Source: Leclercia adecarboxylata
Lineage (GTDB): Bacteria; Pseudomonadota; Gammaproteobacteria; Enterobacterales; Enterobacteriaceae
Assembly (NCBI GenBank): GCA_002360945.1
Contig: DERO01000005.1
Location: forward strand, 44,523-108,522
Direction of reading: 5' to 3'
DNA: 64,000 nt
The notes beneath the pieces are model-generated. The model worked only from the letters and a program-made list of their open reading frames with translations. It was not told the DNA's origin and did no database searches. The position numbers and the translations under genes were made by a program. Shown piece after piece: positions 1-64,000 of the stretch; position 1 is the stretch's first letter; the number at the start of each line of letters is the position of its first letter.

Positions 1-731
1 CGCGAGGCTTCGATCAGGTCAGCAGGCACCTGGTTAATCCCCAGAATCGTCAGACGCACAATCGGCGGCAGGGCGAAGATAATGGTCACCACCACGCCCG
101 GCACGTTGCCGATACCGAACAACATCACGATAGGCACCAGGTAGACAAACGCCGGAGTGGTCTGCATCGCATCCAGCAGTGGGCGGATAATTTTGGCCGC
201 CCGCGGACTGCGCGCCAGCCAGATCCCCATCGGCAGGCCAATCACCACGCAGAACAGCAGGGCGGTCAGCACCAGGGCCAGGGTGATCATTGCCTGCGAC
301 CAGGCCCCGATAGCGCCGATCAGGATCAGCGAGATCAGCGTCGCCACGCCCATCCCCGCGCTGCCGAACTGCCAGGCAATCAGCGAGAACAGCACGATGG
401 CTACCGGAGCCGGCATCCCCAGCATCAGCTGCTGGAAGCCGTTGAGGATGTAATCCACCGGCACGCGAATGCCCTGGAACACCGGGCGGAAGTGCGTCAC
501 CACCCAGTCGATCCCTTCGGTGACCCAGCTGTCGAGCGGGATCAGGGTTTTATGGAACGGATCCATAATGTTGAAATGCTCGGGTGCCGGCGCCGGAGCG
601 CTGGTCAGCCAGTCTGCCGCGCCGCCATCGGTTGGCGCAGGTGCTGCCGCGGAAGAACCCCACGCGTCAGCGGATTGTGCCGCGCTGTCGGCGGCCTCTG
701 TGGTGCCCCACGGGTTAGATTGATCAGCCAT
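1..731 (-). CDS. proW: Glycine betaine/proline ABC transporter permease ProW (3' end outside window)
   Basis: Inner-membrane permease of the osmoprotectant importer ProVWX. About 243 codons are present; the gene runs off the left edge. The ATG at 729-731 begins [10 protein letters not shown], matching the E. coli ProW N-terminus, and overlaps the proV stop by 8 nt, the usual coupled arrangement. A long hydrophilic, Ala/Pro-rich N-terminal tail precedes several membrane segments. The conserved stretch [20 protein letters not shown] of binding-protein-dependent permeases is visible. It is co-transcribed with proV; proX is expected beyond the edge. Identification is firm; only the truncation limits it. 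Confidence 0.96.
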
Positions 732-1926
732 TGTTTGCCCCCTCGCGATCTAAAGCCTGCAGCAACATGCGTTTTGAAATGATGCCGACGTACTGTTGTT
801 CCTCTCCGACTACCGGCACCGCGCAGGGCGCCTGACCGACGTGGGAGAGCAACTCGCTGAGCGGCGTTTCGGCGTCCACGGCAAGCGGAGCATCAATTAA
901 CGCCGCATCGATTCCTGCGTTTTCGCCAAGGGCGGTTTTCAGGGAATCGATGGAGACAACACCGACAAATTTGTTACCGCGTTCAACCAGATAACCGTAT
1001 TCACGGTCTTCGTCCTGCAGCAGCTTCAGCGCCGAGCGCGGGCCGAAACCTGGCGTTTTGCGGATAATGCCGTTCGGGGATCGGCGGGCGATATCTTTGG
1101 CGCTGAACACCTGGCTAATATCCACGCCGCGGAAGAAGGTGCGCACATAGTCATTGGCCGGATTATTGAGAATTTCATCCGGGGTTCCCACCTGCACCAC
1201 TTCGCCATTTTGCATAATGGCAATCCGATCGCCAATTCGCATGGCTTCATCAAGGTCATGGGAAATAAAGACAATAGTGCGCTGATGCCGCGATTGCAGT
1301 TTTACCAGCTCATCCTGCATCTCGGTACGAATTAAGGGATCGAGCGCTGAGAAGGCTTCGTCCATTAATAATATATCGGGGTTGATCGCTAATGCGCGGG
1401 CTAATCCAACGCGCTGACGCATCCCGCCGGAAAGTTCATCCGGGTACGCGTGAGCGTAATTTTCCAGCCCGACCTGACGCAGTGCATCCAGCGCTTTTTC
1501 CTGGCGCTCACTGGCCGGTACGCCGGCTAATTCCATGCCAAACGCGGTGTTATCTAATACCGTCATATGCGGCATCAGGGCGAACGACTGAAACACCATT
1601 GCGATCTTTTTTCTGCGCACCTCGCGGAGCTCGGCGTCCGATATTCTGGCGATATCCACGCCGTCAATCAGCACCTGCCCGCGGGTGGGTTCAATCAGGC
1701 GATTGAGAAGGCGAACCATAGTGGATTTACCCGAACCGGATAACCCCATGATGACAAAAATCTCGCCTTCTTCAATGGCCAGACTGGCGTCTTTAACGCC
1801 AAGCGACAGCCCGGTTTTTTCCAGAATTTGTTCTTTTGAAAGACCTTTTTCAATATATTTGAATGCGCGCTGCGGGTGCTCGCCAAATACCTTATAAAGA
1901 TTTTTAACTTCTAATTTAATTGCCAT
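724..1926 (-). CDS. proV: Glycine betaine/proline ABC transporter ATPase ProV
   Basis: ATPase subunit (400 aa, the E. coli length) that powers uptake of glycine betaine and proline betaine under osmotic stress. It shows Walker [10 protein letters not shown] near residue 60, the ABC signature [15 protein letters not shown] near 165-180, Walker [14 protein letters not shown] and the H-loop [10 protein letters not shown]-terminal pair of CBS-like segments (about 285-395) follows, the part that senses ionic strength in OpuA/ProU-type transporters. The start [15 protein letters not shown] matches the family. It is first in the proVW(X) operon. The 5' end and upstream DNA are AT-rich, as expected for the H-NS-silenced proU control region. 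In E. coli proV lies beside nrdF; here its upstream neighbour is fhlA. Confidence 0.97.
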
Positions 1927-1994
1927 GCAATAAAGAATGTCCCGTTATTTATTTATGTCGATATGTTTACCAGTGAATATAATTAACCGGCCAT

Positions 1995-2022
1995 ACCCTA
2001 ACATACTCAGAATCTGAGACAA
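1995..2022 (-). promoter_or_regulatory. Candidate proU P2-type promoter
   Basis: On the minus strand TTGTCT (2022-2017) and TAGGGT (2000-1995) are separated by 16 bp, ahead of proV. TAGGGT is the -10 hexamer I recall for the osmoregulated E. coli proU P2 promoter. The spacer contains a perfect 13-bp palindrome (CTCAGAATCTGAG, 2006-2018). The predicted start lies about 60 nt upstream of the proV ATG. The rest of the 318-bp gap (1927-2244) is AT-rich and shows no gene; distal bending or H-NS sites are plausible but not resolvable by eye. Confidence 0.6.
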
Positions 2023-2244
2023 CCCTGTATTGGCTTATGGCATGATTTTTGCCGCGCGCGAAACGGCGCAATTTCCCATGAGATAAGGGCTGAGCGCGAT
2101 ATGAATTTTTCTTGAGAAATGTCTTATTGTGGTGACATTCGCGGAGTGAAAACAAAAATGCGGGCGAATATGACAGGGAAATAGCACCCCGAAAACATGA
2201 GCATTATATTTCACTCATACGGGTGATATTTCCCTCCGGCACCA

Positions 2245-4332
2245 TTACAAAATGGCGTTCTTATCAATCCCCAGGCGCTTCATGCGCGACAGGAGCGTGG
2301 TACGCTTCAGGCCCAGGCGTTTGGCTGCACCTTTTGGCCCGGCGATCACCCCATTGGTCTCCTTCAGCACGCGCATAATGTGTTGATACTCCTCCTCGCC
2401 TTCGCGGATCGGGCTGACTGCCGTCTCCGGCGCTGCGGCGCTGACAAAGCGCGGATAATCGATATCCGGCAGCGACAGTTGCAGGACGTTGCCCCGGGTC
2501 AGGAGGACCGCGCGCTCAATCACGTTTTCCAGCTCGCGCACGTTACCCGGCCACTCCATTTTGCTGAGCTGACGCAGGGTCTCCGCCGGGATGCTGTCGA
2601 TATTGCGTCCCAGCCGGTGGGCGATCTTGAAGGTGAACGACTTCACCAGCAGGGGGATATCTTCCGGGCGTTCCCGCAGCGGCGGGAGGAAGATCGGGAA
2701 CACGTTCAGGCGGTAGTAAAGGTCGCTGCGAAACTCACGATCGGCGACCATTTGCGTTAAGTCGCGGTTAGTTGCGGCAATAAGGCGCACGTCGGTGCGG
2801 ATGGTGCGGTTGCTGCCGAGCCGCTCGAACTCCTGCTCCTGGAGCACGCGCAGCAGCTTGGGCTGAAGCTCAATGGGCATATCGCCCACTTCATCGAGGA
2901 ACAGCGTGCTTTTATCCGCCAGCTCAAAGCGGCCAATATGCTGGGCGCTGGCGCCGGTAAAGGCCCCGCGCTCGTGGCCGAAGAGGTCGCTTTCCAGCAG
3001 ACCGGCAGGCATCGCCGCACAGTTCATCTTCACCATCCGGCGCTCGCTGCGTCCGCTCAGGTTATGAATGGCGCGGGCAATCAGCTCCTTACCGGTGCCG
3101 GTCTCGCCGAGGATCAGCACGGTACTGTTGCTGTGGGCCACCATTTCCACCTGCTTCATCACCGTCATCATCGGCGAGCTGCGGCCAATGATTTCGCCAA
3201 AATCGGTGGCGACGTTGTTGATCTGTTCGGTCAGGGCGAGGTTCTCGTCGATCAACCGCTCCTTGAGGTGGCTGATCTCGCGGTAGGAGAGGGCGTTATC
3301 CACGGCAATGGCGATGCGTTCGGCGATCTGGTTCAGCAGCTCCAGGTTCGAGGCGGTGAAGACCTGGGCTTTGCACTGGGCCAGCTTCAGGGTGCCGAGG
3401 ATCCGATCGCGGAAAATCAGCGGGAACAGGCACAGGGTCTGATCCTGCTCGCCCCACATATCAAACAGCATGCGTTCGTAAGGGGCGTGCTGATCCCGGC
3501 TGTGCAGGTTAAGCATCAGCATCTTTTTGTTCAGCATCACTTTTTCGGACAGCGTGCCTTTCTCGTCCACCTCGCTCTGATCGTACAGCGGAGCATCTTT
3601 ATTCAGGTAATGGGTGGAGTAGACGAGAAGTTTGCCCTTGCGCTCGCTGCGCAACACCATGCTGATGGAATCAATGCCGAAGTTGCGCTGGATCTCCCGG
3701 GAGACCTCCGTCACCAGCTCATCGAGATCGAGCTTGGACAGCACCGCGTTGGTGATGGCGACCAGCAGGCGAAAGTCGTTACGTTCCCGGCACAGCACCT
3801 CGTAGCTGTCGCTGTTGTTCTGCCGGGCCAGGATCTGCTCCACCGCCAGACCGGCCGCCTGGGTCAAAGTTTGCAGCCGGGTAAAATCGCCGTCGCTCCA
3901 GGGGCGATCGTCGTCGCGCAGGAACTCGCAGCCACCGAAGATCCGGCCGTCGGCCGCCAGCGGCGTCAGGCAGTAGTGGGCAAACGTCGGGTAGAGCGCC
4001 AGGCCGGCCAGCGCTGGCCAGGTCTCTTTAAAGGTGTCCGCCTGACAGTGCAATACGTCCGGGCGCGACAGCATGCGGCGGAAAGGTCCGTTCGCCAGCA
4101 GCGGCTCATCTTCACAGCGGATATCCCGATCCTGCTCGTCGATGCCGTACAGAAACACGCGACGCTGCTCTGACTGCCAGAGCAGGATGTTGGCGCGATC
4201 GGCCAGGTTCATCTGCCGGGCGTGCCATGTCAACGACCGCGCCAGGGCGCAGAGATCGGGCTGTTGCAGCAGGGTACGGGTAATATCGAACAGTCCTTGA
4301 TCGATGGGATCGTTCGTGGGTGTATAAGACAT
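2245..4332 (-). CDS. fhlA: Formate hydrogenlyase transcriptional activator FhlA
   Basis: Sigma-54-dependent activator that binds formate and switches on the hyc, hyp, hydN and fdhF promoters. It is 695 aa (E. coli about 692). The first ~380 residues hold the two GAF-type sensory regions. The AAA+ core follows with Walker A GETGTGKE (about 407), the sigma-54 contact loop GAFTGA (about 456) and Walker B LFLDEVGDMP. The C-terminal Fis-type helix-turn-helix includes KGAAKRLGLKRTTLLSRMKR. The N-terminus MSYTP matches E. coli. It follows hypE by 30 bp on the same strand, so it can be co-transcribed with hyp. Downstream it faces the proV control region instead of the ygbA-mutS pair found in E. coli. 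Confidence 0.97.
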   Translation of the reverse strand: MSYTPTNDPIDQGLFDITRTLLQQPDLCALARSLTWHARQMNLADRANILLWQSEQRRVFLYGIDEQDRDIRCEDEPLLANGPFRRMLSRPDVLHCQADTFKETWPALAGLALYPTFAHYCLTPLAADGRIFGGCEFLRDDDRPWSDGDFTRLQTLTQAAGLAVEQILARQNNSDSYEVLCRERNDFRLLVAITNAVLSKLDLDELVTEVSREIQRNFGIDSISMVLRSERKGKLLVYSTHYLNKDAPLYDQSEVDEKGTLSEKVMLNKKMLMLNLHSRDQHAPYERMLFDMWGEQDQTLCLFPLIFRDRILGTLKLAQCKAQVFTASNLELLNQIAERIAIAVDNALSYREISHLKERLIDENLALTEQINNVATDFGEIIGRSSPMMTVMKQVEMVAHSNSTVLILGETGTGKELIARAIHNLSGRSERRMVKMNCAAMPAGLLESDLFGHERGAFTGASAQHIGRFELADKSTLFLDEVGDMPIELQPKLLRVLQEQEFERLGSNRTIRTDVRLIAATNRDLTQMVADREFRSDLYYRLNVFPIFLPPLRERPEDIPLLVKSFTFKIAHRLGRNIDSIPAETLRQLSKMEWPGNVRELENVIERAVLLTRGNVLQLSLPDIDYPRFVSAAAPETAVSPIREGEEEYQHIMRVLKETNGVIAGPKGAAKRLGLKRTTLLSRMKRLGIDKNAIL

Positions 4333-4362
4333 GCGTGATATCCAGAAAATGAGAGTCTGCTG

Positions 4363-5373
4363 TCAGCAAATACGCGGCAGCGGTTCGGCATGCGGCAGGT
4401 TCAGGGTGCGCTTCACGCCATAAAGTCCGGTCAGCCGGACACCTTTGCGCTCGACCACTTCACCGATGATGGCGGCATCCTGGCCCAGAGGATGTTGACG
4501 TAGTAAGCCTAGCACGCGCTCCGCTTCATGGCGTCCCACCGCAATAACCAGCTTGCCTTCGTTGGCAAAGTTGAGTGGATCCAGCCCCAGCAGCTCGCAC
4601 GCGCCGCGTACGGCGGGCTTCACGGGCAGGGCGCTCTCCTGCAGTTCAATCCCACAGCCGCTGCTGGCGGCAAACTCGTGGGCGACGGCGTTCACCCCGC
4701 CGCGGGTGGCATCGCGCAGGGCTTTGATACCCGGCTCCGCCCGCAGGGCCTGAATCAGCGGCGTCAGGACGGCGCAGTCGCTTTGCAGATCGCCATCCAG
4801 GCCTAAACCTTCGCGCAGATTGAGGATGGTTGCGCCGTGGTCGCCCAGCGTACCGCTGACCAGCAGCACATCGCCCACCGCAATCTGGCGCGTGCCCCAG
4901 TTTACCCCCTCGGGGATCGAACCGATACCGGCGGTGTTAATAAACACCTTATCCGCCGCGCCGCGCGGAACCACCTTGGTGTCGCCGGTAACGATGGTGA
5001 TCCCCGCCGCCGCAGCCGTTGTGGCCATGCTGGTCACGATGCGCTCCAGCGCGGCCATCTCCATCCCCTCTTCGAGGATAAAACCGCAGGAGAGCCAGCG
5101 CGGGATCGCCCCGCTGACCGCCACGTCGTTGGCCGTGCCGCAGATCGCCAGCTTGCCGATATCGCCCCCGGGGAAGAACAGCGGGTCAATCACGTAGCTG
5201 TCGGTGGAAAAGGCCAGCCGGTCGCCCTGGGCGGTAAGTTCATGCAGGGGAATACGGGCCTGGTCTTCCTGCTCGTTCAGCAGCGGGTTGGCGAAGGCGC
5301 GCATAAAGAGTTCGCCGATCAGCTGCTGCATGGCCTGGCCGCCGCTCCCGTGGGCGAGGGTTATCTGTTTCAA
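4363..5373 (-). CDS. hypE: Hydrogenase maturation protein HypE (carbamoyl dehydratase)
   Basis: Makes the cyanide ligand of the NiFe active site: HypF carbamoylates the C-terminal cysteine of HypE, which then dehydrates it with ATP to a thiocyanate. The protein is 336 aa, as in E. coli, and ends in the obligatory PRIC with the acceptor cysteine last. It has the PurM-like ATP-binding fold with AHGSGGQAMQQL at the N-terminus, DSYVIDPLFFPGG and the TRGGVNAVAHEFA segment. It overlaps hypD by 4 nt (ATG inside the hypD stop) in the hypABCDE operon. Confidence 0.97.
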   Translation of the reverse strand: MKQITLAHGSGGQAMQQLIGELFMRAFANPLLNEQEDQARIPLHELTAQGDRLAFSTDSYVIDPLFFPGGDIGKLAICGTANDVAVSGAIPRWLSCGFILEEGMEMAALERIVTSMATTAAAAGITIVTGDTKVVPRGAADKVFINTAGIGSIPEGVNWGTRQIAVGDVLLVSGTLGDHGATILNLREGLGLDGDLQSDCAVLTPLIQALRAEPGIKALRDATRGGVNAVAHEFAASSGCGIELQESALPVKPAVRGACELLGLDPLNFANEGKLVIAVGRHEAERVLGLLRQHPLGQDAAIIGEVVERKGVRLTGLYGVKRTLNLPHAEPLPRIC

Positions 5374-6491
5374 CTTTCACACTCCTGAGAACGGTACTGA
5401 TACCAGGCGCTACACGCCCCTTCCGATGACACCATCAGCGCGCCAAAGGCGCTTTGCGGTGTGCATTTATTACCAAACAGCGGACACTGGGCCGGTTTGC
5501 AGCGCCCGGTCAGGACAGCCCCGCAGCGTGCCTCAGGATCGTCGCAGATGTCTTGCGCACGGGTGCTGAAGTGGCGCTCGGCGTCAAACTGGCGATAAGC
5601 CTCGGTGAGGTGCACGCCAGAGTGGTCGATGACCCCCAGCCCGCGCCATTCGCTTTCGCCTTCGATGGTAAACACCTTGTCCATCACCGCCTGCGCCAGC
5701 GGGTTACCCTCTTCCGGCACGATGCGGCGATACTGATTTTCCACCTGGCTCACCCCGGCGATTTTCTGCTCCACCAGCATTAACACCCCCTGCAGGAGGT
5801 CGACCGGCTCAAAACCGGCCACCGCCAGCGGGCGCTGATGTTCATCGGCAATAAAATCGTAGGCGTGGGTGCCAATCACCATGCTGACGTGCCCCGGCGC
5901 CAGGAAGGCGTCGATGCCGTTTTCCGGCTGCTCCAGCAGGCTTTTCAGCACCGGGATCAGGGTGATGTGCTGGCAGAAAAAGAAGAAGTTCGGCACCTTA
6001 GCGGCTTTCGCCTGACGCAGGGTCAGGGCGGTGGCGGGCATGGTGGTTTCAAACCCCAGGCCGAAGAAGACCACTTTACGATCCGGGTTCTGCTGGGCCA
6101 GCTTCAGCGCGTCGGCGGGGGAGTAGATAATCCGCACATCCGCGCCGCGCATCCGGGCATCCAGCAGGGAGCCGTTTTTACCCGGCACCCGCATCGCGTC
6201 GCCGAAGGTACAGAAGATCACCTCCGGGTGGCTGGCGATCTCAATGCAGGTGTCGATCCGCCCCATCGGCAGGACGCACACCGGGCAGCCGGGGCCGTGA
6301 ATAAACTCGATATTTTCCGGCAGGAGCTGATCGAGGCCGAACTTGAAGATGGCGTGGGTATGCCCGCCGCACACCTCCATAATCCGCAGCGGGCGGGCCG
6401 GGGTGTAGGGCAACGACGCGGCGCGGGTTTTCAGCGTCTCTATCAGACGCATCACCTTTTCCGGGTCGCGGTATTCGTCAACATAGCGCAT
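5370..6491 (-). CDS. hypD: Hydrogenase maturation protein HypD
   Basis: Iron-sulfur scaffold that, with HypC, holds the Fe(CN)2CO unit before its insertion into the hydrogenase large subunit. It is 373 aa. The essential motifs are present: VCGGHTHAI with the catalytic cysteine near residue 41, GPGCPVC near 66-72, and GLGFETTMPAT. The C-terminal cysteines (CGAVLTGRCKPAQCPLFGNKC) fit the [4Fe-4S] site. It overlaps hypC by one base and hypE by four, so translation is probably coupled. A [4Fe-4S] assembly role and cytoplasmic location are known for the family. Confidence 0.97.
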   Translation of the reverse strand: MRYVDEYRDPEKVMRLIETLKTRAASLPYTPARPLRIMEVCGGHTHAIFKFGLDQLLPENIEFIHGPGCPVCVLPMGRIDTCIEIASHPEVIFCTFGDAMRVPGKNGSLLDARMRGADVRIIYSPADALKLAQQNPDRKVVFFGLGFETTMPATALTLRQAKAAKVPNFFFFCQHITLIPVLKSLLEQPENGIDAFLAPGHVSMVIGTHAYDFIADEHQRPLAVAGFEPVDLLQGVLMLVEQKIAGVSQVENQYRRIVPEEGNPLAQAVMDKVFTIEGESEWRGLGVIDHSGVHLTEAYRQFDAERHFSTRAQDICDDPEARCGAVLTGRCKPAQCPLFGNKCTPQSAFGALMVSSEGACSAWYQYRSQECES

Positions 6492-6769
6492 CAGCGGGTC
6501 TCCTCGCCAAACAGCAGCGGGCCGACGTCGGGCTCAACGTCAAACATATTCTGCAGGGCGGCGAGGGTATCCAGCGCCTCCTCTTCATTAATCACGCTCA
6601 TGGCGAAGCCGACGTGGACCAACACCCACTGGCCGAGACGGCTGTTGCCATTGTCGTCGTGGGCCCCGACCAGGGTCAGATCCACATCGCGCAGCACGCC
6701 ACAGACCTCTACTTTGGCCTGCATACCCTCCACGATGGCGCTGATTTTACCGGGAACGCCTATGCACAT
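6491..6769 (-). CDS. hypC: Hydrogenase maturation chaperone HypC
   Basis: Small chaperone (92 aa; E. coli about 90) that binds HypD and the precursor of the hydrogenase 3 large subunit HycE. The protein starts MCIGVPGKI, with Cys2 that contacts the iron centre, and carries the [13 protein letters not shown] strand typical of HypC/HybG. It overlaps the end of hypB by 10 nt and the start of hypD by 1 nt in the tightly packed hyp operon. HybG is the alternative family member, but the gene context is clearly hypC. Confidence 0.96.
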
Positions 6770-7632
6770 CGCTGCGCCTCCAGCCAGTCAAGCCAGGCGT
6801 CCATCCCGTCACCGCGGGTGGCGGAGACCAGCAGGATCGCGATATCCGGGTTCACTTCCCGGGCGGCGGCGAGGCATTTCTCCACGTCAAAGCTGAGGTA
6901 CGGCAGCAGATCGACCTTATTGAGCAGCATGATGGAGGCGGCGGCGAACATGTGCGGATATTTCAGCGGCTTGTCCTCGCCCTCGGTGACGGAGAGCACC
7001 GCCACCTTGTGACGCTCGCCGAGATCGAAGCTGGCCGGGCAGACCAGGTTGCCGACGTTCTCGATAAACATGATCCCACCCTCGTCCAGCGGCAGGCGCT
7101 GCATCGCATCGTGGATCATCTGTGCGTCGAGGTGGCAGCCTTTACCGGTATTGACCTGGATCGCCGGTGTGCCGGTGGCGCGGATCCGCTCGGCGTCATT
7201 TACGGTCTGCTGATCGCCTTCGATCACCGCGCAGGAGACGCGCTGCTGTAAGCGCTTTAAGGTCTCGGTCAGCAGGGTGGTTTTACCGGAGCCGGGGCTG
7301 GAGACCAGATTCAGCGCCAGTTGCTGCCGGGCGCTGAACCGCTGGCGGTTCAGCTTAGCGAGCTGATTATTTTTGCTCAGCACGTCGATCTCAATTTCGA
7401 CCATTTTGCGCTGGCTCAGGCCCGGCGCGTGCGTCCCTGCGGCGCCCTGGCCGTAATCAAGCTGGCCCGGCTGCTGTTCTGTTGGCGCAAACTCTCCGCC
7501 GCCGATGCGCGTGACCTTAAACGTCTGGCGCGGAGCCGGAGAGAAGGGGGCGCTACGAAAAGCGGAATGGGCATTCCGCTCGTCGCCTTCTATATAGAGG
7601 TTGCCTTGGGCGCAACCGCAGGTAGTACACAT
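6760..7632 (-). CDS. hypB: Hydrogenase nickel incorporation GTPase HypB
   Basis: GTPase that, with HypA, delivers nickel to the large-subunit precursor. It is 290 aa, as in E. coli. The N-terminal high-affinity metal motif [10 protein letters not shown] is present. A linker of roughly 60-80 residues leads to the G domain with P-loop [17 protein letters not shown] and the metal-binding GKGCHLD segment, then NKVDLLPYL for guanine recognition. There is no histidine-rich tail. It begins 3 bp after the hypA stop. A dedicated NiCoT permease is encoded about 29 kb away in the same window (36336-37355) and probably supplies its nickel. Confidence 0.97.
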
Positions 7633-7635
7633 GAT

Positions 7636-7986
7636 TTACTCCTGTTCAATTTCCAGACGCGTGATATGCAGTCCGTCGTCAGCGACGATATTCAGACTCG
7701 CGCCGCCGCACTGCGGGCAGCGACGAACGCGGTGGGTAAGCAACTGGACATACGCCTGGCAGTCCTGACACCAGCATTCCGCCTGCTGCTCTTCGAGATG
7801 CAGCCCGCAGCCTTCGGCCAGGGTGCCGCGGCACACCAGCTCAAAGCAAAATTCCAGCGCGCTACTTTCCACGCAGGAAAAGGCGCCGACGCGCAGCCAG
7901 ACATCCGTCACCCGCTTCGCGTGATGCTGATGGGCCTGTTGTTCGATCAATTCCAGCGCCTGCTGGCAGAGGGTGATTTCGTGCAT
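7636..7986 (-). CDS. hypA: Hydrogenase maturation protein HypA
   Basis: Nickel- and zinc-binding partner of HypB. The start MHEITLCQQALELI (ATG at 7984-7986) gives 116 aa, the E. coli length, and places the nickel-binding His2 correctly; upstream in-frame codons are promoter DNA. A zinc site is visible as CWCQDC plus CPQCGG in the C-terminal half. It is the first gene of hypABCDE, transcribed from the sigma-54 promoter at 8020-8034 and divergent from hycA. Confidence 0.96.
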   Translation of the reverse strand: MHEITLCQQALELIEQQAHQHHAKRVTDVWLRVGAFSCVESSALEFCFELVCRGTLAEGCGLHLEEQQAECWCQDCQAYVQLLTHRVRRCPQCGGASLNIVADDGLHITRLEIEQE

Positions 7987-8019
7987 TGTGCTATTCCAGG
8001 TGAAGTCTTGTGGGTTATA

Positions 8020-8034
8020 GCAATATTGATGCCA
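8020..8034 (-). promoter_or_regulatory. Sigma-54 promoter of the hyp operon
   Basis: The minus strand reads TGGCATCAATATTGC: the -24 GG and -12 GC with exactly 10 bp between them. It lies about 35 bp upstream of the hypA ATG, the position expected for the FhlA-dependent hypA promoter. Confidence 0.85.
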
Positions 8035-8087
8035 GCTTTTAGTGAGGAGAAAGTGCAGGGAAAGACTCAAGCCTGACAAAGATGACG

Positions 8088-8103
8088 AAATGACATGTCA
8101 TTT
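8088..8103. promoter_or_regulatory. Candidate FhlA upstream activating site between hyp and hyc
   Basis: A perfect 16-bp palindrome, AAATGACATGTCATTT, preceded by TGACGA (8083-8088). It lies between the two divergent sigma-54 promoters, about 75 bp upstream of the hyc -24 element. Position and symmetry fit an FhlA binding site serving both operons. The exact operator was inferred, not matched to a database. Confidence 0.55.
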
Positions 8104-8142
8104 TTTGTGATTGGGCAGGCTTTAAAAAATAAAAACACATAA

Positions 8143-8155
8143 AATCAATAGGTTA
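8143..8155 (+). promoter_or_regulatory. IHF binding site in the hyc control region
   Basis: AATCAATAGGTTA is a full match to the IHF consensus WATCAANNNNTTR. It sits between the putative FhlA site and the hyc sigma-54 promoter, where DNA bending would bring FhlA to the polymerase. IHF dependence of hyc is known in E. coli. Confidence 0.75.
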
Positions 8156-8160
8156 AAAAA

Positions 8161-8175
8161 TGGCATGAAATGTGC
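8161..8175 (+). promoter_or_regulatory. Sigma-54 promoter of the hyc operon
   Basis: TGGCATGAAATGTGC has the GG/GC dinucleotides 10 bp apart and lies 46 bp upstream of the hycA ATG. Confidence 0.88.
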
Positions 8176-8220
8176 TTAGTGAAGCCAACTCTTAACATAT
8201 GACGCATCAGGTACATCACC

Positions 8221-8679
8221 ATGACACTTAACGAATTGAGCGAAAAAGCCAATTTCATTGCCGGACAACAGCGTGTGCTCCGCGCCCACTGGAACCACTA
8301 CGGCAATTCACTGGTTCAGGCCATCACCCTCTCTAAAGCCAGTCTGCACCTGAGTGTGGGCTGCAACAACGACACCGGGCTGGGCTTCTGGCTGTTCGAC
8401 CACTTCCTGATCCGCGTGACGCCTGAGCAGGCGTTCAACGGGCATATCTTCAATTACACCATCGAAGCGCGTGATGACGAGGAGAGCGTGCTGATTGGAC
8501 GCGCCCGTCTGGGCGACGACGGGATGCTGGACGGCAGCGTCCACATCGACCAGCGCGAGGCGGTATTCAACCATTTCCTCGGGAAAATCAACGGGGTGTA
8601 TAACGCGCTGTTTGAGGCCACCGAACGCGGCGAATCGCTGACCCTGGCGACGCTCGCCCGGCACCACGCTGCCGCCTGA
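8221..8679 (+). CDS. hycA: Formate hydrogenlyase regulatory protein HycA
   Basis: Cytoplasmic antagonist of FhlA that dampens the formate regulon. It is 152 aa (E. coli about 153), starting MTLNELSEKANFIAGQQ. It has no recognisable catalytic motif. Identification rests on length, start and position as first gene of hyc. A 76-bp gap to hycB holds a further candidate FhlA site. Confidence 0.94.
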   Translation: MTLNELSEKANFIAGQQRVLRAHWNHYGNSLVQAITLSKASLHLSVGCNNDTGLGFWLFDHFLIRVTPEQAFNGHIFNYTIEARDDEESVLIGRARLGDDGMLDGSVHIDQREAVFNHFLGKINGVYNALFEATERGESLTLATLARHHAAA

Positions 8680-8716
8680 ATTCGATGTCGTCAGGTGTCG
8701 AAAATGACACTTCCGC

Positions 8717-8734
8717 CATTTTTCGTCAAAAATG
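8717..8734. promoter_or_regulatory. Candidate FhlA site in the hycA-hycB gap
   Basis: CATTTTTCGTCAAAAATG has 7-bp inverted arms around CGTC, close to the FhlA consensus as I recall it (CATTTCGTACGAAATG). A related motif, TGTCGAAAATGACA, lies just upstream (8696-8709). An FhlA site in this gap is known in E. coli. Confidence 0.55.
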
Positions 8735-8755
8735 ACTATCACCAGAGGAAACCAG

Positions 8756-9361
8756 GTGAATCGTTTTGTAATTGCCGATCCCACGCTGTGTATCGGGTGC
8801 CATACCTGTGAGGCAGCCTGCTCAGAAAACCATCGCCAGCATGGCCTGCAAAGCCAGCCGCGACTGAAAGTGATGCGCAACAACACCGACTCTGCGCCGC
8901 AGCTGTGCCATCACTGCGAAGATGCTCCCTGCGCCCAGGTGTGCCCGGTCAATGCCATCACCCGCATTGACGGTGCCATCCAGCTCAATGAAAGCCTGTG
9001 CGTCAGCTGCAAGCTGTGCGGTATTGCCTGCCCGTTTGGTGCCGTTGAGTTTGCCGGCAGCCGTCCGCGGGCCATTCCTGCCAACTGTAATACCAGCAAG
9101 GCACCGATGGCCCCGCCGGCACCCGCCCGCGTCAGCCCGTTCCTCGACTGGGTGCCTGGCGTGCGCGCCATCGCGGTGAAGTGCGATCTCTGCTACTTCG
9201 ACCCCGACGGCCCGGCGTGCGTCCGCACCTGTCCGACCAAATCCCTGCGTCTGATTAATAACGCGGACATCGCGCGCGCCAGCCGGAACAAGCGCGAACT
9301 CACCCTGCATACGGATCTGGGCGATCTGTCGCTGTTCCAGTCGCAACAAGGAGAGCTTTGA
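8756..9361 (+). CDS. hycB: Formate hydrogenlyase iron-sulfur subunit HycB
   Basis: Polyferredoxin-like subunit that passes electrons from formate dehydrogenase H to the hydrogenase-3 arm. The start is a GTG giving MNRFVIADP, after a good ribosome site (AGAGGAAACCAG); an upstream in-frame ATG would add eight unconserved residues. It is 201 aa and carries four [4Fe-4S] cysteine clusters: CIGCHTCEAAC, CHHCEDAPCAQVC, CVSCKLCGIAC and the CDLC...CVRTC pair. Its stop overlaps the hycC ATG (ATGA). It is a paralogue of hydN at 31356. Confidence 0.96.
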   Translation: MNRFVIADPTLCIGCHTCEAACSENHRQHGLQSQPRLKVMRNNTDSAPQLCHHCEDAPCAQVCPVNAITRIDGAIQLNESLCVSCKLCGIACPFGAVEFAGSRPRAIPANCNTSKAPMAPPAPARVSPFLDWVPGVRAIAVKCDLCYFDPDGPACVRTCPTKSLRLINNADIARASRNKRELTLHTDLGDLSLFQSQQGEL

Positions 9362-11184
9362 TGAACGCCTTATCGTTAATTAACCAGGCGCTGGCGTGGT
9401 ATGTCATCAGCGCGGTGCTGGCGTGGGTGTGTTGCGCCCACCGGCCGCTCAGCGGTGCCATCGCCGGGATCGGCGGGGCGGTTGCCAGCGCCATGGCGGT
9501 GGGGGCAGGGGCGATCGCGCTGCTCTCTTCGCAACCTCAGCACGCAGAGATGGCCTGGCTGCACCTCGGTATGCAGATGAGCGGCATCCGCGCGATTTGG
9601 CTGATCGCCATCGGCCTGCCGGCGTGCCTGATCAGCCTGTTTACCATTGCCTGGCACCGTCACCCGCAGGCGAAAGCCAACGGCCTGCTGACCAACCTGC
9701 TGATGGCTGCCGCCGTGGCCGCCATCATGGTCGATAACCTCGGATGGCTGGTGGTGATGGCTGAAGTGATGGCCCTCTGCGCCGCGTTTCTCACCGGCTG
9801 CGCCCAGTCCGGCAAGCTGTGGTTTGTGCTGGGCCGTCTGGGGACGATCCTGCTGGCCATCGCCTGCTGGCAGGCGTGGAGCTACTACGGCACCCTGAAC
9901 TTTGGCGCGATGAGTGCCCTGGCTACCGCCCAGGCACCGGGGGCCAGCATCTGGCTGCCGGGGCTGGCGGGCTTTGGCCTGCTGGCCGGGGTGATCCCAC
10001 TGCACGGCTGGGCTCCGCAGGCCCATGCTAACGCCAGCGCCCCAGCGGCCGCGCTGTTCTCCACGGTAGTGATGAAGGTCGGTCTCTACGGCATGCTCAC
10101 CGTTTCCCTCAGTGGAGCCTTACCGCCGCTGTGGCTCGGAGTGCTGCTACTGGTGATGGGGATGCTCACCGCCTTTATCGGCGGGCTGTATGCCCTGATG
10201 GAGCACAACATCCAGCGTCTGCTGGCGTACCACACCCTGGAAAACATCGGCATTATTCTGCTCGGCCTTGGGGCAGGCGTCACCGGCATTGCGCTGCACA
10301 GCAACCTGCTGATTGCGCTGGGCTTTACCGGCGGCCTCTACCACCTGATCAACCACGGGCTGTTTAAAACCACGCTGTTCCTCGGCGCGGGCGCGGTGTG
10401 GTATCGCACCGGCCATCGCGACATCGAGAAGCTCGGCGGCATCGGCAAAAAAATGCCGCTGATCTCGCTGGCCATGCTGGTGGGGCTGATGGCGATGGCG
10501 GCCCTGCCGCCGCTGAACGGTTTTGCCGGAGAGTGGGTGATCTATCAGTCCTTCTTTAACCTCGGCACTCACGACGCCTTCGTTGCCCGTCTGCTGGGAC
10601 CGCTGCTGGCAACCGGCCTGGCGATCACCGGCGCGCTGGCGGTGATGTGTATGGCGAAAGTCTATGGCGTCACCTTCCTCGGCGCACCGCGCACGAAGGA
10701 GGCGGAAAACGCCTGCTGCGCCCCGGGGATGATGACCTTCAGCACCGTGCTGGCGGCGCTGCTCTGCGTGGCAGGTGGCGTGGCGGCCCCGTGGTTCCTG
10801 CCGGTTATCAGCGGCCTGTTCCCGGTCAGCGGTGGTGAGATGTCTACCGTCTCGCAACCAATGATTACCCTGCTGCTGCTCGCCGGTCTGCTGCTGCCGT
10901 TTATCGTGATAGTGCTGTTCAAAGGTGACCGTCTGGCGAACCGCTCCCGCGGCTTTGCCTGGGTCTGCGGGTACGATCACGAAGCCGCGATGGTCATCAC
11001 CGCTCACGGCTTTGCGATGCCGGTGAAGGAGTCCTTTGCCCCGGTGCTGAAGCTGCGCAAGTGGCTTAACCCGGTGCGCCTGATCCCCGGCTGGCAGTGC
11101 GACGGCACCGCCGTCTTGTTCCACCGTATCGCCCTGATTGAGCTGGCGGTGCTGGTGGTTGTCGTTATCTCCCGAGGAGCCTGA
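9361..11184 (+). CDS. hycC: Formate hydrogenlyase membrane subunit HycC
   Basis: Large integral membrane subunit (607 aa; E. coli 608) related to the antiporter-like NuoL/M subunits of complex I and a candidate path for ion translocation. It is built of about 14-16 hydrophobic segments. Conserved elements include PLHGWAPQAHANASAPAAAL, YHTLENIGIILLGLG and LYHLINHGLFKTTLFLGAG, each holding family Lys/His residues within membrane helices. Translation is coupled to hycB by an ATGA overlap; hycD starts 3 bp after its stop. Confidence 0.97.
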   Translation: MNALSLINQALAWYVISAVLAWVCCAHRPLSGAIAGIGGAVASAMAVGAGAIALLSSQPQHAEMAWLHLGMQMSGIRAIWLIAIGLPACLISLFTIAWHRHPQAKANGLLTNLLMAAAVAAIMVDNLGWLVVMAEVMALCAAFLTGCAQSGKLWFVLGRLGTILLAIACWQAWSYYGTLNFGAMSALATAQAPGASIWLPGLAGFGLLAGVIPLHGWAPQAHANASAPAAALFSTVVMKVGLYGMLTVSLSGALPPLWLGVLLLVMGMLTAFIGGLYALMEHNIQRLLAYHTLENIGIILLGLGAGVTGIALHSNLLIALGFTGGLYHLINHGLFKTTLFLGAGAVWYRTGHRDIEKLGGIGKKMPLISLAMLVGLMAMAALPPLNGFAGEWVIYQSFFNLGTHDAFVARLLGPLLATGLAITGALAVMCMAKVYGVTFLGAPRTKEAENACCAPGMMTFSTVLAALLCVAGGVAAPWFLPVISGLFPVSGGEMSTVSQPMITLLLLAGLLLPFIVIVLFKGDRLANRSRGFAWVCGYDHEAAMVITAHGFAMPVKESFAPVLKLRKWLNPVRLIPGWQCDGTAVLFHRIALIELAVLVVVVISRGA

Positions 11185-11186
11185 GC

Positions 11187-12110
11187 ATGACCCTCATCTT
11201 TGCTTTGATTCAGGCGCTGGTGCTGTTTGCCGTTGCGCCGCTGCTGGCGGGCATTACCCGCGTGGCGCGTGCCCGCCTGCATACCCGTCGCGGGCCGGAT
11301 ATCTTCCAGGAGTACCGGGATCTGATCAAACTCCTGGGCCGCCAGAGCGTGGCCCCGGCGGCCTCCGGCTGGGTCTTCCGCCTGATGCCCTTTGTGATGG
11401 TGGCGGTGATGTTTGCCATTGCCACGGCGCTGCCGGTGATCACCCTGGCTTCGCCGCTGCCTGCGCTGGGGGATCTGATCACCCTGATCTACCTCTTCGC
11501 CATCGCCCGCTTCTTCTTCGCCATTGCCGGCCTCGATACCGGCAGCCCGTTCACCGGGATTGGCGCGAGCCGTGAAGCGATGCTCGGCGTGCTGGTGGAG
11601 CCGATCCTGCTCCTGGGTCTGTGGGTCGCCGCGCAGGTGGCGGGCAATACCCACATCAGCGCCGTGACCGCGACCATCTACCACTGGCCGGCGGCACACT
11701 CCGTGACGCTGATTCTGGCACTTTGCGCCTGCGCCTTCGCCACCTTTATTGAGATGGGCAAGCTGCCGTTTGACCTCGCCGAAGCCGAGCAGGAGCTGCA
11801 GGAAGGCCCGCTGTCGGAATACAGCGGCGCGGGCTTTGCGCTCCTCAAGTGGGGCATCAGCCTGAAACAGCTGGTGGTGCTGCAGATGTTCGTCGGGGTG
11901 TTTATCCCCTGGGGACAGATGACGCAGTTCTCCGCAGGCGGCCTGCTGCTGGCGATCGTCATTGCGGTGGTCAAGCTGATCGCGGGCGTGCTGGTCATCG
12001 CCCTGTTTGAGAACAGCATGGCGCGTCTGCGCTTTAACGCCACCTCACGCATTACCTGGACCGGTTTCGGTCTGGCATTTTTAGCTTTCGTCTCCTTGCT
12101 GGCGGCGTGA
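11187..12110 (+). CDS. hycD: Formate hydrogenlyase membrane subunit HycD
   Basis: NuoH-like membrane subunit (307 aa) that anchors the hydrogenase arm to the membrane. Hydrophobic helices fill the length. The family motifs RRGPDIFQEYRDLIKLL and EMGKLPFDLAEAEQELQEG are present; the acidic loop of the latter faces the NiFe subunits. It lies between hycC and hycE with 15 bp or less on each side. Confidence 0.97.
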   Translation: MTLIFALIQALVLFAVAPLLAGITRVARARLHTRRGPDIFQEYRDLIKLLGRQSVAPAASGWVFRLMPFVMVAVMFAIATALPVITLASPLPALGDLITLIYLFAIARFFFAIAGLDTGSPFTGIGASREAMLGVLVEPILLLGLWVAAQVAGNTHISAVTATIYHWPAAHSVTLILALCACAFATFIEMGKLPFDLAEAEQELQEGPLSEYSGAGFALLKWGISLKQLVVLQMFVGVFIPWGQMTQFSAGGLLLAIVIAVVKLIAGVLVIALFENSMARLRFNATSRITWTGFGLAFLAFVSLLAA

Positions 12111-12125
12111 CTGTAGAGAATAACC

Positions 12126-13835
12126 ATGTCTGAAGAAAAAGTTGGTCAACACTATCTCGCCGCACTGCATCAGGCCTTCCCGGGCGTGGTGCTGGATGAA
12201 GCCTGGCAGACCAAAGATCAAATCACCGTGACGGTGAAAATTAACTACCTGCCGGAAGTGGTCGAGTTCCTGTACTACAAGCAGGGCGGCTGGCTGTCGG
12301 TGCTGTTTGGCAACGATGAACGCCAGCTCTGCGGCAGCTACGCCGTCTACTACGTGCTGTCGATGGAGCAGGGCACCCGCTGCTGGCTCACCGTGCGCGT
12401 GGAAGTGGACGCCGACAAGCCGGAGTTCCCGTCCGTCACCCCGCGCGTGCCCGCGGCAGTATGGGGCGAGCGCGAAGTGCGCGACATGTATGGCCTGGTG
12501 CCGGTGGGCCTGCCGGACGAGCGCCGTCTGGTGCTGCCGGATGACTGGCCGGACGAACTCTATCCGCTGCGCAAAGACAGCATGGACTACCGTCAGCGCC
12601 CGGCCCCGACCACCGATAAAGAAACTTACGCGTTCATCAACGAACTCGGGGATAAGAAGAACAACGTGGTGCCGATTGGCCCGCTGCACGTTACCTCTGA
12701 TGAGCCGGGCCACTTCCGCCTGTTCGTCGACGGCGAGAACATCATCGACGCCGACTACCGTCTGTTCTATGTCCATCGCGGCATGGAGAAACTGGCCGAA
12801 ACCCGCATGGGCTACAACGAAGTGACCTTCCTGTCGGATCGCGTCTGCGGCATCTGCGGCTTTGCCCACAGCACGGCTTACACCACCTCGGTGGAGAACG
12901 CGATGGGGATCGTGGTGCCGGAACGCGCCCAGATGATCCGCGCCATCCTGCTGGAGGTGGAACGCCTGCACTCGCACCTGCTGAACCTCGGCCTGGCCTG
13001 CCACTTCGTCGGCTTTGACTCCGGCTTTATGCAGTTCTTCCGCGTGCGTGAAACCTCCATGAAGATGGCGGAGATCCTCACCGGGGCGCGTAAAACCTAC
13101 GGCCTGAACCTGATCGGCGGCATCCGTCGCGACCTGCTGAAAGAGGACATGATCGCCACCCGCCTGCTGGCCCAGCAGATGCGCCGCGAGGTGCAGGATC
13201 TGGTGGATATTCTGCTGAGTACGCCGAATATCGACCAGCGCACCGTGGGCGTGGGCCGTCTCGACCCGCAAATCGCCCGCGACTTCAGCAACGTCGGCCC
13301 GATGGTGCGCGCCAGCGGCCACGCCCGCGACACCCGCGCCGATCACCCGTTTGTCGGCTACGGACTGCTGCCGATGGAGGTCCACACCGAGCAGGGCTGC
13401 GACGTGATTTCTCGCCTGAAAGTGCGCATCAACGAGGTCTACACCGCCCTGAACATGATCGACTTCGGCCTCGACAACCTGCCGGGCGGCGAGCTGATGG
13501 TGGAAGGCTTTACCTATATCCCGAACCGCTTTGCGCTGGGCTTCAGCGAAGCGCCGCGCGGGGATGATATCCACTGGAGCATGACCGGCGACAACCAGAA
13601 GCTGTGGCGCTGGCGCTGCCGGGCGGCCACCTACGCCAACTGGCCGACCCTGCGCTACATGCTGCGCGGCAACACCGTCTCCGACGCGCCGCTGATTATC
13701 GGCAGCCTCGACCCTTGCTACTCCTGCACCGACCGCATGACGGTCGTCGACGTGCGCAAGAAGAAGAGCAAGGTGGTGCCGTACAAAGAGCTGGAACGCT
13801 ACAGCATTGAACGCAAGAACTCGCCGCTGAAATAA
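12126..13835 (+). CDS. hycE: Hydrogenase 3 large subunit precursor HycE
   Basis: Catalytic NiFe subunit (569 aa) that reduces protons to H2. The N-terminal ~170 residues are the NuoC-like domain and the rest is NuoD-like. The nickel ligands are RVCGICGFAHS (about residues 240-250) and DPCYSC near the C-terminus. After CTDR come exactly 32 residues starting MTVVDVRKKK, the extension that HycI removes in E. coli after Arg537; the same numbering holds here. HypC, HypA/HypB and HycI, encoded nearby, act on this precursor. Confidence 0.98.
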   Translation: MSEEKVGQHYLAALHQAFPGVVLDEAWQTKDQITVTVKINYLPEVVEFLYYKQGGWLSVLFGNDERQLCGSYAVYYVLSMEQGTRCWLTVRVEVDADKPEFPSVTPRVPAAVWGEREVRDMYGLVPVGLPDERRLVLPDDWPDELYPLRKDSMDYRQRPAPTTDKETYAFINELGDKKNNVVPIGPLHVTSDEPGHFRLFVDGENIIDADYRLFYVHRGMEKLAETRMGYNEVTFLSDRVCGICGFAHSTAYTTSVENAMGIVVPERAQMIRAILLEVERLHSHLLNLGLACHFVGFDSGFMQFFRVRETSMKMAEILTGARKTYGLNLIGGIRRDLLKEDMIATRLLAQQMRREVQDLVDILLSTPNIDQRTVGVGRLDPQIARDFSNVGPMVRASGHARDTRADHPFVGYGLLPMEVHTEQGCDVISRLKVRINEVYTALNMIDFGLDNLPGGELMVEGFTYIPNRFALGFSEAPRGDDIHWSMTGDNQKLWRWRCRAATYANWPTLRYMLRGNTVSDAPLIIGSLDPCYSCTDRMTVVDVRKKKSKVVPYKELERYSIERKNSPLK

Positions 13836-13847
13836 CCCGGAGCACCC

Positions 13848-14393
13848 ATGTTTACTTTTATCAAAAAAGTCATCAAAACCGGCACGGTGACGGAGTCTTA
13901 TCCTCTCCAGCCGATTGCGGTCGACAAAAATATGCGCGGCAAGCCGGAGCACGACCCTAAGCAGTGTATCGGCTGCGCGGCGTGCGTGAACGCCTGCCCG
14001 TCGAATGCCCTGACGGTGGAGACCGATTTAAAGAACGGCGAGCTGTTCTGGCAGTTCAACCTGGGGCGCTGCATCTTCTGCGGACGCTGCGAAGAGGTCT
14101 GCCCGACCACCGCCATCAAGCTCTCTCAGGAGTATGAGCTGGCGGTGTGGAGCAAGGCCGATTTCCTCCAGCAGTCGCGCTTCGATATCTGCCACTGCCG
14201 GGTGTGCGAGCGCCCGTACGCCGTGCAGAAAGAGATCGACTACGTCATCGAACTGCTGCGCCACAACGGCGACAAACGCGCGGAGCGTCACCGGGAAAGT
14301 TTTGAGACCTGCCCGGACTGCAAGCGCCTGCAGGGGCTGACCCCCTCGGACAAAATCCATCTGACCCGCGAGATGAAGGAAGCGACACGATGA
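13848..14393 (+). CDS. hycF: Formate hydrogenlyase iron-sulfur subunit HycF
   Basis: NuoI-like electron-transfer subunit (181 aa). Two classical [4Fe-4S] motifs are clear: [12 protein letters not shown] and [12 protein letters not shown]. Additional cysteines CHCRVC and CPDC in the C-terminal part resemble a rubredoxin-like site. It overlaps hycG by 4 nt. Confidence 0.96.
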
Positions 14394-15154
14394 GCGAACT
14401 GTTAGGGCCACGTAACGAACTGGGGATCCCGGTGCCGGTGACGGTGGATGAGTCCATCGCCAGCATGAAGGCCTCGCTGCTGAAAAAAATCAAGCGCTCG
14501 GCCTACGTCTACCGCGTCGACTGCGGCGGCTGCAACGGCTGCGAGATTGAGATCTTCGCCACCCTGTCGCCGATCTTCGACACCGAGCGCTTCGGCATCA
14601 AGGTGGTGCCATCTCCGCGCCACGCCGACATTCTGTTATTTACCGGGGCAGTCACCCGCGCGATGCGCTCCCCGGCGCTGCGCGCGTGGGAATCGGCACC
14701 CGATCCAAAAATCTGCATCTCCTACGGGGCGTGCGGTAACTCCGGCGGCATCTTCCACGACCTGTACTGCGTCTGGGGCGGCACAGACAAAATCGTCCCG
14801 GTGGATGTGTACATCCCCGGCTGCCCGCCGTCGCCTGCCGCCACCCTGTACGGCTTTGCCATGGCGCTGGGGCTGCTGGAGCAGAAGATCCACGCCCGCG
14901 AGCCGGGGGCGCTGGACAATCAGCCTGCGGAACTGCTGCACCCGGAGATGGTTCAGCCCCTGCGGGTCCGCATCGACCGCGCCGCGCGCCGTCTGGCGGG
15001 CTACCGCTACGGTCGCCAGATCGCCGACGACTTTATGCGCCATCTGCTGGAAGGGGATAAAAGCGTAGTGGACTGGCTGGCCCGGGAGAACGACCCGCGT
15101 TTGAACGAGATCGTCGGCAACCTCATCGAGGTGGTCGGGCAGGAGCGTGTCTGA
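14390..15154 (+). CDS. hycG: Hydrogenase 3 small subunit HycG
   Basis: NuoB-like small subunit (254 aa) carrying the [4Fe-4S] cluster next to the NiFe site. Cluster ligands are recognisable in [23 protein letters not shown] and PGCPPSP. There is no Tat signal, consistent with a cytoplasmic-facing enzyme. It overlaps hycF (4 nt) and hycH (1 nt). Confidence 0.97.
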
Positions 15155-15564
15155 TGAGCGAAACCGTGGTCTTCAGCCAGCTCAGCCGCAAGTTCATTGA
15201 CGAAAACGACAACACCCCCGACGACGCCCAGCAGGTGATCTACTACGGGCTGGCCATCGGCCACCATCTGGGGGTCATCGACTGCCTGGAGGCGGCGCTG
15301 ACCTGCCCGTGGGAAGAGTACCTGGCATGGATCGCCACTCTGGAAACGGGGAGCGAGGCGCGGCGCAAAATGGAGGGCGTGCCGCGCTACGGGGAGATTG
15401 TGATCGACGCGAATCATATTGTGATGCTGGCCAGCGCCTTTGACGCCGCCATAGCGCGGCAGACGGCGCAGCAGCAGACGTGGAGCCGGGCGATGCTCGG
15501 CATGCTCCACGCCATTCACCAGGAAAACGCCATCTATCTGATGGTTCGGAGGCAACGTGACTGA
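15154..15564 (+). CDS. hycH: Formate hydrogenlyase assembly protein HycH
   Basis: 136 aa, the same length as E. coli HycH. It is needed for conversion of the HycE precursor in E. coli but is not part of the final complex. No catalytic motif is seen; the middle of the protein carries GLAIGHHLGVIDCLEAAL. It overlaps the hycI start by 8 nt. Confidence 0.94.
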   Translation: MSETVVFSQLSRKFIDENDNTPDDAQQVIYYGLAIGHHLGVIDCLEAALTCPWEEYLAWIATLETGSEARRKMEGVPRYGEIVIDANHIVMLASAFDAAIARQTAQQQTWSRAMLGMLHAIHQENAIYLMVRRQRD

Positions 15565-16012
15565 TGTTTTACTCTGCGTCGGCAACAGCATGATGGGCGA
15601 CGACGGTGCCGGTCCGCTGCTGGCCGAGATGTGCCGCGAGACACCGCGTGGCGACTGGGTGGTGTTCGACGGCGGCAGCGCCCCGGAAAACGACGTGGTC
15701 GCGATCCGCGAGCTGCGCCCGGCGCGCCTGCTGATTGTCGATGCGACGGATATGGGGCTCAACCCCGGCGAGATCCGCCGCATCGACCCGGACGACATCG
15801 CCGAGATGTTTATGATGACGACGCACAATATGCCGCTGAACTACCTGGTGGATCAGCTTAAGGGGGATGTGGGGGAGGTGGTTTTCCTCGGGGTGCAGCC
15901 GGATATTGTGGGGTTTTATTATCCGATGACGGAGGCGATTAAAGCTGCTGTTGAGAGGGTGTATGAAAGTCTGCTAGACCGGGATGGGGTGCTGGTGTTT
16001 GGGGAGTTGTAG
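15557..16012 (+). CDS. hycI: Hydrogenase 3 maturation endopeptidase HycI
   Basis: Aspartic-type, nickel-dependent protease that cuts the 32-residue tail from HycE once nickel is inserted. It is 151 aa (E. coli 156; the C-terminus is slightly shorter). The start is GTG (MTDVLLCVGN) with GGAGG four bases upstream. Nickel-binding acids and histidine lie in GNSMMGDDGAGP, DATDMG and MTTHNMPLNYL. It is the last gene of hyc and is followed by REP-like repeats. Confidence 0.96.
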   Translation: MTDVLLCVGNSMMGDDGAGPLLAEMCRETPRGDWVVFDGGSAPENDVVAIRELRPARLLIVDATDMGLNPGEIRRIDPDDIAEMFMMTTHNMPLNYLVDQLKGDVGEVVFLGVQPDIVGFYYPMTEAIKAAVERVYESLLDRDGVLVFGEL

Positions 16013-16042
16013 CGCGTAATCACGAAGGTACCTCTCTGGAAA

Positions 16043-16235
16043 TGCCCGGTGGCGGCTAGCGCCTTACCGGGCCTACGAAAAATGCGTCATTTGTTGATAT
16101 CCTGGGTTTTGTAGGCCGTGCAAGGCGTCAGCCGCCGCCCGGCAGAAGCGAGCACAATATTTAAACCAGGTTGCTGACTGCGTGTATCTCTCTGGAATTG
16201 CCCGGTGGCGGCTTACGTCTTACCGGACCTATGCC
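16043..16235. repeat. REP/BIME-like repeat cluster downstream of hycI
   Basis: Three palindromic units: 16043-16072 (GCCCGGTGGCGGCT arm with a matching TACCGGGC arm), 16111-16144 (GTAGGCC with a GCCCGGC arm, opposite orientation) and 16200-16235. Units 1 and 3 share the flanking words CTCTCTGGAA and CCCGGTGGCGGCT, so part of the cluster is a direct duplication. It fills the 305-bp gap 16013-16317 and marks the junction between the hyc core and the accessory block. Confidence 0.8.
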
Positions 16236-16317
16236 TGTATTTTTTATTAATTATGATTTTCGTGAAGTGGTAAACCGAATTTAATTTTGACGGGTATATG
16301 AGAATGGGAGTTTAGAC

Positions 16318-16725
16318 GTGAGGTTGCGTGAAAGTGTAGGGAAGATCCTTATGTCTGCAGTTGTGTTCAGTCTAGCGGCAGGTTGTGCACCGTTACATCC
16401 TGCTGCATGTCATAAAACTACCGCAATGGGTAACTGCAGTTCTGGCCGCTGGGACGATCAGGATGAATGGGGTGCGCAGGCGCGGGGTATTAAGGCTGCA
16501 ATAGAAGATAAAATTGCTGAGCCACATCGCTGGAAGGGCAAAAAATGCCGGCTGCATATGGAATTTGCACAGGATGGTACGGCTTTGAAGATATCAACCA
16601 GCAAGGGCAACAAAGAGTATTGCGAGGCGGTGAAACTGGCGGCCCAAAAAGCGAAGTTCCCGGCGTTTAGTAATCCAGAGGTGTATCGGGATTTTCAAAA
16701 GGTTGGGTTTGATATGCAGGGTTAG
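16318..16725 (+). CDS. Lipoprotein with a TolA C-terminal-like domain
   Basis: 135 aa from a GTG start with GGGAG seven bases upstream. The N-terminus is a lipoprotein signal ending LAAGC (Cys23 as lipid acceptor, Ala at +2, so outer-membrane sorting is likely). Residues about 55-133 resemble the periplasmic domain III of TolA: AIEDKIAEPHRWKGKKCRLH corresponds to the TolA segment around its first cysteine, and YCEAVKLAAQKAKFP to the second. The two cysteines are positioned as in TolA. TolA's coiled-coil region and membrane helix are missing, so this is a free-standing domain, not TolA itself. Role unknown. The assignment is from remembered TolA sequence. Confidence 0.75.
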   Translation: MRLRESVGKILMSAVVFSLAAGCAPLHPAACHKTTAMGNCSSGRWDDQDEWGAQARGIKAAIEDKIAEPHRWKGKKCRLHMEFAQDGTALKISTSKGNKEYCEAVKLAAQKAKFPAFSNPEVYRDFQKVGFDMQG

Positions 16726-16930
16726 CCAGGGAATTATTGTATGGGCTGCTTTGTGCCAAGAGCGGACGTTGTTAATCTCAGACTGAGTAAGTTAATCGAA
16801 CACAGGCCAATACGGAAAATTGTTTACCAACGCACGAAGCTCAGTTTAATCTCGTGTTTTGACAGTATTACTAATAACAAATAGGGCTGCAGCCCCTTTC
16901 AAGGTTGAATGCCCAACATAAGGAAGGGTT

Positions 16931-17740
16931 ATGCTGCCTGATCATTTAAAAGGTTTAAATTTAAGGCCGTCAGGTTTGAAAACTGTTGAAGGCCGTACAA
17001 TAAATATTTGGGAGTTTTCACCCCCAACCGATCCGGCTCTTCTTGACAGCTGGGCACTACATTTTCGCCGACAATACTGTTCAGACCATGAGCTTCCGGA
17101 ACTCTTGTGCGGGACGGGGATGACGGCCGAACAGTATTTGAATGCATACATTTTTCCCGACAGAACTAAGTCACCCGGACCTTCTATTCGTTCGGGTGAC
17201 TTCGCTGAATTTCTCATTTCCGATTACTTGGAGTTCATGCTTAATCTCTGGGTCCCTCGGGAAAAATACGCTGAAAAGGCAAGCAACAACGAATCTGTCA
17301 AGGGTGTGGATATAATAGGCTTCCATCAACTGGATGCTGCAATTCCCACTGCGAGAGATGCCCTCTATGCCTTTGAAGTTAAAGCGTCACTTTCGGGAAG
17401 TAACTATGGCGGCCAGCTGCAGAATGCGGTCAACGATGGATCTAACGATCAGCACATAAGGCTGGCTGTCACTTTAAACGCTACCAAACGCAGATTCCTT
17501 CGCGAAGGGGAAGCACTGGAAGTGAGCCGGATCTCACGTTTTCAGAATCCAGCAGATAACCCTTATACCTACTTGTCCGGTGCGGTTGCTGTTCTCTGCA
17601 ATACCGCATTCAATGAAGAGGAACTTGCTAAAACTCTCGCCAACGATCACTCGAATGCTGCAGCCCTTTACCTGATGGTTGTACGCTCTGACCTTCAGAT
17701 GCAACTGGTTCATGAGCTTTATGAGAGGGCTTGCAAATGA
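16931..17740 (+). CDS. hamA: Hachiman anti-phage protein HamA (DUF1837 nuclease)
   Basis: 269 aa. It has the DUF1837 pattern of a PD-(D/E)XK nuclease: SGDFAE (Glu93), VKGVDIIGFH (Asp127) and YAFEVKAS (Glu149, Lys151). In characterised Hachiman systems HamA is a nuclease held inactive by the helicase HamB; detection of damaged or altered DNA releases it and DNA is degraded, stopping phage growth. The stop overlaps the ATG of the helicase gene (ATGA), the standard two-gene Hachiman arrangement. The start ATG has AAGGAAGG upstream. Codon use is AT-richer than the hyc genes, consistent with transfer. Confidence 0.88.
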   Translation: MLPDHLKGLNLRPSGLKTVEGRTINIWEFSPPTDPALLDSWALHFRRQYCSDHELPELLCGTGMTAEQYLNAYIFPDRTKSPGPSIRSGDFAEFLISDYLEFMLNLWVPREKYAEKASNNESVKGVDIIGFHQLDAAIPTARDALYAFEVKASLSGSNYGGQLQNAVNDGSNDQHIRLAVTLNATKRRFLREGEALEVSRISRFQNPADNPYTYLSGAVAVLCNTAFNEEELAKTLANDHSNAAALYLMVVRSDLQMQLVHELYERACK

Positions 17741-20700
17741 AGGCCGGATTCAACAGCAAGCGCCTGTTTGGTATAACCCGTTCAAAAGGCAAGATGTACG
17801 AATTTGGTCTGGATGAGTCTCAGCATCTCAAGGTGCCTGAAGGTTCAGATCCACTACAGCTGTTTGTGATGACTGTAGCCACCCTGGGCGACGTGACCGG
17901 AGTGCTTGCTGATCTGTCCAATCCGCTAACTCCCCTTCCCCCTGAAACGCAGACAGAACTCAATTTTTGCGCCAGCTTTTTTGACGCCGTTCTTGATTCA
18001 GGATTTGCGCAGGGTCTGGAAAGAACAACATTACTTTTAGCGTCTGCCGCCTATTATATAGCCCGTCGGCCAGGTAGTAGCTTAGTCCTCGCCCGTCGAA
18101 TTGAATACAGACCAGAAAGCAACAAAGTTGAACACTTTCTGCAATGGCTCCTCAAAGCAGATTTTAGAAACTACTGGCGTCTGGACGATAAAGGTTATGG
18201 ATCGTTGCTTAATTTGATATCACATCATATTGTAACGCATTTTTCTGGAGGGGGCCTACAGCAGCTTATTGAAAGCTTGCTGAAAACTCTTCGCAATAAA
18301 GCTTATAAAATGGGTACCGCTGAGGAGTTACTTTATGCAGATGTCGCCATATCGGTTTGCCGTATGCGGCTTGCCGCATCTGCGTGGTCAACCCTTCCAC
18401 AGTATTCAGGCTTATCTGCAGAGTACTGGCGACCGGTCATTCAGAGAGGACGCTTTCCAAAAGAACTCTGGCCCTCTCAGCTTCTTTTAGGTACCAGAGG
18501 GATCTACAGTGGAGCCTCAGGTCTGATTCAGATGCCTACAAGTGCCGGTAAAACGAGGTCGATTGAGTTAGTCCTGCGAAGTGCATTTATGTCCGCACGA
18601 ACCAGGCTTGCGGTGGTAGTCGCGCCCTTCCGGGCACTTTGCCAAGAAATAGCTTTATCACTGCAGCAGGATCTTGCCGGTGATGACATTAAAGTCAATG
18701 AGCTGACGGATGCTCTGCAAATCGACTTCGTGGAGCAAATTGCAGAACTGCTGGGAAGCGCTCCGCCCTCAACACCGAATGTATTAGTCCTTACACCAGA
18801 AAAGTTTCTCTATGTCCTGCGCCAGTCATCTAAGGTTTTGAAACATGTTGGGCTTGTAGTTTACGACGAGGGTCACCAGTTCGATACCGGTGGGAGAGGT
18901 ATAACGTATGAGTTGTTGCTTACTGAAATCAAGGGATTGTTGCCTGATACTGCCCAAACTTTGCTTATTTCTGCTGTTATGCAAAACCCGCAGGCGGTTG
19001 CACGCTGGCTGATGGGACCGTATAAGGCACAGGTTGTAGACGGCGCAACGCTATTACCCACAAGCCGGTCTGTTGCTTTTGCAAGCTGGACTGAGTCGCT
19101 CGGGCAGTTAATGTTTCATGAAAATGGCTATGACAAAGAAGACTACTTTGTTCCAAGAGTAATAGAACCAGCTCAGCTCAAAGACATTAAAGCTGACAGT
19201 GCGCTGTTTCCGACCCGCGCGAAATCGAGCGACGTATCACTCTATCTGGGGCTGCGGGTTGTCGGTAAAGGTTCCGTTGCCATTTTCTGCGGGACAAAGT
19301 TAATTGCAAACGGTATAGCAAAAAGGGCAGTAGAGATTGCCGATGCGGGATACACCACCGTATGGCCTTCTGCCTACGCAGATTCTGAAGAAGTCAGTGC
19401 ACTGAAAACGCTTATCGAAGGTAACTTCGGAAGCGACGCTCTTCTTTTAAAAGCCGCTGAGCTGGGCATATATACACATCACAGTAATACACCCCAAGGT
19501 ATTCGCCTGGCACTCGAACACGGAATGCAGAAAGGGCTCATTAATTTTATTGCATGCACATCCACCCTCGCTCAGGGAGTTAATCTGCCTATTCGTTATC
19601 TTATTGTGCAGGGTGTTAATCAGGGGGCAGGGCGTGTAAAAGTTCGCGACTTCCAAAATCTGATAGGGCGTGCTGGTCGCGCCGGAATGCACACTGAGGG
19701 CGTTGTTATCTTCGCTGATTCAACTGTATGGGACAGAAGAAAAAGCTGGCAGGAATCATGGAAATTCCAAAACGCCGTTGAACTACTGTCGCCTGAAAGC
19801 GCAGAAGGCGTTACTAGCTCTCTGCTCTTATTGTTGAAACCTTTTACTCTCTCACGCATCCATGTATTCCCCTTTACTGGAGGATATCTGCTGGACTTGA
19901 TGGACAATGAGACGGAGTGGCAACGATGGGCTCAGCAATTGGCAGATTCAGTACCTCGCCTTACTAAGGAAAAAAAGGATGCTCTGGTCAAAGCGCTACT
20001 AGTATCTCTGACAGACCGTAAAAAGATGACGCATACGCTTGAAAGCTATCTGATGGCAAACTGTACATCCACAGATATCGCTACTTTTGAACAAAGGGCC
20101 GGCGAACTTGCACGCGAGACTCTGGCATACTCGCTAGCCTCTACAGATGAAGCAGACAAACTGGAAGATTATTTCCGGCTGGTCGCCAGACGCATTGAGT
20201 CGGTTGAGAGCTCGCCTGTTAAACAGGCATTCTTCGGCAAGACATTGCTGGGTGCAAAACAGACTAAACGCATAGAGACATGGTCGGACGAGCACAAAGA
20301 CATGCTATTAACGCTAGATTCCAATGATGAATGGCTCACTGCCGTATGGCCACTTTTGGCTGAACTCAGTGACAGCCGTTTTTTCCGTAGTGTCGAGCCT
20401 GATAATGCGGGTTTCAAGCTCGCACTCTTATGGATAGACGGATCTAGCTATGGAGAGATATTCAGAAAAGCGTTGCAGATGCAGGTTAAAAAGAAAGTCG
20501 GCAAGCGCAAATATAAGGTGAGCAACGACGATATTCTCCAGTTTCTGGAGAGCAAGCTGGCATTTGATTGCACGCTCATTCTGGCAGCTCTCGCGCAATT
20601 CATTTTTTCCCCAGAGGAAATTGTCGGGGAGCGGGGAGCATCGCTCGCGCATTTTCAGAAGAGCCTGAAATATGGCCTTCCGGATACACTGTCTATGAGT

Positions 20701-20877
20701 GTGTTTGAAGCGGGATTTGCTGACCGTTATATTTCACAAGCTGTTCGTGATGCTCTACTACAGGATGAATATGAAGGCAGCTCCTTTGATGAAGCCCGAA
20801 AGAGCCATCCGAGCGCCATTGAGTATGTTATCCGGGCTACCCCAGCCTATTTTAAGTATGTTTTAAGTTCAGAGTGA
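17737..20877 (+). CDS. hamB: Hachiman anti-phage helicase HamB
   Basis: Superfamily 2 helicase, 1046 aa from the ATG at 17737, which overlaps the hamA stop; a TTG two codons earlier is less likely. Motifs: Walker A QMPTSAGKTRS (about 265-274), motif Ia VVVAPFRALCQE, Walker B YDEGH (377-380), motif III LISAVMQNP, motif IV-V TSTLAQGVNLP and motif VI LIGRAGRAG (about 642-650). This is the Ski2/Brr2-like set. About 260 residues precede the helicase core and about 370 follow it. With HamA it forms a complete, apparently intact Hachiman module; no third gene is tightly linked. Confidence 0.88.
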   Translation: MKAGFNSKRLFGITRSKGKMYEFGLDESQHLKVPEGSDPLQLFVMTVATLGDVTGVLADLSNPLTPLPPETQTELNFCASFFDAVLDSGFAQGLERTTLLLASAAYYIARRPGSSLVLARRIEYRPESNKVEHFLQWLLKADFRNYWRLDDKGYGSLLNLISHHIVTHFSGGGLQQLIESLLKTLRNKAYKMGTAEELLYADVAISVCRMRLAASAWSTLPQYSGLSAEYWRPVIQRGRFPKELWPSQLLLGTRGIYSGASGLIQMPTSAGKTRSIELVLRSAFMSARTRLAVVVAPFRALCQEIALSLQQDLAGDDIKVNELTDALQIDFVEQIAELLGSAPPSTPNVLVLTPEKFLYVLRQSSKVLKHVGLVVYDEGHQFDTGGRGITYELLLTEIKGLLPDTAQTLLISAVMQNPQAVARWLMGPYKAQVVDGATLLPTSRSVAFASWTESLGQLMFHENGYDKEDYFVPRVIEPAQLKDIKADSALFPTRAKSSDVSLYLGLRVVGKGSVAIFCGTKLIANGIAKRAVEIADAGYTTVWPSAYADSEEVSALKTLIEGNFGSDALLLKAAELGIYTHHSNTPQGIRLALEHGMQKGLINFIACTSTLAQGVNLPIRYLIVQGVNQGAGRVKVRDFQNLIGRAGRAGMHTEGVVIFADSTVWDRRKSWQESWKFQNAVELLSPESAEGVTSSLLLLLKPFTLSRIHVFPFTGGYLLDLMDNETEWQRWAQQLADSVPRLTKEKKDALVKALLVSLTDRKKMTHTLESYLMANCTSTDIATFEQRAGELARETLAYSLASTDEADKLEDYFRLVARRIESVESSPVKQAFFGKTLLGAKQTKRIETWSDEHKDMLLTLDSNDEWLTAVWPLLAELSDSRFFRSVEPDNAGFKLALLWIDGSSYGEIFRKALQMQVKKKVGKRKYKVSNDDILQFLESKLAFDCTLILAALAQFIFSPEEIVGERGASLAHFQKSLKYGLPDTLSMSVFEAGFADRYISQAVRDALLQDEYEGSSFDEARKSHPSAIEYVIRATPAYFKYVLSSE

Positions 20878-21301
20878 GGCCTGTCGGGCTCACTGCAAAG
20901 CAAGAGCCACGCATGCTGAGGCGATAAATTAGTTAGAAAAACCTCGTTAGTACTGAGGTTTAGGCTGAAATCGCTTCGTCTTAATGACGGAACATGTTCG
21001 CAGTACTGTAGTAATTACCTGTAACTTTCACTTAATATGGGATGCTTGATAATAACCGGCTCCGCTAGCATGATGTACAACAACCGGCGAGAGTACGGCA
21101 CTGCTCGAATTCTCAACATGCTAAAAAATACGTTATCGATTAAGTACATGAATCAACAAATACCCACTCCAATAAAATTTGAGTCTACTGGTAACTTTTT
21201 GACTAAAACACTTTAGAATGAAACTTCCCTCAAAGTTATGGTGGCTATGAAAGGCATAATAGACAATTACTTAGATAAATCTAGATAAATCTGGTCGAAC
21301 T
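20878..21301. other. Intergenic AT-rich region after hamB
   Basis: 424 bp without a credible gene. The only structure seen is an imperfect hairpin with 7-bp arms AAACCTC/GAGGTTT (20939-20945 and 20955-20961). It lacks a T-run in the hamB direction; the T-run is on the other strand. No IS end, tRNA or attachment repeat was recognised. Confidence 0.5.
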
Positions 21302-21874
21302 ATGCTGGCAGCATGTTTTACCTTTGATAATGCTCGAGCGGCAGAAAAAATGGCGGACTGGCATTGTGTTGGTGAAGATAATGAAGCTTGGAAGAATGGT
21401 CCATATTTATCAGCGGGTGCATACCAGAAGCAAATCGATCGTAGATATCCTTATTGTTTTAGATCTAGCGATGAGTTCGGTATAGTTGCAGGAATAATAT
21501 TGGGTTCTAATCCTGCAAAAAATAAAAATGGCGGCGTGCAAACTCCTATGTCCCCTAAGGGCTTGAATGAATCAAGAGTCGAACCAGTAATATCTAAACT
21601 AGCAATCATTGAACAGTTTGCATTATTCAAAGAATTTTTAATGACATTTGATGGGCCATTTAATAAGAAAAAATGTAAAGCTTGAAAGGGGGGTATCGAA
21701 GAAGATACCCTTAATTTGCTTACTGAGCTAACAAACAGACGAAATGAGTTGACACATGATTCTGAACATGCACTTTCGTCTATGAAAGAAGCTGTAGCAT
21801 ATTTTTATCAGTTGCGCCAGTTAGCACCCAAGCTTTATGAGTGCTCCTCGCATCAGTCTCCGGCTGATAAATAA
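21302..21874 (+). pseudogene. HEPN-like gene interrupted by an in-frame TGA
   Basis: An open frame of 127 codons (start ATG 21302, MLAACFTFDN) ends at TGA 21683-21685. The same frame then stays open for another 62 codons to TAA 21872-21874. The downstream part contains LLTELTNRRNELTHD, an R-x4-H motif of HEPN RNase domains, followed by helix-like AVAYFYQLRQLAPKLYE. The upstream part has the helix-like KLAIIEQFALFKEFL. Read together they look like one ~190-residue HEPN-type protein broken by one stop. Alternatives: a 127-aa protein with unrelated coding-like DNA behind it, or a recoded stop. The N-terminus has no match I recognise. Confidence 0.45.
21691..21710 (+). other. Hairpin directly after the in-frame TGA
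   Basis: GGGTATC and GATACCC form a perfect 7-bp stem around a GAAGAA loop, starting five bases after the TGA at 21683-21685. It could be a weak terminator (TTAATTT follows) or a recoding element. It does not resemble the fdhF SECIS at 37934 in loop sequence. Confidence 0.5.
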
Positions 21875-21966
21875 TATTGAATTTTTTATGTGCGACTGTT
21901 CAAAAATCGCACATGAATAAACTCAAAAGAATATAAAGCACTTCATACTAAAATCCAACTTGGTTG

Positions 21967-22923
21967 CTAAAAAAAACATTTCATTGCTTTTATGTTTATT
22001 TCACAACAACTGTATACTTCATTTGATGTGTAGCCACCAAAACCATTTAACTCAAATATGCCAAGTGAAATTATATAAGCGCAGAGCATTGAAAAGTAAT
22101 AACCTTCATATCTACTAATATCGGATTTACTGGTTCGAAATGGGCTTAATGTTGAACCGTGAGCCCTCTCATTTCTAACGTTATACAATATAACAGATGT
22201 AATGAATTCGCACTTTTTATTGAGTGCGAAATGGTTGCTATCATTGGATAGATCTAGTAACGGAAAAGCTGGATTTTTAGTTTTAGTGCCTTTTTGACCT
22301 TTAAGTATCATCATCAAAAATTTTGCAGCTCTTAACAAGTTATCACTATCTAGAGCGACTGAAATTGAAAACACACCGTTAGAATCACAAGCAAACTTTT
22401 TAATAAATTCTTCATATTGGCCTGAGTGGAAACAATTCCTTGCTCTTTTTGCCAGCCTAGACTTGTTATCTTTATCATTTACTATGCGCTGAGCCTCGGA
22501 TTCAAATATCCTTTTTGTGATATAACGACTTGTTAATACTGGAATATTACAGGCAAGTAATTCAATTATAGCCCCCCAGTGGTTATTAGGTAAGTTGAGC
22601 AATTTATTACCCACCCCCTGTACAATCCCTTTAAGTCCGCCTTGGGTGGAAAATAGTCTTTTTCCAGCTTCATCAATTACTTTAAAACAGTGATCAAACA
22701 TATAGTCTGGTCTAAAAGGCAAAAACTCAAGACCATCTCCTAAATGCCCAATGCATGTTTGAAATGTGATATCCTCATTATAAGCCATTTTTATGGGAGT
22801 GAAAGGTGCTGCTCCATGGTTTTTATCAATTAGCGCCTTAAATTTTTCTTCTGTTATAAATAAAACTCTATTGGGAAAATCGTTGTGGCAGTCTACGCGC
22901 GCTTTTTTATAATCGAAACTCAT
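21967..22923 (-). CDS. HEPN-like protein, candidate defence RNase
   Basis: 318 aa from the ATG that follows GGAG (MSFDYKKARV); an upstream ATG would add 18 residues without a good ribosome site. I do not recognise the family. The C-terminal part holds ILYNVRNERAHGS (Arg250-x4-His255), the catalytic signature of HEPN RNases, within predicted helices, then the hydrophobic YYFSMLCAYIISLGIFEL. The ~230-residue N-terminal region is unassigned. The gene is AT-rich, points toward the broken HEPN gene and lies 1.1 kb from hamB. A defence or toxin role is an inference from motif plus location. Confidence 0.6.
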   Translation of the reverse strand: MSFDYKKARVDCHNDFPNRVLFITEEKFKALIDKNHGAAPFTPIKMAYNEDITFQTCIGHLGDGLEFLPFRPDYMFDHCFKVIDEAGKRLFSTQGGLKGIVQGVGNKLLNLPNNHWGAIIELLACNIPVLTSRYITKRIFESEAQRIVNDKDNKSRLAKRARNCFHSGQYEEFIKKFACDSNGVFSISVALDSDNLLRAAKFLMMILKGQKGTKTKNPAFPLLDLSNDSNHFALNKKCEFITSVILYNVRNERAHGSTLSPFRTSKSDISRYEGYYFSMLCAYIISLGIFELNGFGGYTSNEVYSCCEINIKAMKCFF

Positions 22924-23105
22924 CTCAATCTCCATATATCTTATATAAAAACCAGTAACTCTCGTTAGTAATGACAAGCTTAAAATAACACTTTAATTTT
23001 AGCTACATGGTTTGTAAAGCAGCATTTATAAGCATCCTGCCAAAACGAACCATTCTATTTTAGAGATCTTCCGACATACTGATTATGTCTCTTCAGGAGA
23101 TGGTC

Positions 23106-23170
23106 ATGCGCAAAGCCCGATTCACCAAACACCAGATCATTGCCGTTTTTAAGTCTGTCGAAGCCTGCAG
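23106..23170 (+). pseudogene. IS3-family transposase OrfA remnant
   Basis: From ATG 23106, after CAGGAGA, the frame reads MRKARFTKHQIIAVFKSVEA, the typical beginning of IS3-family (IS407-like) OrfA transposases. Similarity stops after about 21 codons and unrelated sequence follows. No OrfB is present. It shows that an insertion sequence once sat here and was mostly deleted. The surrounding gap 22924-23484 has no other gene I can support. Confidence 0.75.
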
Positions 23171-23452
23171 CACCAGTTTCCAGCATTACTCGATGTTTGG
23201 GGTAAACGCTGATGATCTTACCTCACTGCAGAGGGTTCCTAATCTGCTCCCAGTTGATTAAAACACGATAATGTTAGTAATTCCTCAATCAACTGGGGAA
23301 AACAATTACAAACGTCCGCTTCTCGCTCATAGAAGACCTTTGTCCTACCCGTCAAGTGCCGTGAGTATATTTTGCGAGCGTATGGATACACTAGATACCT
23401 AAAGGCTCTTGAGCAGACCTACAAACATTGTCTGTCGCTTGGGTTGAGCATA

Positions 23453-23482
23453 AAATACCCATTTAATTTTATGTGGGTATTT
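23453..23482 (+). other. Hairpin over the DUF3800 translation start region
   Basis: AAATACCCA (23453-23461) and TGGGTATTT (23474-23482) are perfect 9-bp inverted arms around a 12-nt AT loop, ending two bases before the ATG at 23485. If transcribed it would hide the GGGT ribosome-site region of the downstream gene. Confidence 0.55.
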
Positions 23483-23484
23483 GT

Positions 23485-24255
23485 ATGGAATACGTGGCTT
23501 TTGGTGATGAGAGTGGTACGACAGGGAGTGACCGCTGTTATGGCATTGGTTTGCTGTGTGTGCGTAAAGACACATTGCACATCTTCAATGAGCGCGTCCA
23601 GAAATTGAAAGATAAGTACGGGATTGTCGGTGAGTTGAAGTGGTCCAAGATTAAGAACAGTGCAGGGCAGGCAAACATCTGCATTGAGCTGCTAGCTATG
23701 GTGCTCAAGAACTCGTGCTGCTTCCACTCGATTGTTGTAGTTAAGAATTTTTACAACAACTGGCAGACGGACAGGGAGTTGGCTTTCTACCAGACTTACA
23801 CAATGCTCGTTAAGAACGTTGCTAAACAGATTAAGAGTGACGTTGAGGTGATCATCGACCAGAAGATTGATAAATACAAAAAGAACGATGAAGTGACAGG
23901 TATTGTTGCTAACAACATGCTGGCTAGGGCAGGAATGAAGAAGCTGGTTAAGTCTGTGACGATGCACGACTCTAAGCATCATCTTGGATTACAGGTTGTC
24001 GATATTCTGACCGGAGCTGTTAACTCTGGGTACTTGAAGTATCTTAATCCTCGCTTGGAACTATCAGTGGCTAAGGAGCTTGCCTTTGAACGTATTGCTG
24101 CTCTGCTTGGCTGGGATCTATTCCATTACGATACATTCCCGAATAAGGATTTTAATATCTGGCATTTTCCGCAAGAGATGCGAGCTATGCCGGGTTCAAA
24201 GAGTATTCGACCTGATTACAGCGTTCCATTGGTTAAGCGGGAAGAGCTGTCCTAA
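23485..24255 (+). CDS. DUF3800 domain protein (RNase H-like fold)
   Basis: 256 aa from ATG 23485 (MEYVAFGDESG); an upstream GTG at 23473 is less likely. The DUF3800 pattern is complete: FGDESG (Asp8), GELKWSK (Glu50), VEVIIDQK (Asp125) and LGLQVVDILTGA (Asp173), the acidic residues of an RNase H-like fold. The biochemical role of the family is poorly known, but members occur often in mobile and defence regions. It stands alone with the IS scrap upstream and a hairpin across its start. A nuclease function is inferred from the fold. Confidence 0.8.
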   Translation: MEYVAFGDESGTTGSDRCYGIGLLCVRKDTLHIFNERVQKLKDKYGIVGELKWSKIKNSAGQANICIELLAMVLKNSCCFHSIVVVKNFYNNWQTDRELAFYQTYTMLVKNVAKQIKSDVEVIIDQKIDKYKKNDEVTGIVANNMLARAGMKKLVKSVTMHDSKHHLGLQVVDILTGAVNSGYLKYLNPRLELSVAKELAFERIAALLGWDLFHYDTFPNKDFNIWHFPQEMRAMPGSKSIRPDYSVPLVKREELS

Positions 24256-24551
24256 CCTTGACTTCAAAAATCGATTGTTTATGCATAGGCCGACCAAATT
24301 TAAAGGATAGGTGTCAATCGATACTGTAGTGGTGCACTAAATTTGGCCACTGGAACAAATATGTAAAGGTGCGTTATTCGCTCTTAACAGATATCCATTG
24401 TTTCCCATACGTAACAAACAATATTGACAGCTTATAAAAAATCGAACACCAGCCCCCCCAACGCCACCCCATCCTCAAACGCATTCAGGGGCCTGCCACA
24501 GCCCCTTATCAAACCTGAAATCAGTCAGCCTTCACCGACTTCCAGCCGCAC
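24256..24551. other. Intergenic region with a possible IS end
   Basis: 296 bp without a gene. The words TGGTGCACTAAATTTGG at 24333-24349 look like an IS3-family terminal sequence. No transposase or partner end was found, so this is weak. Confidence 0.3.
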
Positions 24552-25010
24552 TCAATGCACCGTAATATACGGCTCCTTCACAAACTCATTAACCAGCCAG
24601 ACCAGATCGTGCAGCAACCCCGCCAGTTCTTTCTCGATACTTACGGGCAAGGTTCCACCCAGAATTGCCTGCACCAAAGCCAGCGCGTAATCCACCTGCG
24701 GGGCGGTTTCCTGCCAGCAGTCCGGCATACAGGAGGTGAGGGTTTCCCCCTGGATCAACTGCGCGATAAGGTGCGGCGGGAGTTCGGCATCACAGCGTTC
24801 ACGCAGCTGGTGCAGCGCGTGCAGCAGACCTTCGCAGAGCGCAGTGCGGGATGCTCTGTCGTCAGTTTCGATCAATACGCTCACCAGCGCGGCGCAGCGA
24901 TCGGCGACCTCAAAGAGATCCGCAGCAGCAGAAAGCGGCGTAGTCAGGGAAGGGGGAATAACCTGTTCGTCAGATTGCGGATAAGTCAGGGTTGGGATAG
25001 TAGTCATCAT
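24552..25010 (-). CDS. Conserved hypothetical protein, possibly prophage-derived
   Basis: 152 aa, starting MMTTIPTLTYPQSDEQ after GAGAGGA. It is acidic, rich in Leu/Ala and probably all helical (RERCDAELPPHLIAQLIQG; ELAGLLHDLVWLVNEFVKEP). There is no signal peptide, membrane segment or catalytic motif. GC content is higher than in the neighbours, so it may have another origin. The upstream DNA (25044-25175) resembles leader segments of P4-like satellite prophages, which suggests prophage ancestry. I do not recognise a function. Confidence 0.6.
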   Translation of the reverse strand: MMTTIPTLTYPQSDEQVIPPSLTTPLSAAADLFEVADRCAALVSVLIETDDRASRTALCEGLLHALHQLRERCDAELPPHLIAQLIQGETLTSCMPDCWQETAPQVDYALALVQAILGGTLPVSIEKELAGLLHDLVWLVNEFVKEPYITVH

Positions 25011-25043
25011 GACATCCTCTCTGTATTAATTGATTTAACCATC

Positions 25044-25175
25044 CTAAAAGTTCCTACGCTCAAAGGAGGCAGCACTGACGGAGGTAGGAATGCCGCCCAC
25101 AGAGAAAAACGGCCAGCCTTTCGGCTGCTCCGCCAGTGCCACCGTGATTTTACGGGATATGCACTGTCGCGACAT
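25044..25175 (-). CDS. Small ORF resembling P4-like prophage leader peptides
   Basis: 43 codons beginning MSRQCISRKI and containing PKGWPFFSVGGIPTSV, ending ERRNF just upstream of the 152-aa gene on the same strand. The wording recalls short leader or Ash/Icd-type ORFs of P4-like satellite phages, from memory only. The remainder of 25176-25605 shows no gene I can support. Confidence 0.3.
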   Translation of the reverse strand: MSRQCISRKITVALAEQPKGWPFFSVGGIPTSVSAASFERRNF

Positions 25176-25605
25176 ACAAATATTGCTCTGTAGAATACGG
25201 GTTCCTACACCCGATTGCGGATGTGCCGCAACGCAGTCACTTTACGAGCCTGATAACGGGAATAAAAGCCTTAACCCTGAATTACATAAGGTTACTTTGA
25301 AGTTTGCGAGGAGCTTTCCAGAAAAGCAGTGCTGGGGGCGCTTCGCTTGCACGGCCTACAATGCTAATAGTACGTTTTTTTATGAAAATGATATTCCGCC
25401 TTTTCAACACCAGCAGCGGAAATATAAAACTATCATCTTTACTTATGTCGATGACCGCACCTATAAATTCTATAGCTATTATACAGGGTATTTAGATGTT
25501 CTCTTATAAGCATAATACTTGCTAAATGTGATTTGCTTATTTACTCATCAACTCTCACCTCTTATAATTGCCTTTGTTACTTAAGCTAAATTGCCAGGAG
25601 AGGCT

Positions 25606-26295
25606 ATGAATTATAACAATGACGTTATTAGCTATTTACAAGCAAACAATATTCTTGCGTTAAAGCTCGATCGTGCACTAACAGGCGTTAGAGAAATGGT
25701 TTCCAGCCAGATAGAAACCATAGGCGCAGGTGCTAAACGTGCCCTTTATTACACCTCCTGTTTTACTGATGATTATCAGGATGTTTGTAGAAACCAAAAG
25801 AATGAAGATATTCGTTTTGCAAATGGCGTTGTTCACGTCTTTCAGAACAATGATATTGCTTATGAAATGCTGCGTATTTATTTCGAGCAGATATTTCAGT
25901 ACAAAACGTCAGAACAGTTAGAGAATATCAAGCGTAAGTTAATGGCGGTCAACGTTCATATTGCCGCAAGCTCTCTCACCAACGCCGGATTCGCGCTAGC
26001 GGTCGCTTATTGTGTGGCTATTGGAATGAACTTACGTCTCGAAATGAGTGCTTTGGTCGGCGGTAAGACCAGAGGGGTTGTTGCCGTTGCGGGTATCTAT
26101 GGAATCGTTCAGAAAGCAGCTGACAGTGCGCAACGTCTGAAATATGTCTATCCAGACTATTACGCAGCATTGTACTCACGGGAACTTGAAATGATGTATT
26201 TCCTGGTAGAACCATTATTTGAACGAGCCGGAGCATTCCCTCATTCAACATCGGATAGTGACATAGCGGATCTCATCACTAAGATGAGTAGATAA
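25606..26295 (+). CDS. Unknown protein upstream of hcp
   Basis: 229 aa from ATG 25606, preceded by AGGAGAGG. The first ~110 residues look helical and polar. Residues about 120-175 contain two apolar, glycine/alanine-rich stretches (LTNAGFALAVAYCVAIGM and VVAVAGIYGIVQKAADSA) that could insert into a membrane. The C-terminus is polar and helical. No family is recognised. It is followed 2 bp later by a 49-codon membrane ORF and then by hcp, so the three genes may form an operon. A secreted effector or an immunity/adaptor role is possible; neither is shown. Confidence 0.65.
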   Translation: MNYNNDVISYLQANNILALKLDRALTGVREMVSSQIETIGAGAKRALYYTSCFTDDYQDVCRNQKNEDIRFANGVVHVFQNNDIAYEMLRIYFEQIFQYKTSEQLENIKRKLMAVNVHIAASSLTNAGFALAVAYCVAIGMNLRLEMSALVGGKTRGVVAVAGIYGIVQKAADSAQRLKYVYPDYYAALYSRELEMMYFLVEPLFERAGAFPHSTSDSDIADLITKMSR

Positions 26296-26297
26296 TC

Positions 26298-26447
26298 ATG
26301 ACTAATATTATATACAGGATATTCAGACGGATATTTAAGTCTTTGCTCTCCGACTATGGTCCGTCCATATTAACAATATTATTCGCATTCGCATTCTTAC
26401 ATTTTTTCCCAAATGGTCCTTTATGGCCTATACCTGTGTTTTTTTAG
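26298..26447 (+). CDS. Small membrane protein (49 aa)
   Basis: ATG 26298 starts 2 bp after the preceding gene's stop. The sequence begins MTNIIYRIFRRIFKSLL (basic, amphipathic) and continues with one hydrophobic segment, SILTILFAFAFLHFFP, ending PVFF. That is a single-span, N-in inner-membrane topology. It has no named family. Its position between the 229-aa gene and hcp suggests an accessory or immunity peptide. Confidence 0.5.
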   Translation: MTNIIYRIFRRIFKSLLSDYGPSILTILFAFAFLHFFPNGPLWPIPVFF

Positions 26448-26510
26448 TGGTTTTGATTTTTATTAAATGGTAATCCAATCTTTTTTTTATTGAAATAATA
26501 AGGACGTTAT

Positions 26511-26990
26511 ATGTCTACACCCGCACATTTATGGCTTGAAGATGAAAATGGTTCTCCAGTTGTAGGAGGCTGTATAATGCCGTTACGGTTAGGCTCAATT
26601 GAGCTTAAGTCGTTCTCCCACGGTGTCACTATTCCGGTAGATCCGAACCTGGGAAAGCTTACTGGAACGCGTGTCCATCGTCCCATCACTATAGTAAAAG
26701 AGTTCGATCGCACCACGCCTCTTCTTTATCGTGCAGTATGTGAAGGAAGAACGATGAAGAAAGCCACCATTAAGATGTACCGAATCCTTGATTCAGGTAT
26801 AGAGGCTGAGTACTTCAATATTATTCTGGAGAATGTGAAATTCACTACTGTTGCACCCTATCTGGCTCCGAACGGAATGAGTAGCACGCATCTTGAAACG
26901 CTGGAGTTACGTTATGAGGCGATCACATGGAAATACACGGATGGGAATATTATCTACCGTGACTCATGGAATGATCGATGCTTTGGGTGA
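26511..26990 (+). CDS. hcp: Hcp-family type VI secretion tube protein/effector carrier
   Basis: 159 aa beginning MSTPAHLWLEDENGSPVVGG. The Hcp fold is evident from the order of strands: GSIELKSFSHGV, TGTRVHRPITIVKEFDRTTPLL, and the C-terminal LETLELRYEAITWKYTDGN that ends Hcp1/TssD proteins. There is no C-terminal toxin extension. No other T6SS structural gene (tssB, tssC, tssM, clpV, vgrG) is in the window, so this is an orphan copy that would depend on a T6SS elsewhere. Its upstream companions may be cargo. Confidence 0.85.
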   Translation: MSTPAHLWLEDENGSPVVGGCIMPLRLGSIELKSFSHGVTIPVDPNLGKLTGTRVHRPITIVKEFDRTTPLLYRAVCEGRTMKKATIKMYRILDSGIEAEYFNIILENVKFTTVAPYLAPNGMSSTHLETLELRYEAITWKYTDGNIIYRDSWNDRCFG

Positions 26991-27140
26991 ATAGCCATTA
27001 ACGCCTTGAATATTGGACCAAATCGCCAGCACAAGCCTGGTAATAACAAAACTAAAAACAGCTTCATAAAGGAAGATTTCGTCCCCTTTAATAAACCCTT
27101 TAGTTCTGTTGGCCTGTGCTGGCGCGACCTGGTCTTCCCC

Positions 27141-30100
27141 TTATCCGATCAGAACAAAATCATTCATATCGATGCTGTTAGCCTTCACGTTTTCTAACGT
27201 AATGACATTGCCATTAGCAGGGTTGCCGAGGGTAATCAGGGTACTGTTACCAGCTCCCCCGGCAATGGTGATGCTGCTGGCAAAATTCGCCACGCTGATG
27301 CCCAGTGAACTCAGATCGAGGTAGTCCTGTCCGCCGCTGGGATTACTGTCGAAGCCGTTGGTAATACGGTCTCGCCCAAAGCCTGCGCTAAAGACGAAGG
27401 TGTCATTTCCCGTACCACCGGTCAGGATATCGTCACCCTGGCCGCCCTCGAGTCGGTCGTTACCCGCTCCGCCCGTCAGTTTATCGTTACCGGCCCCGCC
27501 CTGAAGAGTATCGGCACCGTCACCCCCATCAAGGGCGTCATTTCCTGCCCCACCGTTCAGCTGGTCGTTTCCTCCCATCCCATACAAAGCATCATTACCG
27601 CTGCCGCCGGTGATGGTGTTGGCAATGGCATTTCCTCTGCCGGTGAAAGCGCCGGTCCCGGTAAACACCAGGGTTTCAATGCTGGTGGTCAAGGTGTAAT
27701 TATTGAGAGTGGTCTGGACAACATCATTCGTCCCGCTATTCAGATCTTCCTTGACGATATCCTTCGCATTATCAACCAGATAAATATCGTCTCCGGAACC
27801 CCCTGTCATGGTATCGGCACCCTGGCCACCCTCGAGCCTGTCGTTACCCGCTCCGCCTGTCAGTTTATCGCTACCGGCTCCGCCCTGAAGATTATCGGCA
27901 CCGTCACCCCCATCAAGGGAGTCATTACCGCTGCCACCGGTGATGGAGTTGGCAAGGGCATTCCCTTTGCCGGTGAAAGCGCCTGTCCCGGTGAACACCA
28001 GGTTTTCAACGTTAGTGGTCAGGGTGTAAGTGTTGAGAGTGGTCTGGACAACATCCGTTCCGCCATTAAGCGCTTCTGTGACGATATCGCCCTTATTATC
28101 AACAATATAGGTATCATTGCCGAGACCACCCGCCATCACATCGGCGCCCGTGCCGCCGTTGAGGATATCGTTGCCGGCACCACCGTTGAGCGTGTCGTTG
28201 CCGCCCCCACCGTTCAGGACGTCGTGGCCGATCCCGCCATTGAGAATGTCATTGCCGTTCCCGCCATTCAGGACGAGGTTGTTGTTGGCTACGACCGGCG
28301 GTTTATCGAGCTGACTCGTCCCGAAGATGTTCTCGGGAAGATTGGTCAGGCCCGTGTTGCGTGCCACGATCGCAGCAAAGCCCTGCTCCTCGAGGACGTC
28401 GTAGAAGTCCAGATGCTCCACGCGATCGATATAATACAGCCGGTCACCTTCCTGGATGCGGTCAAGTTGCTCGTGGATGATGACCCAGAAGGTCTGGCCC
28501 ACCACACCGCCATTGATGTGCTTCTCGGCAAGTCCGCCCACGAACAGATCCACTCTGTCGATGCCTTTGACGGTGTTTCCGTTAACAAATTGATAGCCAG
28601 GGTTGGCCGCGAGGAAGTCTGCAATCTGAGCATCTTCCAGCACGAGGTCTGGATAGGCCTGCTTAAATTGCGCAATGACGGTATCGCTGAGATTGTTCCG
28701 GGTCTGGAAGTCCTCCCATGAACTGTAGGGGGTGAGATCGCCGGCAAAGCTGACCGCCTCCTTCACATAGGGATCAAGAGAGGCCATCAGGTCGGCCCGG
28801 ATCTGGTTCATCGAACCCAGACCGACATCCCACTCGCGGGCGACGTCGAAAGCGAACACGTCAGCACTCATACGAACCAGGTCGTTTCGCACAGCATCAA
28901 CGAGATTGACGTCGACTTCTTCCGCCGCCTGGACAACACCACCGGCAATGATCCCGGCGGCACCCAGTTGCTCATAGCCTGGCTGTGGAGAGTAGGGCAG
29001 CTGCGCTTTAGGGAAATTGAATGCGCTCGTATCGTTGGTCGGGTTAAGGAACGCGTCGAACAGCGGTACCTGCGTTGCATTGCCCTGAGCGTCGAGCACC
29101 GTCAGCGTCTGCCCTATCATCGAATGACCGAACCGGTAAGCGGCAACCGCGAACTCGTGCGAGACGCGTGCATCCACGTCCGGGTTGTACTCGACGAAGC
29201 CGTGATTGCCGTCACCTCTCATGCCACCCAGCAACTTGTCGGCGAAGTCGGTGTAAATAACGCGCTGATATTCAGCCTCGTTGATGATCTTGGCAGCCTG
29301 GAACAGCTCTTCAGCGGTTCCAACAAATCCGGCGTCGAGCAATCCGTTGACATGGAAGTTGTGATTCCGCGCCCAGATGTTGTGGACCGCAGTGAGGGCG
29401 ATGTTCTCGTTCGCCCGCCCATCACCCGCCACGTAGTGGTCGAGCAGGTTGATAAAGGGGTTGGTGTCGAGCAGCAGCGCAAAGCCACTTCCCATGAAAT
29501 TAGCGGTCATGGCAGGGAGCATCGACGAGTTGATCACGCCATTGCTGTCGACCAGTCCGGCGTAGTACTCCTGGAAGGTCACGTTGTGATCGCCCGGCAG
29601 CGAGCTGTCGGTGAACAGCGTGTTGTTGTTCCAGTGATGCAGGATCAGTTCCCTCAGCGTGGGCAGCAGTTTGAAATTGGGATTTGAGGGATCCAGTCCG
29701 CCCTCCAGCAGTTTGCCCGTAAACCCGCCCAGTCCGTCGCCTTCGCGCAGGAACTGGCCGACGAGTTCGTTCGAGCCATAGGTTTGGTTCTGGTCAGCGA
29801 AGGGCGATGTCTTATTGAGATGCTGCGGGATGCCATTGGCATCAATGCTGTCAACGGTGCCGCGAGTCAGGTCCGCAGGATTGGGCACCGAGCCCGGAGT
29901 GCCAATCTGGATGGTTCCGCTACCGCCCTTGCCGAGGAAATCGAGACCGTGATCGAAGTACTGACCGAAGGCCGTGAACAAGCTGTTCACGCCGGCGGCG
30001 TTGCCAGAAAGGTTTGCTTCCTGTGTACCAAGGGCATCGCTGATGGCACGTGGATCCAGCCCGGAGAACAGGGGGTTGATGTCGCGGTTGTGCGTCGTCT

Positions 30101-30698
30101 CATTGTAAGCGCCGTAGTGCGCGTCGGTGAGTCGTATGAACGGCTGATCGGCCGAACCATAGTCAAGGTGAACACGGTTATTGCCGGTGCCTTCGAGATC
30201 GCGGATCCCGAGAGCATCGTTGTCTTCACCGCCTTCAAGCCCGTTGACGAGATTCTTCAGGTTGGCGACATCACTTGCGGTGAGCGGGAAGGCGCCATCG
30301 CCGCCGACATCGTCATCACCGCTGGCATTGTCATCCGCCGACGTTTTCTTGCTCGCTAAGATAAGCGGTTCGGGAGCTGTGTTCACTTCAACGTTGGTTA
30401 AGACGTTGGCGGTCTGGTTACGGATAATCCCTGACGGCGGAGCGATAGCCGACCCTGTCCCGGCGTATTCCGCTTTAAACGAGGGATCAAACACGCGCTG
30501 GAAGGAATGATCTGTCGTACCAAACTTATCCTGTCGTGTGACCAGGTTACTTAATCCAACATCCAGGGGACTTGTAGCGAATGGCACCAGCCGGTTGGAG
30601 AGTATATTGAAGTAAACTCCGTCGACAAACGCTTGAGTTATTGCGTTTTGCTGGAGGCTAAATTTCAGATCGGGCTTTTTGACATTGTTCATGTTCAT
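27141..30698 (-). CDS. RTX-repeat animal-type haem peroxidase
   Basis: 1185 aa. Residues about 180-780 are an animal-type haem peroxidase: FGQYFDHGLDF (distal His, about 237-247), the IWARNHNFHVNGL helix and AAYRFGHSMIGQTL (proximal His, about 520-525). Residues about 800-1115 are RTX calcium-binding nonapeptides (GGNGNDILNGG type) interleaved with TYIVDN-like and GTGAFTGKGNAxAN blocks. There is no Sec signal, so export by a type I system through the C-terminal end is expected; none is encoded here. Close relatives in alphaproteobacteria and Pseudomonas (MopA) oxidise Mn(II). It is GC-richer than the adjoining hcp region. It faces hcp tail to tail with a 150-bp gap and no obvious terminator. 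Confidence 0.88.
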   Translation of the reverse strand: MNMNNVKKPDLKFSLQQNAITQAFVDGVYFNILSNRLVPFATSPLDVGLSNLVTRQDKFGTTDHSFQRVFDPSFKAEYAGTGSAIAPPSGIIRNQTANVLTNVEVNTAPEPLILASKKTSADDNASGDDDVGGDGAFPLTASDVANLKNLVNGLEGGEDNDALGIRDLEGTGNNRVHLDYGSADQPFIRLTDAHYGAYNETTHNRDINPLFSGLDPRAISDALGTQEANLSGNAAGVNSLFTAFGQYFDHGLDFLGKGGSGTIQIGTPGSVPNPADLTRGTVDSIDANGIPQHLNKTSPFADQNQTYGSNELVGQFLREGDGLGGFTGKLLEGGLDPSNPNFKLLPTLRELILHHWNNNTLFTDSSLPGDHNVTFQEYYAGLVDSNGVINSSMLPAMTANFMGSGFALLLDTNPFINLLDHYVAGDGRANENIALTAVHNIWARNHNFHVNGLLDAGFVGTAEELFQAAKIINEAEYQRVIYTDFADKLLGGMRGDGNHGFVEYNPDVDARVSHEFAVAAYRFGHSMIGQTLTVLDAQGNATQVPLFDAFLNPTNDTSAFNFPKAQLPYSPQPGYEQLGAAGIIAGGVVQAAEEVDVNLVDAVRNDLVRMSADVFAFDVAREWDVGLGSMNQIRADLMASLDPYVKEAVSFAGDLTPYSSWEDFQTRNNLSDTVIAQFKQAYPDLVLEDAQIADFLAANPGYQFVNGNTVKGIDRVDLFVGGLAEKHINGGVVGQTFWVIIHEQLDRIQEGDRLYYIDRVEHLDFYDVLEEQGFAAIVARNTGLTNLPENIFGTSQLDKPPVVANNNLVLNGGNGNDILNGGIGHDVLNGGGGNDTLNGGAGNDILNGGTGADVMAGGLGNDTYIVDNKGDIVTEALNGGTDVVQTTLNTYTLTTNVENLVFTGTGAFTGKGNALANSITGGSGNDSLDGGDGADNLQGGAGSDKLTGGAGNDRLEGGQGADTMTGGSGDDIYLVDNAKDIVKEDLNSGTNDVVQTTLNNYTLTTSIETLVFTGTGAFTGRGNAIANTITGGSGNDALYGMGGNDQLNGGAGNDALDGGDGADTLQGGAGNDKLTGGAGNDRLEGGQGDDILTGGTGNDTFVFSAGFGRDRITNGFDSNPSGGQDYLDLSSLGISVANFASSITIAGGAGNSTLITLGNPANGNVITLENVKANSIDMNDFVLIG
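27400..28285 (-). repeat. RTX nonapeptide repeat region with internal duplication
   Basis: Within the peroxidase gene, glycine/aspartate nonapeptides (GGxGxDxLx) occur in three blocks: about 28110-28285, 27840-27960 and 27400-27600. Between them lie two near-identical ~60-codon modules containing GNDTYIVDN or GDDIYLVDN, then TTLNxYTLTTxxExLVFTG. The modules differ by few substitutions, which suggests recent tandem duplication. Confidence 0.85.
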
Positions 30699-31230
30699 TA
30701 CTCTCTATAATGATTATGAAAAGGCAGGAAAATGCGCAGCCGGAATGCGGCTCATGCATTACGCGCCTGGATTTGCTAACTAATAGATATGCTTAGCTCC
30801 TGCTGGAAAACATTTACACAAGTCAAAAATAACAATCGTCAATTATTAGCAACCACCTTCAATAACTATCCAGCAATGCAACGGTACAGGCGGACTGTTC
30901 CAGAACAATATTGAGAAAAACCATAAATAATAATTAATTATTAATAGGGGTACGCTAAATTCAATAAGATTAAAGTTTAAAAATAATTATAAAAATAATA
31001 CGTTACTATCACCGCTTCGCTGAAATGCCGAAACGCACTTATATTGAGATATGATTAACATCATCAACGCGGTCATTATGTGTAATGGTAAGCGTGCTTA
31101 TTTATTTTGGAAAATAAGAGATGAGGCTCTGAGCGGGTTAGCATTACCACGCAATAGTAATTTACTGCCGCAGCTGGATTTTTCCTGTGTATGCCATCCG
31201 GTCAATGTTTGAAGCAATAGCGTCAATCCT
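30699..31230. other. Intergenic region between the peroxidase and hydN control regions
   Basis: About 530 bp, AT-rich in its left two thirds, with no gene I can support. It must hold the peroxidase promoter on the minus strand, but no clear -35/-10 pair or regulator site stands out. From 31231 rightward it becomes the hydN control region. Confidence 0.5.
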
Positions 31231-31254
31231 GTCATCGTCACTTCTGACGACGAC
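31231..31254. promoter_or_regulatory. Candidate FhlA site upstream of hydN
   Basis: GTCATCGTCA and TGACGACGAC are 10-bp inverted arms (one mismatch) around CTTC. They lie 47 bp upstream of the hydN sigma-54 element. The TCGTCA/TGACGA half-sites recur at the fdhF palindrome (37368-37396) and next to the hyp-hyc palindrome, supporting a shared activator. Confidence 0.5.
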
Positions 31255-31300
31255 ACCCATTCTTCAGGTAAAAATCCTTTGAATTCAAATGTATAACTTC

Positions 31301-31315
31301 TGGCCCGGTTTATGC
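31301..31315 (+). promoter_or_regulatory. Sigma-54 promoter of hydN-fdhF-hypF-nixA
   Basis: TGGCCCGGTTTATGC has GG and GC 10 bp apart and lies 41 bp upstream of the hydN ATG. Confidence 0.85.
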
Positions 31316-31355
31316 ATACCTCCGGCAAGCTAACCATCATTCCCGGAGATTAAGG

Positions 31356-31901
31356 ATGAACCGTTTCATCATCGCCGATGCCAGCAAATGCATCGGCTGT
31401 CGTACCTGTGAAGTAGCCTGCGTGGTGTCACACCACGATACCCAGGACTGCGCGTCGCTGACCCCGCAGAACTTCCTGCCGCGCATTCACGTCATCAAAG
31501 GCGTCAACGTTTCCACGGCGACCATGTGCCGCCAGTGCGAAGACGCCCCTTGCGCCACCGTCTGCCCGAACGGGGCCATCACCCGCGACAACGACTTTGT
31601 TCACGTCCACCAGGAGCGCTGCATCGGGTGCAAAACCTGCGTCGTCGCCTGCCCGTACGGCGCGATGGAAGTGGTGCTGCGTCCGGTTGTGCGCAGCATC
31701 GGTGCCGGGCTGAACGTGATGTCGGAAAAGGCCGAGGCCAACAAGTGCGACCTCTGCTACCACCAACCGGACGGCCCCGCCTGCATTCAGGCCTGCCCGA
31801 CCAATGCCATCGTCTGCATCGATCGCAAGAAGCTTGAGCAGTTGAGTCTCGATAAACGCCGTCGTGCGGCGCTGGACTCCGTTTCCTCGCAGATGCTGTA
31901 A
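31356..31901 (+). CDS. hydN: Iron-sulfur electron carrier HydN
   Basis: 181 aa (E. coli about 175), starting MNRFIIADASKCIGCRTCE after a good ribosome site (TTAAGGATG). It has four [4Fe-4S] clusters: CIGCRTCEVAC, CRQCEDAPCATVC, CIGCKTCVVAC and CDLC...CIQAC. It is a HycB paralogue linked to formate dehydrogenase H activity. Here it directly precedes an fdhF paralogue, which supports a role as the electron partner of that enzyme. Confidence 0.94.
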   Translation: MNRFIIADASKCIGCRTCEVACVVSHHDTQDCASLTPQNFLPRIHVIKGVNVSTATMCRQCEDAPCATVCPNGAITRDNDFVHVHQERCIGCKTCVVACPYGAMEVVLRPVVRSIGAGLNVMSEKAEANKCDLCYHQPDGPACIQACPTNAIVCIDRKKLEQLSLDKRRRAALDSVSSQML

Positions 31902-31941
31902 GCCTCTGCCTTTCTTTTCACTTTTAGCAGGTCTGTTACTG

Positions 31942-34092
31942 ATGAAAAAAATCACCAGCGTCTGCCCGTACTGTGGTGCGGGCTGTAAATTAAAACTCGT
32001 CGTCGACAACAATAAAATCGTTCGTGCGGAGGGCGCGCAGGGCGTCACCAACCAGAATCAGCTGTGCCTGAAGGGCTATTACGGCTGGGATTTTCTCAAC
32101 GATACCCGGCTGCTGACGCCGCGCCTCACCCAGCCGATGATCCGCTACCAGAAGGGTGGCAAGCTGGTGCCGGTCTCCTGGGAGGAGGCCATCCGCTACA
32201 CCGCCCGTCGCCTGAGCGAAATCAAGGCTCACTTCGGGCCGCGCGCCATCATGACCACCGGTTCATCCCGCGGCACCGGGAATGAAACCAACTACGTGAT
32301 GCAGAAGTTTGCCCGCGGGGTGCTCAACACCAACAACGTCGACTGCTGCGCCCGCGTCTGCCACGGGCCGAGCGTGGCCGGGCTGCAGGAGACGCTGGGC
32401 AACGGGGCGATGAGCAACTCCATCAGCGATATCGAAAACTCAAAATGCCTGCTGATCTTCGGCTACAACTGCGCCGACTCGCACCCGATCGTCGCCCGCC
32501 GGGTGATCAAAGCCAAACAGAACGGTGCAAGGGTGATCGTCTGCGATCCGCGCAAAATTGAAACCGCGCGCATTGCCGACCGGCACCTGCAGATCCACAA
32601 CGGCTGCAATATGGCGCTGGTGAACGCCTTTATTTACACCCTGCTGGACGAGAGCCTCTACAACGCCGACTACGTGGCCCGCTACACCGAAGGGCTGGAC
32701 GCGCTGCGCGAAACGGTCAGTGAGTACGCCCCGGAAAACGTCGAGGGCATCACCGGGGTCAGCGCCCGGCAGATCCGCGAGGCGATGCGCATCTACGCCG
32801 CCGCGCCGTCCGCCACCGTGATGTGGGGGATGGGCGTCACCCAGTTCGGGCAGGCGGTGGACGTGGTGAAAGGGCTCTCCACCCTGGCGCTGCTCACCGG
32901 CAACCTCGGACGCGAACACTGCGGCGTCGGCCCGGTGCGCGGGCAGAATAACGTCCAGGGCGCGTGCGACATGGGGGTGATCCCCAACCAGTTCCCCGGC
33001 TATCAGGACGTCACCGACCCGCAGGTGCGGGAGAAGTTCGCCCGGGCGTGGGGCGTCAATCCCGCGTTGATGGATGACCAGGTCGGGGTGCGGATCACCG
33101 AAGTGCCGCACCTCGCGCTGGAGGGCAAGGTCAAAGCCTATTACATCATGGGGGAAGATCCGCTCCAGACCGAAGCCGACTTAGGGTTGGTGCGCAAAGG
33201 GTTTGACGCGCTGGACTTCGTGGTGGTGCAGGACATCTTTATGACCAAAACCGCCGAGGCGGCGGACGTGCTGCTGCCCGCCACCTCCTGGGGCGAACAC
33301 GGCGGGGTCTTTACCTGCGCCGACCGGGGTTTCCAGCGCTTTGAAAAAGCCGTTGAGCCGAAGGGCAACGTCAAGCGCGACTGGGAGATCATCAGCCTGA
33401 TCGCCACCGCGATGGGCTATCCGATGGCGTACCGCGATAACCAGCAGATCTGGGACGAAATGCGCGAGCTGTGCCCGCTGTTCTACGGCGTGACGTACGA
33501 CAAAATGGGCGAGATGGGGCATATCCAGTGGCCGTGCCCGACCCTCGACCATCCGGGCACGCCGTGGCTGTACGAGGGCAACCGCTTCGACACCCCGAGC
33601 GGCAAAGGGCAGCTGTTTGCCGCCCCGTGGCGCAAACCGGCGGAGATGCCGGACGCCGACTATCCGCTGGTGCTCTGCACCGTGCGCGAGGTGGGGCACT
33701 ACTCCTGTCGTTCGATGACCGGCAACTGCGCGGCGCTGCAGACCCTGGCGGACGAGCCGGGCTTTGTGCAGATCAACCCGCAGGATGCACAGACGCTCGG
33801 CATCCGCGATCGCCAGCTGGTGTGGGTCAGCTCCCGTCGTGGGAAGGTGATCAGCCGCGCCGACGTCAACGAGCGCATCAATAAAGGGGCGGTATACATG
33901 ACCTATCAGTGGTGGATTGGGGCCTGCAACGAGCTGACCCAGGACAACCTCGATCCGGTCTCGAAAACGCCGGAAACCAAATACTGCGCGGTGAAGATCG
34001 ACACGATTGCCGATCAAAACTGGGCGGAAAACTATGCCCAGACCACCTACAGCGCGATGAAACAACGCCTGCGTGAGGCGGTAGAGAGTTAA
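31942..34092 (+). CDS. Formate dehydrogenase H, cysteine form
   Basis: Molybdopterin oxidoreductase of 716 aa, starting MKKITSVCPYCGAGC, an N-terminal [4Fe-4S] motif. It aligns along its whole length with the FdhF at 37517. Codon 140 is TGC (32359-32361) in CARVCHGPSVAG, exactly where FdhF has selenocysteine; the next residue is the catalytic His141. The conserved MTTGSSRGTGNETN and GVGPVRGQNNVQGACDMG segments are present. It sits between hydN and hypF in the hydN operon, where E. coli has nothing. Expected role: formate oxidation without selenium, probably with lower turnover. An upstream in-frame start would overlap hydN and is rejected. Confidence 0.93.
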   Translation: MKKITSVCPYCGAGCKLKLVVDNNKIVRAEGAQGVTNQNQLCLKGYYGWDFLNDTRLLTPRLTQPMIRYQKGGKLVPVSWEEAIRYTARRLSEIKAHFGPRAIMTTGSSRGTGNETNYVMQKFARGVLNTNNVDCCARVCHGPSVAGLQETLGNGAMSNSISDIENSKCLLIFGYNCADSHPIVARRVIKAKQNGARVIVCDPRKIETARIADRHLQIHNGCNMALVNAFIYTLLDESLYNADYVARYTEGLDALRETVSEYAPENVEGITGVSARQIREAMRIYAAAPSATVMWGMGVTQFGQAVDVVKGLSTLALLTGNLGREHCGVGPVRGQNNVQGACDMGVIPNQFPGYQDVTDPQVREKFARAWGVNPALMDDQVGVRITEVPHLALEGKVKAYYIMGEDPLQTEADLGLVRKGFDALDFVVVQDIFMTKTAEAADVLLPATSWGEHGGVFTCADRGFQRFEKAVEPKGNVKRDWEIISLIATAMGYPMAYRDNQQIWDEMRELCPLFYGVTYDKMGEMGHIQWPCPTLDHPGTPWLYEGNRFDTPSGKGQLFAAPWRKPAEMPDADYPLVLCTVREVGHYSCRSMTGNCAALQTLADEPGFVQINPQDAQTLGIRDRQLVWVSSRRGKVISRADVNERINKGAVYMTYQWWIGACNELTQDNLDPVSKTPETKYCAVKIDTIADQNWAENYAQTTYSAMKQRLREAVES

Positions 34093-34095
34093 TTC

Positions 34096-36321
34096 ATGAG
34101 GACAAACGGCACGCTGCTGCGCATTCGCGGCAAAGTCCAGGGGGTGGGGTTTCGCCCCTGGGTCTGGCAACTGGCCCGGCAGCTGGGGTTGAAGGGCGAC
34201 GTCTGCAACGACGGGGCAGGGGTGGTGGTGCGCCTCGTCGGTGAGCCGCAGGCCTTCATGCTCCAGCTGGCCGCCGGAGGCCCGCCGCTGGCACGCATCG
34301 ACGACATCAGCGAGCAGCCGTGGCACTGGGCACCGTTGCCGGAGGCGTTCACCATTCTGCCAAGTGGGCAGGGGCAGATGACCACCCAGGTGGTGCCGGA
34401 TGCCGCCACCTGCCCGGCGTGTCTGGCGGAGATGAACGATCCGCGCGAGCGTCGCTACCGCTATCCCTTTATCAACTGCACCCACTGTGGGCCGCGCTTC
34501 ACCATTATCCGGGCGATGCCTTACGACCGTCCGGCCACCACCATGGCGGCGTTTGCCCTGTGTCCGGCCTGCGAAGCGGAGTACCGCAACCCCGCCGACC
34601 GGCGCTTTCACGCCCAGCCGGTGGCCTGTCCGGACTGCGGGCCGCAGCTGAGCTGGGTGTGTGGCGAGGAGCGAGCAGAAAAAGACCACGCCCTGCGGGC
34701 CGCAGAGGCGACGTTAAAGCAGGGCGGGATCGTGGCGATAAAGGGGCTGGGCGGCTTTCATCTGGCCTGCGATGCCGGTAATCAGCAGGCGGTGACCCGC
34801 CTGCGCGAGCGCAAGGGGCGTCCGGCGAAACCGCTGGCGGTGATGATCCCGCCGCGATTAGCCGATGCACTCCCCGCAGAGGCGCAGGCGCTGCTGCGAT
34901 CCACGGCGGCGCCGATTGTGCTGGTGGATAAACGGCTCCTGGCCTGCTGCGAGGCCATCGCACCGGGGTTAAACGAGGTGGGGGTGATGCGGGCGGCGAA
35001 TCCGATCCAGCACCTGCTGATGCAGGATCTGGACTGCCCCCTGGTGATGACCTCCGGCAACCTTAACGGCTGCCCGCCGGCGCTGACCAACGACCGGGCC
35101 ATGCAGGATCTGGACGGCATCGCCGACGGCTGGCTGCTGCATAACCGCGACATCGTTCAGCGCATGGACGACTCGGTGCTGCGCGCCAGCGGCGAAATGC
35201 TGCGCCGCTCCCGGGGCTTTGTCCCGGATGCGCTGCCGCTGCCGCCCGGTTTTGACCATGTGCCTTCGCTGCTGTGTCTTGGCGCGGATCTGAAAAACAC
35301 CTTCTGCCTGGTGCGTGGCCGGGAGGCGATCCTCAGCCAGCACCTGGGCGATCTGGGTGACGACGACGCGCTGGCCCAGTGGCAGCAGGCGCTCAATGCC
35401 CTTCAGGATCTCTGGCAGTTTAGCCCGGAAGGCGTAGTGACCGACGCCCATCCCGGCTATCGCTCCACCCAACTCGGCGAGCAGATGCCGTATCCGCACC
35501 ATCGGGTGCTGCATCACCACGCTCACGCTGCGGCCTGCCTGGCGGAACACGGCTGGCCGCGCGACGGCGGAGATGTTATCGCCCTGGTACTTGACGGGCT
35601 AGGCCAGGGGGAAAACGGCGAGTTGTGGGGCGGGGAGTGCCTGCGGGTCAACTACCGCAGCTGTGACCGGCTCGGTGGACTGCCGGCGGTGGCGCTGCCA
35701 GGCGGCGACCTGGCGGCGCGTCAGCCGTGGCGCAACCTGCTGGCCCAGTTCCAGGCCTTTGTCCCTGAGTGGCAGACCTTGCCGGAGGCAAAAATCCTCG
35801 CCGATAAGCCCTGGCCGCCGCTGGCCCAGGCCATCGTGCGCGGGGTCAATTCGCCGCTGGCCTCGTCCGCCGGACGGCTGTTTGACGCGGTGGCTGCCGC
35901 AACCGGCTGCGCTCCGGCGCAGCTCAGCTACGAGGGGGAGGCTGCCTGTCGGCTGGAAGCCCTGGCCCTGCGCGGCGGGCCGGTCAGCCATCCGGTCACC
36001 TTGCCGGTCATCGACGGCGATCTGGATATGGCCGCCTTCTGGCAGCAGTGGCTGGGCTGGCAGGCCCCGGCTGAAGCACGCGCCTGGGCGTTTCACGACT
36101 CGCTGGCCCACGGCCTGGCGACGCTGGCGACGCTGCACGCCAGGATGCGCAACCTCGACACCATCGTCTGCAGCGGCGGGGTGATGCATAACCGGCTCCT
36201 GCGGGAACGCCTGCAGTTCTGGCTGGGCGATTTTACCGTGCTGTTTCCCGGGCGGCTGCCCGCTGGAGACGGTGCGATTGCATTTGGACAGGCGGTGATT
36301 GCTGCCGCGTCTCTTTCTTAA
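34096..36321 (+). CDS. hypF: Carbamoyltransferase HypF
   Basis: 741 aa (E. coli 750). It makes carbamoyl-AMP from carbamoyl phosphate and ATP and transfers the carbamoyl group to the HypE C-terminal cysteine. Domains in order: acylphosphatase ([16 protein letters not shown], residues about 10-90), two zinc fingers (CPACLAEM...CTHCGPRF and CPACEAEY...CPDCGPQL, about 105-185), a YrdC-like domain ([19 protein letters not shown], about 200-380) and a Kae1-like domain with [14 protein letters not shown] and [12 protein letters not shown]. It starts 4 bp after the upstream formate dehydrogenase gene. Confidence 0.97.
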
Positions 36322-36335
36322 ATCGGGATATCAGG

Positions 36336-37355
36336 ATGTTTATCAAATACTTCAATAACCACCCCAAGGCCATGGCGCTGATGCTGGCCCTGATCGCCAC
36401 CAATATTGTCGCCTGGGGAACCGCGTTTTATCTGTTTCACAATACCCCGTCGCTGATGGCGGCCAGCCTGCTGGCCTGGTGCTACGGCCTGCGTCACGCG
36501 GTGGATGCCGACCACATCGCCGCCATTGATAACGTCACCCGTAAGATGATGCAGCAGGGCAAGCGCCCGTGCGGCGTGGGAGCCTGGTTCTCACTGGGCC
36601 ACTCCTCCATCGTGGTGCTGGCCTCGATTGCCATCGCCGCAACCGCCACCGCCTTCAGCCGTAACATGGAGTGGTTCCACGAGACCGGCGGCACCATCGG
36701 CACGGCGGTGTCGGCCTTTTTCCTGCTGGCGATGGCGCTGGTCAACCTGGCGATCCTGCGCGACGTCTGGGGCAGCTTTAACAAAATGAAGCGCGGCGAG
36801 AAGGTCCCGGAAGAGGTCTCCTTCGCGCGCGGCGGGGTGATGAACTGGCTGTTCCGCTCGGCGTTCCGCCTGGTGACCCGCAGCTGGCATATGTATCTGG
36901 TGGGCTTTCTGTTTGGCCTCGGTTTTGATACCGCCACCGAAATTGGCGTGCTGGGGATCTCCGCCGCCGGGGCCTCCAGCGGCATGTCGGTGTGGGCGAT
37001 CATGGTCTTCCCGCTGCTGTTCACCAGCGGCATGGCGCTGATCGACACCCTCGACAACCTGATCATGGTGGGTGCCTACGGCTGGGCCTTCAACAAGCCG
37101 CAGCGCAAGCTCTACTACAACATGACCATCACCGGCACCTCGGTGGTGGTGGCGCTATTTATCGGCGGGCTGGAAGCGCTGGGCCTGCTGGCGGATAAGT
37201 TTGGCCTGACGGGCGGGCTGTGGAACGGCGTGGCGGCGCTGAACGACAACCTCGGCAACGCCGGGTTTATCGTGGTCGGGCTGTTTATCCTCTGCTGGAT
37301 CGCCTCTCTGATTAACTACCGCTTCAAAGGCTACGACGCGCTGGTCGTACGCTAA
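36336..37355 (+). CDS. NiCoT-family nickel/cobalt permease
   Basis: 339 aa inner-membrane protein of the HoxN/NixA type with about eight hydrophobic segments. The metal-binding signature RHAVDADHIAAIDN is in an early membrane helix, and the other family signatures GFDTATEIGVLG and LFTSGMALIDTLDN are intact. It lies 14 bp after hypF, so it should be produced with the hydrogenase genes and feed nickel to HypA/HypB. E. coli uses the ABC system NikABCDE instead. Substrate choice (Ni over Co) is inferred from context. Confidence 0.92.
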   Translation: MFIKYFNNHPKAMALMLALIATNIVAWGTAFYLFHNTPSLMAASLLAWCYGLRHAVDADHIAAIDNVTRKMMQQGKRPCGVGAWFSLGHSSIVVLASIAIAATATAFSRNMEWFHETGGTIGTAVSAFFLLAMALVNLAILRDVWGSFNKMKRGEKVPEEVSFARGGVMNWLFRSAFRLVTRSWHMYLVGFLFGLGFDTATEIGVLGISAAGASSGMSVWAIMVFPLLFTSGMALIDTLDNLIMVGAYGWAFNKPQRKLYYNMTITGTSVVVALFIGGLEALGLLADKFGLTGGLWNGVAALNDNLGNAGFIVVGLFILCWIASLINYRFKGYDALVVR

Positions 37356-37367
37356 CGTCATCGCTGT

Positions 37368-37396
37368 CCGTTCGTCATGACATTTATGACGAACGG
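37368..37396. promoter_or_regulatory. Palindrome upstream of fdhF: FhlA site or terminator
   Basis: CCGTTCGTCAT and ATGACGAACGG are perfect 11-bp inverted arms around GACATTT. The centre is about 83 bp upstream of the fdhF -24 element, close to the position of the E. coli fdhF upstream activating site. No T-run follows, so a terminator for the NiCoT gene is less likely. Confidence 0.6.
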
Positions 37397-37463
37397 CTGG
37401 CTCTCCGCAAAACTCCTCTCCTATTTTCCATCTATTTCAGTAGGTTATACGTTAATCTCAGGC

Positions 37464-37478
37464 TGGCACACTTAATGC
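37464..37478 (+). promoter_or_regulatory. Sigma-54 promoter of fdhF (selenocysteine form)
   Basis: TGGCACACTTAATGC has GG and GC 10 bp apart, 38 bp upstream of the ATG at 37517. Confidence 0.88.
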
Positions 37479-37516
37479 ATACCGCTGAGGACATATTACT
37501 AACGGAGTAACTACCG

Positions 37517-39664
37517 ATGAAGAAAGTCGTCACGGTTTGCCCCTATTGCGCATCGGGTTGCAAAATCAACCTGGTGGTCGATAACGGCAAAGTCGTCAAG
37601 GCTGAAGCGGCACAGGGTAAGACCAATCAGGGCGATCTCTGCCTGAAAGGCTACTACGGCTGGGATTTTATTAACGATACGCAGATCCTGACCCCGCGCC
37701 TGAAGTCGCCGATGATCCGTCGCCAGCGCGGCGGCAAGCTGGAGGCCGTCTCCTGGGACGAAGCCCTGGATTACGTTGCCACTAAGCTTAATGCGATCAA
37801 AGCCGCACACGGCCCGGACGCGATCATGACCACCGGGTCATCCCGCGGCACCGGGAATGAAACCAACTACATCATGCAAAAATTTGCCCGCGCGGCAGTC
37901 GGCACCAACAACGTCGACTGCTGCGCGCGCGTCTGACACGGCCCATCGGTTGCAGGTCTGCACCAGTCGGTCGGTAACGGCGCAATGAGTAACTCCATTG
38001 TTGGCATCGAGAATGCCGATATGGTCTTTATTTTCGGCTATAACCCGGCGGATTCGCACCCTATCGTGGCGAACCGGGTGATCAAAGCCAAACGCAAAGG
38101 GGCGAAAATTATCGTCTGCGATCCGCGCAAAATCGAAACCGCGCGCATTGCCGATATGCATATCGCCCTGAAAAACGGCTCTAACATTGCGCTGCTTAAC
38201 GCGATGGGGCACGTGATTATCGAAGAGCAGCTGTACGACCGCGCGTTTGTGGCGGCCCGTACCGAGGGCTTCGAGGAGTATCGCAAAATTGTCGAAGGCT
38301 ATACGCCGGAGTCCGTTGAAGCGATCACCGGGGTCAGCGCCCAGGAGATCCGTCAGGCGGCAAGGATGTATGCCGCAGCGGAAAACGCCGCCATTCTGTG
38401 GGGCATGGGCGTGACCCAGTTCTACCAGGGCGTGGAAACCGTGCGTTCCCTGACCAGCCTGGCGCTGCTCACCGGCAACCTCGGCAAGCCGTACGCGGGG
38501 GTTAACCCGGTGCGCGGTCAGAACAACGTCCAGGGCGCGTGCGACATGGGTGCGCTGCCGGATACCTATCCGGGCTATCAGTACATCAACAACCCGGAAA
38601 ACCGGGAGAAGTTCGCGAAAGCCTGGGGCGTGGACGCTCTGCCTGCCCATACCGGGTATCGCATCAGCGAGCTGCCGCACCGGGTTGCGCATGGCGAAGT
38701 GCGTGCTGCCTACATCATGGGGGAAGATCCACTCCAGACCGACGCCGAGCTGTCTGCGGTGCGGAAGGCCTTTGAGGAGCTGGAGCTGGTCATTGTGCAG
38801 GACATCTTTATGACCAAGACCGCTGCCGCCGCCGATGTGATCCTGCCGTCCACCTCATGGGGTGAACACGAAGGGGTCTACACCGCCGCCGACCGGGGTT
38901 TCCAGCGCTTCTTCAAAGCGGTTGAGCCGAAGTGGGACCTGAAAACCGACTGGCAGATCATCAGCGAGATCGCCACCCGGATGGGCTATCCGATGCACTA
39001 TGACAACACCCAGCAGATCTGGGATGAACTGCGTCATCTGTGCCCGGATTTCTTCGGTGCCACCTACGAGAAGATGGGCGAGCTGGGCTATATCCAGTGG
39101 CCGTGCCGCGACGAGTCAGAGGCCGATCAGGGGACGGATTACCTGTTCGAGAAAGAGTTCTCCACCCCGAACGGGCTGGGGCAGCTCTACACCTGCGACT
39201 GGGTAGCGCCAATCGACAAGCTCACCGACGAGTACCCACTGGTGCTGTCGACGGTGCGTGAAGTCGGCCACTACTCCTGCCGCTCGATGACCGGTAACTG
39301 TGCGGCGCTGGCCGCGCTGGCGGATGAGCCAGGCTATGCGCAGATCAATACCGCCGACGCGAAGCGCCTCGGTATTGAGGACGAAGCCCTGGTCTGGGTC
39401 ACGTCGCGCAAAGGCAAAGTCATTACCCGCGCCCAGGTGAGCGATCGCCCGAACGTGGGTGCGGTGTACATGACCTACCAGTGGTGGATTGGGGCCTGTA
39501 ACGAGCTGGTGACGGAGAACCTGAGCCCGATTACCAAAACGCCGGAGTATAAGTATTGCGCCGTGCGCGTGGAGCCGATTATCGACCAGCAGCGGGCGGA
39601 ACAGTACGTGATTGATGAGTATCACAAGCTGAAGAAGCACCTGAAGGAGCAGGCAAAAGGGTAA
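37517..39664 (+). CDS. fdhF: Formate dehydrogenase H, selenocysteine form
   Basis: 715 codons, the length of E. coli FdhF, read through an in-frame TGA at codon 140 (37934-37936) as selenocysteine. Flanking residues are NNVDCCARV-U-HGPSVAG, and the sequence after the stop matches the E. coli SECIS. The N-terminal VCPYCASGC binds the [4Fe-4S] cluster; Sec140 and His141 bind and act at the molybdenum bis-MGD. It oxidises formate to CO2 and passes electrons to HycB. An automatic caller would split it into a 139-aa fragment and a start at 37985. It has its own sigma-54 promoter and a strong terminator. It is the paralogue of the Cys-form gene at 31942. Confidence 0.97.
37934..37973 (+). promoter_or_regulatory. 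SECIS element for selenocysteine insertion in fdhF
   Basis: The TGA is followed by CACGGCCCATCGGTTGCAGG and then TCTGCACCAGTCGGTC, which folds as the fdhF stem-loop with the GGTCT apical loop recognised by SelB. As I recall the E. coli element, it differs at about one base (AGTCGG for AATCGG) in the closing stem. Confidence 0.93.
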
Positions 39665-39680
39665 CGGTCGTATTCTGTAG

Positions 39681-39706
39681 GCCGGGTAAGCGCAGCGCCA
39701 CCCGGC
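39681..39706. repeat. REP element downstream of fdhF
   Basis: GCCGGGT and ACCCGGC arms around a GC-rich loop; a single classical enterobacterial REP unit. Confidence 0.8.
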
Positions 39707-39735
39707 ATAAATGCGCGCACGTTGCAATCATACTC

Positions 39736-39761
39736 AGCAGCCCTCAGGGGCTGCTTTTTTT
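39736..39761 (+). terminator. Intrinsic terminator of fdhF
   Basis: AGCAGCCC and GGGCTGCT form a perfect 8-bp stem with a TCAG loop, followed by seven or more Ts. Confidence 0.92.
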
Positions 39762-39923
39762 GCGCTCATACTTTATTTGGGAATATATTCCTTCGATCGG
39801 AAAAGCTTAAAATTAAAAGGGCAGGGGAGACATATCAGCCATTCAGCCATCCGGGTGTTTACATGGGTAAAATAAATAATATAAACATTGCGTCGTTAAT
39901 TTTTGTATGTCTTAATAGCGCCA

Positions 39924-40095
39924 TCGGTTTGGAAAACAGACCTTACGAAAGCAGTTTTAGTAAAGCAGTCCTCAGTTCAAGTGTTATCCACAGATACCCT
40001 TCTTCATGAGTCTCCTCCTAAGTGCCAGGTAAGTAACTCTCGCAATACAGGCCATCATCGCCGCGGTTAAGTGGCTCATCATTAAGGAATTATCT
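39924..40095 (+). promoter_or_regulatory. cspA-type long 5' leader with cold box
   Basis: The 172 bp ahead of the csp gene begin TCGGTTTGGAAAACAGACCT, resembling the cold box at the start of cspA-family leaders. The leader ends with TTAAGGAATTATCT and the ATG. Such leaders refold at low temperature to permit translation. The exact promoter was not resolved. The preceding stretch 39762-39923 has no gene I can support. Confidence 0.6.
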
Positions 40096-40308
40096 ATGTC
40101 TAATAAAATGACTGGTTTAGTAAAATGGTTTAACGCAGATAAAGGTTTTGGCTTTATCACCCCTGATGACGGTAGCAAAGATGTCTTCGTACACTTCTCT
40201 GCTATTCAGAGCGACAGCTTCAAAACCCTGGAAGAAGGCCAGAAAGTCTCCTTCACCATTGAAAATGGCGCGAAAGGTCCTGCTGCCGGAAACGTCACAG
40301 TCCTGTAA
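40096..40308 (+). CDS. CspA-family cold-shock protein
   Basis: 70 aa, a single cold-shock domain. RNP1 is KGFGFITP and RNP2 is VFVHFSAI. It begins [20 protein letters not shown], closest to CspB/CspG at the start and to CspA at the end ([13 protein letters not shown]), so no single E. coli letter is assigned. It acts as an RNA chaperone in the cytoplasm. It is monocistronic, with a long leader upstream and a terminator 80 bp downstream. Confidence 0.95.
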
Positions 40309-40387
40309 TCTGCGTTAATTATCAGTAGTTATTACGATAGCGATGACGGCAATAGCCTGAGCAGTTAATCTCCGCTGATAATAAAAT

Positions 40388-40412
40388 AAACCCGCCTCGA
40401 GCGGGTTTTTTA
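40388..40412 (+). terminator. Intrinsic terminator of the csp gene
   Basis: AAACCCGC and GCGGGTTT arms around CTCGA, followed by a T-rich tail. The arms are flanked by A-rich DNA on the left, so it may also serve the converging diguanylate cyclase gene. Confidence 0.88.
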
Positions 40413-40417
40413 TTTTC

Positions 40418-41884
40418 TTAGTTAGCAGGCGATTGTGCCTGCTGCTTTTTCATTTTATACATCTCTTTATCGGCCAACAGGATACTGGTTTTCAGATCCT
40501 GGCTAAATTTGCTCACGCCGTAGGAAATGGTGCTGGTTATCACGTCGCCATTCACCCCTATCGACCGCCGGGCGATCTCTTCCGCGATCCTTTCCATCAC
40601 CAGCAGCGCATCGCTTTTGTGATCGGTTTTGATAATCAGCAGAAACTCGTCACCGCCATAACGAATGGCAATGTCATCTCTGCGGATGGTCTGTTTAATC
40701 ACGTCGGCGACCATCTGTAGCACCCGGTCGCCTACGGCATGGCCATGCATGTCATTAACTGATTTGAATTTATTACAATCCACCAGGGCAAAAAAGCGTC
40801 TTTCAAGCGTGGCGGGGGTGAGCTCAGATTCGATTTTCCGGCTGTACAGGCCGGTTAAGTGGTCGATTAAGGTATGTCGGGCCACGCTCGTCAGATAGCG
40901 TGAAGTCAGTTTCACGACCACCATAAATAATAACAACGTGACCGGGATAAGCAGCTTGAACATCAGGCTGTGATAAATAGACGCAAAAATGTTGATATGG
41001 GTGATCACCTTAAACTGCGATGACAGCCCTGATTCAACGTTAGCCTGGAAAGGGCGGCTGATATCGCAGCCAAAAATGCACAATTTGTTTGCGCTGTCCG
41101 TCTCATGCAGGGTGATCTTCACCCATTTGTTCTGGCGGGCTAAGGTTTTCGCAATGCCGTGCAGCTCTTCAAGGTTGTGATCGTAGAGCAGGTAGGCGAC
41201 CGGCACGGTGCTACTGTTCAGGTCATAGATAAAACTCACCACGCTGTAGGCGTTGGTGCGGGTGATCAAATCATGATAGATGGGGGTGGCTACCGTGCCC
41301 TTTTGCGTCAGGTTATGGGTCAGCTTGCGCTTATAGTAATCCGGCATGGTGGGAATATAAAAAGGCAGTTCGTTGAACATTTTCGAATCTTCAATAGAAA
41401 ATGCGTCTGACTTGATGCTGCTGAAAAAATAGAACATTTTTTGCCGCATGCTAATGATATAGCGAAAACCTACTTTCGTGGAAAGATCGCTTTTAGCAAT
41501 ATTCTGCCGCACAAAAAGTGCTGACGAGACCAGGCAGCGCTCAGCCAAATCGGGCTCCTGGTTTAAAAACAGGCTGCCACGATCGTCGGCGGCGTCGTCG
41601 GATTTACGCCAGTGCCACTCGTCATTTTCACGTGCCAGTGCCGGGATTTCGCACCCGCCGTTTCGCAGGGAAGTGGTATATCGGGTGGTAATGGCATCGG
41701 CTATATTTTCATTTTCATCAAAAATGTTCAGCAGCTTAGCGCGCACCTCATTGGTCAGCTTTATGGCTTCATTTTTTTGATGGAGATAAATAAACGACAT
41801 CATGATAGCCAAAAATATTACGCAGACGGCTGCGGAGATAGCATAGACTTTACTGGCAATTTTTTTTCTGGAAAAGAGAAACAC
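40418..41884 (-). CDS. Membrane-bound diguanylate cyclase (GGDEF)
   Basis: About 488 aa from a GTG at 41884, which follows GGGG by eight bases and the upstream gene's stop by five. An earlier start would overlap the EAL gene by 45 nt. The N-terminal membrane segment (VYAISAAVCVIFLAIMMSF) is followed by a ~280-residue periplasmic sensor region, a second membrane segment (LLIPVTLLLFMVVV) and a GGDEF domain with DHLTGLYSRK and YGGDEF, so active c-di-GMP synthesis is expected. No RxxD inhibitory site stands out. It is the second gene of an EAL-GGDEF pair, so synthesis and breakdown enzymes are co-expressed. Confidence 0.88.
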   Translation of the reverse strand: MFLFSRKKIASKVYAISAAVCVIFLAIMMSFIYLHQKNEAIKLTNEVRAKLLNIFDENENIADAITTRYTTSLRNGGCEIPALARENDEWHWRKSDDAADDRGSLFLNQEPDLAERCLVSSALFVRQNIAKSDLSTKVGFRYIISMRQKMFYFFSSIKSDAFSIEDSKMFNELPFYIPTMPDYYKRKLTHNLTQKGTVATPIYHDLITRTNAYSVVSFIYDLNSSTVPVAYLLYDHNLEELHGIAKTLARQNKWVKITLHETDSANKLCIFGCDISRPFQANVESGLSSQFKVITHINIFASIYHSLMFKLLIPVTLLLFMVVVKLTSRYLTSVARHTLIDHLTGLYSRKIESELTPATLERRFFALVDCNKFKSVNDMHGHAVGDRVLQMVADVIKQTIRRDDIAIRYGGDEFLLIIKTDHKSDALLVMERIAEEIARRSIGVNGDVITSTISYGVSKFSQDLKTSILLADKEMYKMKKQQAQSPAN

Positions 41885-41889
41885 AACAT

Positions 41890-44139
41890 TTACCCCGTAT
41901 AAACTACAATGGAACCGGATTCTTGTTTCAGAATGCATTCCAACGGTTGCGGTTTCGCTATGTAATATCCCTGAAGATAATCCACGCCAAGTTGCGATAA
42001 CAGCGCCTGGTGTGCCTGCGTCTCCACATACTCAGCCACAATAGACATACCTTTTACCCGGGCAATATCAATGATCGATTTCACAATCAACTGATCCACT
42101 CTGCTACTGATTATTTCTTTAATGAACATACCGTCAATTTTGACAATATCAGCATCAAGGTTTTTCAGCCTTTCATAGTTCGCATACCCGGTACCAAAAT
42201 CATCAATAGCAATCTCAAAGCCGTAATGACGTAATGATTTAATGTTATTGAGTACGTTTCTTTCATTTAAAAATAACTGTTCTTCGGTCACTTCAAAAAC
42301 AATATTGTCGGGTTTTTTATTCTTTTTCTCAAACATGAAAATGATCCTTTCAGCCGTATGTTCATCTGCCAGGGTTTCCGGGGTGATATTCAATGAGAAA
42401 CGGATGTGCTGACATTTATCTAAATTTTCATGATAAAAATCGATAAAGGCCTCCAGCACCTTGAAGTCGAGCAGTCCGCACAGACCAAACTCCGTAATCG
42501 TCGGAATAAATTTATCCGGCGTAACGATCCTGCCGTCGAGTTTCATCCTGCAAAGGATTTCATAATATTGTGCGTCACTGTTTCTGTGTTTTATTTTTTG
42601 CGCATACAGAACGATGTCGTTGCGGAGCAGGGCGTGCTTAAGCTGTTGCAACAGAGCGATATCCAGCGTCATGTGTTGCTCTATGAAATCCTGGTTTTTA
42701 TCAAGCGCACTAATGTGCTCCGCGCCTTTGGTGGTCGCCAGATAATCGAGCTCGGAGATAGATTTGCTTAAATCAACGCTCGCGTGATAAGTCATCCACG
42801 ACAGGCCGAACGCGACCTCCACGTCACTCACCCGGGCATAGGCTTTTGCCTGATTCAGTTTTTTCAGCAGCACCTGCAGGACGCTCCGCCCGCCATTCTC
42901 TGGTAGAACAATCAGCAAATCACCATAAGGCACGGAGTAGACACTGCCGTTTTTTGGCAGGAATTTTTTCAGCAGATAATAGACGGCGACTTTGGCATTC
43001 ACCCGGAAGGTAAAGCCAAGGTGCTTATCCAGGTTATCGGCAGAAAATATTTTTACGTAACAGAGCATGGCCGGATGGGTAAGCTGCTGAAGATCTTTAT
43101 TCATCAGCAGCAGGTTTGGCAGCATGGTCAGCGGCTCCCTGAAGGCTGCGTTAGTGATTTTTACGTTCGCCTGCTTCAGGTTTCTCTTCATGGTGGCGAG
43201 ATAGGCGTTGGCGATGGTGAACACGATAAAAAAGGCGGAGAAAGAGGTTAACAGCTGTCCTTTCTCAACAATCTTTATAAACTGCGGGTTACCGGTGATC
43301 AGAATAAAGATGGCAAACGGCCAGGTCAGCGAGATCAATGCTGCACTAAAATTAATTACCCCATAGACAAAGGCCAGAAAGACCAGCGGAATGGCATAGC
43401 TGGAGATAACCGGATACTGGCTGACGTTGGTGTAGGCCAAAATAAGCGCGGCAATCACCATCATCCACAAAACTAATGCATTTCGATTGCTGGCTTCGAG
43501 GATATTTTTTATGACGAATTTCCGTGCGTAATTCCATGAAGTCAGAAATCGTAATAAATAATATAAACCGGAGCTAAAGACCACTGCTGGCATCATCAGG
43601 CTTTGTAAATTCAGGATCAACAGGCGAATTTCACTGGCGGAAAAATAATACTGAAAATCGTCCGGGATAAGCGTTAACGCGCCAACGATATACATCGCCG
43701 CCTGGGCGAGAATGGGATAAATAAAACCAAAGCACCACAGTCGGACAAAAATCCCTGTGCTTTTAGTGATATCTACCCTGGCATAGCGCCCCAGCCTTTT
43801 ATGTAAAATAAACTGGGCAATCGCCAGGGGGATCATCAGACTGAGCGTCACCGCCCAGGTTTGGATGACGTTGAGGTTCAAGTGTTGCTGGAAGGATAAA
43901 TACGTTGCCAGCGTTAATGCAGGCAATACGCTGGCGCCATAAATGCCCACCAGTGCGATAAAAAGGCTGATCGGCAAATACGCCACGTAAATAGTCGTAT
44001 GGTCTATCGCCACGCGCGGAGAAAGCTCTCGCAGGCCAGGCAAAAAAACAAGCACGATAATAAATGTGATCACCGCGTGAAGAATTTTACTGCTTTTATG
44101 TAAATTATAATGAGATTTTATGGATTGAATAATGGTCAT
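41890..44139 (-). CDS. MASE1/GGDEF-like/EAL c-di-GMP phosphodiesterase, PdeF (YfgF)-like
   Basis: 749 aa from the ATG of MTIIQSIKSHYN. The first ~310 residues are eight to ten membrane helices of the MASE1 type. A degenerate GGDEF-like region follows (no GGDEF motif), then an EAL domain from about residue 505. The signature reads YEILCRMK (EIL in place of EAL), as in E. coli YfgF, which is active. Metal and catalytic motifs INI-TPE, FEVTEEQ, DDFGTGYANYERL and EYVE are present. Architecture and length match YfgF/PdeF, but identity is only partial. An upstream in-frame ATG at 44187 is possible but less typical. Confidence 0.87.
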   Translation of the reverse strand: MTIIQSIKSHYNLHKSSKILHAVITFIIVLVFLPGLRELSPRVAIDHTTIYVAYLPISLFIALVGIYGASVLPALTLATYLSFQQHLNLNVIQTWAVTLSLMIPLAIAQFILHKRLGRYARVDITKSTGIFVRLWCFGFIYPILAQAAMYIVGALTLIPDDFQYYFSASEIRLLILNLQSLMMPAVVFSSGLYYLLRFLTSWNYARKFVIKNILEASNRNALVLWMMVIAALILAYTNVSQYPVISSYAIPLVFLAFVYGVINFSAALISLTWPFAIFILITGNPQFIKIVEKGQLLTSFSAFFIVFTIANAYLATMKRNLKQANVKITNAAFREPLTMLPNLLLMNKDLQQLTHPAMLCYVKIFSADNLDKHLGFTFRVNAKVAVYYLLKKFLPKNGSVYSVPYGDLLIVLPENGGRSVLQVLLKKLNQAKAYARVSDVEVAFGLSWMTYHASVDLSKSISELDYLATTKGAEHISALDKNQDFIEQHMTLDIALLQQLKHALLRNDIVLYAQKIKHRNSDAQYYEILCRMKLDGRIVTPDKFIPTITEFGLCGLLDFKVLEAFIDFYHENLDKCQHIRFSLNITPETLADEHTAERIIFMFEKKNKKPDNIVFEVTEEQLFLNERNVLNNIKSLRHYGFEIAIDDFGTGYANYERLKNLDADIVKIDGMFIKEIISSRVDQLIVKSIIDIARVKGMSIVAEYVETQAHQALLSQLGVDYLQGYYIAKPQPLECILKQESGSIVVYTG

Positions 44140-44383
44140 GAAATGCTCGTCACAGAGTAAAGTTACCATGAAGCAATGTGCAGGCATCCTTTCCGGCTTG
44201 ATAACATGTATATAATATGCATGTTAAATCTTAACGCAAATTTATTAGTGCGAACATGATCACACGCAATTTTTCGCTTTTAGCGATCAAATAAGGAAGT
44301 AGCCAATAAAACACTATTGGCTACGCGTTCAAAACTGCCCATCATTATTGCGACTTTTTAATCAGCAAACTGCGCAAGCCCCT

Positions 44384-45004
44384 TTACCGGCCGCTTAAAG
44401 CAAGTTTTGCCGCAAAGCATAAAAAGAGCCCGCCGGTTGCCCGATCCATCGCCTTGATAACGCGCTTCTTTTTCAGGATCCCGGATGCCAGCTGTGTGGA
44501 CAGGATCAGCGTCACCGACCACAGGGTGCCGATCAGCACATGAATGCTGACCAGAATAAATGTCCAGATGAAAGGCGAGTGCCCGGCAGGGATAAACTGC
44601 GGTAAAAACGAGACGTAAAAAATGCCCATCTTTGGATTGAGCACATTTCCCAGCATCCCTTTTACAAACCAGTTCCCGCCTGAAGAGGGATTGCCCTCGT
44701 CCTGACTGAACGACGACCGGGGACGCAGCAGCAGCTGTAAGCCTAACCAGCAAAGATAAGCCGCGCCGCAGAATTTCAGCAGGGTATACGCCAGCTCGGA
44801 GTACGCCAGCAGCGCCCCAAGGCCAAGTGCGACAAGCGCTCCCCAGATATAACAGCCGGTATCAATGCCGAGCGCCGCATGAAACGCCTTCTTTCCCCCT
44901 TCGGCGCAGGCCGTTCGCAGGATAAGTGCGGTATCAAGACCGGGGGTGAGCGTAAGCAATAAGGCGGCGAAGGAGAAAGCGAGAAGTGAATCGGTGACAG
45001 ACAT
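44384..45004 (-). CDS. LysE/RhtB-family amino-acid exporter
   Basis: 206 aa with six hydrophobic segments. The N-terminal LTLTPGLDTALILRTA corresponds to the family's conserved PGP-like element near the first helix. Middle: AYLCWLGLQLLLRP; then GNVLNPKMGIFYVSFLPQF, a typical RhtB motif. It is expected to export amino acids or related metabolites through the inner membrane; the substrate is unknown. It is single, with no regulator attached. Confidence 0.88.
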   Translation of the reverse strand: MSVTDSLLAFSFAALLLTLTPGLDTALILRTACAEGGKKAFHAALGIDTGCYIWGALVALGLGALLAYSELAYTLLKFCGAAYLCWLGLQLLLRPRSSFSQDEGNPSSGGNWFVKGMLGNVLNPKMGIFYVSFLPQFIPAGHSPFIWTFILVSIHVLIGTLWSVTLILSTQLASGILKKKRVIKAMDRATGGLFLCFAAKLALSGR

Positions 45005-45251
45005 TTTCTTTATCCGAAAGGACGGATGTTAGCCACTTATTTACATTCGATCAACATCTCGCCTCGCCAGAATAAGAAAAAAAATCTCAGCAATTTCAAT
45101 TCCAGTCCCTTGTCGATTAATGAAATTTGCTCATTTTTCTATTCTGATTATGGCTATTAACAAGGCGTTTTGTTCCGGGAACAATAGTTGAAAACCTAAA
45201 CAGGCTTGAAAAAGTTGCCCATCTGCACTCTCTGCAGGCAGGAGAATATGA

Positions 45252-46043
45252 ATGATTAGCAGGACATGCCTGGTCACGGTTTCTCTGTTGTTGATGAGCG
45301 GATGTGTCTCCCAGACCACGCAAAACAGGAGTTCGAAAATGATACCAGACGATGCGCAGGGCGCAGTGGCGGACGTCACACCCGCAATGGCAGCCTATTC
45401 TGAACGCTTTATTGAAAAGGATCTCTGGAGCCGCCCGGAACTGTCGCGTCGCGACCGCAGTCTGGTGACGGTTGTCGCGCTGATTAGCCGTAATGATACC
45501 GTTGAACTTCCCCACTACCTGAACGTGGCGCTGGACAGTGGTATCACACCAACGGAAATCTCAGAGACCATTACCCATCTGGCGTTTTACGCCGGTTGGC
45601 CAAACGCCACCTCTGCGGCTCTGGTCGCGCGTCATGTATTTGCCGGGCGTCATATTGATATGGCCTCATTGCCAGGCGAAAAAGTGGATTTACTGCCGCT
45701 GGACAAAGAGAAAGAGAACCAGCGCGCCACCCTGGTTGAGTCCAACTTTGGTAAGGTCGCGCCGGGCGTGGTGAAGTACACCACAGAGGCGCTCTTTCAG
45801 GACCTGTGGCTGAGGCCTGGCCTGGCACCCCGTGACAGAAGCCTGGTGACCGTTACTGCTCTGGTGACCGCCGGGCAGGTGGCTCAGATCCCTTACCATC
45901 TCAATCGCGCGATGGATAACGGTTTGACCCAGACGCAGGCCTCAGAGGTGCTAACCCAGCTCGCGTTTGTTGCCGGCTGGCCCAATATCTTCTCGGCACT
46001 GCCGGTGTTTAAAGAGGTGTTTGCGGGCAGAAACCCAGCCTGA
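45252..46043 (+). CDS. Lipoprotein with two carboxymuconolactone-decarboxylase-like domains
   Basis: 263 aa. The N-terminal signal ends LLMSGC (Cys18). Two homologous CMD units follow (about 50-130 and 165-255), each with RDRSLVTVxAL and the helix THLAFYAGWPN or TQLAFVAGWPN. No CxxC redox pair is present, unlike AhpD. A periplasmic or outer-membrane CMD protein is unusual; family members are mostly cytoplasmic. It converges on the minus-strand LysR gene, beyond which lies the aldo/keto reductase gene, suggesting a small regulated group. The start at ATG 45252 matches the signal peptide. Confidence 0.82.
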   Translation: MISRTCLVTVSLLLMSGCVSQTTQNRSSKMIPDDAQGAVADVTPAMAAYSERFIEKDLWSRPELSRRDRSLVTVVALISRNDTVELPHYLNVALDSGITPTEISETITHLAFYAGWPNATSAALVARHVFAGRHIDMASLPGEKVDLLPLDKEKENQRATLVESNFGKVAPGVVKYTTEALFQDLWLRPGLAPRDRSLVTVTALVTAGQVAQIPYHLNRAMDNGLTQTQASEVLTQLAFVAGWPNIFSALPVFKEVFAGRNPA

Positions 46044-46091
46044 GCAGGGAGCAGTACAAACAAATCAGGCCCCCAATACGGTGCCTTTGTG

Positions 46092-46991
46092 TCAGGGATG
46101 CTTGTAATGGCGTAGCGCGTCGATAACCAGCTGGAATGCTTTCGAAAGATTGCGATTTTCCGGGTAGTAGATGTAATAACCCTCCCAGTAAGGACACCAG
46201 TCTTCGAGCACGCTAATCAATTCCCCGCGGGCGATGTGCTTTTCGGCGATATCCCGCGGAACATGCGCCAGTCCGTACCCTTCCACTGCGGCCTGGAGAT
46301 TCTGATAAATACGGCTGAACACCAGCTGACCGCTGACTTTCACATTCAGGCATTTTTCCTCTTTCTCGAACTCCCAGACATACAGATTGCCATGGGTGGG
46401 AAACCGCAGATTGATGCAGTTGTGATCGATGAGGTCGTGAGGATGCTGCGGGTGAGGATGACGGGAAAAATAGTCCGGAGAGCCGACAACGGCAAAGCGC
46501 ACGTCCGGGCCAATGCGCACCGAAATCATGCCGTTGGAAATTTGCTCTCCCAGGCGGGTTCCTGCATCGAACCGGCCAGAAACGATATCCGTCAGGGCAT
46601 AGTCATCAATCAGCTCGAGATTTATATCCGGGTAGTCCTTGAGCAGCGGTTCAAGTTTCGGCCAGATAACAGAGCTGATGGCGTAATCCGATGTGGATAT
46701 ACGCACGGTTCCGGCGGCTTTGCTGTTGAGATCCTTCAGCGACTGTAATCGCCCCTGGATGCCGTCGATGTAGGGGCCCAGATCGTCCAGCATGGATTGC
46801 CCTATATCGGTTAACGCTATGCTGCGGGTAGTGCGGGTCAGGAGTTTCATCCCCAGACGGGATTCCAGAGTGCGCATGCTGTGGCTGAGAGCGGATTGTG
46901 AAATGCCTAACTGAGCCGCCGCTTTGGTAAAACTTTTTTCACGTGCAACGACGATAAACGTCATCAAATCATTCAGGTTTTCCCGCGCCAC
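46092..46991 (-). CDS. LysR-family regulator
   Basis: 299 aa from a GTG that follows AAGGGGCAGAGC (MARENLNDLMTFI); the longer TTG start adds 15 unconserved residues. The N-terminal winged helix-turn-helix is clear (FTKAAAQLGISQSALSHSMR). The effector domain resembles DmlR/YafC-type regulators. It is divergent from the aldo/keto reductase gene with a 161-bp gap, so it probably controls that gene and perhaps the CMD lipoprotein gene on its other side. Confidence 0.9.
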   Translation of the reverse strand: MARENLNDLMTFIVVAREKSFTKAAAQLGISQSALSHSMRTLESRLGMKLLTRTTRSIALTDIGQSMLDDLGPYIDGIQGRLQSLKDLNSKAAGTVRISTSDYAISSVIWPKLEPLLKDYPDINLELIDDYALTDIVSGRFDAGTRLGEQISNGMISVRIGPDVRFAVVGSPDYFSRHPHPQHPHDLIDHNCINLRFPTHGNLYVWEFEKEEKCLNVKVSGQLVFSRIYQNLQAAVEGYGLAHVPRDIAEKHIARGELISVLEDWCPYWEGYYIYYPENRNLSKAFQLVIDALRHYKHP

Positions 46992-47152
46992 GCTCTGCCC
47001 CTTACTGCCGAAAAAATGAAACCTCAGTGTACGCAACGTCAGGCAGAAGCGATTAATGAATTATTTACATAATTCATATCAGGTTCCACCTGCTAATCAC
47101 CCTTGTCTTTTCATTTTAGAATGGACGTTTGACAGGGCAGAGGGGTTCAATC

Positions 47153-48022
47153 GTGGAATATGCAGAATTAAGCAACAGCCTGAAAATGCCGATGGCCGGT
47201 TTTGGTGTTTTTCAGGTCACCGACAAAGAAGCGTGTAAACAGTCCGTGTTGAGCGCGATTCGGTCAGGCTATCGTCTGATCGATACCGCAGCGGTCTACG
47301 GTAATGAAGATGCCGTCGGTGACGCCGTGCGGGAAGCCATTGCCGGAGGCTTGTGCACCCGCGACGAACTGTTCATTACCTCAAAACTGTGGGTGCAGGA
47401 CATGGCCAGCTACGAGACGGCCAAAGCGGGTATTGAGGCATCGTTAGAAAAATCGGGGCTGGAATATTTTGATCTCTACCTGCTGCATCAGGCCATGCGG
47501 GACTATTTCAGCGCGTGGCGGGCGATGGAAGAGGCTTACGAGGCCGGTAAACTGAAAGCCATTGGCGTGTCCAATTTTTACGCCCATGTGTTAGCCAACT
47601 TCTGTGAAACCGTCCGAATCAGGCCGATGGTCAACCAGGTTGAGCTGCATCCTTACTTTGCCCAACCTGCCGCCCTGGAAACCATGCGCTATTACAAGGT
47701 TCAGCCTGAAGCCTGGGCGCCGTTAGGCGGGGGACGCCACAGGCCGTATGACAATGCGATGCTGCAGGGCATTGCCGACGCCCATAACAAAACCGTTGCT
47801 CAGGTGGTCCTGCGCTGGAACGTCCAGCGTGGCGTGACCGTCATTCCAAAATCGACTCATCAGCAACGGATTGAAGAGAATTTTGCTATCTGGGACTTCT
47901 CACTGACGGAGAGCGAAATGGCGCAGATCGGCTCCCTCGATTTGGGTTACGTCGGGGAGTCCGTGAAGCACTTTAACCCTGAGTTTGTTCGCGGTTGCCT
48001 GGGCGTGAAAATTCACGGCTGA
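47153..48022 (+). CDS. Aldo/keto reductase
   Basis: 289 aa from GTG 47153 with GAGGGG nine bases upstream (MEYAELSNSL). NADPH-dependent oxidoreductase of the DkgA/DkgB type. The catalytic tetrad is present: Asp44 and Tyr49 in LIDTAAVYGNE, Lys in ITSKLWVQD and His in YLLHQAM. The coenzyme motif IPKSTHQQRIEEN is near the C-terminus. The substrate is not evident. It is divergent from the LysR gene. Confidence 0.9.
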   Translation: MEYAELSNSLKMPMAGFGVFQVTDKEACKQSVLSAIRSGYRLIDTAAVYGNEDAVGDAVREAIAGGLCTRDELFITSKLWVQDMASYETAKAGIEASLEKSGLEYFDLYLLHQAMRDYFSAWRAMEEAYEAGKLKAIGVSNFYAHVLANFCETVRIRPMVNQVELHPYFAQPAALETMRYYKVQPEAWAPLGGGRHRPYDNAMLQGIADAHNKTVAQVVLRWNVQRGVTVIPKSTHQQRIEENFAIWDFSLTESEMAQIGSLDLGYVGESVKHFNPEFVRGCLGVKIHG

Positions 48023-48036
48023 GCCGTTGCGCCACC

Positions 48037-48061
48037 ATTTCACCCCTTTTCGGGGTGAAAT
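48037..48061. terminator. Bidirectional hairpin between the aldo/keto reductase gene and nrdF
   Basis: ATTTCACCCC and GGGGTGAAAT form a perfect 10-bp stem with a TTTTC loop, between the two converging stops (48022 and 48064). The flanking T/A runs are weak, so termination strength is uncertain. Confidence 0.7.
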
Positions 48062-48063
48062 CA

Positions 48064-49032
<969 letters not shown>

Positions 49033-51177
49033 TTACAGCGCGCAGGACACGCAGCCTTCTGTTTCGGTGCCTTCCAGCGCGAGCTGGCGCAGGCGAATGT
49101 AGTACAGGGTCTTGATCCCTTTCTTCCACGCGTAAATCTGCGCTTTGTTGATGTCGCGGGTGGTGGCGGTGTCCGGGAAGAACAGCGTCAGCGACAGCCC
49201 CTGGTCGACGTGCTTCGTCGCCTCGGCATAGGTATCGATAATCTTTTCCGGGCCAATCTCGTAGGCGTCCTGATACAGGGCCAGATTCTCGTTGGTCATG
49301 AAGGGGGCAGGGTAGTAGACGCGCCCGGTTTTCCCCTCTTTGCGGATCTCAATTTTCGACACAATAGGGTGAATGCTCGAGGTCGCATGGTTGATGTAAG
49401 AGATCGACCCGGTGGGCGGCACCGCCTGCAGATTCTGGTTGTAGATACCGTACTGCATCACGTCGTCCCGCAGCTGCTGCCACATCTCCCGCGTCGGCAG
49501 GGTCACGCCAGCCCGGGCAAACAGGGCACGCACCTTCTCCGTTTTCGGCTGCCAGTCGTTTTCCAGATACTGATTAAAATACTCCCCGCTAGCGTAGCGC
49601 GACTGTTCAAAGCCCGCGAAACGCTGCTGGTGTTCGCGCGCCAGCATCATCGAGGTGTTCAGGGCGTGCCAGGTGATGGTGTAGAAATAGAGGTTGGTGA
49701 AGTCCAGCCCCTCCGGGCTGCCATAGGCGATCCCCTCCCGCGCCAGATAGCCGTGGAGGTTCATCTGCCCGAGGCCGATGGCGTGCGAGGCGGCATTCCC
49801 GGCCTCCACCGACGGCACGCTGCGGATATGGCTCATGTCCGACACCGCTGTCAGGCCGCGCACCGCGGTCTCAACGGTGCGGCCAAAGTCAGGGGAGTCC
49901 ATGGTGTGGGCAATGTTTAGCGAGCCCAGGTTGCAGGAGATATCATGCCCAATCCGGGTGTAGTCCAGATCCTCGTCATAGGTCGAGGCGCTGTTGACCT
50001 GCAAAATCTCCGAGCACAGGTTGCTCATGTTGATCCGCCCGGCAATCGGGTTGGCGCGATTAACGGTATCTTCGAACATGATGTACGGATAGCCGGACTC
50101 AAACTGGATCTCCGCCAGCCGCTGGAAGAAGTCGCGGGCGTTAATGTACGTCTTACGGATCCGCGCGTCCGCCACCAGCTCGTCGTACAACTCGCTTACC
50201 GCCACATCGCCAAACGGCTTGCCGTAGAGGCGCTCCACGTCATAGGGGGAGAACAGCGCCATCTCGGCGTTCTCCTTCGCCAGCCGGAAGGTAACATCCG
50301 GGATCACCACCCCCAGCGACAGGGTTTTGATGCGGATTTTTTCGTCGGCGTTTTCGCGTTTGGTATCAAGGAACCGCAGGATGTCCGGATGGTGGGCGTG
50401 GAGATAGACCGCTCCGGCCCCCTGACGCGCCCCCAGCTGGTTGGCGTAGGAGAAGGCATCTTCCAGCATTTTCATTACCGGGATCACCCCGGAGGACTGG
50501 TTCTCAATACGCTTGATCGGCGCGCCCGCTTCCCGCAGGTTCGAGAGTAAAAACGCCACACCGCCGCCGCGTTTGGAGAGCTGCAGCGCCGAGTTCACGG
50601 CGCGGCCAATCGACTCCATGTTGTCTTCAATGCGCAGCAGGAAGCAGGAAACCAGCTCCCCGCGCTGAGCCTTACCGCAGTTGAGGAAGGTGGGCGTTGC
50701 GGGCTGAAAACGTCCGGCGAGCATCTCGTCGGTGAGCTGGCGGGCGAGGGTCTCATCTCCCTGGGCGAGGGTCAGGGCCACCATCACCACCCGATCCTCA
50801 AAGTGTTCGAGGTACTGCCTGCCGTCGAAGGTTTTCAGCGTGTAGCTGGTATAGAACTTCCAGGCGCCAAGGAAGGTCTGGAAACGAAAACCGCTGGCAT
50901 GCGCGTGAGCGAACAGCGCCAGCACGAAGGCAGGATCGAAGCGTGCCAGCACCCTCGGATCGTAGTAACTCTCGCTGACCAGGTAATCGAGACGCGCCTG
51001 CGGGCTGGCAAAAGCCATGCTGTTGGGGTAGACGTGGGCGTTAAAAAAGGCGTCCACCGCCTCATGATCTTTACTGAACTGGATCTTCCCGTCCCGATCG
51101 TACAGGTTGAGCATGGCGTTCAGCGCATGGTAATCGGTCGATCGCTGCATTACGCGCTCTGCGGTTGTCGTTGCCAA
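49033..51177 (-). CDS. nrdE: Class Ib ribonucleotide reductase alpha subunit NrdE
   Basis: 714 aa, the E. coli length. Catalytic subunit that reduces ribonucleoside diphosphates. Motifs: [11 protein letters not shown], the radical-site segment [24 protein letters not shown], and the C-terminal redox pair GCVSCAL re-reduced by NrdH. It lacks the N-terminal ATP-cone of class Ia. It overlaps nrdI by 28 nt, as in E. coli. Confidence 0.98.
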
Positions 51178-51560
51178 AATTCGTTCACTCCTTTACGCAC
51201 GTTGGCGACGTCCTGCTCCGTCCCCATCAGCTCGAAGCGATAGAGGTACGGCACGCCGCATTTTTGTGAGATGACATCCCCGGCACGGCCGAACGCCTCG
51301 CCGAAGTTACGGTTGCCGGCGGCAATCACCCCACGGATAAGCCGCCGGTTGTGCGGATCGTTGAGAAAGCGGATCGCCTGACGCGGTACCGCCCCGGCCG
51401 TCCCGCCCCCGCCGTAGCTGGGCACCACCAGAATAAAGGGCTCGTCTACCTGGATCCGCTCCCGCTCGTTCAGCGGGATGCGCACGGCGGGCAGCCCGAC
51501 GCGCGTGATAAAGCGGTGCGTGTTCTCCGAGCTGCTGGAGAAGTAGACGAGCAGGCTCAT
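51150..51560 (-). CDS. nrdI: Flavodoxin-like NrdI
   Basis: 136 aa. FMN protein that supplies the oxidant for assembly of the NrdF manganese-tyrosyl cofactor. The phosphate-binding loop is [11 protein letters not shown] at the N-terminus and the flavin loop is SYGGGG. It overlaps nrdH by 4 nt and nrdE by 28 nt. Confidence 0.96.
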
Positions 51561-51802
51561 GCCCGGGCGGCCTGGGCGGGCTGGGGCAGACGGTTAATGA
51601 GGTCCGGGCGGAAGCCCGACCAGCTGGTTTCGCCGGCGATCACCACCGGCAACTGGCGGAACCCTTGAGCGCGGAGCGTCTCTGCCGCGTCAGGAACCCG
51701 ATCAACATTCACCATTTCAAAAGTCACGCCGCGGCTCTCCATCGCGCGTTTGGTGGCATGGCACTGCACACAGTCGTTTCGAGTGTAAATAATAATGCGC
51801 AT
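51557..51802 (-). CDS. nrdH: Glutaredoxin-like NrdH
   Basis: 81 aa, the E. coli length, from the ATG of [11 protein letters not shown]; an upstream start adds five residues. The redox motif CVQC is near residue 11 and the thioredoxin-reductase contact region WSGFRPD near 61. It is the electron donor for NrdE. First gene of nrdHIEF, downstream of two NrdR-like boxes. Confidence 0.96.
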
Positions 51803-51876
51803 GATTCGTATTTCCATCTAGAATGGGATTCCGACGCCAGTTAGTGCGTCACCATGAGTCTGTCTTGCTTAAGGGA

Positions 51877-51920
51877 ATACTAGATGTAGTTGCGGTAAGT
51901 TTCAACCATACAAGATATGG
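51877..51920 (-). promoter_or_regulatory. Pair of NrdR-like boxes upstream of nrdH
   Basis: Two short palindromes with centres 29 bp apart: ACTAGATGTAGT (51879-51890) and CCATACAAGATATGG (51906-51920). The first keeps the ACTA-N4-TAGT core of the NrdR consensus and the pair has the spacing style of NrdR operators. The second is a poorer match. Confidence 0.5.
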
Positions 51921-51979
51921 GAAAATCAGAGAGGTTATCTGCCGCTGATGCGCTTAGCGGGAGAGGGCACGTACGGGCT

Positions 51980-52016
51980 AAAAAAAAGAAAACCCCCACA
52001 CCGTAGGGTGTGGGGG
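51980..52016 (-). terminator. Intrinsic terminator of ygaM
   Basis: CCCCCACACC and GGTGTGGGGG arms around GTAG; on the minus strand it is followed by a long T-rich run. It lies just beyond the ygaM stop. Confidence 0.92.
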
Positions 52017-52044
52017 CGAAGAGAAGATAGAGCCGGAACGGAGA

Positions 52045-52371
52045 TTATTTGCGCAGAGCCAACAGCGCGCCGATAAAGATCCCCACCGCGGCGACGGTAC
52101 CTACCGCACACACTGGACGTTCACGGATAAAGGTGCTGGCGCAGCCAATCGCATCGCAGGCGGCCTGCTTGCTGGTCGAGCGACCCTGCAGACGCGCGCG
52201 GGTTTCACGCAGCAGCGATTTGGCCTTACGTCTGGCGTCATCCGCGTCGTCCTTGGCATCCGATCCCCAGGATTTCAATACGCTTTCCAGCGAATCCGCT
52301 AATTTCCTGACATCGTTATGGATATCCTGAACATCGTCGTCAACATCGTTTCGGTTCGAACGGTTAAACAT
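52045..52371 (-). CDS. ygaM: YgaM (ElaB/YqjD/DUF883 family)
   Basis: 108 aa (E. coli 109). A long amphipathic, charged helix region (VQDIHNDVRKLADSLESVLK) is followed by RPVCAVGTVAAVGIFIGALLALRK, the single C-terminal membrane anchor of this family. Relatives tether ribosomes to the inner membrane in stationary phase. It lies between nrdH and ygaC, as in E. coli. Confidence 0.94.
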   Translation of the reverse strand: MFNRSNRNDVDDDVQDIHNDVRKLADSLESVLKSWGSDAKDDADDARRKAKSLLRETRARLQGRSTSKQAACDAIGCASTFIRERPVCAVGTVAAVGIFIGALLALRK

Positions 52372-52532
52372 ATGCTTCTCCCTTGTATTTGCGGTAATTA
52401 AGAGTTTAGACCACCTTTTTAATATCTGAAGCCGGTCACGGCCTATCGGGCCGTTTATGGATTTTTCTGAAAGCCCTGCTATTGCTCAATACGGTAAGGT
52501 TGCCCGGCAGGAAATGATAACGAGGAAAGAAT

Positions 52533-52877
52533 ATGTATTTACGACCCGATGAGGTTGCGCGCGAACTTGAAAAAGCGGGATTTACCGTGGATGTGGTAAC
52601 CCCAAGAGCATACGGGTACCGTCGTGGCGATAATTATGTTTATGTGAACCGCGAAGCCCGTATGGGGCGCACCGCGCTGATCATTCACCCGACGCTGAAA
52701 GAGAGAAGTCTTTCCTTTGCGGAGCCTGCTTCAGAGATAAAAACCAGCGACCATTACCAGCAGTTCCCGCTCTATTTAGGGGGCAATAACCAGGAACATT
52801 ATGGTATTCCGCATGGCTTCAGTTCCCGCATGGCGCTGGAACGCTTTCTGAAAGGCCTGTTTGGCGACTCGCAATAA
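52533..52877 (+). CDS. ygaC: YgaC (DUF2002)
   Basis: 114 aa, starting [17 protein letters not shown], the E. coli YgaC start. No catalytic motif is visible. Function is unknown; the E. coli gene is Fur-regulated, from memory. It is divergent from ygaM and converges on alaE. Identified by sequence and by synteny. Confidence 0.93.
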
Positions 52878-52909
52878 CGACGCGACTGGCTTTTGCCAGT
52901 CGCTGTGCT

Positions 52910-53359
52910 TTACGCTTTGACCTGATGATACTGGCTGACTTTGAACAGACGTCGGCAGTAATCGAGGAAATAGCCGTACACCGCACCCATCATCATCGAC
53001 ACCACGATATTCGAACTTACCGCCGCGGCGATCTGGTGCCAGTCGGCGCCCACCGTTAACAGAATGGCGACATACACCGGTGACTGGAAGGTGACATAGG
53101 CCACCACGTCCGCCAGATTTTTCATCCAGCCGCTGGGCGAGTAGCGACGGGCAAAGCGCATCACCGCATCGCGATAGAAACCGTATGGCCATGCAATAAG
53201 GATATTCACCGGGACGGCCACCAGGCGGGAGGAAAGCGACTGCTCGAAGGTCATTCCGGAGAGGAATATTTCAATCAGCATGTTCACCACCGAACAGTAG
53301 ACCACCATGGCAAAGGTATCCGCTACCGCGTGACGCAGGCGAGACTGCCGAGAGAACAT
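52910..53359 (-). CDS. alaE: L-alanine exporter AlaE
   Basis: 149 aa with four hydrophobic segments, as in E. coli AlaE (YgaW). It begins [20 protein letters not shown]. It exports L-alanine across the inner membrane when the internal pool is high. It sits between ygaC and stpA, as in E. coli. No regulator site was identified. Confidence 0.95.
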
Positions 53360-53988
53360 GTCCTGACTCCTTAAAGGTCGTATAACAGAGAGGCTAAAGC
53401 GGGTTGGGTTAGTGCTTTAGTTTGCATTATTTTTCGTGTATAGCGTATCTCTCTGCATTGAAACCTACAATTAGCGATAAATTTTTATTTAATGGCGTTT
53501 TGTCCCTAAAATTCTCTAAATGAATCGGTTTTGCCAGCGCGGCGGCATTTTCTCTTCGCTCCTTGATTTTCTCTTTGTTAAACAGTGGCTTGTGTTTTTA
53601 TTTTTCATCGACTGGTATGTGCTGTGTCCGGAGGTGAAAAATCTTGTGCTTAACCTGTCGGTTATGTTGTCAGTTTGAGGTTGTTTAGCGTAAAACGCTA
53701 AAAGGGTAACTTTTGTTTTATGCGATGAGAGTGAATGGATATTCGCTATATCCAGAAGGGTAATGATCCGGCAATTACCCTGGAAACGTTCAGGAATTAA
53801 ATAATCCTTAAACTGTTTATCAGGATAAATCATACAAAAAGAGAAACATCGCGCTTTATATTTTCTTTATTTCATTTAATTTGACATAAATTATATTTTC
53901 GTGCGCTGTTGTCTGGATGTTCATAAACAAATGAATTACCATGGCCGCTATTGTTTATTTTATCGACTTGAAAAGGTTTTCTTTTTAT
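53360..53988. other. AT-rich intergenic region between alaE and stpA
   Basis: About 630 bp, strongly AT-rich, with no gene I can support; a 105-codon minus-strand frame looks spurious. A hairpin TTTAGCG-TAAAA-CGCTAAA is at 53684-53702. The stpA promoter and H-NS/StpA self-regulation sites are expected here. Confidence 0.6.
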
Positions 53989-54393
53989 ATGACTTCACTG
54001 TTACAGAATCTTAATAATATTCGTACTCTGCGCTCCGCGGCGCGTGAATTCTCGCTTGACGTGCTGGAAGATATGCTCGAAAAGCTGCGTATCGTCACGG
54101 AAGAAAAACGTAATGAACAGGCTGAAGTTGAACAGCAGCGTGCCGCGCAGAGTGAGAAAATTAACGCCCTGCTGGAGAAAATGAAAGCCGACGGTATTTC
54201 GGCAGAAGATCTGCTGGGCTCCGACCTGCTGAACGCCCCGGCACCGCCGAAAAAACGCCAGGCGCGTGCGGCAAAATATCGCTTTACCGACGTCGACGGT
54301 CAGGAAAAAACCTGGACCGGTCAGGGTCGTACGCCGAAGCCAATTGCCACGGCACTGGCAGAAGGTAAATCACTGGATGATTTCCTGATTTAA
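53989..54393 (+). CDS. stpA: H-NS-like nucleoid protein StpA
   Basis: 134 aa from the ATG of MTSLLQNLNNIRTLRS; an upstream ATG would add 16 residues not found in StpA. The N-terminal oligomerisation coiled coil (about 1-65) and a linker precede the DNA-binding domain with KYRFTDVDGQEKTWTGQGRT and PKPIATALAEGKSLDDFLI. The core WTGQGRTPKPI is unmistakable. It binds AT-rich DNA and acts as an RNA chaperone. Location next to alaE fits stpA, not hns. Confidence 0.95.
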   Translation: MTSLLQNLNNIRTLRSAAREFSLDVLEDMLEKLRIVTEEKRNEQAEVEQQRAAQSEKINALLEKMKADGISAEDLLGSDLLNAPAPPKKRQARAAKYRFTDVDGQEKTWTGQGRTPKPIATALAEGKSLDDFLI

Positions 54394-54436
54394 TCCGTGC
54401 ATATCGGGCGGAATAACACCGCCCGGTAGCATCTGC

Positions 54437-54616
54437 TTAGCAGACCCCGAAATCACCCTCTTCTTTATACAGCGTCACGTCCGCTGCCTTCAGGGTAAAT
54501 TTCTCGCCCTGCTCGTTACTCGCCTGCACCGCCACAATCTGATCTTCATGCACTTCGAGCACTTTCAGTTTCGGGCCGCCCATGCGCGGTTGTACATAAT
54601 CGCCTACAGAAAACAT
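54437..54616 (-). CDS. Small YodC-like (DUF2158) protein
   Basis: 59 aa, starting MFSVGDYVQPRMGGPKLKV with GGAGA upstream. A single SH3-like beta domain is likely (VGDYVQPRMGGPKLKV-LEVHEDQIVAV). It resembles YodC-type proteins (VxxKxGGPxMxV). Function is unknown. It is single, facing stpA tail to tail. Confidence 0.75.
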   Translation of the reverse strand: MFSVGDYVQPRMGGPKLKVLEVHEDQIVAVQASNEQGEKFTLKAADVTLYKEEGDFGVC

Positions 54617-54838
54617 AGTTATCTCCTCGTGATGGTTTCGACCCTAACATTAGCCCAGGCACAGGGCCGGGTACAGCGCCCCGCGCGGATTACTCCTGAA
54701 TTTCCCACCTAAACCTGTGTAAAGAGGGTAAAAGCGGGTAAAACTCCACGTGAACGCTGGCAGTCGGGCGTAAACTCGCTACGCTTAGAGGTAAAATCTC
54801 TTTTGTTACAATGACCTGACTGCTTGTATGGAGAATGT

Positions 54839-54997
54839 ATGGGTTTCTGGCGTATCGTTATTACTATCCTGCTCCCCCCGCTGGGTGTGCTTATCGGCAA
54901 AGGGTTCGGCTGGGCGTTTATCCTCAACATCATCCTGACGCTGCTGGGCTATATTCCCGGCCTTATTCACGCGTTCTGGGTGCAGAGCCGCAGCTAA
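54839..54997 (+). CDS. yqaE: YqaE, Pmp3-family small membrane protein
   Basis: 52 aa. MGFWRIVITILLPPLGVLIG and a second hydrophobic helix with LLGYIPGLIHAFWV are almost identical to E. coli YqaE. Two membrane spans. Family members affect membrane potential in stress. The stop overlaps the stop of yahB by 4 nt. Confidence 0.96.
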   Translation: MGFWRIVITILLPPLGVLIGKGFGWAFILNIILTLLGYIPGLIHAFWVQSRS

Positions 54998-55926
54998 TCA
55001 TCCCGCCACAGTAAATCACTGTAGATCCCGGTCAGCACCCCCTGGGGGGCAAACTGCTGTTTGATCCAGCGGGTGACCTGACCGGTCGCCGCATGCTGCG
55101 TGGCGAGCAGCATGCGCGAGTCCTGGCGCGGGTTGTTAATGCGCCGGGTCACCAGCAGCCCTTCCTCCACTGCCTCTCTCGCCATGTGCTCCGGTAAAAA
55201 CCCAATCCCTTCGCCCAGAATCTGACACTGGCACTTGGTATTAAAATCCGGGACCAGGATCGCCTCCTGGCCGTGCAGCAGCCAGCCCACCTTTTTGTTG
55301 ATGGTGTGCGCCGTGTCTTCAACCATGATATTGGGGTACAGCCGCAGCTGGCTCTCGGCCAGCGGCTCCGGGGCCAGCGCCAGCGGGTGCTCCGGGGCGA
55401 TGGCGAACACCCAGCGGATCGCGCCAATTTCGGTGTAATCGATCCCGCCGCCGTCGAGCAGGGTATCCGGGGCGCCAATGGCGATATTCGCCTGGTTATT
55501 GATGATTGAATCCCAGACGCCGTTGTACACCTCGGTGGTAACGGTGATCTGGCAGGTGGGGAACTGCTTTTTCAGCACCTGCAGCAGTCGGGCGGTGTGG
55601 CGCGGAGTGTAGAGCAGCTGGTTGATGCAGATCCGCACCCGGGTCTCGATGCCCTGGGAGATGGTGTCGATCCCGCGCTTGATGGCGTGGAAGTCATTCA
55701 GCAGGTCTATGGCTTTGCGGTAGAAGTAGAACCCCGATTCGGTCAGCTCGATGCTGCGGGTGTTACGTACAAACAGCACCACGTCGAGGCCGGTCTCCAT
55801 CCGCTTGATGGTGTAACTGATGGCCGAGGTGGTCACCCCCAGCTCGGTGGCGGCTTTGCTGAAGCTGCCAAAACGCGCCGCGGTGGTAAAGGCCAGCAGG
55901 TTCTCTTCGGTAAAGATGGAATTCAT
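54994..55926 (-). CDS. yahB: LysR-family regulator YahB
   Basis: 310 aa from the ATG of MNSIFTEENLLAF, matching E. coli YahB; an upstream start adds 20 residues. The helix-turn-helix is SFSKAATELGVTTSAISYTIKR. The effector domain keeps the YahB stretches TVTTEVYNGVWDSI and PNIMVEDTAHTINKKVGW. It is divergent from yahD and its operon and is the likely regulator. The inducer is not known. Confidence 0.94.
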   Translation of the reverse strand: MNSIFTEENLLAFTTAARFGSFSKAATELGVTTSAISYTIKRMETGLDVVLFVRNTRSIELTESGFYFYRKAIDLLNDFHAIKRGIDTISQGIETRVRICINQLLYTPRHTARLLQVLKKQFPTCQITVTTEVYNGVWDSIINNQANIAIGAPDTLLDGGGIDYTEIGAIRWVFAIAPEHPLALAPEPLAESQLRLYPNIMVEDTAHTINKKVGWLLHGQEAILVPDFNTKCQCQILGEGIGFLPEHMAREAVEEGLLVTRRINNPRQDSRMLLATQHAATGQVTRWIKQQFAPQGVLTGIYSDLLWRDD

Positions 55927-56245
55927 ATTATGGCTCCCGGCACCCATCAGTTTTGAACATATTTTAACAAAGTGGTTACAACGCATTTGAAGCCGGTCAC
56001 AGTTCTGCTAATTTGCTGCGAGCCGCGCGGCGCAAGGGCTGCGTAAACATAAGCAGAATGCAGTTTAAGGGCTTAAAAAGCGGTAAAACATAAGGAAAAG
56101 GTTGCACAGACGCACATTTTGACTCCACTGTTAAATTTAACTCAACAATGAATTGGCTGTCGATGAATCCTTTTTAAGCGGATTCTTTTCTGACCAGGCC
56201 GTTGCTATGCTCAGTCCATCAGAAAGGAAAACCAGGAGTGTGGAT
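55927..56245. promoter_or_regulatory. yahB-yahD divergent control region
   Basis: 319 bp between the divergent genes, AT-rich near 56030-56150. It must contain both promoters and LysR-type sites; no T-N11-A operator could be singled out with confidence. CAGGAGTGTGGAT precedes the yahD ATG. Confidence 0.5.
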
Positions 56246-56851
56246 ATGTCCAACAATGAGCTCGTCACTGAATTTCTGCTAGCTGCCGAACAGGGAAATG
56301 CCGACGCATTAAAAGCCTGTCTGGAGAAAGGGGTGGATATTAACGCCACCAACCGGCAGAAAAGAACCGCCGTTATTATTGCCAGCCTGAATAAACATTA
56401 TCCCTGCGTGGCGTTATTAATTGCCGCCGGGGCCAATATCGACCAGCAGGATCAGACCTGTTTCAACCCGTTCCTGATTAGCTGCCTGACCAACGATCTC
56501 ACCCTGCTGCGCCTGGTGCTGCCGGCCAATCCGGATCTCGACAGGCTGACCCGCTTTGGTGGCGTGGGCATTACCCCGGCCAGCGAGAAAGGCCATCTGG
56601 AGGTGGTGCAGGAGCTGCTGACCCATACCGACATCAACGTCAACCACACCAACTTCGTGGGCTGGACGCCGCTGCTGGAAGCCATCGTCCTTAATGACGG
56701 CGGTGCCCGCCAGCAGGCGATCGTGAAGCTGCTGCTCGACCACGGCGCCAACCCGCACATGACCGACAAATACGGCAAATCCCCTCTCGAACTGGCGCGG
56801 GAAAAAGGCTTCAGCGAGATCGCCGATCTGCTGATCGCCGCCGGCGCGTAA
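56246..56851 (+). CDS. yahD: Ankyrin-repeat protein YahD
   Basis: 201 aa, the E. coli length, from the ATG after CAGGAG (MSNNELVTEFLLAAEQGNAD). About five ankyrin repeats cover the protein, for example LKACLEKGVDINATNRQKRT, VALLIAAGANIDQQD and VKLLLDHGANPHMTDKYGKS. It is a protein-binding scaffold, cytoplasmic, partner unknown. First gene of the yah operon. Confidence 0.94.
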   Translation: MSNNELVTEFLLAAEQGNADALKACLEKGVDINATNRQKRTAVIIASLNKHYPCVALLIAAGANIDQQDQTCFNPFLISCLTNDLTLLRLVLPANPDLDRLTRFGGVGITPASEKGHLEVVQELLTHTDINVNHTNFVGWTPLLEAIVLNDGGARQQAIVKLLLDHGANPHMTDKYGKSPLELAREKGFSEIADLLIAAGA

Positions 56852-56956
56852 TACCCCCGGCCAGCCGTTTCGCGCTGGCCCGCACTAAAACCAGCTTTTT
56901 CCATCATGCCTTCGGGCGTGATGTGGCTCCCTTTTGCCCGCATCCAGGAGGACGTA

Positions 56957-58498
56957 ATGCCCACCAAAATCGTTATAAAAAAGAATACTTATTTTGATTC
57001 CGTATCGCTGATGTCGGTTTCCACCAAAGCCAATAAATTGCCCGGCGTGGAACAGGCTTTTGTCGCCATGGCCACCGAAATGAATAAAGGCGTATTAAAA
57101 AATCTCGGCCTGCTGACGCCGGAATTAGAGGACGCCAAAAACGGCGACCTGATGATTGTGATTAAAGGCGAGGCCGCCAACGATGAAACCCTGGCCGCCA
57201 TCGAAGCGCTGTTCACCCGCAAAGAGAGCGCGGGCTCCCACGAAGCGCGTTACGCCACCCTCGCCAGCGCCAAAACCCATCGTCCGGACGCTAACCTGGC
57301 GGTGATCTCGGTCAATGGCACCTTTGCCGCCCGCGAAGCGCGCCAGGCGCTGGAGAACGACCTCAACGTGATGCTGTTCTCCGATAACGTCTCCCTCGAC
57401 GACGAGCTGGCGCTCAAGCAGCTGGCCCACGAGAAAGGGCTGCTGATGATGGGGCCGGACTGCGGCACCGCCATCATTAACGGGGCAGGGCTGTGCTTTG
57501 CCAACGCGGTGCGTCGCGGGCCGATTGGCATCGTCGGCGCGTCCGGCACCGGCAGCCAGGAGCTGAGCGCGCGCATCCACGAGTTCGGCGGGGGCATCTC
57601 CCAGCTGATCGGCACCGGCGGTCGCGATCTGAGCGAAAAAATCGGCGGGCTGATGATGCTCGACGCCATCGCCATGCTGGAGGCGGACGACGCCACCCAG
57701 GTCATCGCTCTGATCTCCAAACCGCCTGCGCCTGCGGTGGCCGAGAAGGTGCTGGCCCGCGCCCGCGCCTGCCGTAAACCGGTGGTGGTCTGCTTCCTCG
57801 GTCGCAACCAGCCACCGGCCGATGAAGACGGATTACAGTTTGCCCGTGGCACCAAAGAGGCGGCGCTGAAAGCGGTTCTGCTCACCGGGATTAAAAAAGA
57901 GTCGCTGGATCTGCACCCGCTCAACTGGCCGCTGATCGAAGAGGTGCGCGCTCGGCTGACCCCGCAGCAGAAGTACATTCGCGGCCTGTTCTGCGGCGGC
58001 ACCCTGTGCGACGAAGCCATGTTCGCCGCGCTGGAAAAGTACGACGACGTCTACAGCAACATTCAGCCGGATCCGAGCAAACGTCTCGCCAATATTAACG
58101 TCAGCCAGGCCCACACCTTCCTCGACTTTGGCGACGATGACTTCACCAACGGCAAGCCGCACCCGATGATCGACCCGACCAACCGCATCAGCCGCCTGTT
58201 GCAGGAGGCCCGCGATCCAGAGGTCGGGGTGATCGTCATGGACTTCGTTCTCGGCTTCGGATCGCATGAAGATCCGGTGGGGGTAATGATCGACGCGATC
58301 AAAGAGGCGCAGGCGATTGCCAGAGCCGACAACCGTCCGCTGGAGATCCTCGGCTACGTGCTCGGCACCGACCAGGATACCCCGTCCCTGACCCAGCAGT
58401 GCCAGCTTCTGACCGATGCGGGCGTGATCTGGGCCAGCAGCAGTACCAACACCGGATTACTGGCACGTGAATTTGTCTGCAAAGGGGAGAAAGCCTGA
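56957..58498 (+). CDS. yahF: YahF, FdrA/AllF-like CoA-ligase-fold protein
   Basis: 513 aa from the ATG after AGGAGG (MPTKIVIKKNTYFDS). Succinyl-CoA-synthetase-like folds: a nucleotide/CoA-binding region (SGTGSQELSARIHEFGGGIS at about 195-215) and a second one in the C-terminal half. It is a paralogue of FdrA/AllF, a subunit of oxamate carbamoyltransferase in allantoin fermentation. It overlaps yahG (ATG within TGATG). The neighbouring carbamate kinase homologue supports a role in carbamoyl transfer. The substrate is unknown. Confidence 0.93.
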   Translation: MPTKIVIKKNTYFDSVSLMSVSTKANKLPGVEQAFVAMATEMNKGVLKNLGLLTPELEDAKNGDLMIVIKGEAANDETLAAIEALFTRKESAGSHEARYATLASAKTHRPDANLAVISVNGTFAAREARQALENDLNVMLFSDNVSLDDELALKQLAHEKGLLMMGPDCGTAIINGAGLCFANAVRRGPIGIVGASGTGSQELSARIHEFGGGISQLIGTGGRDLSEKIGGLMMLDAIAMLEADDATQVIALISKPPAPAVAEKVLARARACRKPVVVCFLGRNQPPADEDGLQFARGTKEAALKAVLLTGIKKESLDLHPLNWPLIEEVRARLTPQQKYIRGLFCGGTLCDEAMFAALEKYDDVYSNIQPDPSKRLANINVSQAHTFLDFGDDDFTNGKPHPMIDPTNRISRLLQEARDPEVGVIVMDFVLGFGSHEDPVGVMIDAIKEAQAIARADNRPLEILGYVLGTDQDTPSLTQQCQLLTDAGVIWASSSTNTGLLAREFVCKGEKA

Positions 58499-59913
58499 TG
58501 ACCACCTTATTTAACCAGCCGCTGAACGTCATTAACGTCGGCATCGCCATGTTCAGCGACGACCTGAAGAAGCAGCACGTCCCGGTTACCCATCTCGACT
58601 GGACCCCGCCGGGGCAGGGCAATCTGCAGGTGGTGGAAGCCCTTGACCAGCTGGCAGCTAAACCGCTGGCGGATAAAATCGCCGCCGCCAACAAGATTGC
58701 GCTGGAGCGCATTATCCAGTCCCACCCGGTGCTGGTGGGCTACGACCAGGCCATTAACGTCGTGCCCGGTATGACCCGCACCACCATCCTGCACGCCGGT
58801 CCGCCCGTCTCGTGGGAGAACATGTGCGGGGCGATGAAAGGGGCCGTCACCGGGGCGCTGGTGTTTGAAGGGTTAGCCAAAGACCTGGACGACGCGGCGC
58901 GGCTGGCGGCCTCAGGCGACATCACCTTCTCCCCGTGCCACGAGCACGACTGCGTGGGCTCGATGGCGGGCGTCACCTCGGCATCGATGTTTATGCACAT
59001 CGTCGAGAACAAAACGTACGGCAACCGCGCCTTCACCAACCTCAGCGAGCAGATGGCGAAGATCCTGCGCATGGGCGCCAACGACCAGAGCGTGATCGAT
59101 CGTCTGAACTGGATGCGCGACGTGCTCGGCCCGATGCTGCGCGACGCCATGAAAATCATCGGCGAAATCGATCTGCGCCTGATGCTGGCTCAGGCTCTGC
59201 ACATGGGCGACGAGTGCCACAACCGCAATAACGCGGGCACCACGCTGCTGATTCAGTCATTAACCCCAGGGCTTATCCAGGCGGGCTATCCGGTGGAGCA
59301 GCAGCGCCAGGTGTTTGAGTTTGTCGCCAGCAGCGACTACTTCTCCGGCCCGACGTGGATGGCGATGTGCAAAGCCGCGCTGGATGCTGCCCACGGCATC
59401 GAGTACAGCACCGTGGTCACCACCATGGCGCGTAACGGCTACGAGTTCGGCCTGCGCATCTCCGGCCTGCCGGGGCAGTGGTTTACCGGCCCGGCGCAGC
59501 AGGTGATTGGCCCGATGTTCGCGGGTTATAAGCCGGAAGACTCCGGGCTGGATATCGGCGACAGCGCGATTACCGAAACCTACGGCATCGGCGGCTTTGC
59601 CATGGCGACGGCCCCGGCGATTGTCGCCCTGGTGGGCGGCACGGTGGAGGAAGCCATCGACTTCTCGCGCCAGATGCGTGAGATCACCCTCGGCGAAAAC
59701 CCGAACGTCACCATCCCGCTGCTGTCGTTTATGGGCATCCCGACCGCCATCGACATCACCAAAGTGGCGGGGAGCGGCATTCTGCCGGTGATCAACACCG
59801 CCATTGCCCATAAGGACGCCGGAATTGGCATGATTGGGGCGGGCATCGTTCACCCGCCGTTTAGCTGTTTTGAAAAGGCGCTGTTGACCTTCCGCGATCG
59901 CTACTTCCTATAA
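58498..59913 (+). CDS. yahG: YahG, DUF1116 (YlbE/AllG-like)
   Basis: 471 aa. DUF1116 protein homologous to YlbE/AllG, the partner of FdrA/AllF in oxamate carbamoyltransferase. Conserved stretches include TPGQ/TPPGQGN, MTRTTILHAGPPVSWENMC, FSPCHEHDCVGSMAGVTSA and HMGDECHNRNNAGT, with His/Asp/Cys residues that could bind metal or substrate. Translation is coupled to yahF by a 1-nt overlap. No DUF2877 gene (yahE/ylbF) follows or precedes it here. Confidence 0.93.
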   Translation: MTTLFNQPLNVINVGIAMFSDDLKKQHVPVTHLDWTPPGQGNLQVVEALDQLAAKPLADKIAAANKIALERIIQSHPVLVGYDQAINVVPGMTRTTILHAGPPVSWENMCGAMKGAVTGALVFEGLAKDLDDAARLAASGDITFSPCHEHDCVGSMAGVTSASMFMHIVENKTYGNRAFTNLSEQMAKILRMGANDQSVIDRLNWMRDVLGPMLRDAMKIIGEIDLRLMLAQALHMGDECHNRNNAGTTLLIQSLTPGLIQAGYPVEQQRQVFEFVASSDYFSGPTWMAMCKAALDAAHGIEYSTVVTTMARNGYEFGLRISGLPGQWFTGPAQQVIGPMFAGYKPEDSGLDIGDSAITETYGIGGFAMATAPAIVALVGGTVEEAIDFSRQMREITLGENPNVTIPLLSFMGIPTAIDITKVAGSGILPVINTAIAHKDAGIGMIGAGIVHPPFSCFEKALLTFRDRYFL

Positions 59914-59924
59914 GGTAAGCATCC

Positions 59925-61469
59925 ATGAAAAGCATGAAACTGGAGTGGAAAAGAGGTGACTGGGCGGCGTACTTCGGGTTGATGACCAACAACCTGACGA
60001 ACCTGCTGACCATGATGGGGCTGCTCATTTTTGTCGTCGGCATCCCGAAAGAGATTGTTTATGGACGTATTGCGCCAGCCTTCGGGCTGGCGGTACTGGT
60101 GGCGAGCGTCTGCTATGCGTGGTTCGGCCTGCAGATGGCGCGCCAGACCGGGCGTAACGACGTGACCGCGCTGCCGTCGGGGCCGAGCGCTCCGTCGATC
60201 TTTACCGTGACATTCCTGGTGCTGATGCCGGTCTATCAGCAGACTGGCGATGCGGATTTCGCCATCCAGATTGGTCTGGTGTGGTGCTTCGTGGAGGCGA
60301 TGATCCTCGCGGGCGGCTCCTTCCTCGGGGAAACCATCCGCAAGATGATCCCGCGTACCGTGCTGCTGTCGTGCCTCTCCGGTCTGGGTCTGCTGCTGCT
60401 GGCGATGAACCCGATGCTGCAGGCGTTCGAAGCGCCGACGGTCTCCTTTATCGTGCTGCTGCTGATCTTCATCAACTGGTTTGGCAAAAAGCCGATTTTC
60501 GCCCGTATCCCGACCGGTCTGCTGCTGCTGGTCGCCGGTACCGCGCTGGCGTGGATCTCCGGCCTGCAAAGCCCGGAAGCGATCAAGGCCTCGATGTCCT
60601 CCTTCGGCTTTAACCCGCCGGAAGTGCATATCGACAGCTTTATGCAGGGGCTGCCGCACGCGCTGCCGTATCTGGCCTCTGCGGTGCCGCTGGGACTGGC
60701 GAACTACATCTTTGACCTGGAAAACATCGAAAGCGCCCACGCGGCGGGGGATGAGTACCCGACCCGCAAGGTGATGCTGGCCAACGGTCTGGCCTCAATG
60801 CTCGGCTGCCTGATGGGCAACCCGTTCCCGGTGACGGTCTACGTCGGCCACGCGGGCTGGAAAGCGATGGGGGCGAGCATCGGCTACACGCTGGCCTCCG
60901 GCGTGACCATGTTCATCGTGCCGCTGTTCGGGCTGGGGGCCTTTATGCTCGCCATCATCCCGATGACCGCCATCGTGCCGATTCTGGTGTTTATCGGCGT
61001 GGTCACCGCCAACCAGGTGGTGAGGGAAACGCCCAAAGTGGAGGTACCCGTCATCTTTATCTGTCTGTTCCCGTGGATCGCCAACTGGGCGCTGACCATG
61101 ATGAACAGCGTGATGGGGGCGGCGGGCACCAACGCGGCGAAAATCGGCACCGACGTGCTGCACAGCAAAGGGATTTACTACGAAGGGCTGATGCACCTCG
61201 GCAACGGCGCACCGCTTGCCAGCATGCTGTGGGGCTGTATCGCCATCTTCGCCATCATCAATAAACCGCTGCGCGGTGCGGTCGCTGCCGCCGTCGGCGC
61301 GCTGCTGGCCCTGTTCGGGGTGATCCACGCGCCGGTGGTCGGCTTCGCCGAGGGCAGCTCTCTGACCTTCGTCACCGCCTACCTGATGATGAGCGGCATG
61401 TTTGTGGTGAAGCATTTCCTCGATAGCCGTGAAGTTGCGAGCGCTGCGGCACCGGTTTCTGAATCCTGA
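59925..61469 (+). CDS. NCS2/AzgA-like purine-type permease
   Basis: 514 aa with about 13 hydrophobic segments. The N-terminus (WAAYFGLMTNNLTNLLTMMG) and the signature-like GNPFPVTVYVGHAGWKAMGA correspond to the NCS2/AzgA superfamily of nucleobase permeases. It lies 11 bp after yahG and before the carbamate kinase gene, so it probably imports the pathway's substrate, such as a ureide, purine or other carbamoyl compound. I do not recall a permease at this place in the E. coli yah cluster. Confidence 0.85.
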   Translation: MKSMKLEWKRGDWAAYFGLMTNNLTNLLTMMGLLIFVVGIPKEIVYGRIAPAFGLAVLVASVCYAWFGLQMARQTGRNDVTALPSGPSAPSIFTVTFLVLMPVYQQTGDADFAIQIGLVWCFVEAMILAGGSFLGETIRKMIPRTVLLSCLSGLGLLLLAMNPMLQAFEAPTVSFIVLLLIFINWFGKKPIFARIPTGLLLLVAGTALAWISGLQSPEAIKASMSSFGFNPPEVHIDSFMQGLPHALPYLASAVPLGLANYIFDLENIESAHAAGDEYPTRKVMLANGLASMLGCLMGNPFPVTVYVGHAGWKAMGASIGYTLASGVTMFIVPLFGLGAFMLAIIPMTAIVPILVFIGVVTANQVVRETPKVEVPVIFICLFPWIANWALTMMNSVMGAAGTNAAKIGTDVLHSKGIYYEGLMHLGNGAPLASMLWGCIAIFAIINKPLRGAVAAAVGALLALFGVIHAPVVGFAEGSSLTFVTAYLMMSGMFVVKHFLDSREVASAAAPVSES

Positions 61470-61480
61470 TAATGCCTGAT

Positions 61481-61562
61481 GCCCTCACCCTAACCCTCTC
61501 CCACAGGGAGAGGGAACGTTAATCCCCCTCTCCCTGTGGGAGAGGGCCGGGGTGAGGGCACC
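61481..61562. repeat. Long intergenic palindrome (CCCTCACCC-type repeat)
   Basis: Arms of TGCCCTCACCCTAACCCTCT and GAGGGCCGGGGTGAGGGCA, with the inner palindrome TCCCACAGGGAGAGGG / CCCTCTCCCTGTGGGAGA, fold into a long hairpin between the permease and yahI genes. The type is a dispersed enterobacterial intergenic repeat; a partial copy recurs at the window end (63980-64000). Confidence 0.82.
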
Positions 61563-61588
61563 AGACCGCACCTTTTAAAGGAACCTAT

Positions 61589-62536
61589 ATGAAAGAACTC
61601 ATGGTCGTCGCCATCGGCGGCAACAGCATTATCAAAGACAACGCCAGCCAGTCGATTGAGCACCAGGCGCAGGCGGTGAAAGCGGTCGCGGAATCGGTAC
61701 TGGAGATGCTGGCCTCCGACTATGACATCGTCCTCACCCACGGCAACGGCCCGCAGGTGGGGCTGGATCTGCGCCGGGCGGAGATCGCCCACGAGCGGGA
61801 AGGGCTGCCGCTCACACCGCTGGCGAACTGCGTGGCCGATACCCAGGGCGGGATTGGCTACCTGATCCAGCAGGCGCTGAACAACCGCCTCGCCGCCCGC
61901 GGCGAGCAAAAGGCGGTGACGGTGGTTACCCAGGTTGAGGTCGACAAAAACGACCCGGGCTTTACCCATCCGACTAAACCGATTGGCGCTTTCTTCAGCG
62001 AAGCCCAGCGTGACGAGCTGCAGCGCGCCCATCCTGACTGGCATTTCGTTGAGGACTCTGGCCGCGGTTACCGCCGCGTGGTGGCCTCGCCGCAGCCGGT
62101 GCGCATCGTCGAAGCCGATGCCATCAAGGCCCTGACGCAAAAAGGCTTTGTGGTGATTGGCGCGGGCGGCGGCGGCATTCCGGTGGTGCGTACCGAACAG
62201 GGCGACTACCAGAGCGTCGATGCGGTGATCGACAAAGATCTCTCCACCGCGCTGCTGGCCCGCGAGATCCACGCCAACGTGCTGGTGATCACCACCGGCG
62301 TCGAGAAAGTGTGCATTCACTTCGGCAAGCCCAACCAGCAGGCGCTGGAGACGGTGAGCGTGGCGCAGATGACGCGCTACATGGAAGAGGGCCACTTCCC
62401 GGCGGGCAGCATGCTGCCGAAAATCGTTGCCAGCCTGGAGTTCCTGCACCACGGCGGCACGCGGGTGATCATCACCTCGCCGGACTGCCTGCCCGCCGCG
62501 CTACGCGGCGAGACCGGCACCCATATCGTGGCTTAA
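61589..62536 (+). CDS. yahI: Carbamate kinase-like YahI
   Basis: 315 aa. Catalyses ATP + carbamate to carbamoyl phosphate + ADP, or the reverse to harvest ATP. Motifs: VAIGGNSII at the N-terminus, TQGGIGYLIQQAL, GAGGGGIPVV and the C-terminal TSPDCLPAALRGETGTHI. The length matches E. coli YahI. In the YahF/YahG context it would convert the carbamoyl phosphate released to ATP. Confidence 0.94.
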   Translation: MKELMVVAIGGNSIIKDNASQSIEHQAQAVKAVAESVLEMLASDYDIVLTHGNGPQVGLDLRRAEIAHEREGLPLTPLANCVADTQGGIGYLIQQALNNRLAARGEQKAVTVVTQVEVDKNDPGFTHPTKPIGAFFSEAQRDELQRAHPDWHFVEDSGRGYRRVVASPQPVRIVEADAIKALTQKGFVVIGAGGGGIPVVRTEQGDYQSVDAVIDKDLSTALLAREIHANVLVITTGVEKVCIHFGKPNQQALETVSVAQMTRYMEEGHFPAGSMLPKIVASLEFLHHGGTRVIITSPDCLPAALRGETGTHIVA

Positions 62537-62583
62537 CCCCGGCGGGCTTCCAGCCCGCCGCGAGACAATAAAAGGACAAGACA

Positions 62584-63972
62584 ATGAGTGAGAATAAAAG
62601 CCGCCGGGAGTTTCTCAGCCAGAGCGGCAAAATCGCCACCGCTGCCACCGCCTGTGCCCTGTTTGGTGCAACCGGCTCCGTCGCGTATGCTGCTGACACC
62701 GCAAAACCGACCTGCGAGACGGGCAAACCGATGAACATCACCGCGACACACTACTATCTGGACAACGTGCTGCTGGAGGCCGGGTTTAACTTCGACGGCG
62801 ATGTGGCCGTCAGCACCCGCACCGAGCTGAAAACGCTGGAGATCAAGGACGGCAAAATCGCCGCCCTGCTGGATAACAACAGCCACGCCGACGCCACGCT
62901 GCCGCACTACGATGGCGGCGGCAAGCTGCTGCTTCCGGCGATGCGCGACATGCATATCCATCTGGATAAGACCTTCTACGGCGGCCCGTGGCGCTCGCTC
63001 AACCGTCCGGCGGGCACCACCATTCAGGACATGATCCGCCTCGAGCAAAAGCTGCTTCCGGAACTGCAACCCTACACTCAGGAGCGGGCGGAAAAGTTAA
63101 TCGATCTGATCCAGTCGAAGGGCTCCACCATCGCCCGCAGCCACTGCAACATCGAGCCGACCTCCGGGCTGAAAAACCTGGAAAATTTACAGGCCGTGCT
63201 GGCGCGGCGTAAGCCTGGATTCGACTGCGAGATTGTCGCCTTCCCGCAGCACGGCCTGTTGCTCTCGAACGCGGAAAAGCTGATGCGTGAGGCGATGCAG
63301 GCCGGGGCGCACTATGTGGGCGGGCTGGATCCCACCAGCGTCGATGGCGCGATGGAGAAGTCCCTCGATCTCATGTTCCAGATTGCGCTGGATTACGACA
63401 AAGGGGTGGATATCCACCTGCACGAAACCAGCCCGGCGGGCGTGGCGGCGGTGAACTACATGGTGCAAACCGTGGAGAAAACCCCCGAGCTGAAGGGCAA
63501 GCTGACCATCAGCCACGCCTTTGCGCTGGCCACGCTCAACGAGCAGGAAGTGGACGCCCTGGCCCCGCGCATGGCAGCGCAGCAGATCACCATCGCCTCT
63601 ACCGTGCCGATCGGCACCCTGCATATGCCGCTGAAGCAGCTGCGCGATAAGGGGGTGTTCGTTATCACCGGTACCGACAGCGTGATCGACCACTGGTCAC
63701 CGTATGGCCTGGGCGACATGCTGGAAAAAGCCAACCTGTATGCCCAGCTCTATATCCGTCCGAACGAGCAGACGCTGTCCCGCGCATTAGGTATCGCCAC
63801 CGGCGACGTGCTGCCGCTGAACGACAAAGGCGAACGCGTGTGGCCGAAAGCTCAGGATGCCGCCAGCTTCGTGCTGGTGGACGCCTCCTGCTCCGCCGAA
63901 GCGGTGGCACGCATTTCTCCGCGCACCGCGACCTTCCATAACGGGAATCTGGTGTGGGGAACGGTGGGCTGA
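62584..63972 (+). CDS. yahJ: Tat-exported amidohydrolase YahJ
   Basis: 462 aa. The N-terminal SRREFLSQSG is a twin-arginine motif followed by a hydrophobic segment, so export as a folded metalloprotein is likely. The amidohydrolase fold has MRDMHIHLDK (HxH metal site, about residues 122-131), HLHET and the TGTDSVIDHW metal aspartate. It resembles cytosine-deaminase-like enzymes; the substrate is unknown. The C-terminus closely matches E. coli YahJ. Last gene of the cluster in view; a repeat fragment follows. Confidence 0.94.
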   Translation: MSENKSRREFLSQSGKIATAATACALFGATGSVAYAADTAKPTCETGKPMNITATHYYLDNVLLEAGFNFDGDVAVSTRTELKTLEIKDGKIAALLDNNSHADATLPHYDGGGKLLLPAMRDMHIHLDKTFYGGPWRSLNRPAGTTIQDMIRLEQKLLPELQPYTQERAEKLIDLIQSKGSTIARSHCNIEPTSGLKNLENLQAVLARRKPGFDCEIVAFPQHGLLLSNAEKLMREAMQAGAHYVGGLDPTSVDGAMEKSLDLMFQIALDYDKGVDIHLHETSPAGVAAVNYMVQTVEKTPELKGKLTISHAFALATLNEQEVDALAPRMAAQQITIASTVPIGTLHMPLKQLRDKGVFVITGTDSVIDHWSPYGLGDMLEKANLYAQLYIRPNEQTLSRALGIATGDVLPLNDKGERVWPKAQDAASFVLVDASCSAEAVARISPRTATFHNGNLVWGTVG

Positions 63973-63979
63973 TGTGCAT

Positions 63980-64000
63980 TTCTCCCTCTCCCTGTGGGTG
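63980..64000. repeat. Partial CCCTCTCCC repeat at the window end
   Basis: CCCTCTCCCTGTGGGTG repeats the inner arm of the palindrome at 61481-61562; the rest is outside the window. Confidence 0.6.

Follow-up and report, generated by a model that had tools for sequence, protein, structure and literature searches.

Does the two-gene locus between hycI and hydN of Leclercia adecarboxylata encode a complete Hachiman anti-phage system, and what kind of site holds it? Across the 64,000 nucleotides analysed (the window), the account that we consider very probable is that of an intact system of the HamA1/HamB1 type on a mobile cassette, which occupies a cargo slot of the hycI–hydN interval. The features on which this account draws are listed in the table.

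Features of the hycI–hydN cargo slot and its flanks (window positions)
Feature	Position	Strand	Evidence or detail
Left frame gene: TolA C-terminal-like protein, lipoprotein-like start	16318..16725	+	Pfam TolA 2.5e-14; phrog_5772 184 bits
Repeat half A, left slot edge	16744..16767	+	2 mismatches to GTCCGCTNNGTGCCANNAGCGGAC
Variable cargo slot (edges approximate)	16775..24375	.	hamAB, small ORF, HEPN-type protein, DUF3800 protein
hamA, predicted Hachiman effector nuclease, PD-(D/E)XK, 269 aa	16931..17740	+	E93, D127, E149, K151
ATGA, hamA stop overlapping hamB start	17737..17740	+	sequence
hamB, predicted Hachiman sensor SF2 helicase, 1046 aa	17737..20877	+	PTSAGKT at 267, DEGH at 377, GRAGRAG at 644
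HEPN-type protein with R-x4-H, 322 aa	21967..22935	-	homologue alignment
DUF3800 protein, PADLOC candidate PDC-M04A	23473..24255	+	PADLOC, Pfam
Repeat half B, degenerate, right slot edge	24369..24392	+	5 mismatches
Right frame gene: 152-aa ORF of multi-copy family, behind C4 antisense RNA	24552..25010	-
C4 antisense RNA (RF01695)	25062..25149	-	63.4 bits, gathering 45

The hamAB operon

Profile searches recognize both products. HamA contains the DUF1837/HamA domain (PADLOC, 1.6e-97; Pfam, 28.7 bits against a cut-off of 25), and HamB matches PADLOC PDLC00188 at 1224 bits together with the Pfam DEAD and Helicase_C families. HamB, a Ski2-like SF2 helicase adjoining hamA, also aligns with chain 8vx9_B (phmmer, 2.5e-35), with its DEGH aspartate (D377) opposite D431 of the HamB of Escherichia coli ECOR31 and the helicase motifs present. 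A single-sequence phmmer search of HamA against the PDB gave no match, whereas a profile search did, placing the nuclease residues on E138/K140. Because a structural alignment puts HamA at only 14% identity to the solved HamA, and given the null phmmer result, its assignment is carried by the profile and fold links; the predicted fold is that of Hachiman HamA, and the D-E(X)K nuclease residues are kept in 113–115 of 115 homologues. The (R/K)XX(R/K) motif, described for the interface in PMC12278908, occurs three times as a candidate here (188, 200 and 266). Promoter-like sites between 16700 and 21300 numbered 3, with 5.4 expected, and none stands out.

Neither frame is interrupted, the overlap between them is intact, and no catalytic residue has been lost. 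The initial annotation had read the pair as an intact Hachiman system with complete nuclease and helicase motif sets and an ATGA overlap, and each of these points is borne out, as are the DUF1837 match and the nuclease core on which it had staked the identification, including in the profile searches that it had proposed for both proteins. Judged from its sequence, hamAB is an intact, ordinary two-gene Hachiman system; the system itself is already known, and this operon is one more natural copy.

A cargo slot between hycI and hydN

When the window was compared with 11 relatives by blastn, homology stopped at 16770–16780 in 6 of them and resumed at 24365–24389 in 8. The intervening slot lies inside hycI–hydN between the TolA-like gene and the C4-RNA/152-aa gene, and its defence cargo varies among relatives. 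Besides hamAB, it holds a possible second defence gene, encoding the HEPN-type protein: among 67 homologues, R254 is kept in 66 and H259 in 65, and one homologue is named Apea-like HEPN. The DUF3800 protein has a 97% identical copy at the hycI–hydN interval of another genome (G031). The window contains no tRNA according to ARAGORN, so we have no tRNA integration site to propose for the slot, and its ORFs include no recognizable integrase, as judged by eye and, for those of at least 127 aa, by Pfam. The C4 antisense RNA and the phrog_5772 match raise the prospect that the frame of the slot may be of phage origin; in viral contigs, 13 stretches fit a pattern for the 152-aa frame gene and 0 were confirmed.

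Within the GTDB genus, the interval could be resolved in 57 of 61 genomes; the other four were G015, where the contig ends, G027 and G046, which lack a HycI match, and G059, which was outside the draw. The interval is devoid of asc genes in all 12 genomes of a lineage that we call Leclercia-like after the names given to homologues of the 152-aa protein. One of the 12, G055, was assigned on the strength of HycI (93%) together with its frame genes and has a HydN match of 77%. The other 45 genomes examined all have asc genes there, with AscB at 65% coverage only in G049 and Hcp-type genes in addition in G048. Recognized defence systems of six kinds occupy 7 of the 12 Leclercia-like slots (the CBASS genes of G035 being called by identity to those of G019), and one further slot has PADLOC candidates. 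Three are filled by an insertion-element ORF, an unrecognized gene and what look by eye like arsenic-type genes, and that of G036 yields a weak PADLOC match only.

In E. coli, 4648 of 5426 genomes match 80% or more of the asc arrangement of K-12 in one place, the remaining 778 being those below 80% coverage of the asc query; among 60 matches listed, 51 have asc, 8 cover 21% of the query and have small genes of other kinds, and the last, on a plasmid, is unrelated. The initial annotation had noted that this interval carries asc genes in E. coli. Its suggestion of a defence hotspot is supported for the Leclercia-like lineage, in which the same flanking core genes enclose differing defence systems in 12 relatives, but not for the Enterobacteriaceae at large, given the asc genes of the other congeners and of E. 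coli. Six known kinds of defence interchange within a compact slot, which makes the unnamed genes that occupy it elsewhere candidate new systems. Terms for hycI or hydN did not occur among the literature matches listed.

The locus could be read in two other ways. That hamAB is a Hachiman-derived relic of island traffic, no longer a working defence, we consider very improbable. HamA occurs only in the source genome of a 99-genome set (0 of 98 others), and the slot of a genome of the same species (G099) has an insertion-element-like ORF only, so that cargo seems to be easily lost; against decay stand the open frames, intact overlap and kept catalytic residues described above, and intact copies on other replicons whose DNA is 84% identical. 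It is also rather unlikely that hycI–hydN is a permissive, neutral insertion site with as much defence content as any variable site. The three slots filled with other cargo and the weak match in G036 would fit such a site, as would a further variable region on the right-hand side, where some genomes have Hcp and a haem peroxidase, but the defence content of the slots counts against it, and so does the agreement of the left edge to within 10 bp in the 6 relatives and of the right edge to within 24 bp in the 8. An intact cassette in a defence-carrying slot remains our preferred reading.

A 66-bp repeat at the slot edges

Both edges of the slot bear parts of a 66-bp repeat with three hairpins, in which outer 24-bp hairpins, B and A, flank an 18-bp spacer that itself forms a small hairpin. 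Repeat halves occur on both edges of 6 of the 12 Leclercia-like slots. With at most five mismatches, the left A half was found in 7 of 10 locatable genomes (missed in L035, L040 and L045; L038 and L043 not locatable), and the right B half in 7 of 11 (missed in L035, L039, L043 and L045; L040 not locatable); random 90-bp stretches of the same loci gave 1.2% and 1.7%. The hamAB cassette recurs in a Pantoea ICE-like region, flanked by A and B, and in a prophage-like contig, where B follows it, making three different contexts in all. HamA had no match in a phage collection, and its 13 plasmid records all fall below 60% identity.

The repeat is dispersed in Enterobacterales, and some of its copies, on chromosomes and plasmids, separate ordinary metabolic and regulatory genes; for this reason we rejected half A at 16744 as a defence-specific attachment site. 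Neither the repeat halves of the window (E up to 0.1) nor the repeats of 16 loci (at gathering scores) had a match in Rfam, and a word search of the literature found no description, although one may exist under another name. Ten repeat-adjacent proteins were compared with PADLOC, nine from beside E. coli or phage copies and one from L094, with the proteins of L298, L299 and L301 left out: five gave strong matches, two gave weak ones (to LeoBC at 1.2e-9 and to PDC-M04A at 7e-4) and three gave none. Because the six E. coli loci inspected were hand-picked from 25 matches listed out of 1467 records and the scan covered these ten proteins, the association of defence genes with the repeat is a pattern and not a rate.

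A SulP locus was chosen because L094, L095 and L108 share genes there and have repeats, and 16 of the 19 genomes with the SulP gene were used (G030, G036 and G040 were excluded for a partial gene or contig end). In comparisons between arrays, shared DNA starts within 12 bp of a half common to both arrays in three cases: at the first base of half A, exact in both, in G024/G056; 11–12 bp before A in G036/G050; and 3 bp before B in G050/G020. Elsewhere the start is 9–60 bp away, a copy is recognizable in one array only, or only the end is near a copy. Shared DNA starts 60 bp downstream of the first base of A in G018/G056, 20 bp past the end of an A present only in G003 in G003/G024, and near an A seen in one genome only in G024/G022, G050/G002 and G036/G002, and it ends 23 bp beyond B in G056/G020.

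These observations admit two readings. We regard as somewhat probable that the repeat is an ordinary REP/BIME-like repeat or terminator, unrelated to cargo movement, which would sit at module borders because borders alone tolerate it. Its hairpins, its intergenic position (of 46 A halves, 2 fall within ORFs of at least 130 aa, with a coding fraction of 0.77), its copies between metabolic genes and the limitation of close starts to three comparisons are all consistent with this. Quite unlikely, by our estimate, is that the repeat is a recombination junction that, throughout Enterobacterales, bounds oriented arrays of exchangeable cassettes, each of one to a few genes, Hachiman being one such cassette, with defence and metabolic modules swapped one for one by a hairpin-DNA recombinase or by homologous recombination between repeats. 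The exact start in G024/G056 nevertheless speaks against an ordinary repeat, as does orientation: neighbouring repeats are co-oriented in 45 of 47 pairs within 15 kb but in 24 of 45 farther apart (copies among the matches listed, without copies alone on a contig, second halves collapsed, and with one G017 pair of the same orientation missing). Moreover, only 1464 of the 5426 E. coli genomes have the repeat, at a median of one copy, and it thus behaves there as accessory DNA. Were it an exchange junction, its sequence could be used to look for defence cassettes beyond phages, ICEs and integrons, and the movement of chromosomal defence genes would become directly testable.

Predicted mechanism and comparison with known systems

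For HamAB of E. coli ECOR31, a damage-triggered helicase–nuclease mechanism has been shown by others (PMC12278908). On the strength of conserved catalytic residues and fold, we infer a mechanism of this type for the present copy: HamB would keep the HamA nuclease inactive while surveying intact DNA, until it encounters DNA that has a free single-stranded end or is damaged in some other way, for example during phage replication. ATP hydrolysis by HamB would then activate HamA, whose non-specific cutting could destroy phage and host DNA and so end the infection. The activity and triggering of the system, and the route by which its cassette moves, are likewise what we infer.

The solved ECOR31 system (PDB 8VX9, PMC12278908) differs in its distant HamA, in a HamB of 1174 aa and in its genomic setting. 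Another E. coli Hachiman/anti-bacteriophage protein structure, 8ZUE, is a far weaker sequence match, and its chain A (531 aa) is about twice as long as HamA. Much closer, at 88% identity over the full length, are the HamA proteins of other hosts, Klebsiella variicola (P0002, named Hachiman by NCBI) and Pantoea ananatis (P0005, so named by UniRef in a truncated title).

As a site, the slot resembles the hotspots of the E. coli pan-genome (PMC10121019), which have a fixed chromosomal position, and those of P2/P4 phages (PMC9122126), which have a fixed phage position, both with swapped defence cargo. The main text of PMC10121019 does not mention hyc, hyd, asc or hypF, and the frame here, as a point of difference, is a TolA-like gene and a C4-RNA/152-aa gene. 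The 66-bp repeat is short, palindromic, intergenic and dispersed as REP/BIME-type repeats are; to integron cassette arrays the likeness is one of layout only, with oriented repeats between short gene modules.

Exchanged cargo between hycI and hydN

In E. coli K-12, ascG, ascF and ascB are located between hydN and hycI, as the initial annotation stated. Its proposed comparison of this interval was run within the GTDB genus: we searched 60 of the 61 genomes (HydN found in 60/60, HycI in 58/60) and, in the interval from 56 genomes and the window, looked for the asc proteins and for the genes of the window. AscG, AscF and AscB matched in all 45 genomes outside the lineage of the window (in G049 the AscB match spans only 65%), and none of the three matched in the interval of any of the 12 lineage genomes (the window and 11 relatives). 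The names borne by homologues of the 152-aa gene mark this lineage as Leclercia-like. In some E. coli, including JJ1886 (L232), small ORFs that include a helix-turn-helix protein replace asc, and a HigB toxin is named between hydN and hycI in two further E. coli entries among the matches listed.

Six of the 11 relatives share the left frame, which holds a TolA-like gene, as far as window 16770-16780, and homology of the right frame restarts at 24365-24389 in 8 of the 11. The cargo slot between these edges holds HamAB in the window, a CBASS cyclase with a 4TM effector in G019 and G035 (96.7% and 89.0% identical between the two genomes), an RT-Toprim retron-type protein in G031, IetA and IetS in G045, Shedu in G032, and Septu PtuA and PtuB in G055, where PtuA is broken across two frames. 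G053 carries the PADLOC candidates PDC-S47 and helical REase, G036 a weak Hp1 match and G051 arsenic-type genes (identified by eye). In G099, of the same species as the window, an insertion-element ORF, accompanied by an IS1222 frameshift element, is all that the slot contains; no recognised defence system was found in the slot of G038. Recognised systems thus occupy the slot in 7 of the 12 genomes and are of six kinds. The suggestion that hycI–hydN may be a defence hotspot is supported for the Leclercia-like lineage but not for the other genomes examined in the genus, where asc is present. A lineage-specific slot with exchanged defence cargo is well supported across the 12 genomes, and was not met in literature on hycI or hydN with defence terms, among the matches listed. 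Unnamed slot genes at L036, L038, L040 and L044 (G038, G036, G053 and G032), DUF4062 and NA37 proteins among them, are candidates for defence functions.

Features of the slot and of the DNA to its right (window coordinates)
Feature	Position	Strand	Remark
Half A	16744-16767		hairpin at end of left slot edge
hamA	16931-17740	+	window sequence
hamB	17737-20877	+	window sequence
127-aa ORF	window slot		without matches
HEPN-type protein, 322 aa	21967-22935	-	uncharacterised; R-x4-H motif
DUF3800 protein	window slot		PADLOC candidate PDC-M04A
Half B	24369-24392		related hairpin starting right slot edge; degenerate
152-aa gene	24552-25010	-	no Pfam or PHROG match
152-aa ORF with C4 antisense RNA immediately upstream	24552-25149	-	
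Second variable stretch	25591-30698		between 152-aa ORF and hydN
fdhF-like gene	31864-34092		adjoins hydN; has cysteine
fdhF-like gene	37517-39664		in-frame TGA (37934-37936) at selenocysteine position

Elsewhere in the window's slot, the HEPN-type protein is a candidate second defence gene; the R of its motif is kept in 66 and the H in 65 of 67 homologues, one of which bears the name Apea-like HEPN. The DUF3800 gene has a 97% identical copy in the interval of G031. To the right, C4 RNA occurs in the intervals of 9 of the 11 relatives and in 4 of 5 other scanned loci carrying the 152-aa ORF family, which has multiple copies in many genomes. In some relatives the second variable stretch holds a 234-aa ORF together with an orphan Hcp; in the window and G053 it encodes a large haem-peroxidase/RTX protein.

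A 66-bp repeat at module borders

The slot-edge hairpins correspond to the outer halves of an intergenic, three-hairpin repeat of 66 bp (B, then an 18-bp stretch holding a small hairpin, then A), with 21 whole copies in the scanned loci and copies at L092-L110, L284-L297, L001 and L278. The A pattern (at most two mismatches) occurs in 57/60 genus genomes and 2/39 others of the order; a reversed-pattern control gave at most one match on each strand of a genome. Orientation is the same in 45 of 47 counted pairs of copies up to 15 kb apart (one-sided binomial 8e-12) and in 24 of 45 pairs of neighbours farther apart. Only 2 of 46 A halves lie inside long ORFs, in DNA that is 77% coding. In arrays that have a module in common, the common DNA starts exactly at A (G024/G056), 11-12 bp ahead of A (G036/G050) or 3 bp ahead of B (G050/G020); the remaining comparisons fit the repeat more loosely or show a copy in one array only. 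As an element the repeat is real: it is dispersed and oriented, and lies at many module borders, where it may cause exchange or act as no more than a marker.

Swapped modules bordered by the repeat were seen on chromosomes, on plasmids, in an ICE-like region and in phage DNA. Of 72,556 plasmid records 326 carry the repeat, as do 1464 of 5426 E. coli genomes and 2 phage-collection records; in one phage it lies between two hypothetical genes, ahead of the tail sheath gene. Among six E. coli loci chosen by hand, the repeat lies beside DRT1 and HEC-08 genes (L302), a PD-T7-1 gene (L300) and, at one further locus, annotated restriction endonucleases; metabolic or transport genes adjoin it at other loci, in plasmids and in arrays. 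Four of the six have an annotated short integrase/tyrosine recombinase gene (603 bp) no more than about 4.2 kb from the repeat, and in a fifth a longer integrase is annotated at a distance of 4.4 kb (together L298, L299, L300, L301 and L302); no integrase was found in the stretch examined of the sixth.

The hamAB cassette and known Hachiman systems

HamA has a single match in the window's genome, has no match in the other 98 genomes of the 99-genome relative set and was not found in the hycI–hydN interval of G099, which is outside that set. DNA 84% identical to hamAB occurs in Pantoea sp. alder81 (over window 16748-20954) and in a viral contig (over 16761-20904), where we read the surrounding ORFs as conjugative and lambdoid genes, respectively. 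Halves A (9818) and B (14064) flank the Pantoea copy; in the viral contig, B (9097) follows hamB and no A half was found left of hamAB.

The identification of hamAB as Hachiman, as a system an ordinary one, is confirmed. The best hamB start is an ATG overlapping the hamA stop, the ATGA arrangement noted initially. Profile searches placed HamA1 (PDLC00161, 1.6e-97, residues 3-269 of 269) and HamB1 (PDLC00188, 1224 bits, residues 1-1044 of 1046) as the top PADLOC models; HamA exceeds the cut-off of Pfam DUF1837, a family now called HamA, and Pfam finds DEAD and Helicase_C domains in HamB. The nuclease residues assigned to HamA from the sequence are borne out in 115 database homologues, one of them nearly identical to the query: E93 and K151 are conserved in all 115, E149 in 114 and D127 in 113.

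The closest named HamA homologues, from Klebsiella variicola and Pantoea ananatis, are 88% identical and are called Hachiman in at least one source. In the published account of E. coli ECOR31 HamAB (PMC12278908), HamB restrains HamA on intact DNA until a free single-stranded end enters HamB, leading to ATP hydrolysis and active HamA, which degrades phage and host DNA. Because the catalytic residues and fold are kept, the ECOR31 mechanism is most likely also the best reading for the window's HamAB: HamB would keep HamA in check while DNA is intact, a single-stranded end in HamB would trigger ATP hydrolysis and switch on HamA, and the activated nuclease would degrade the DNA of both phage and host.
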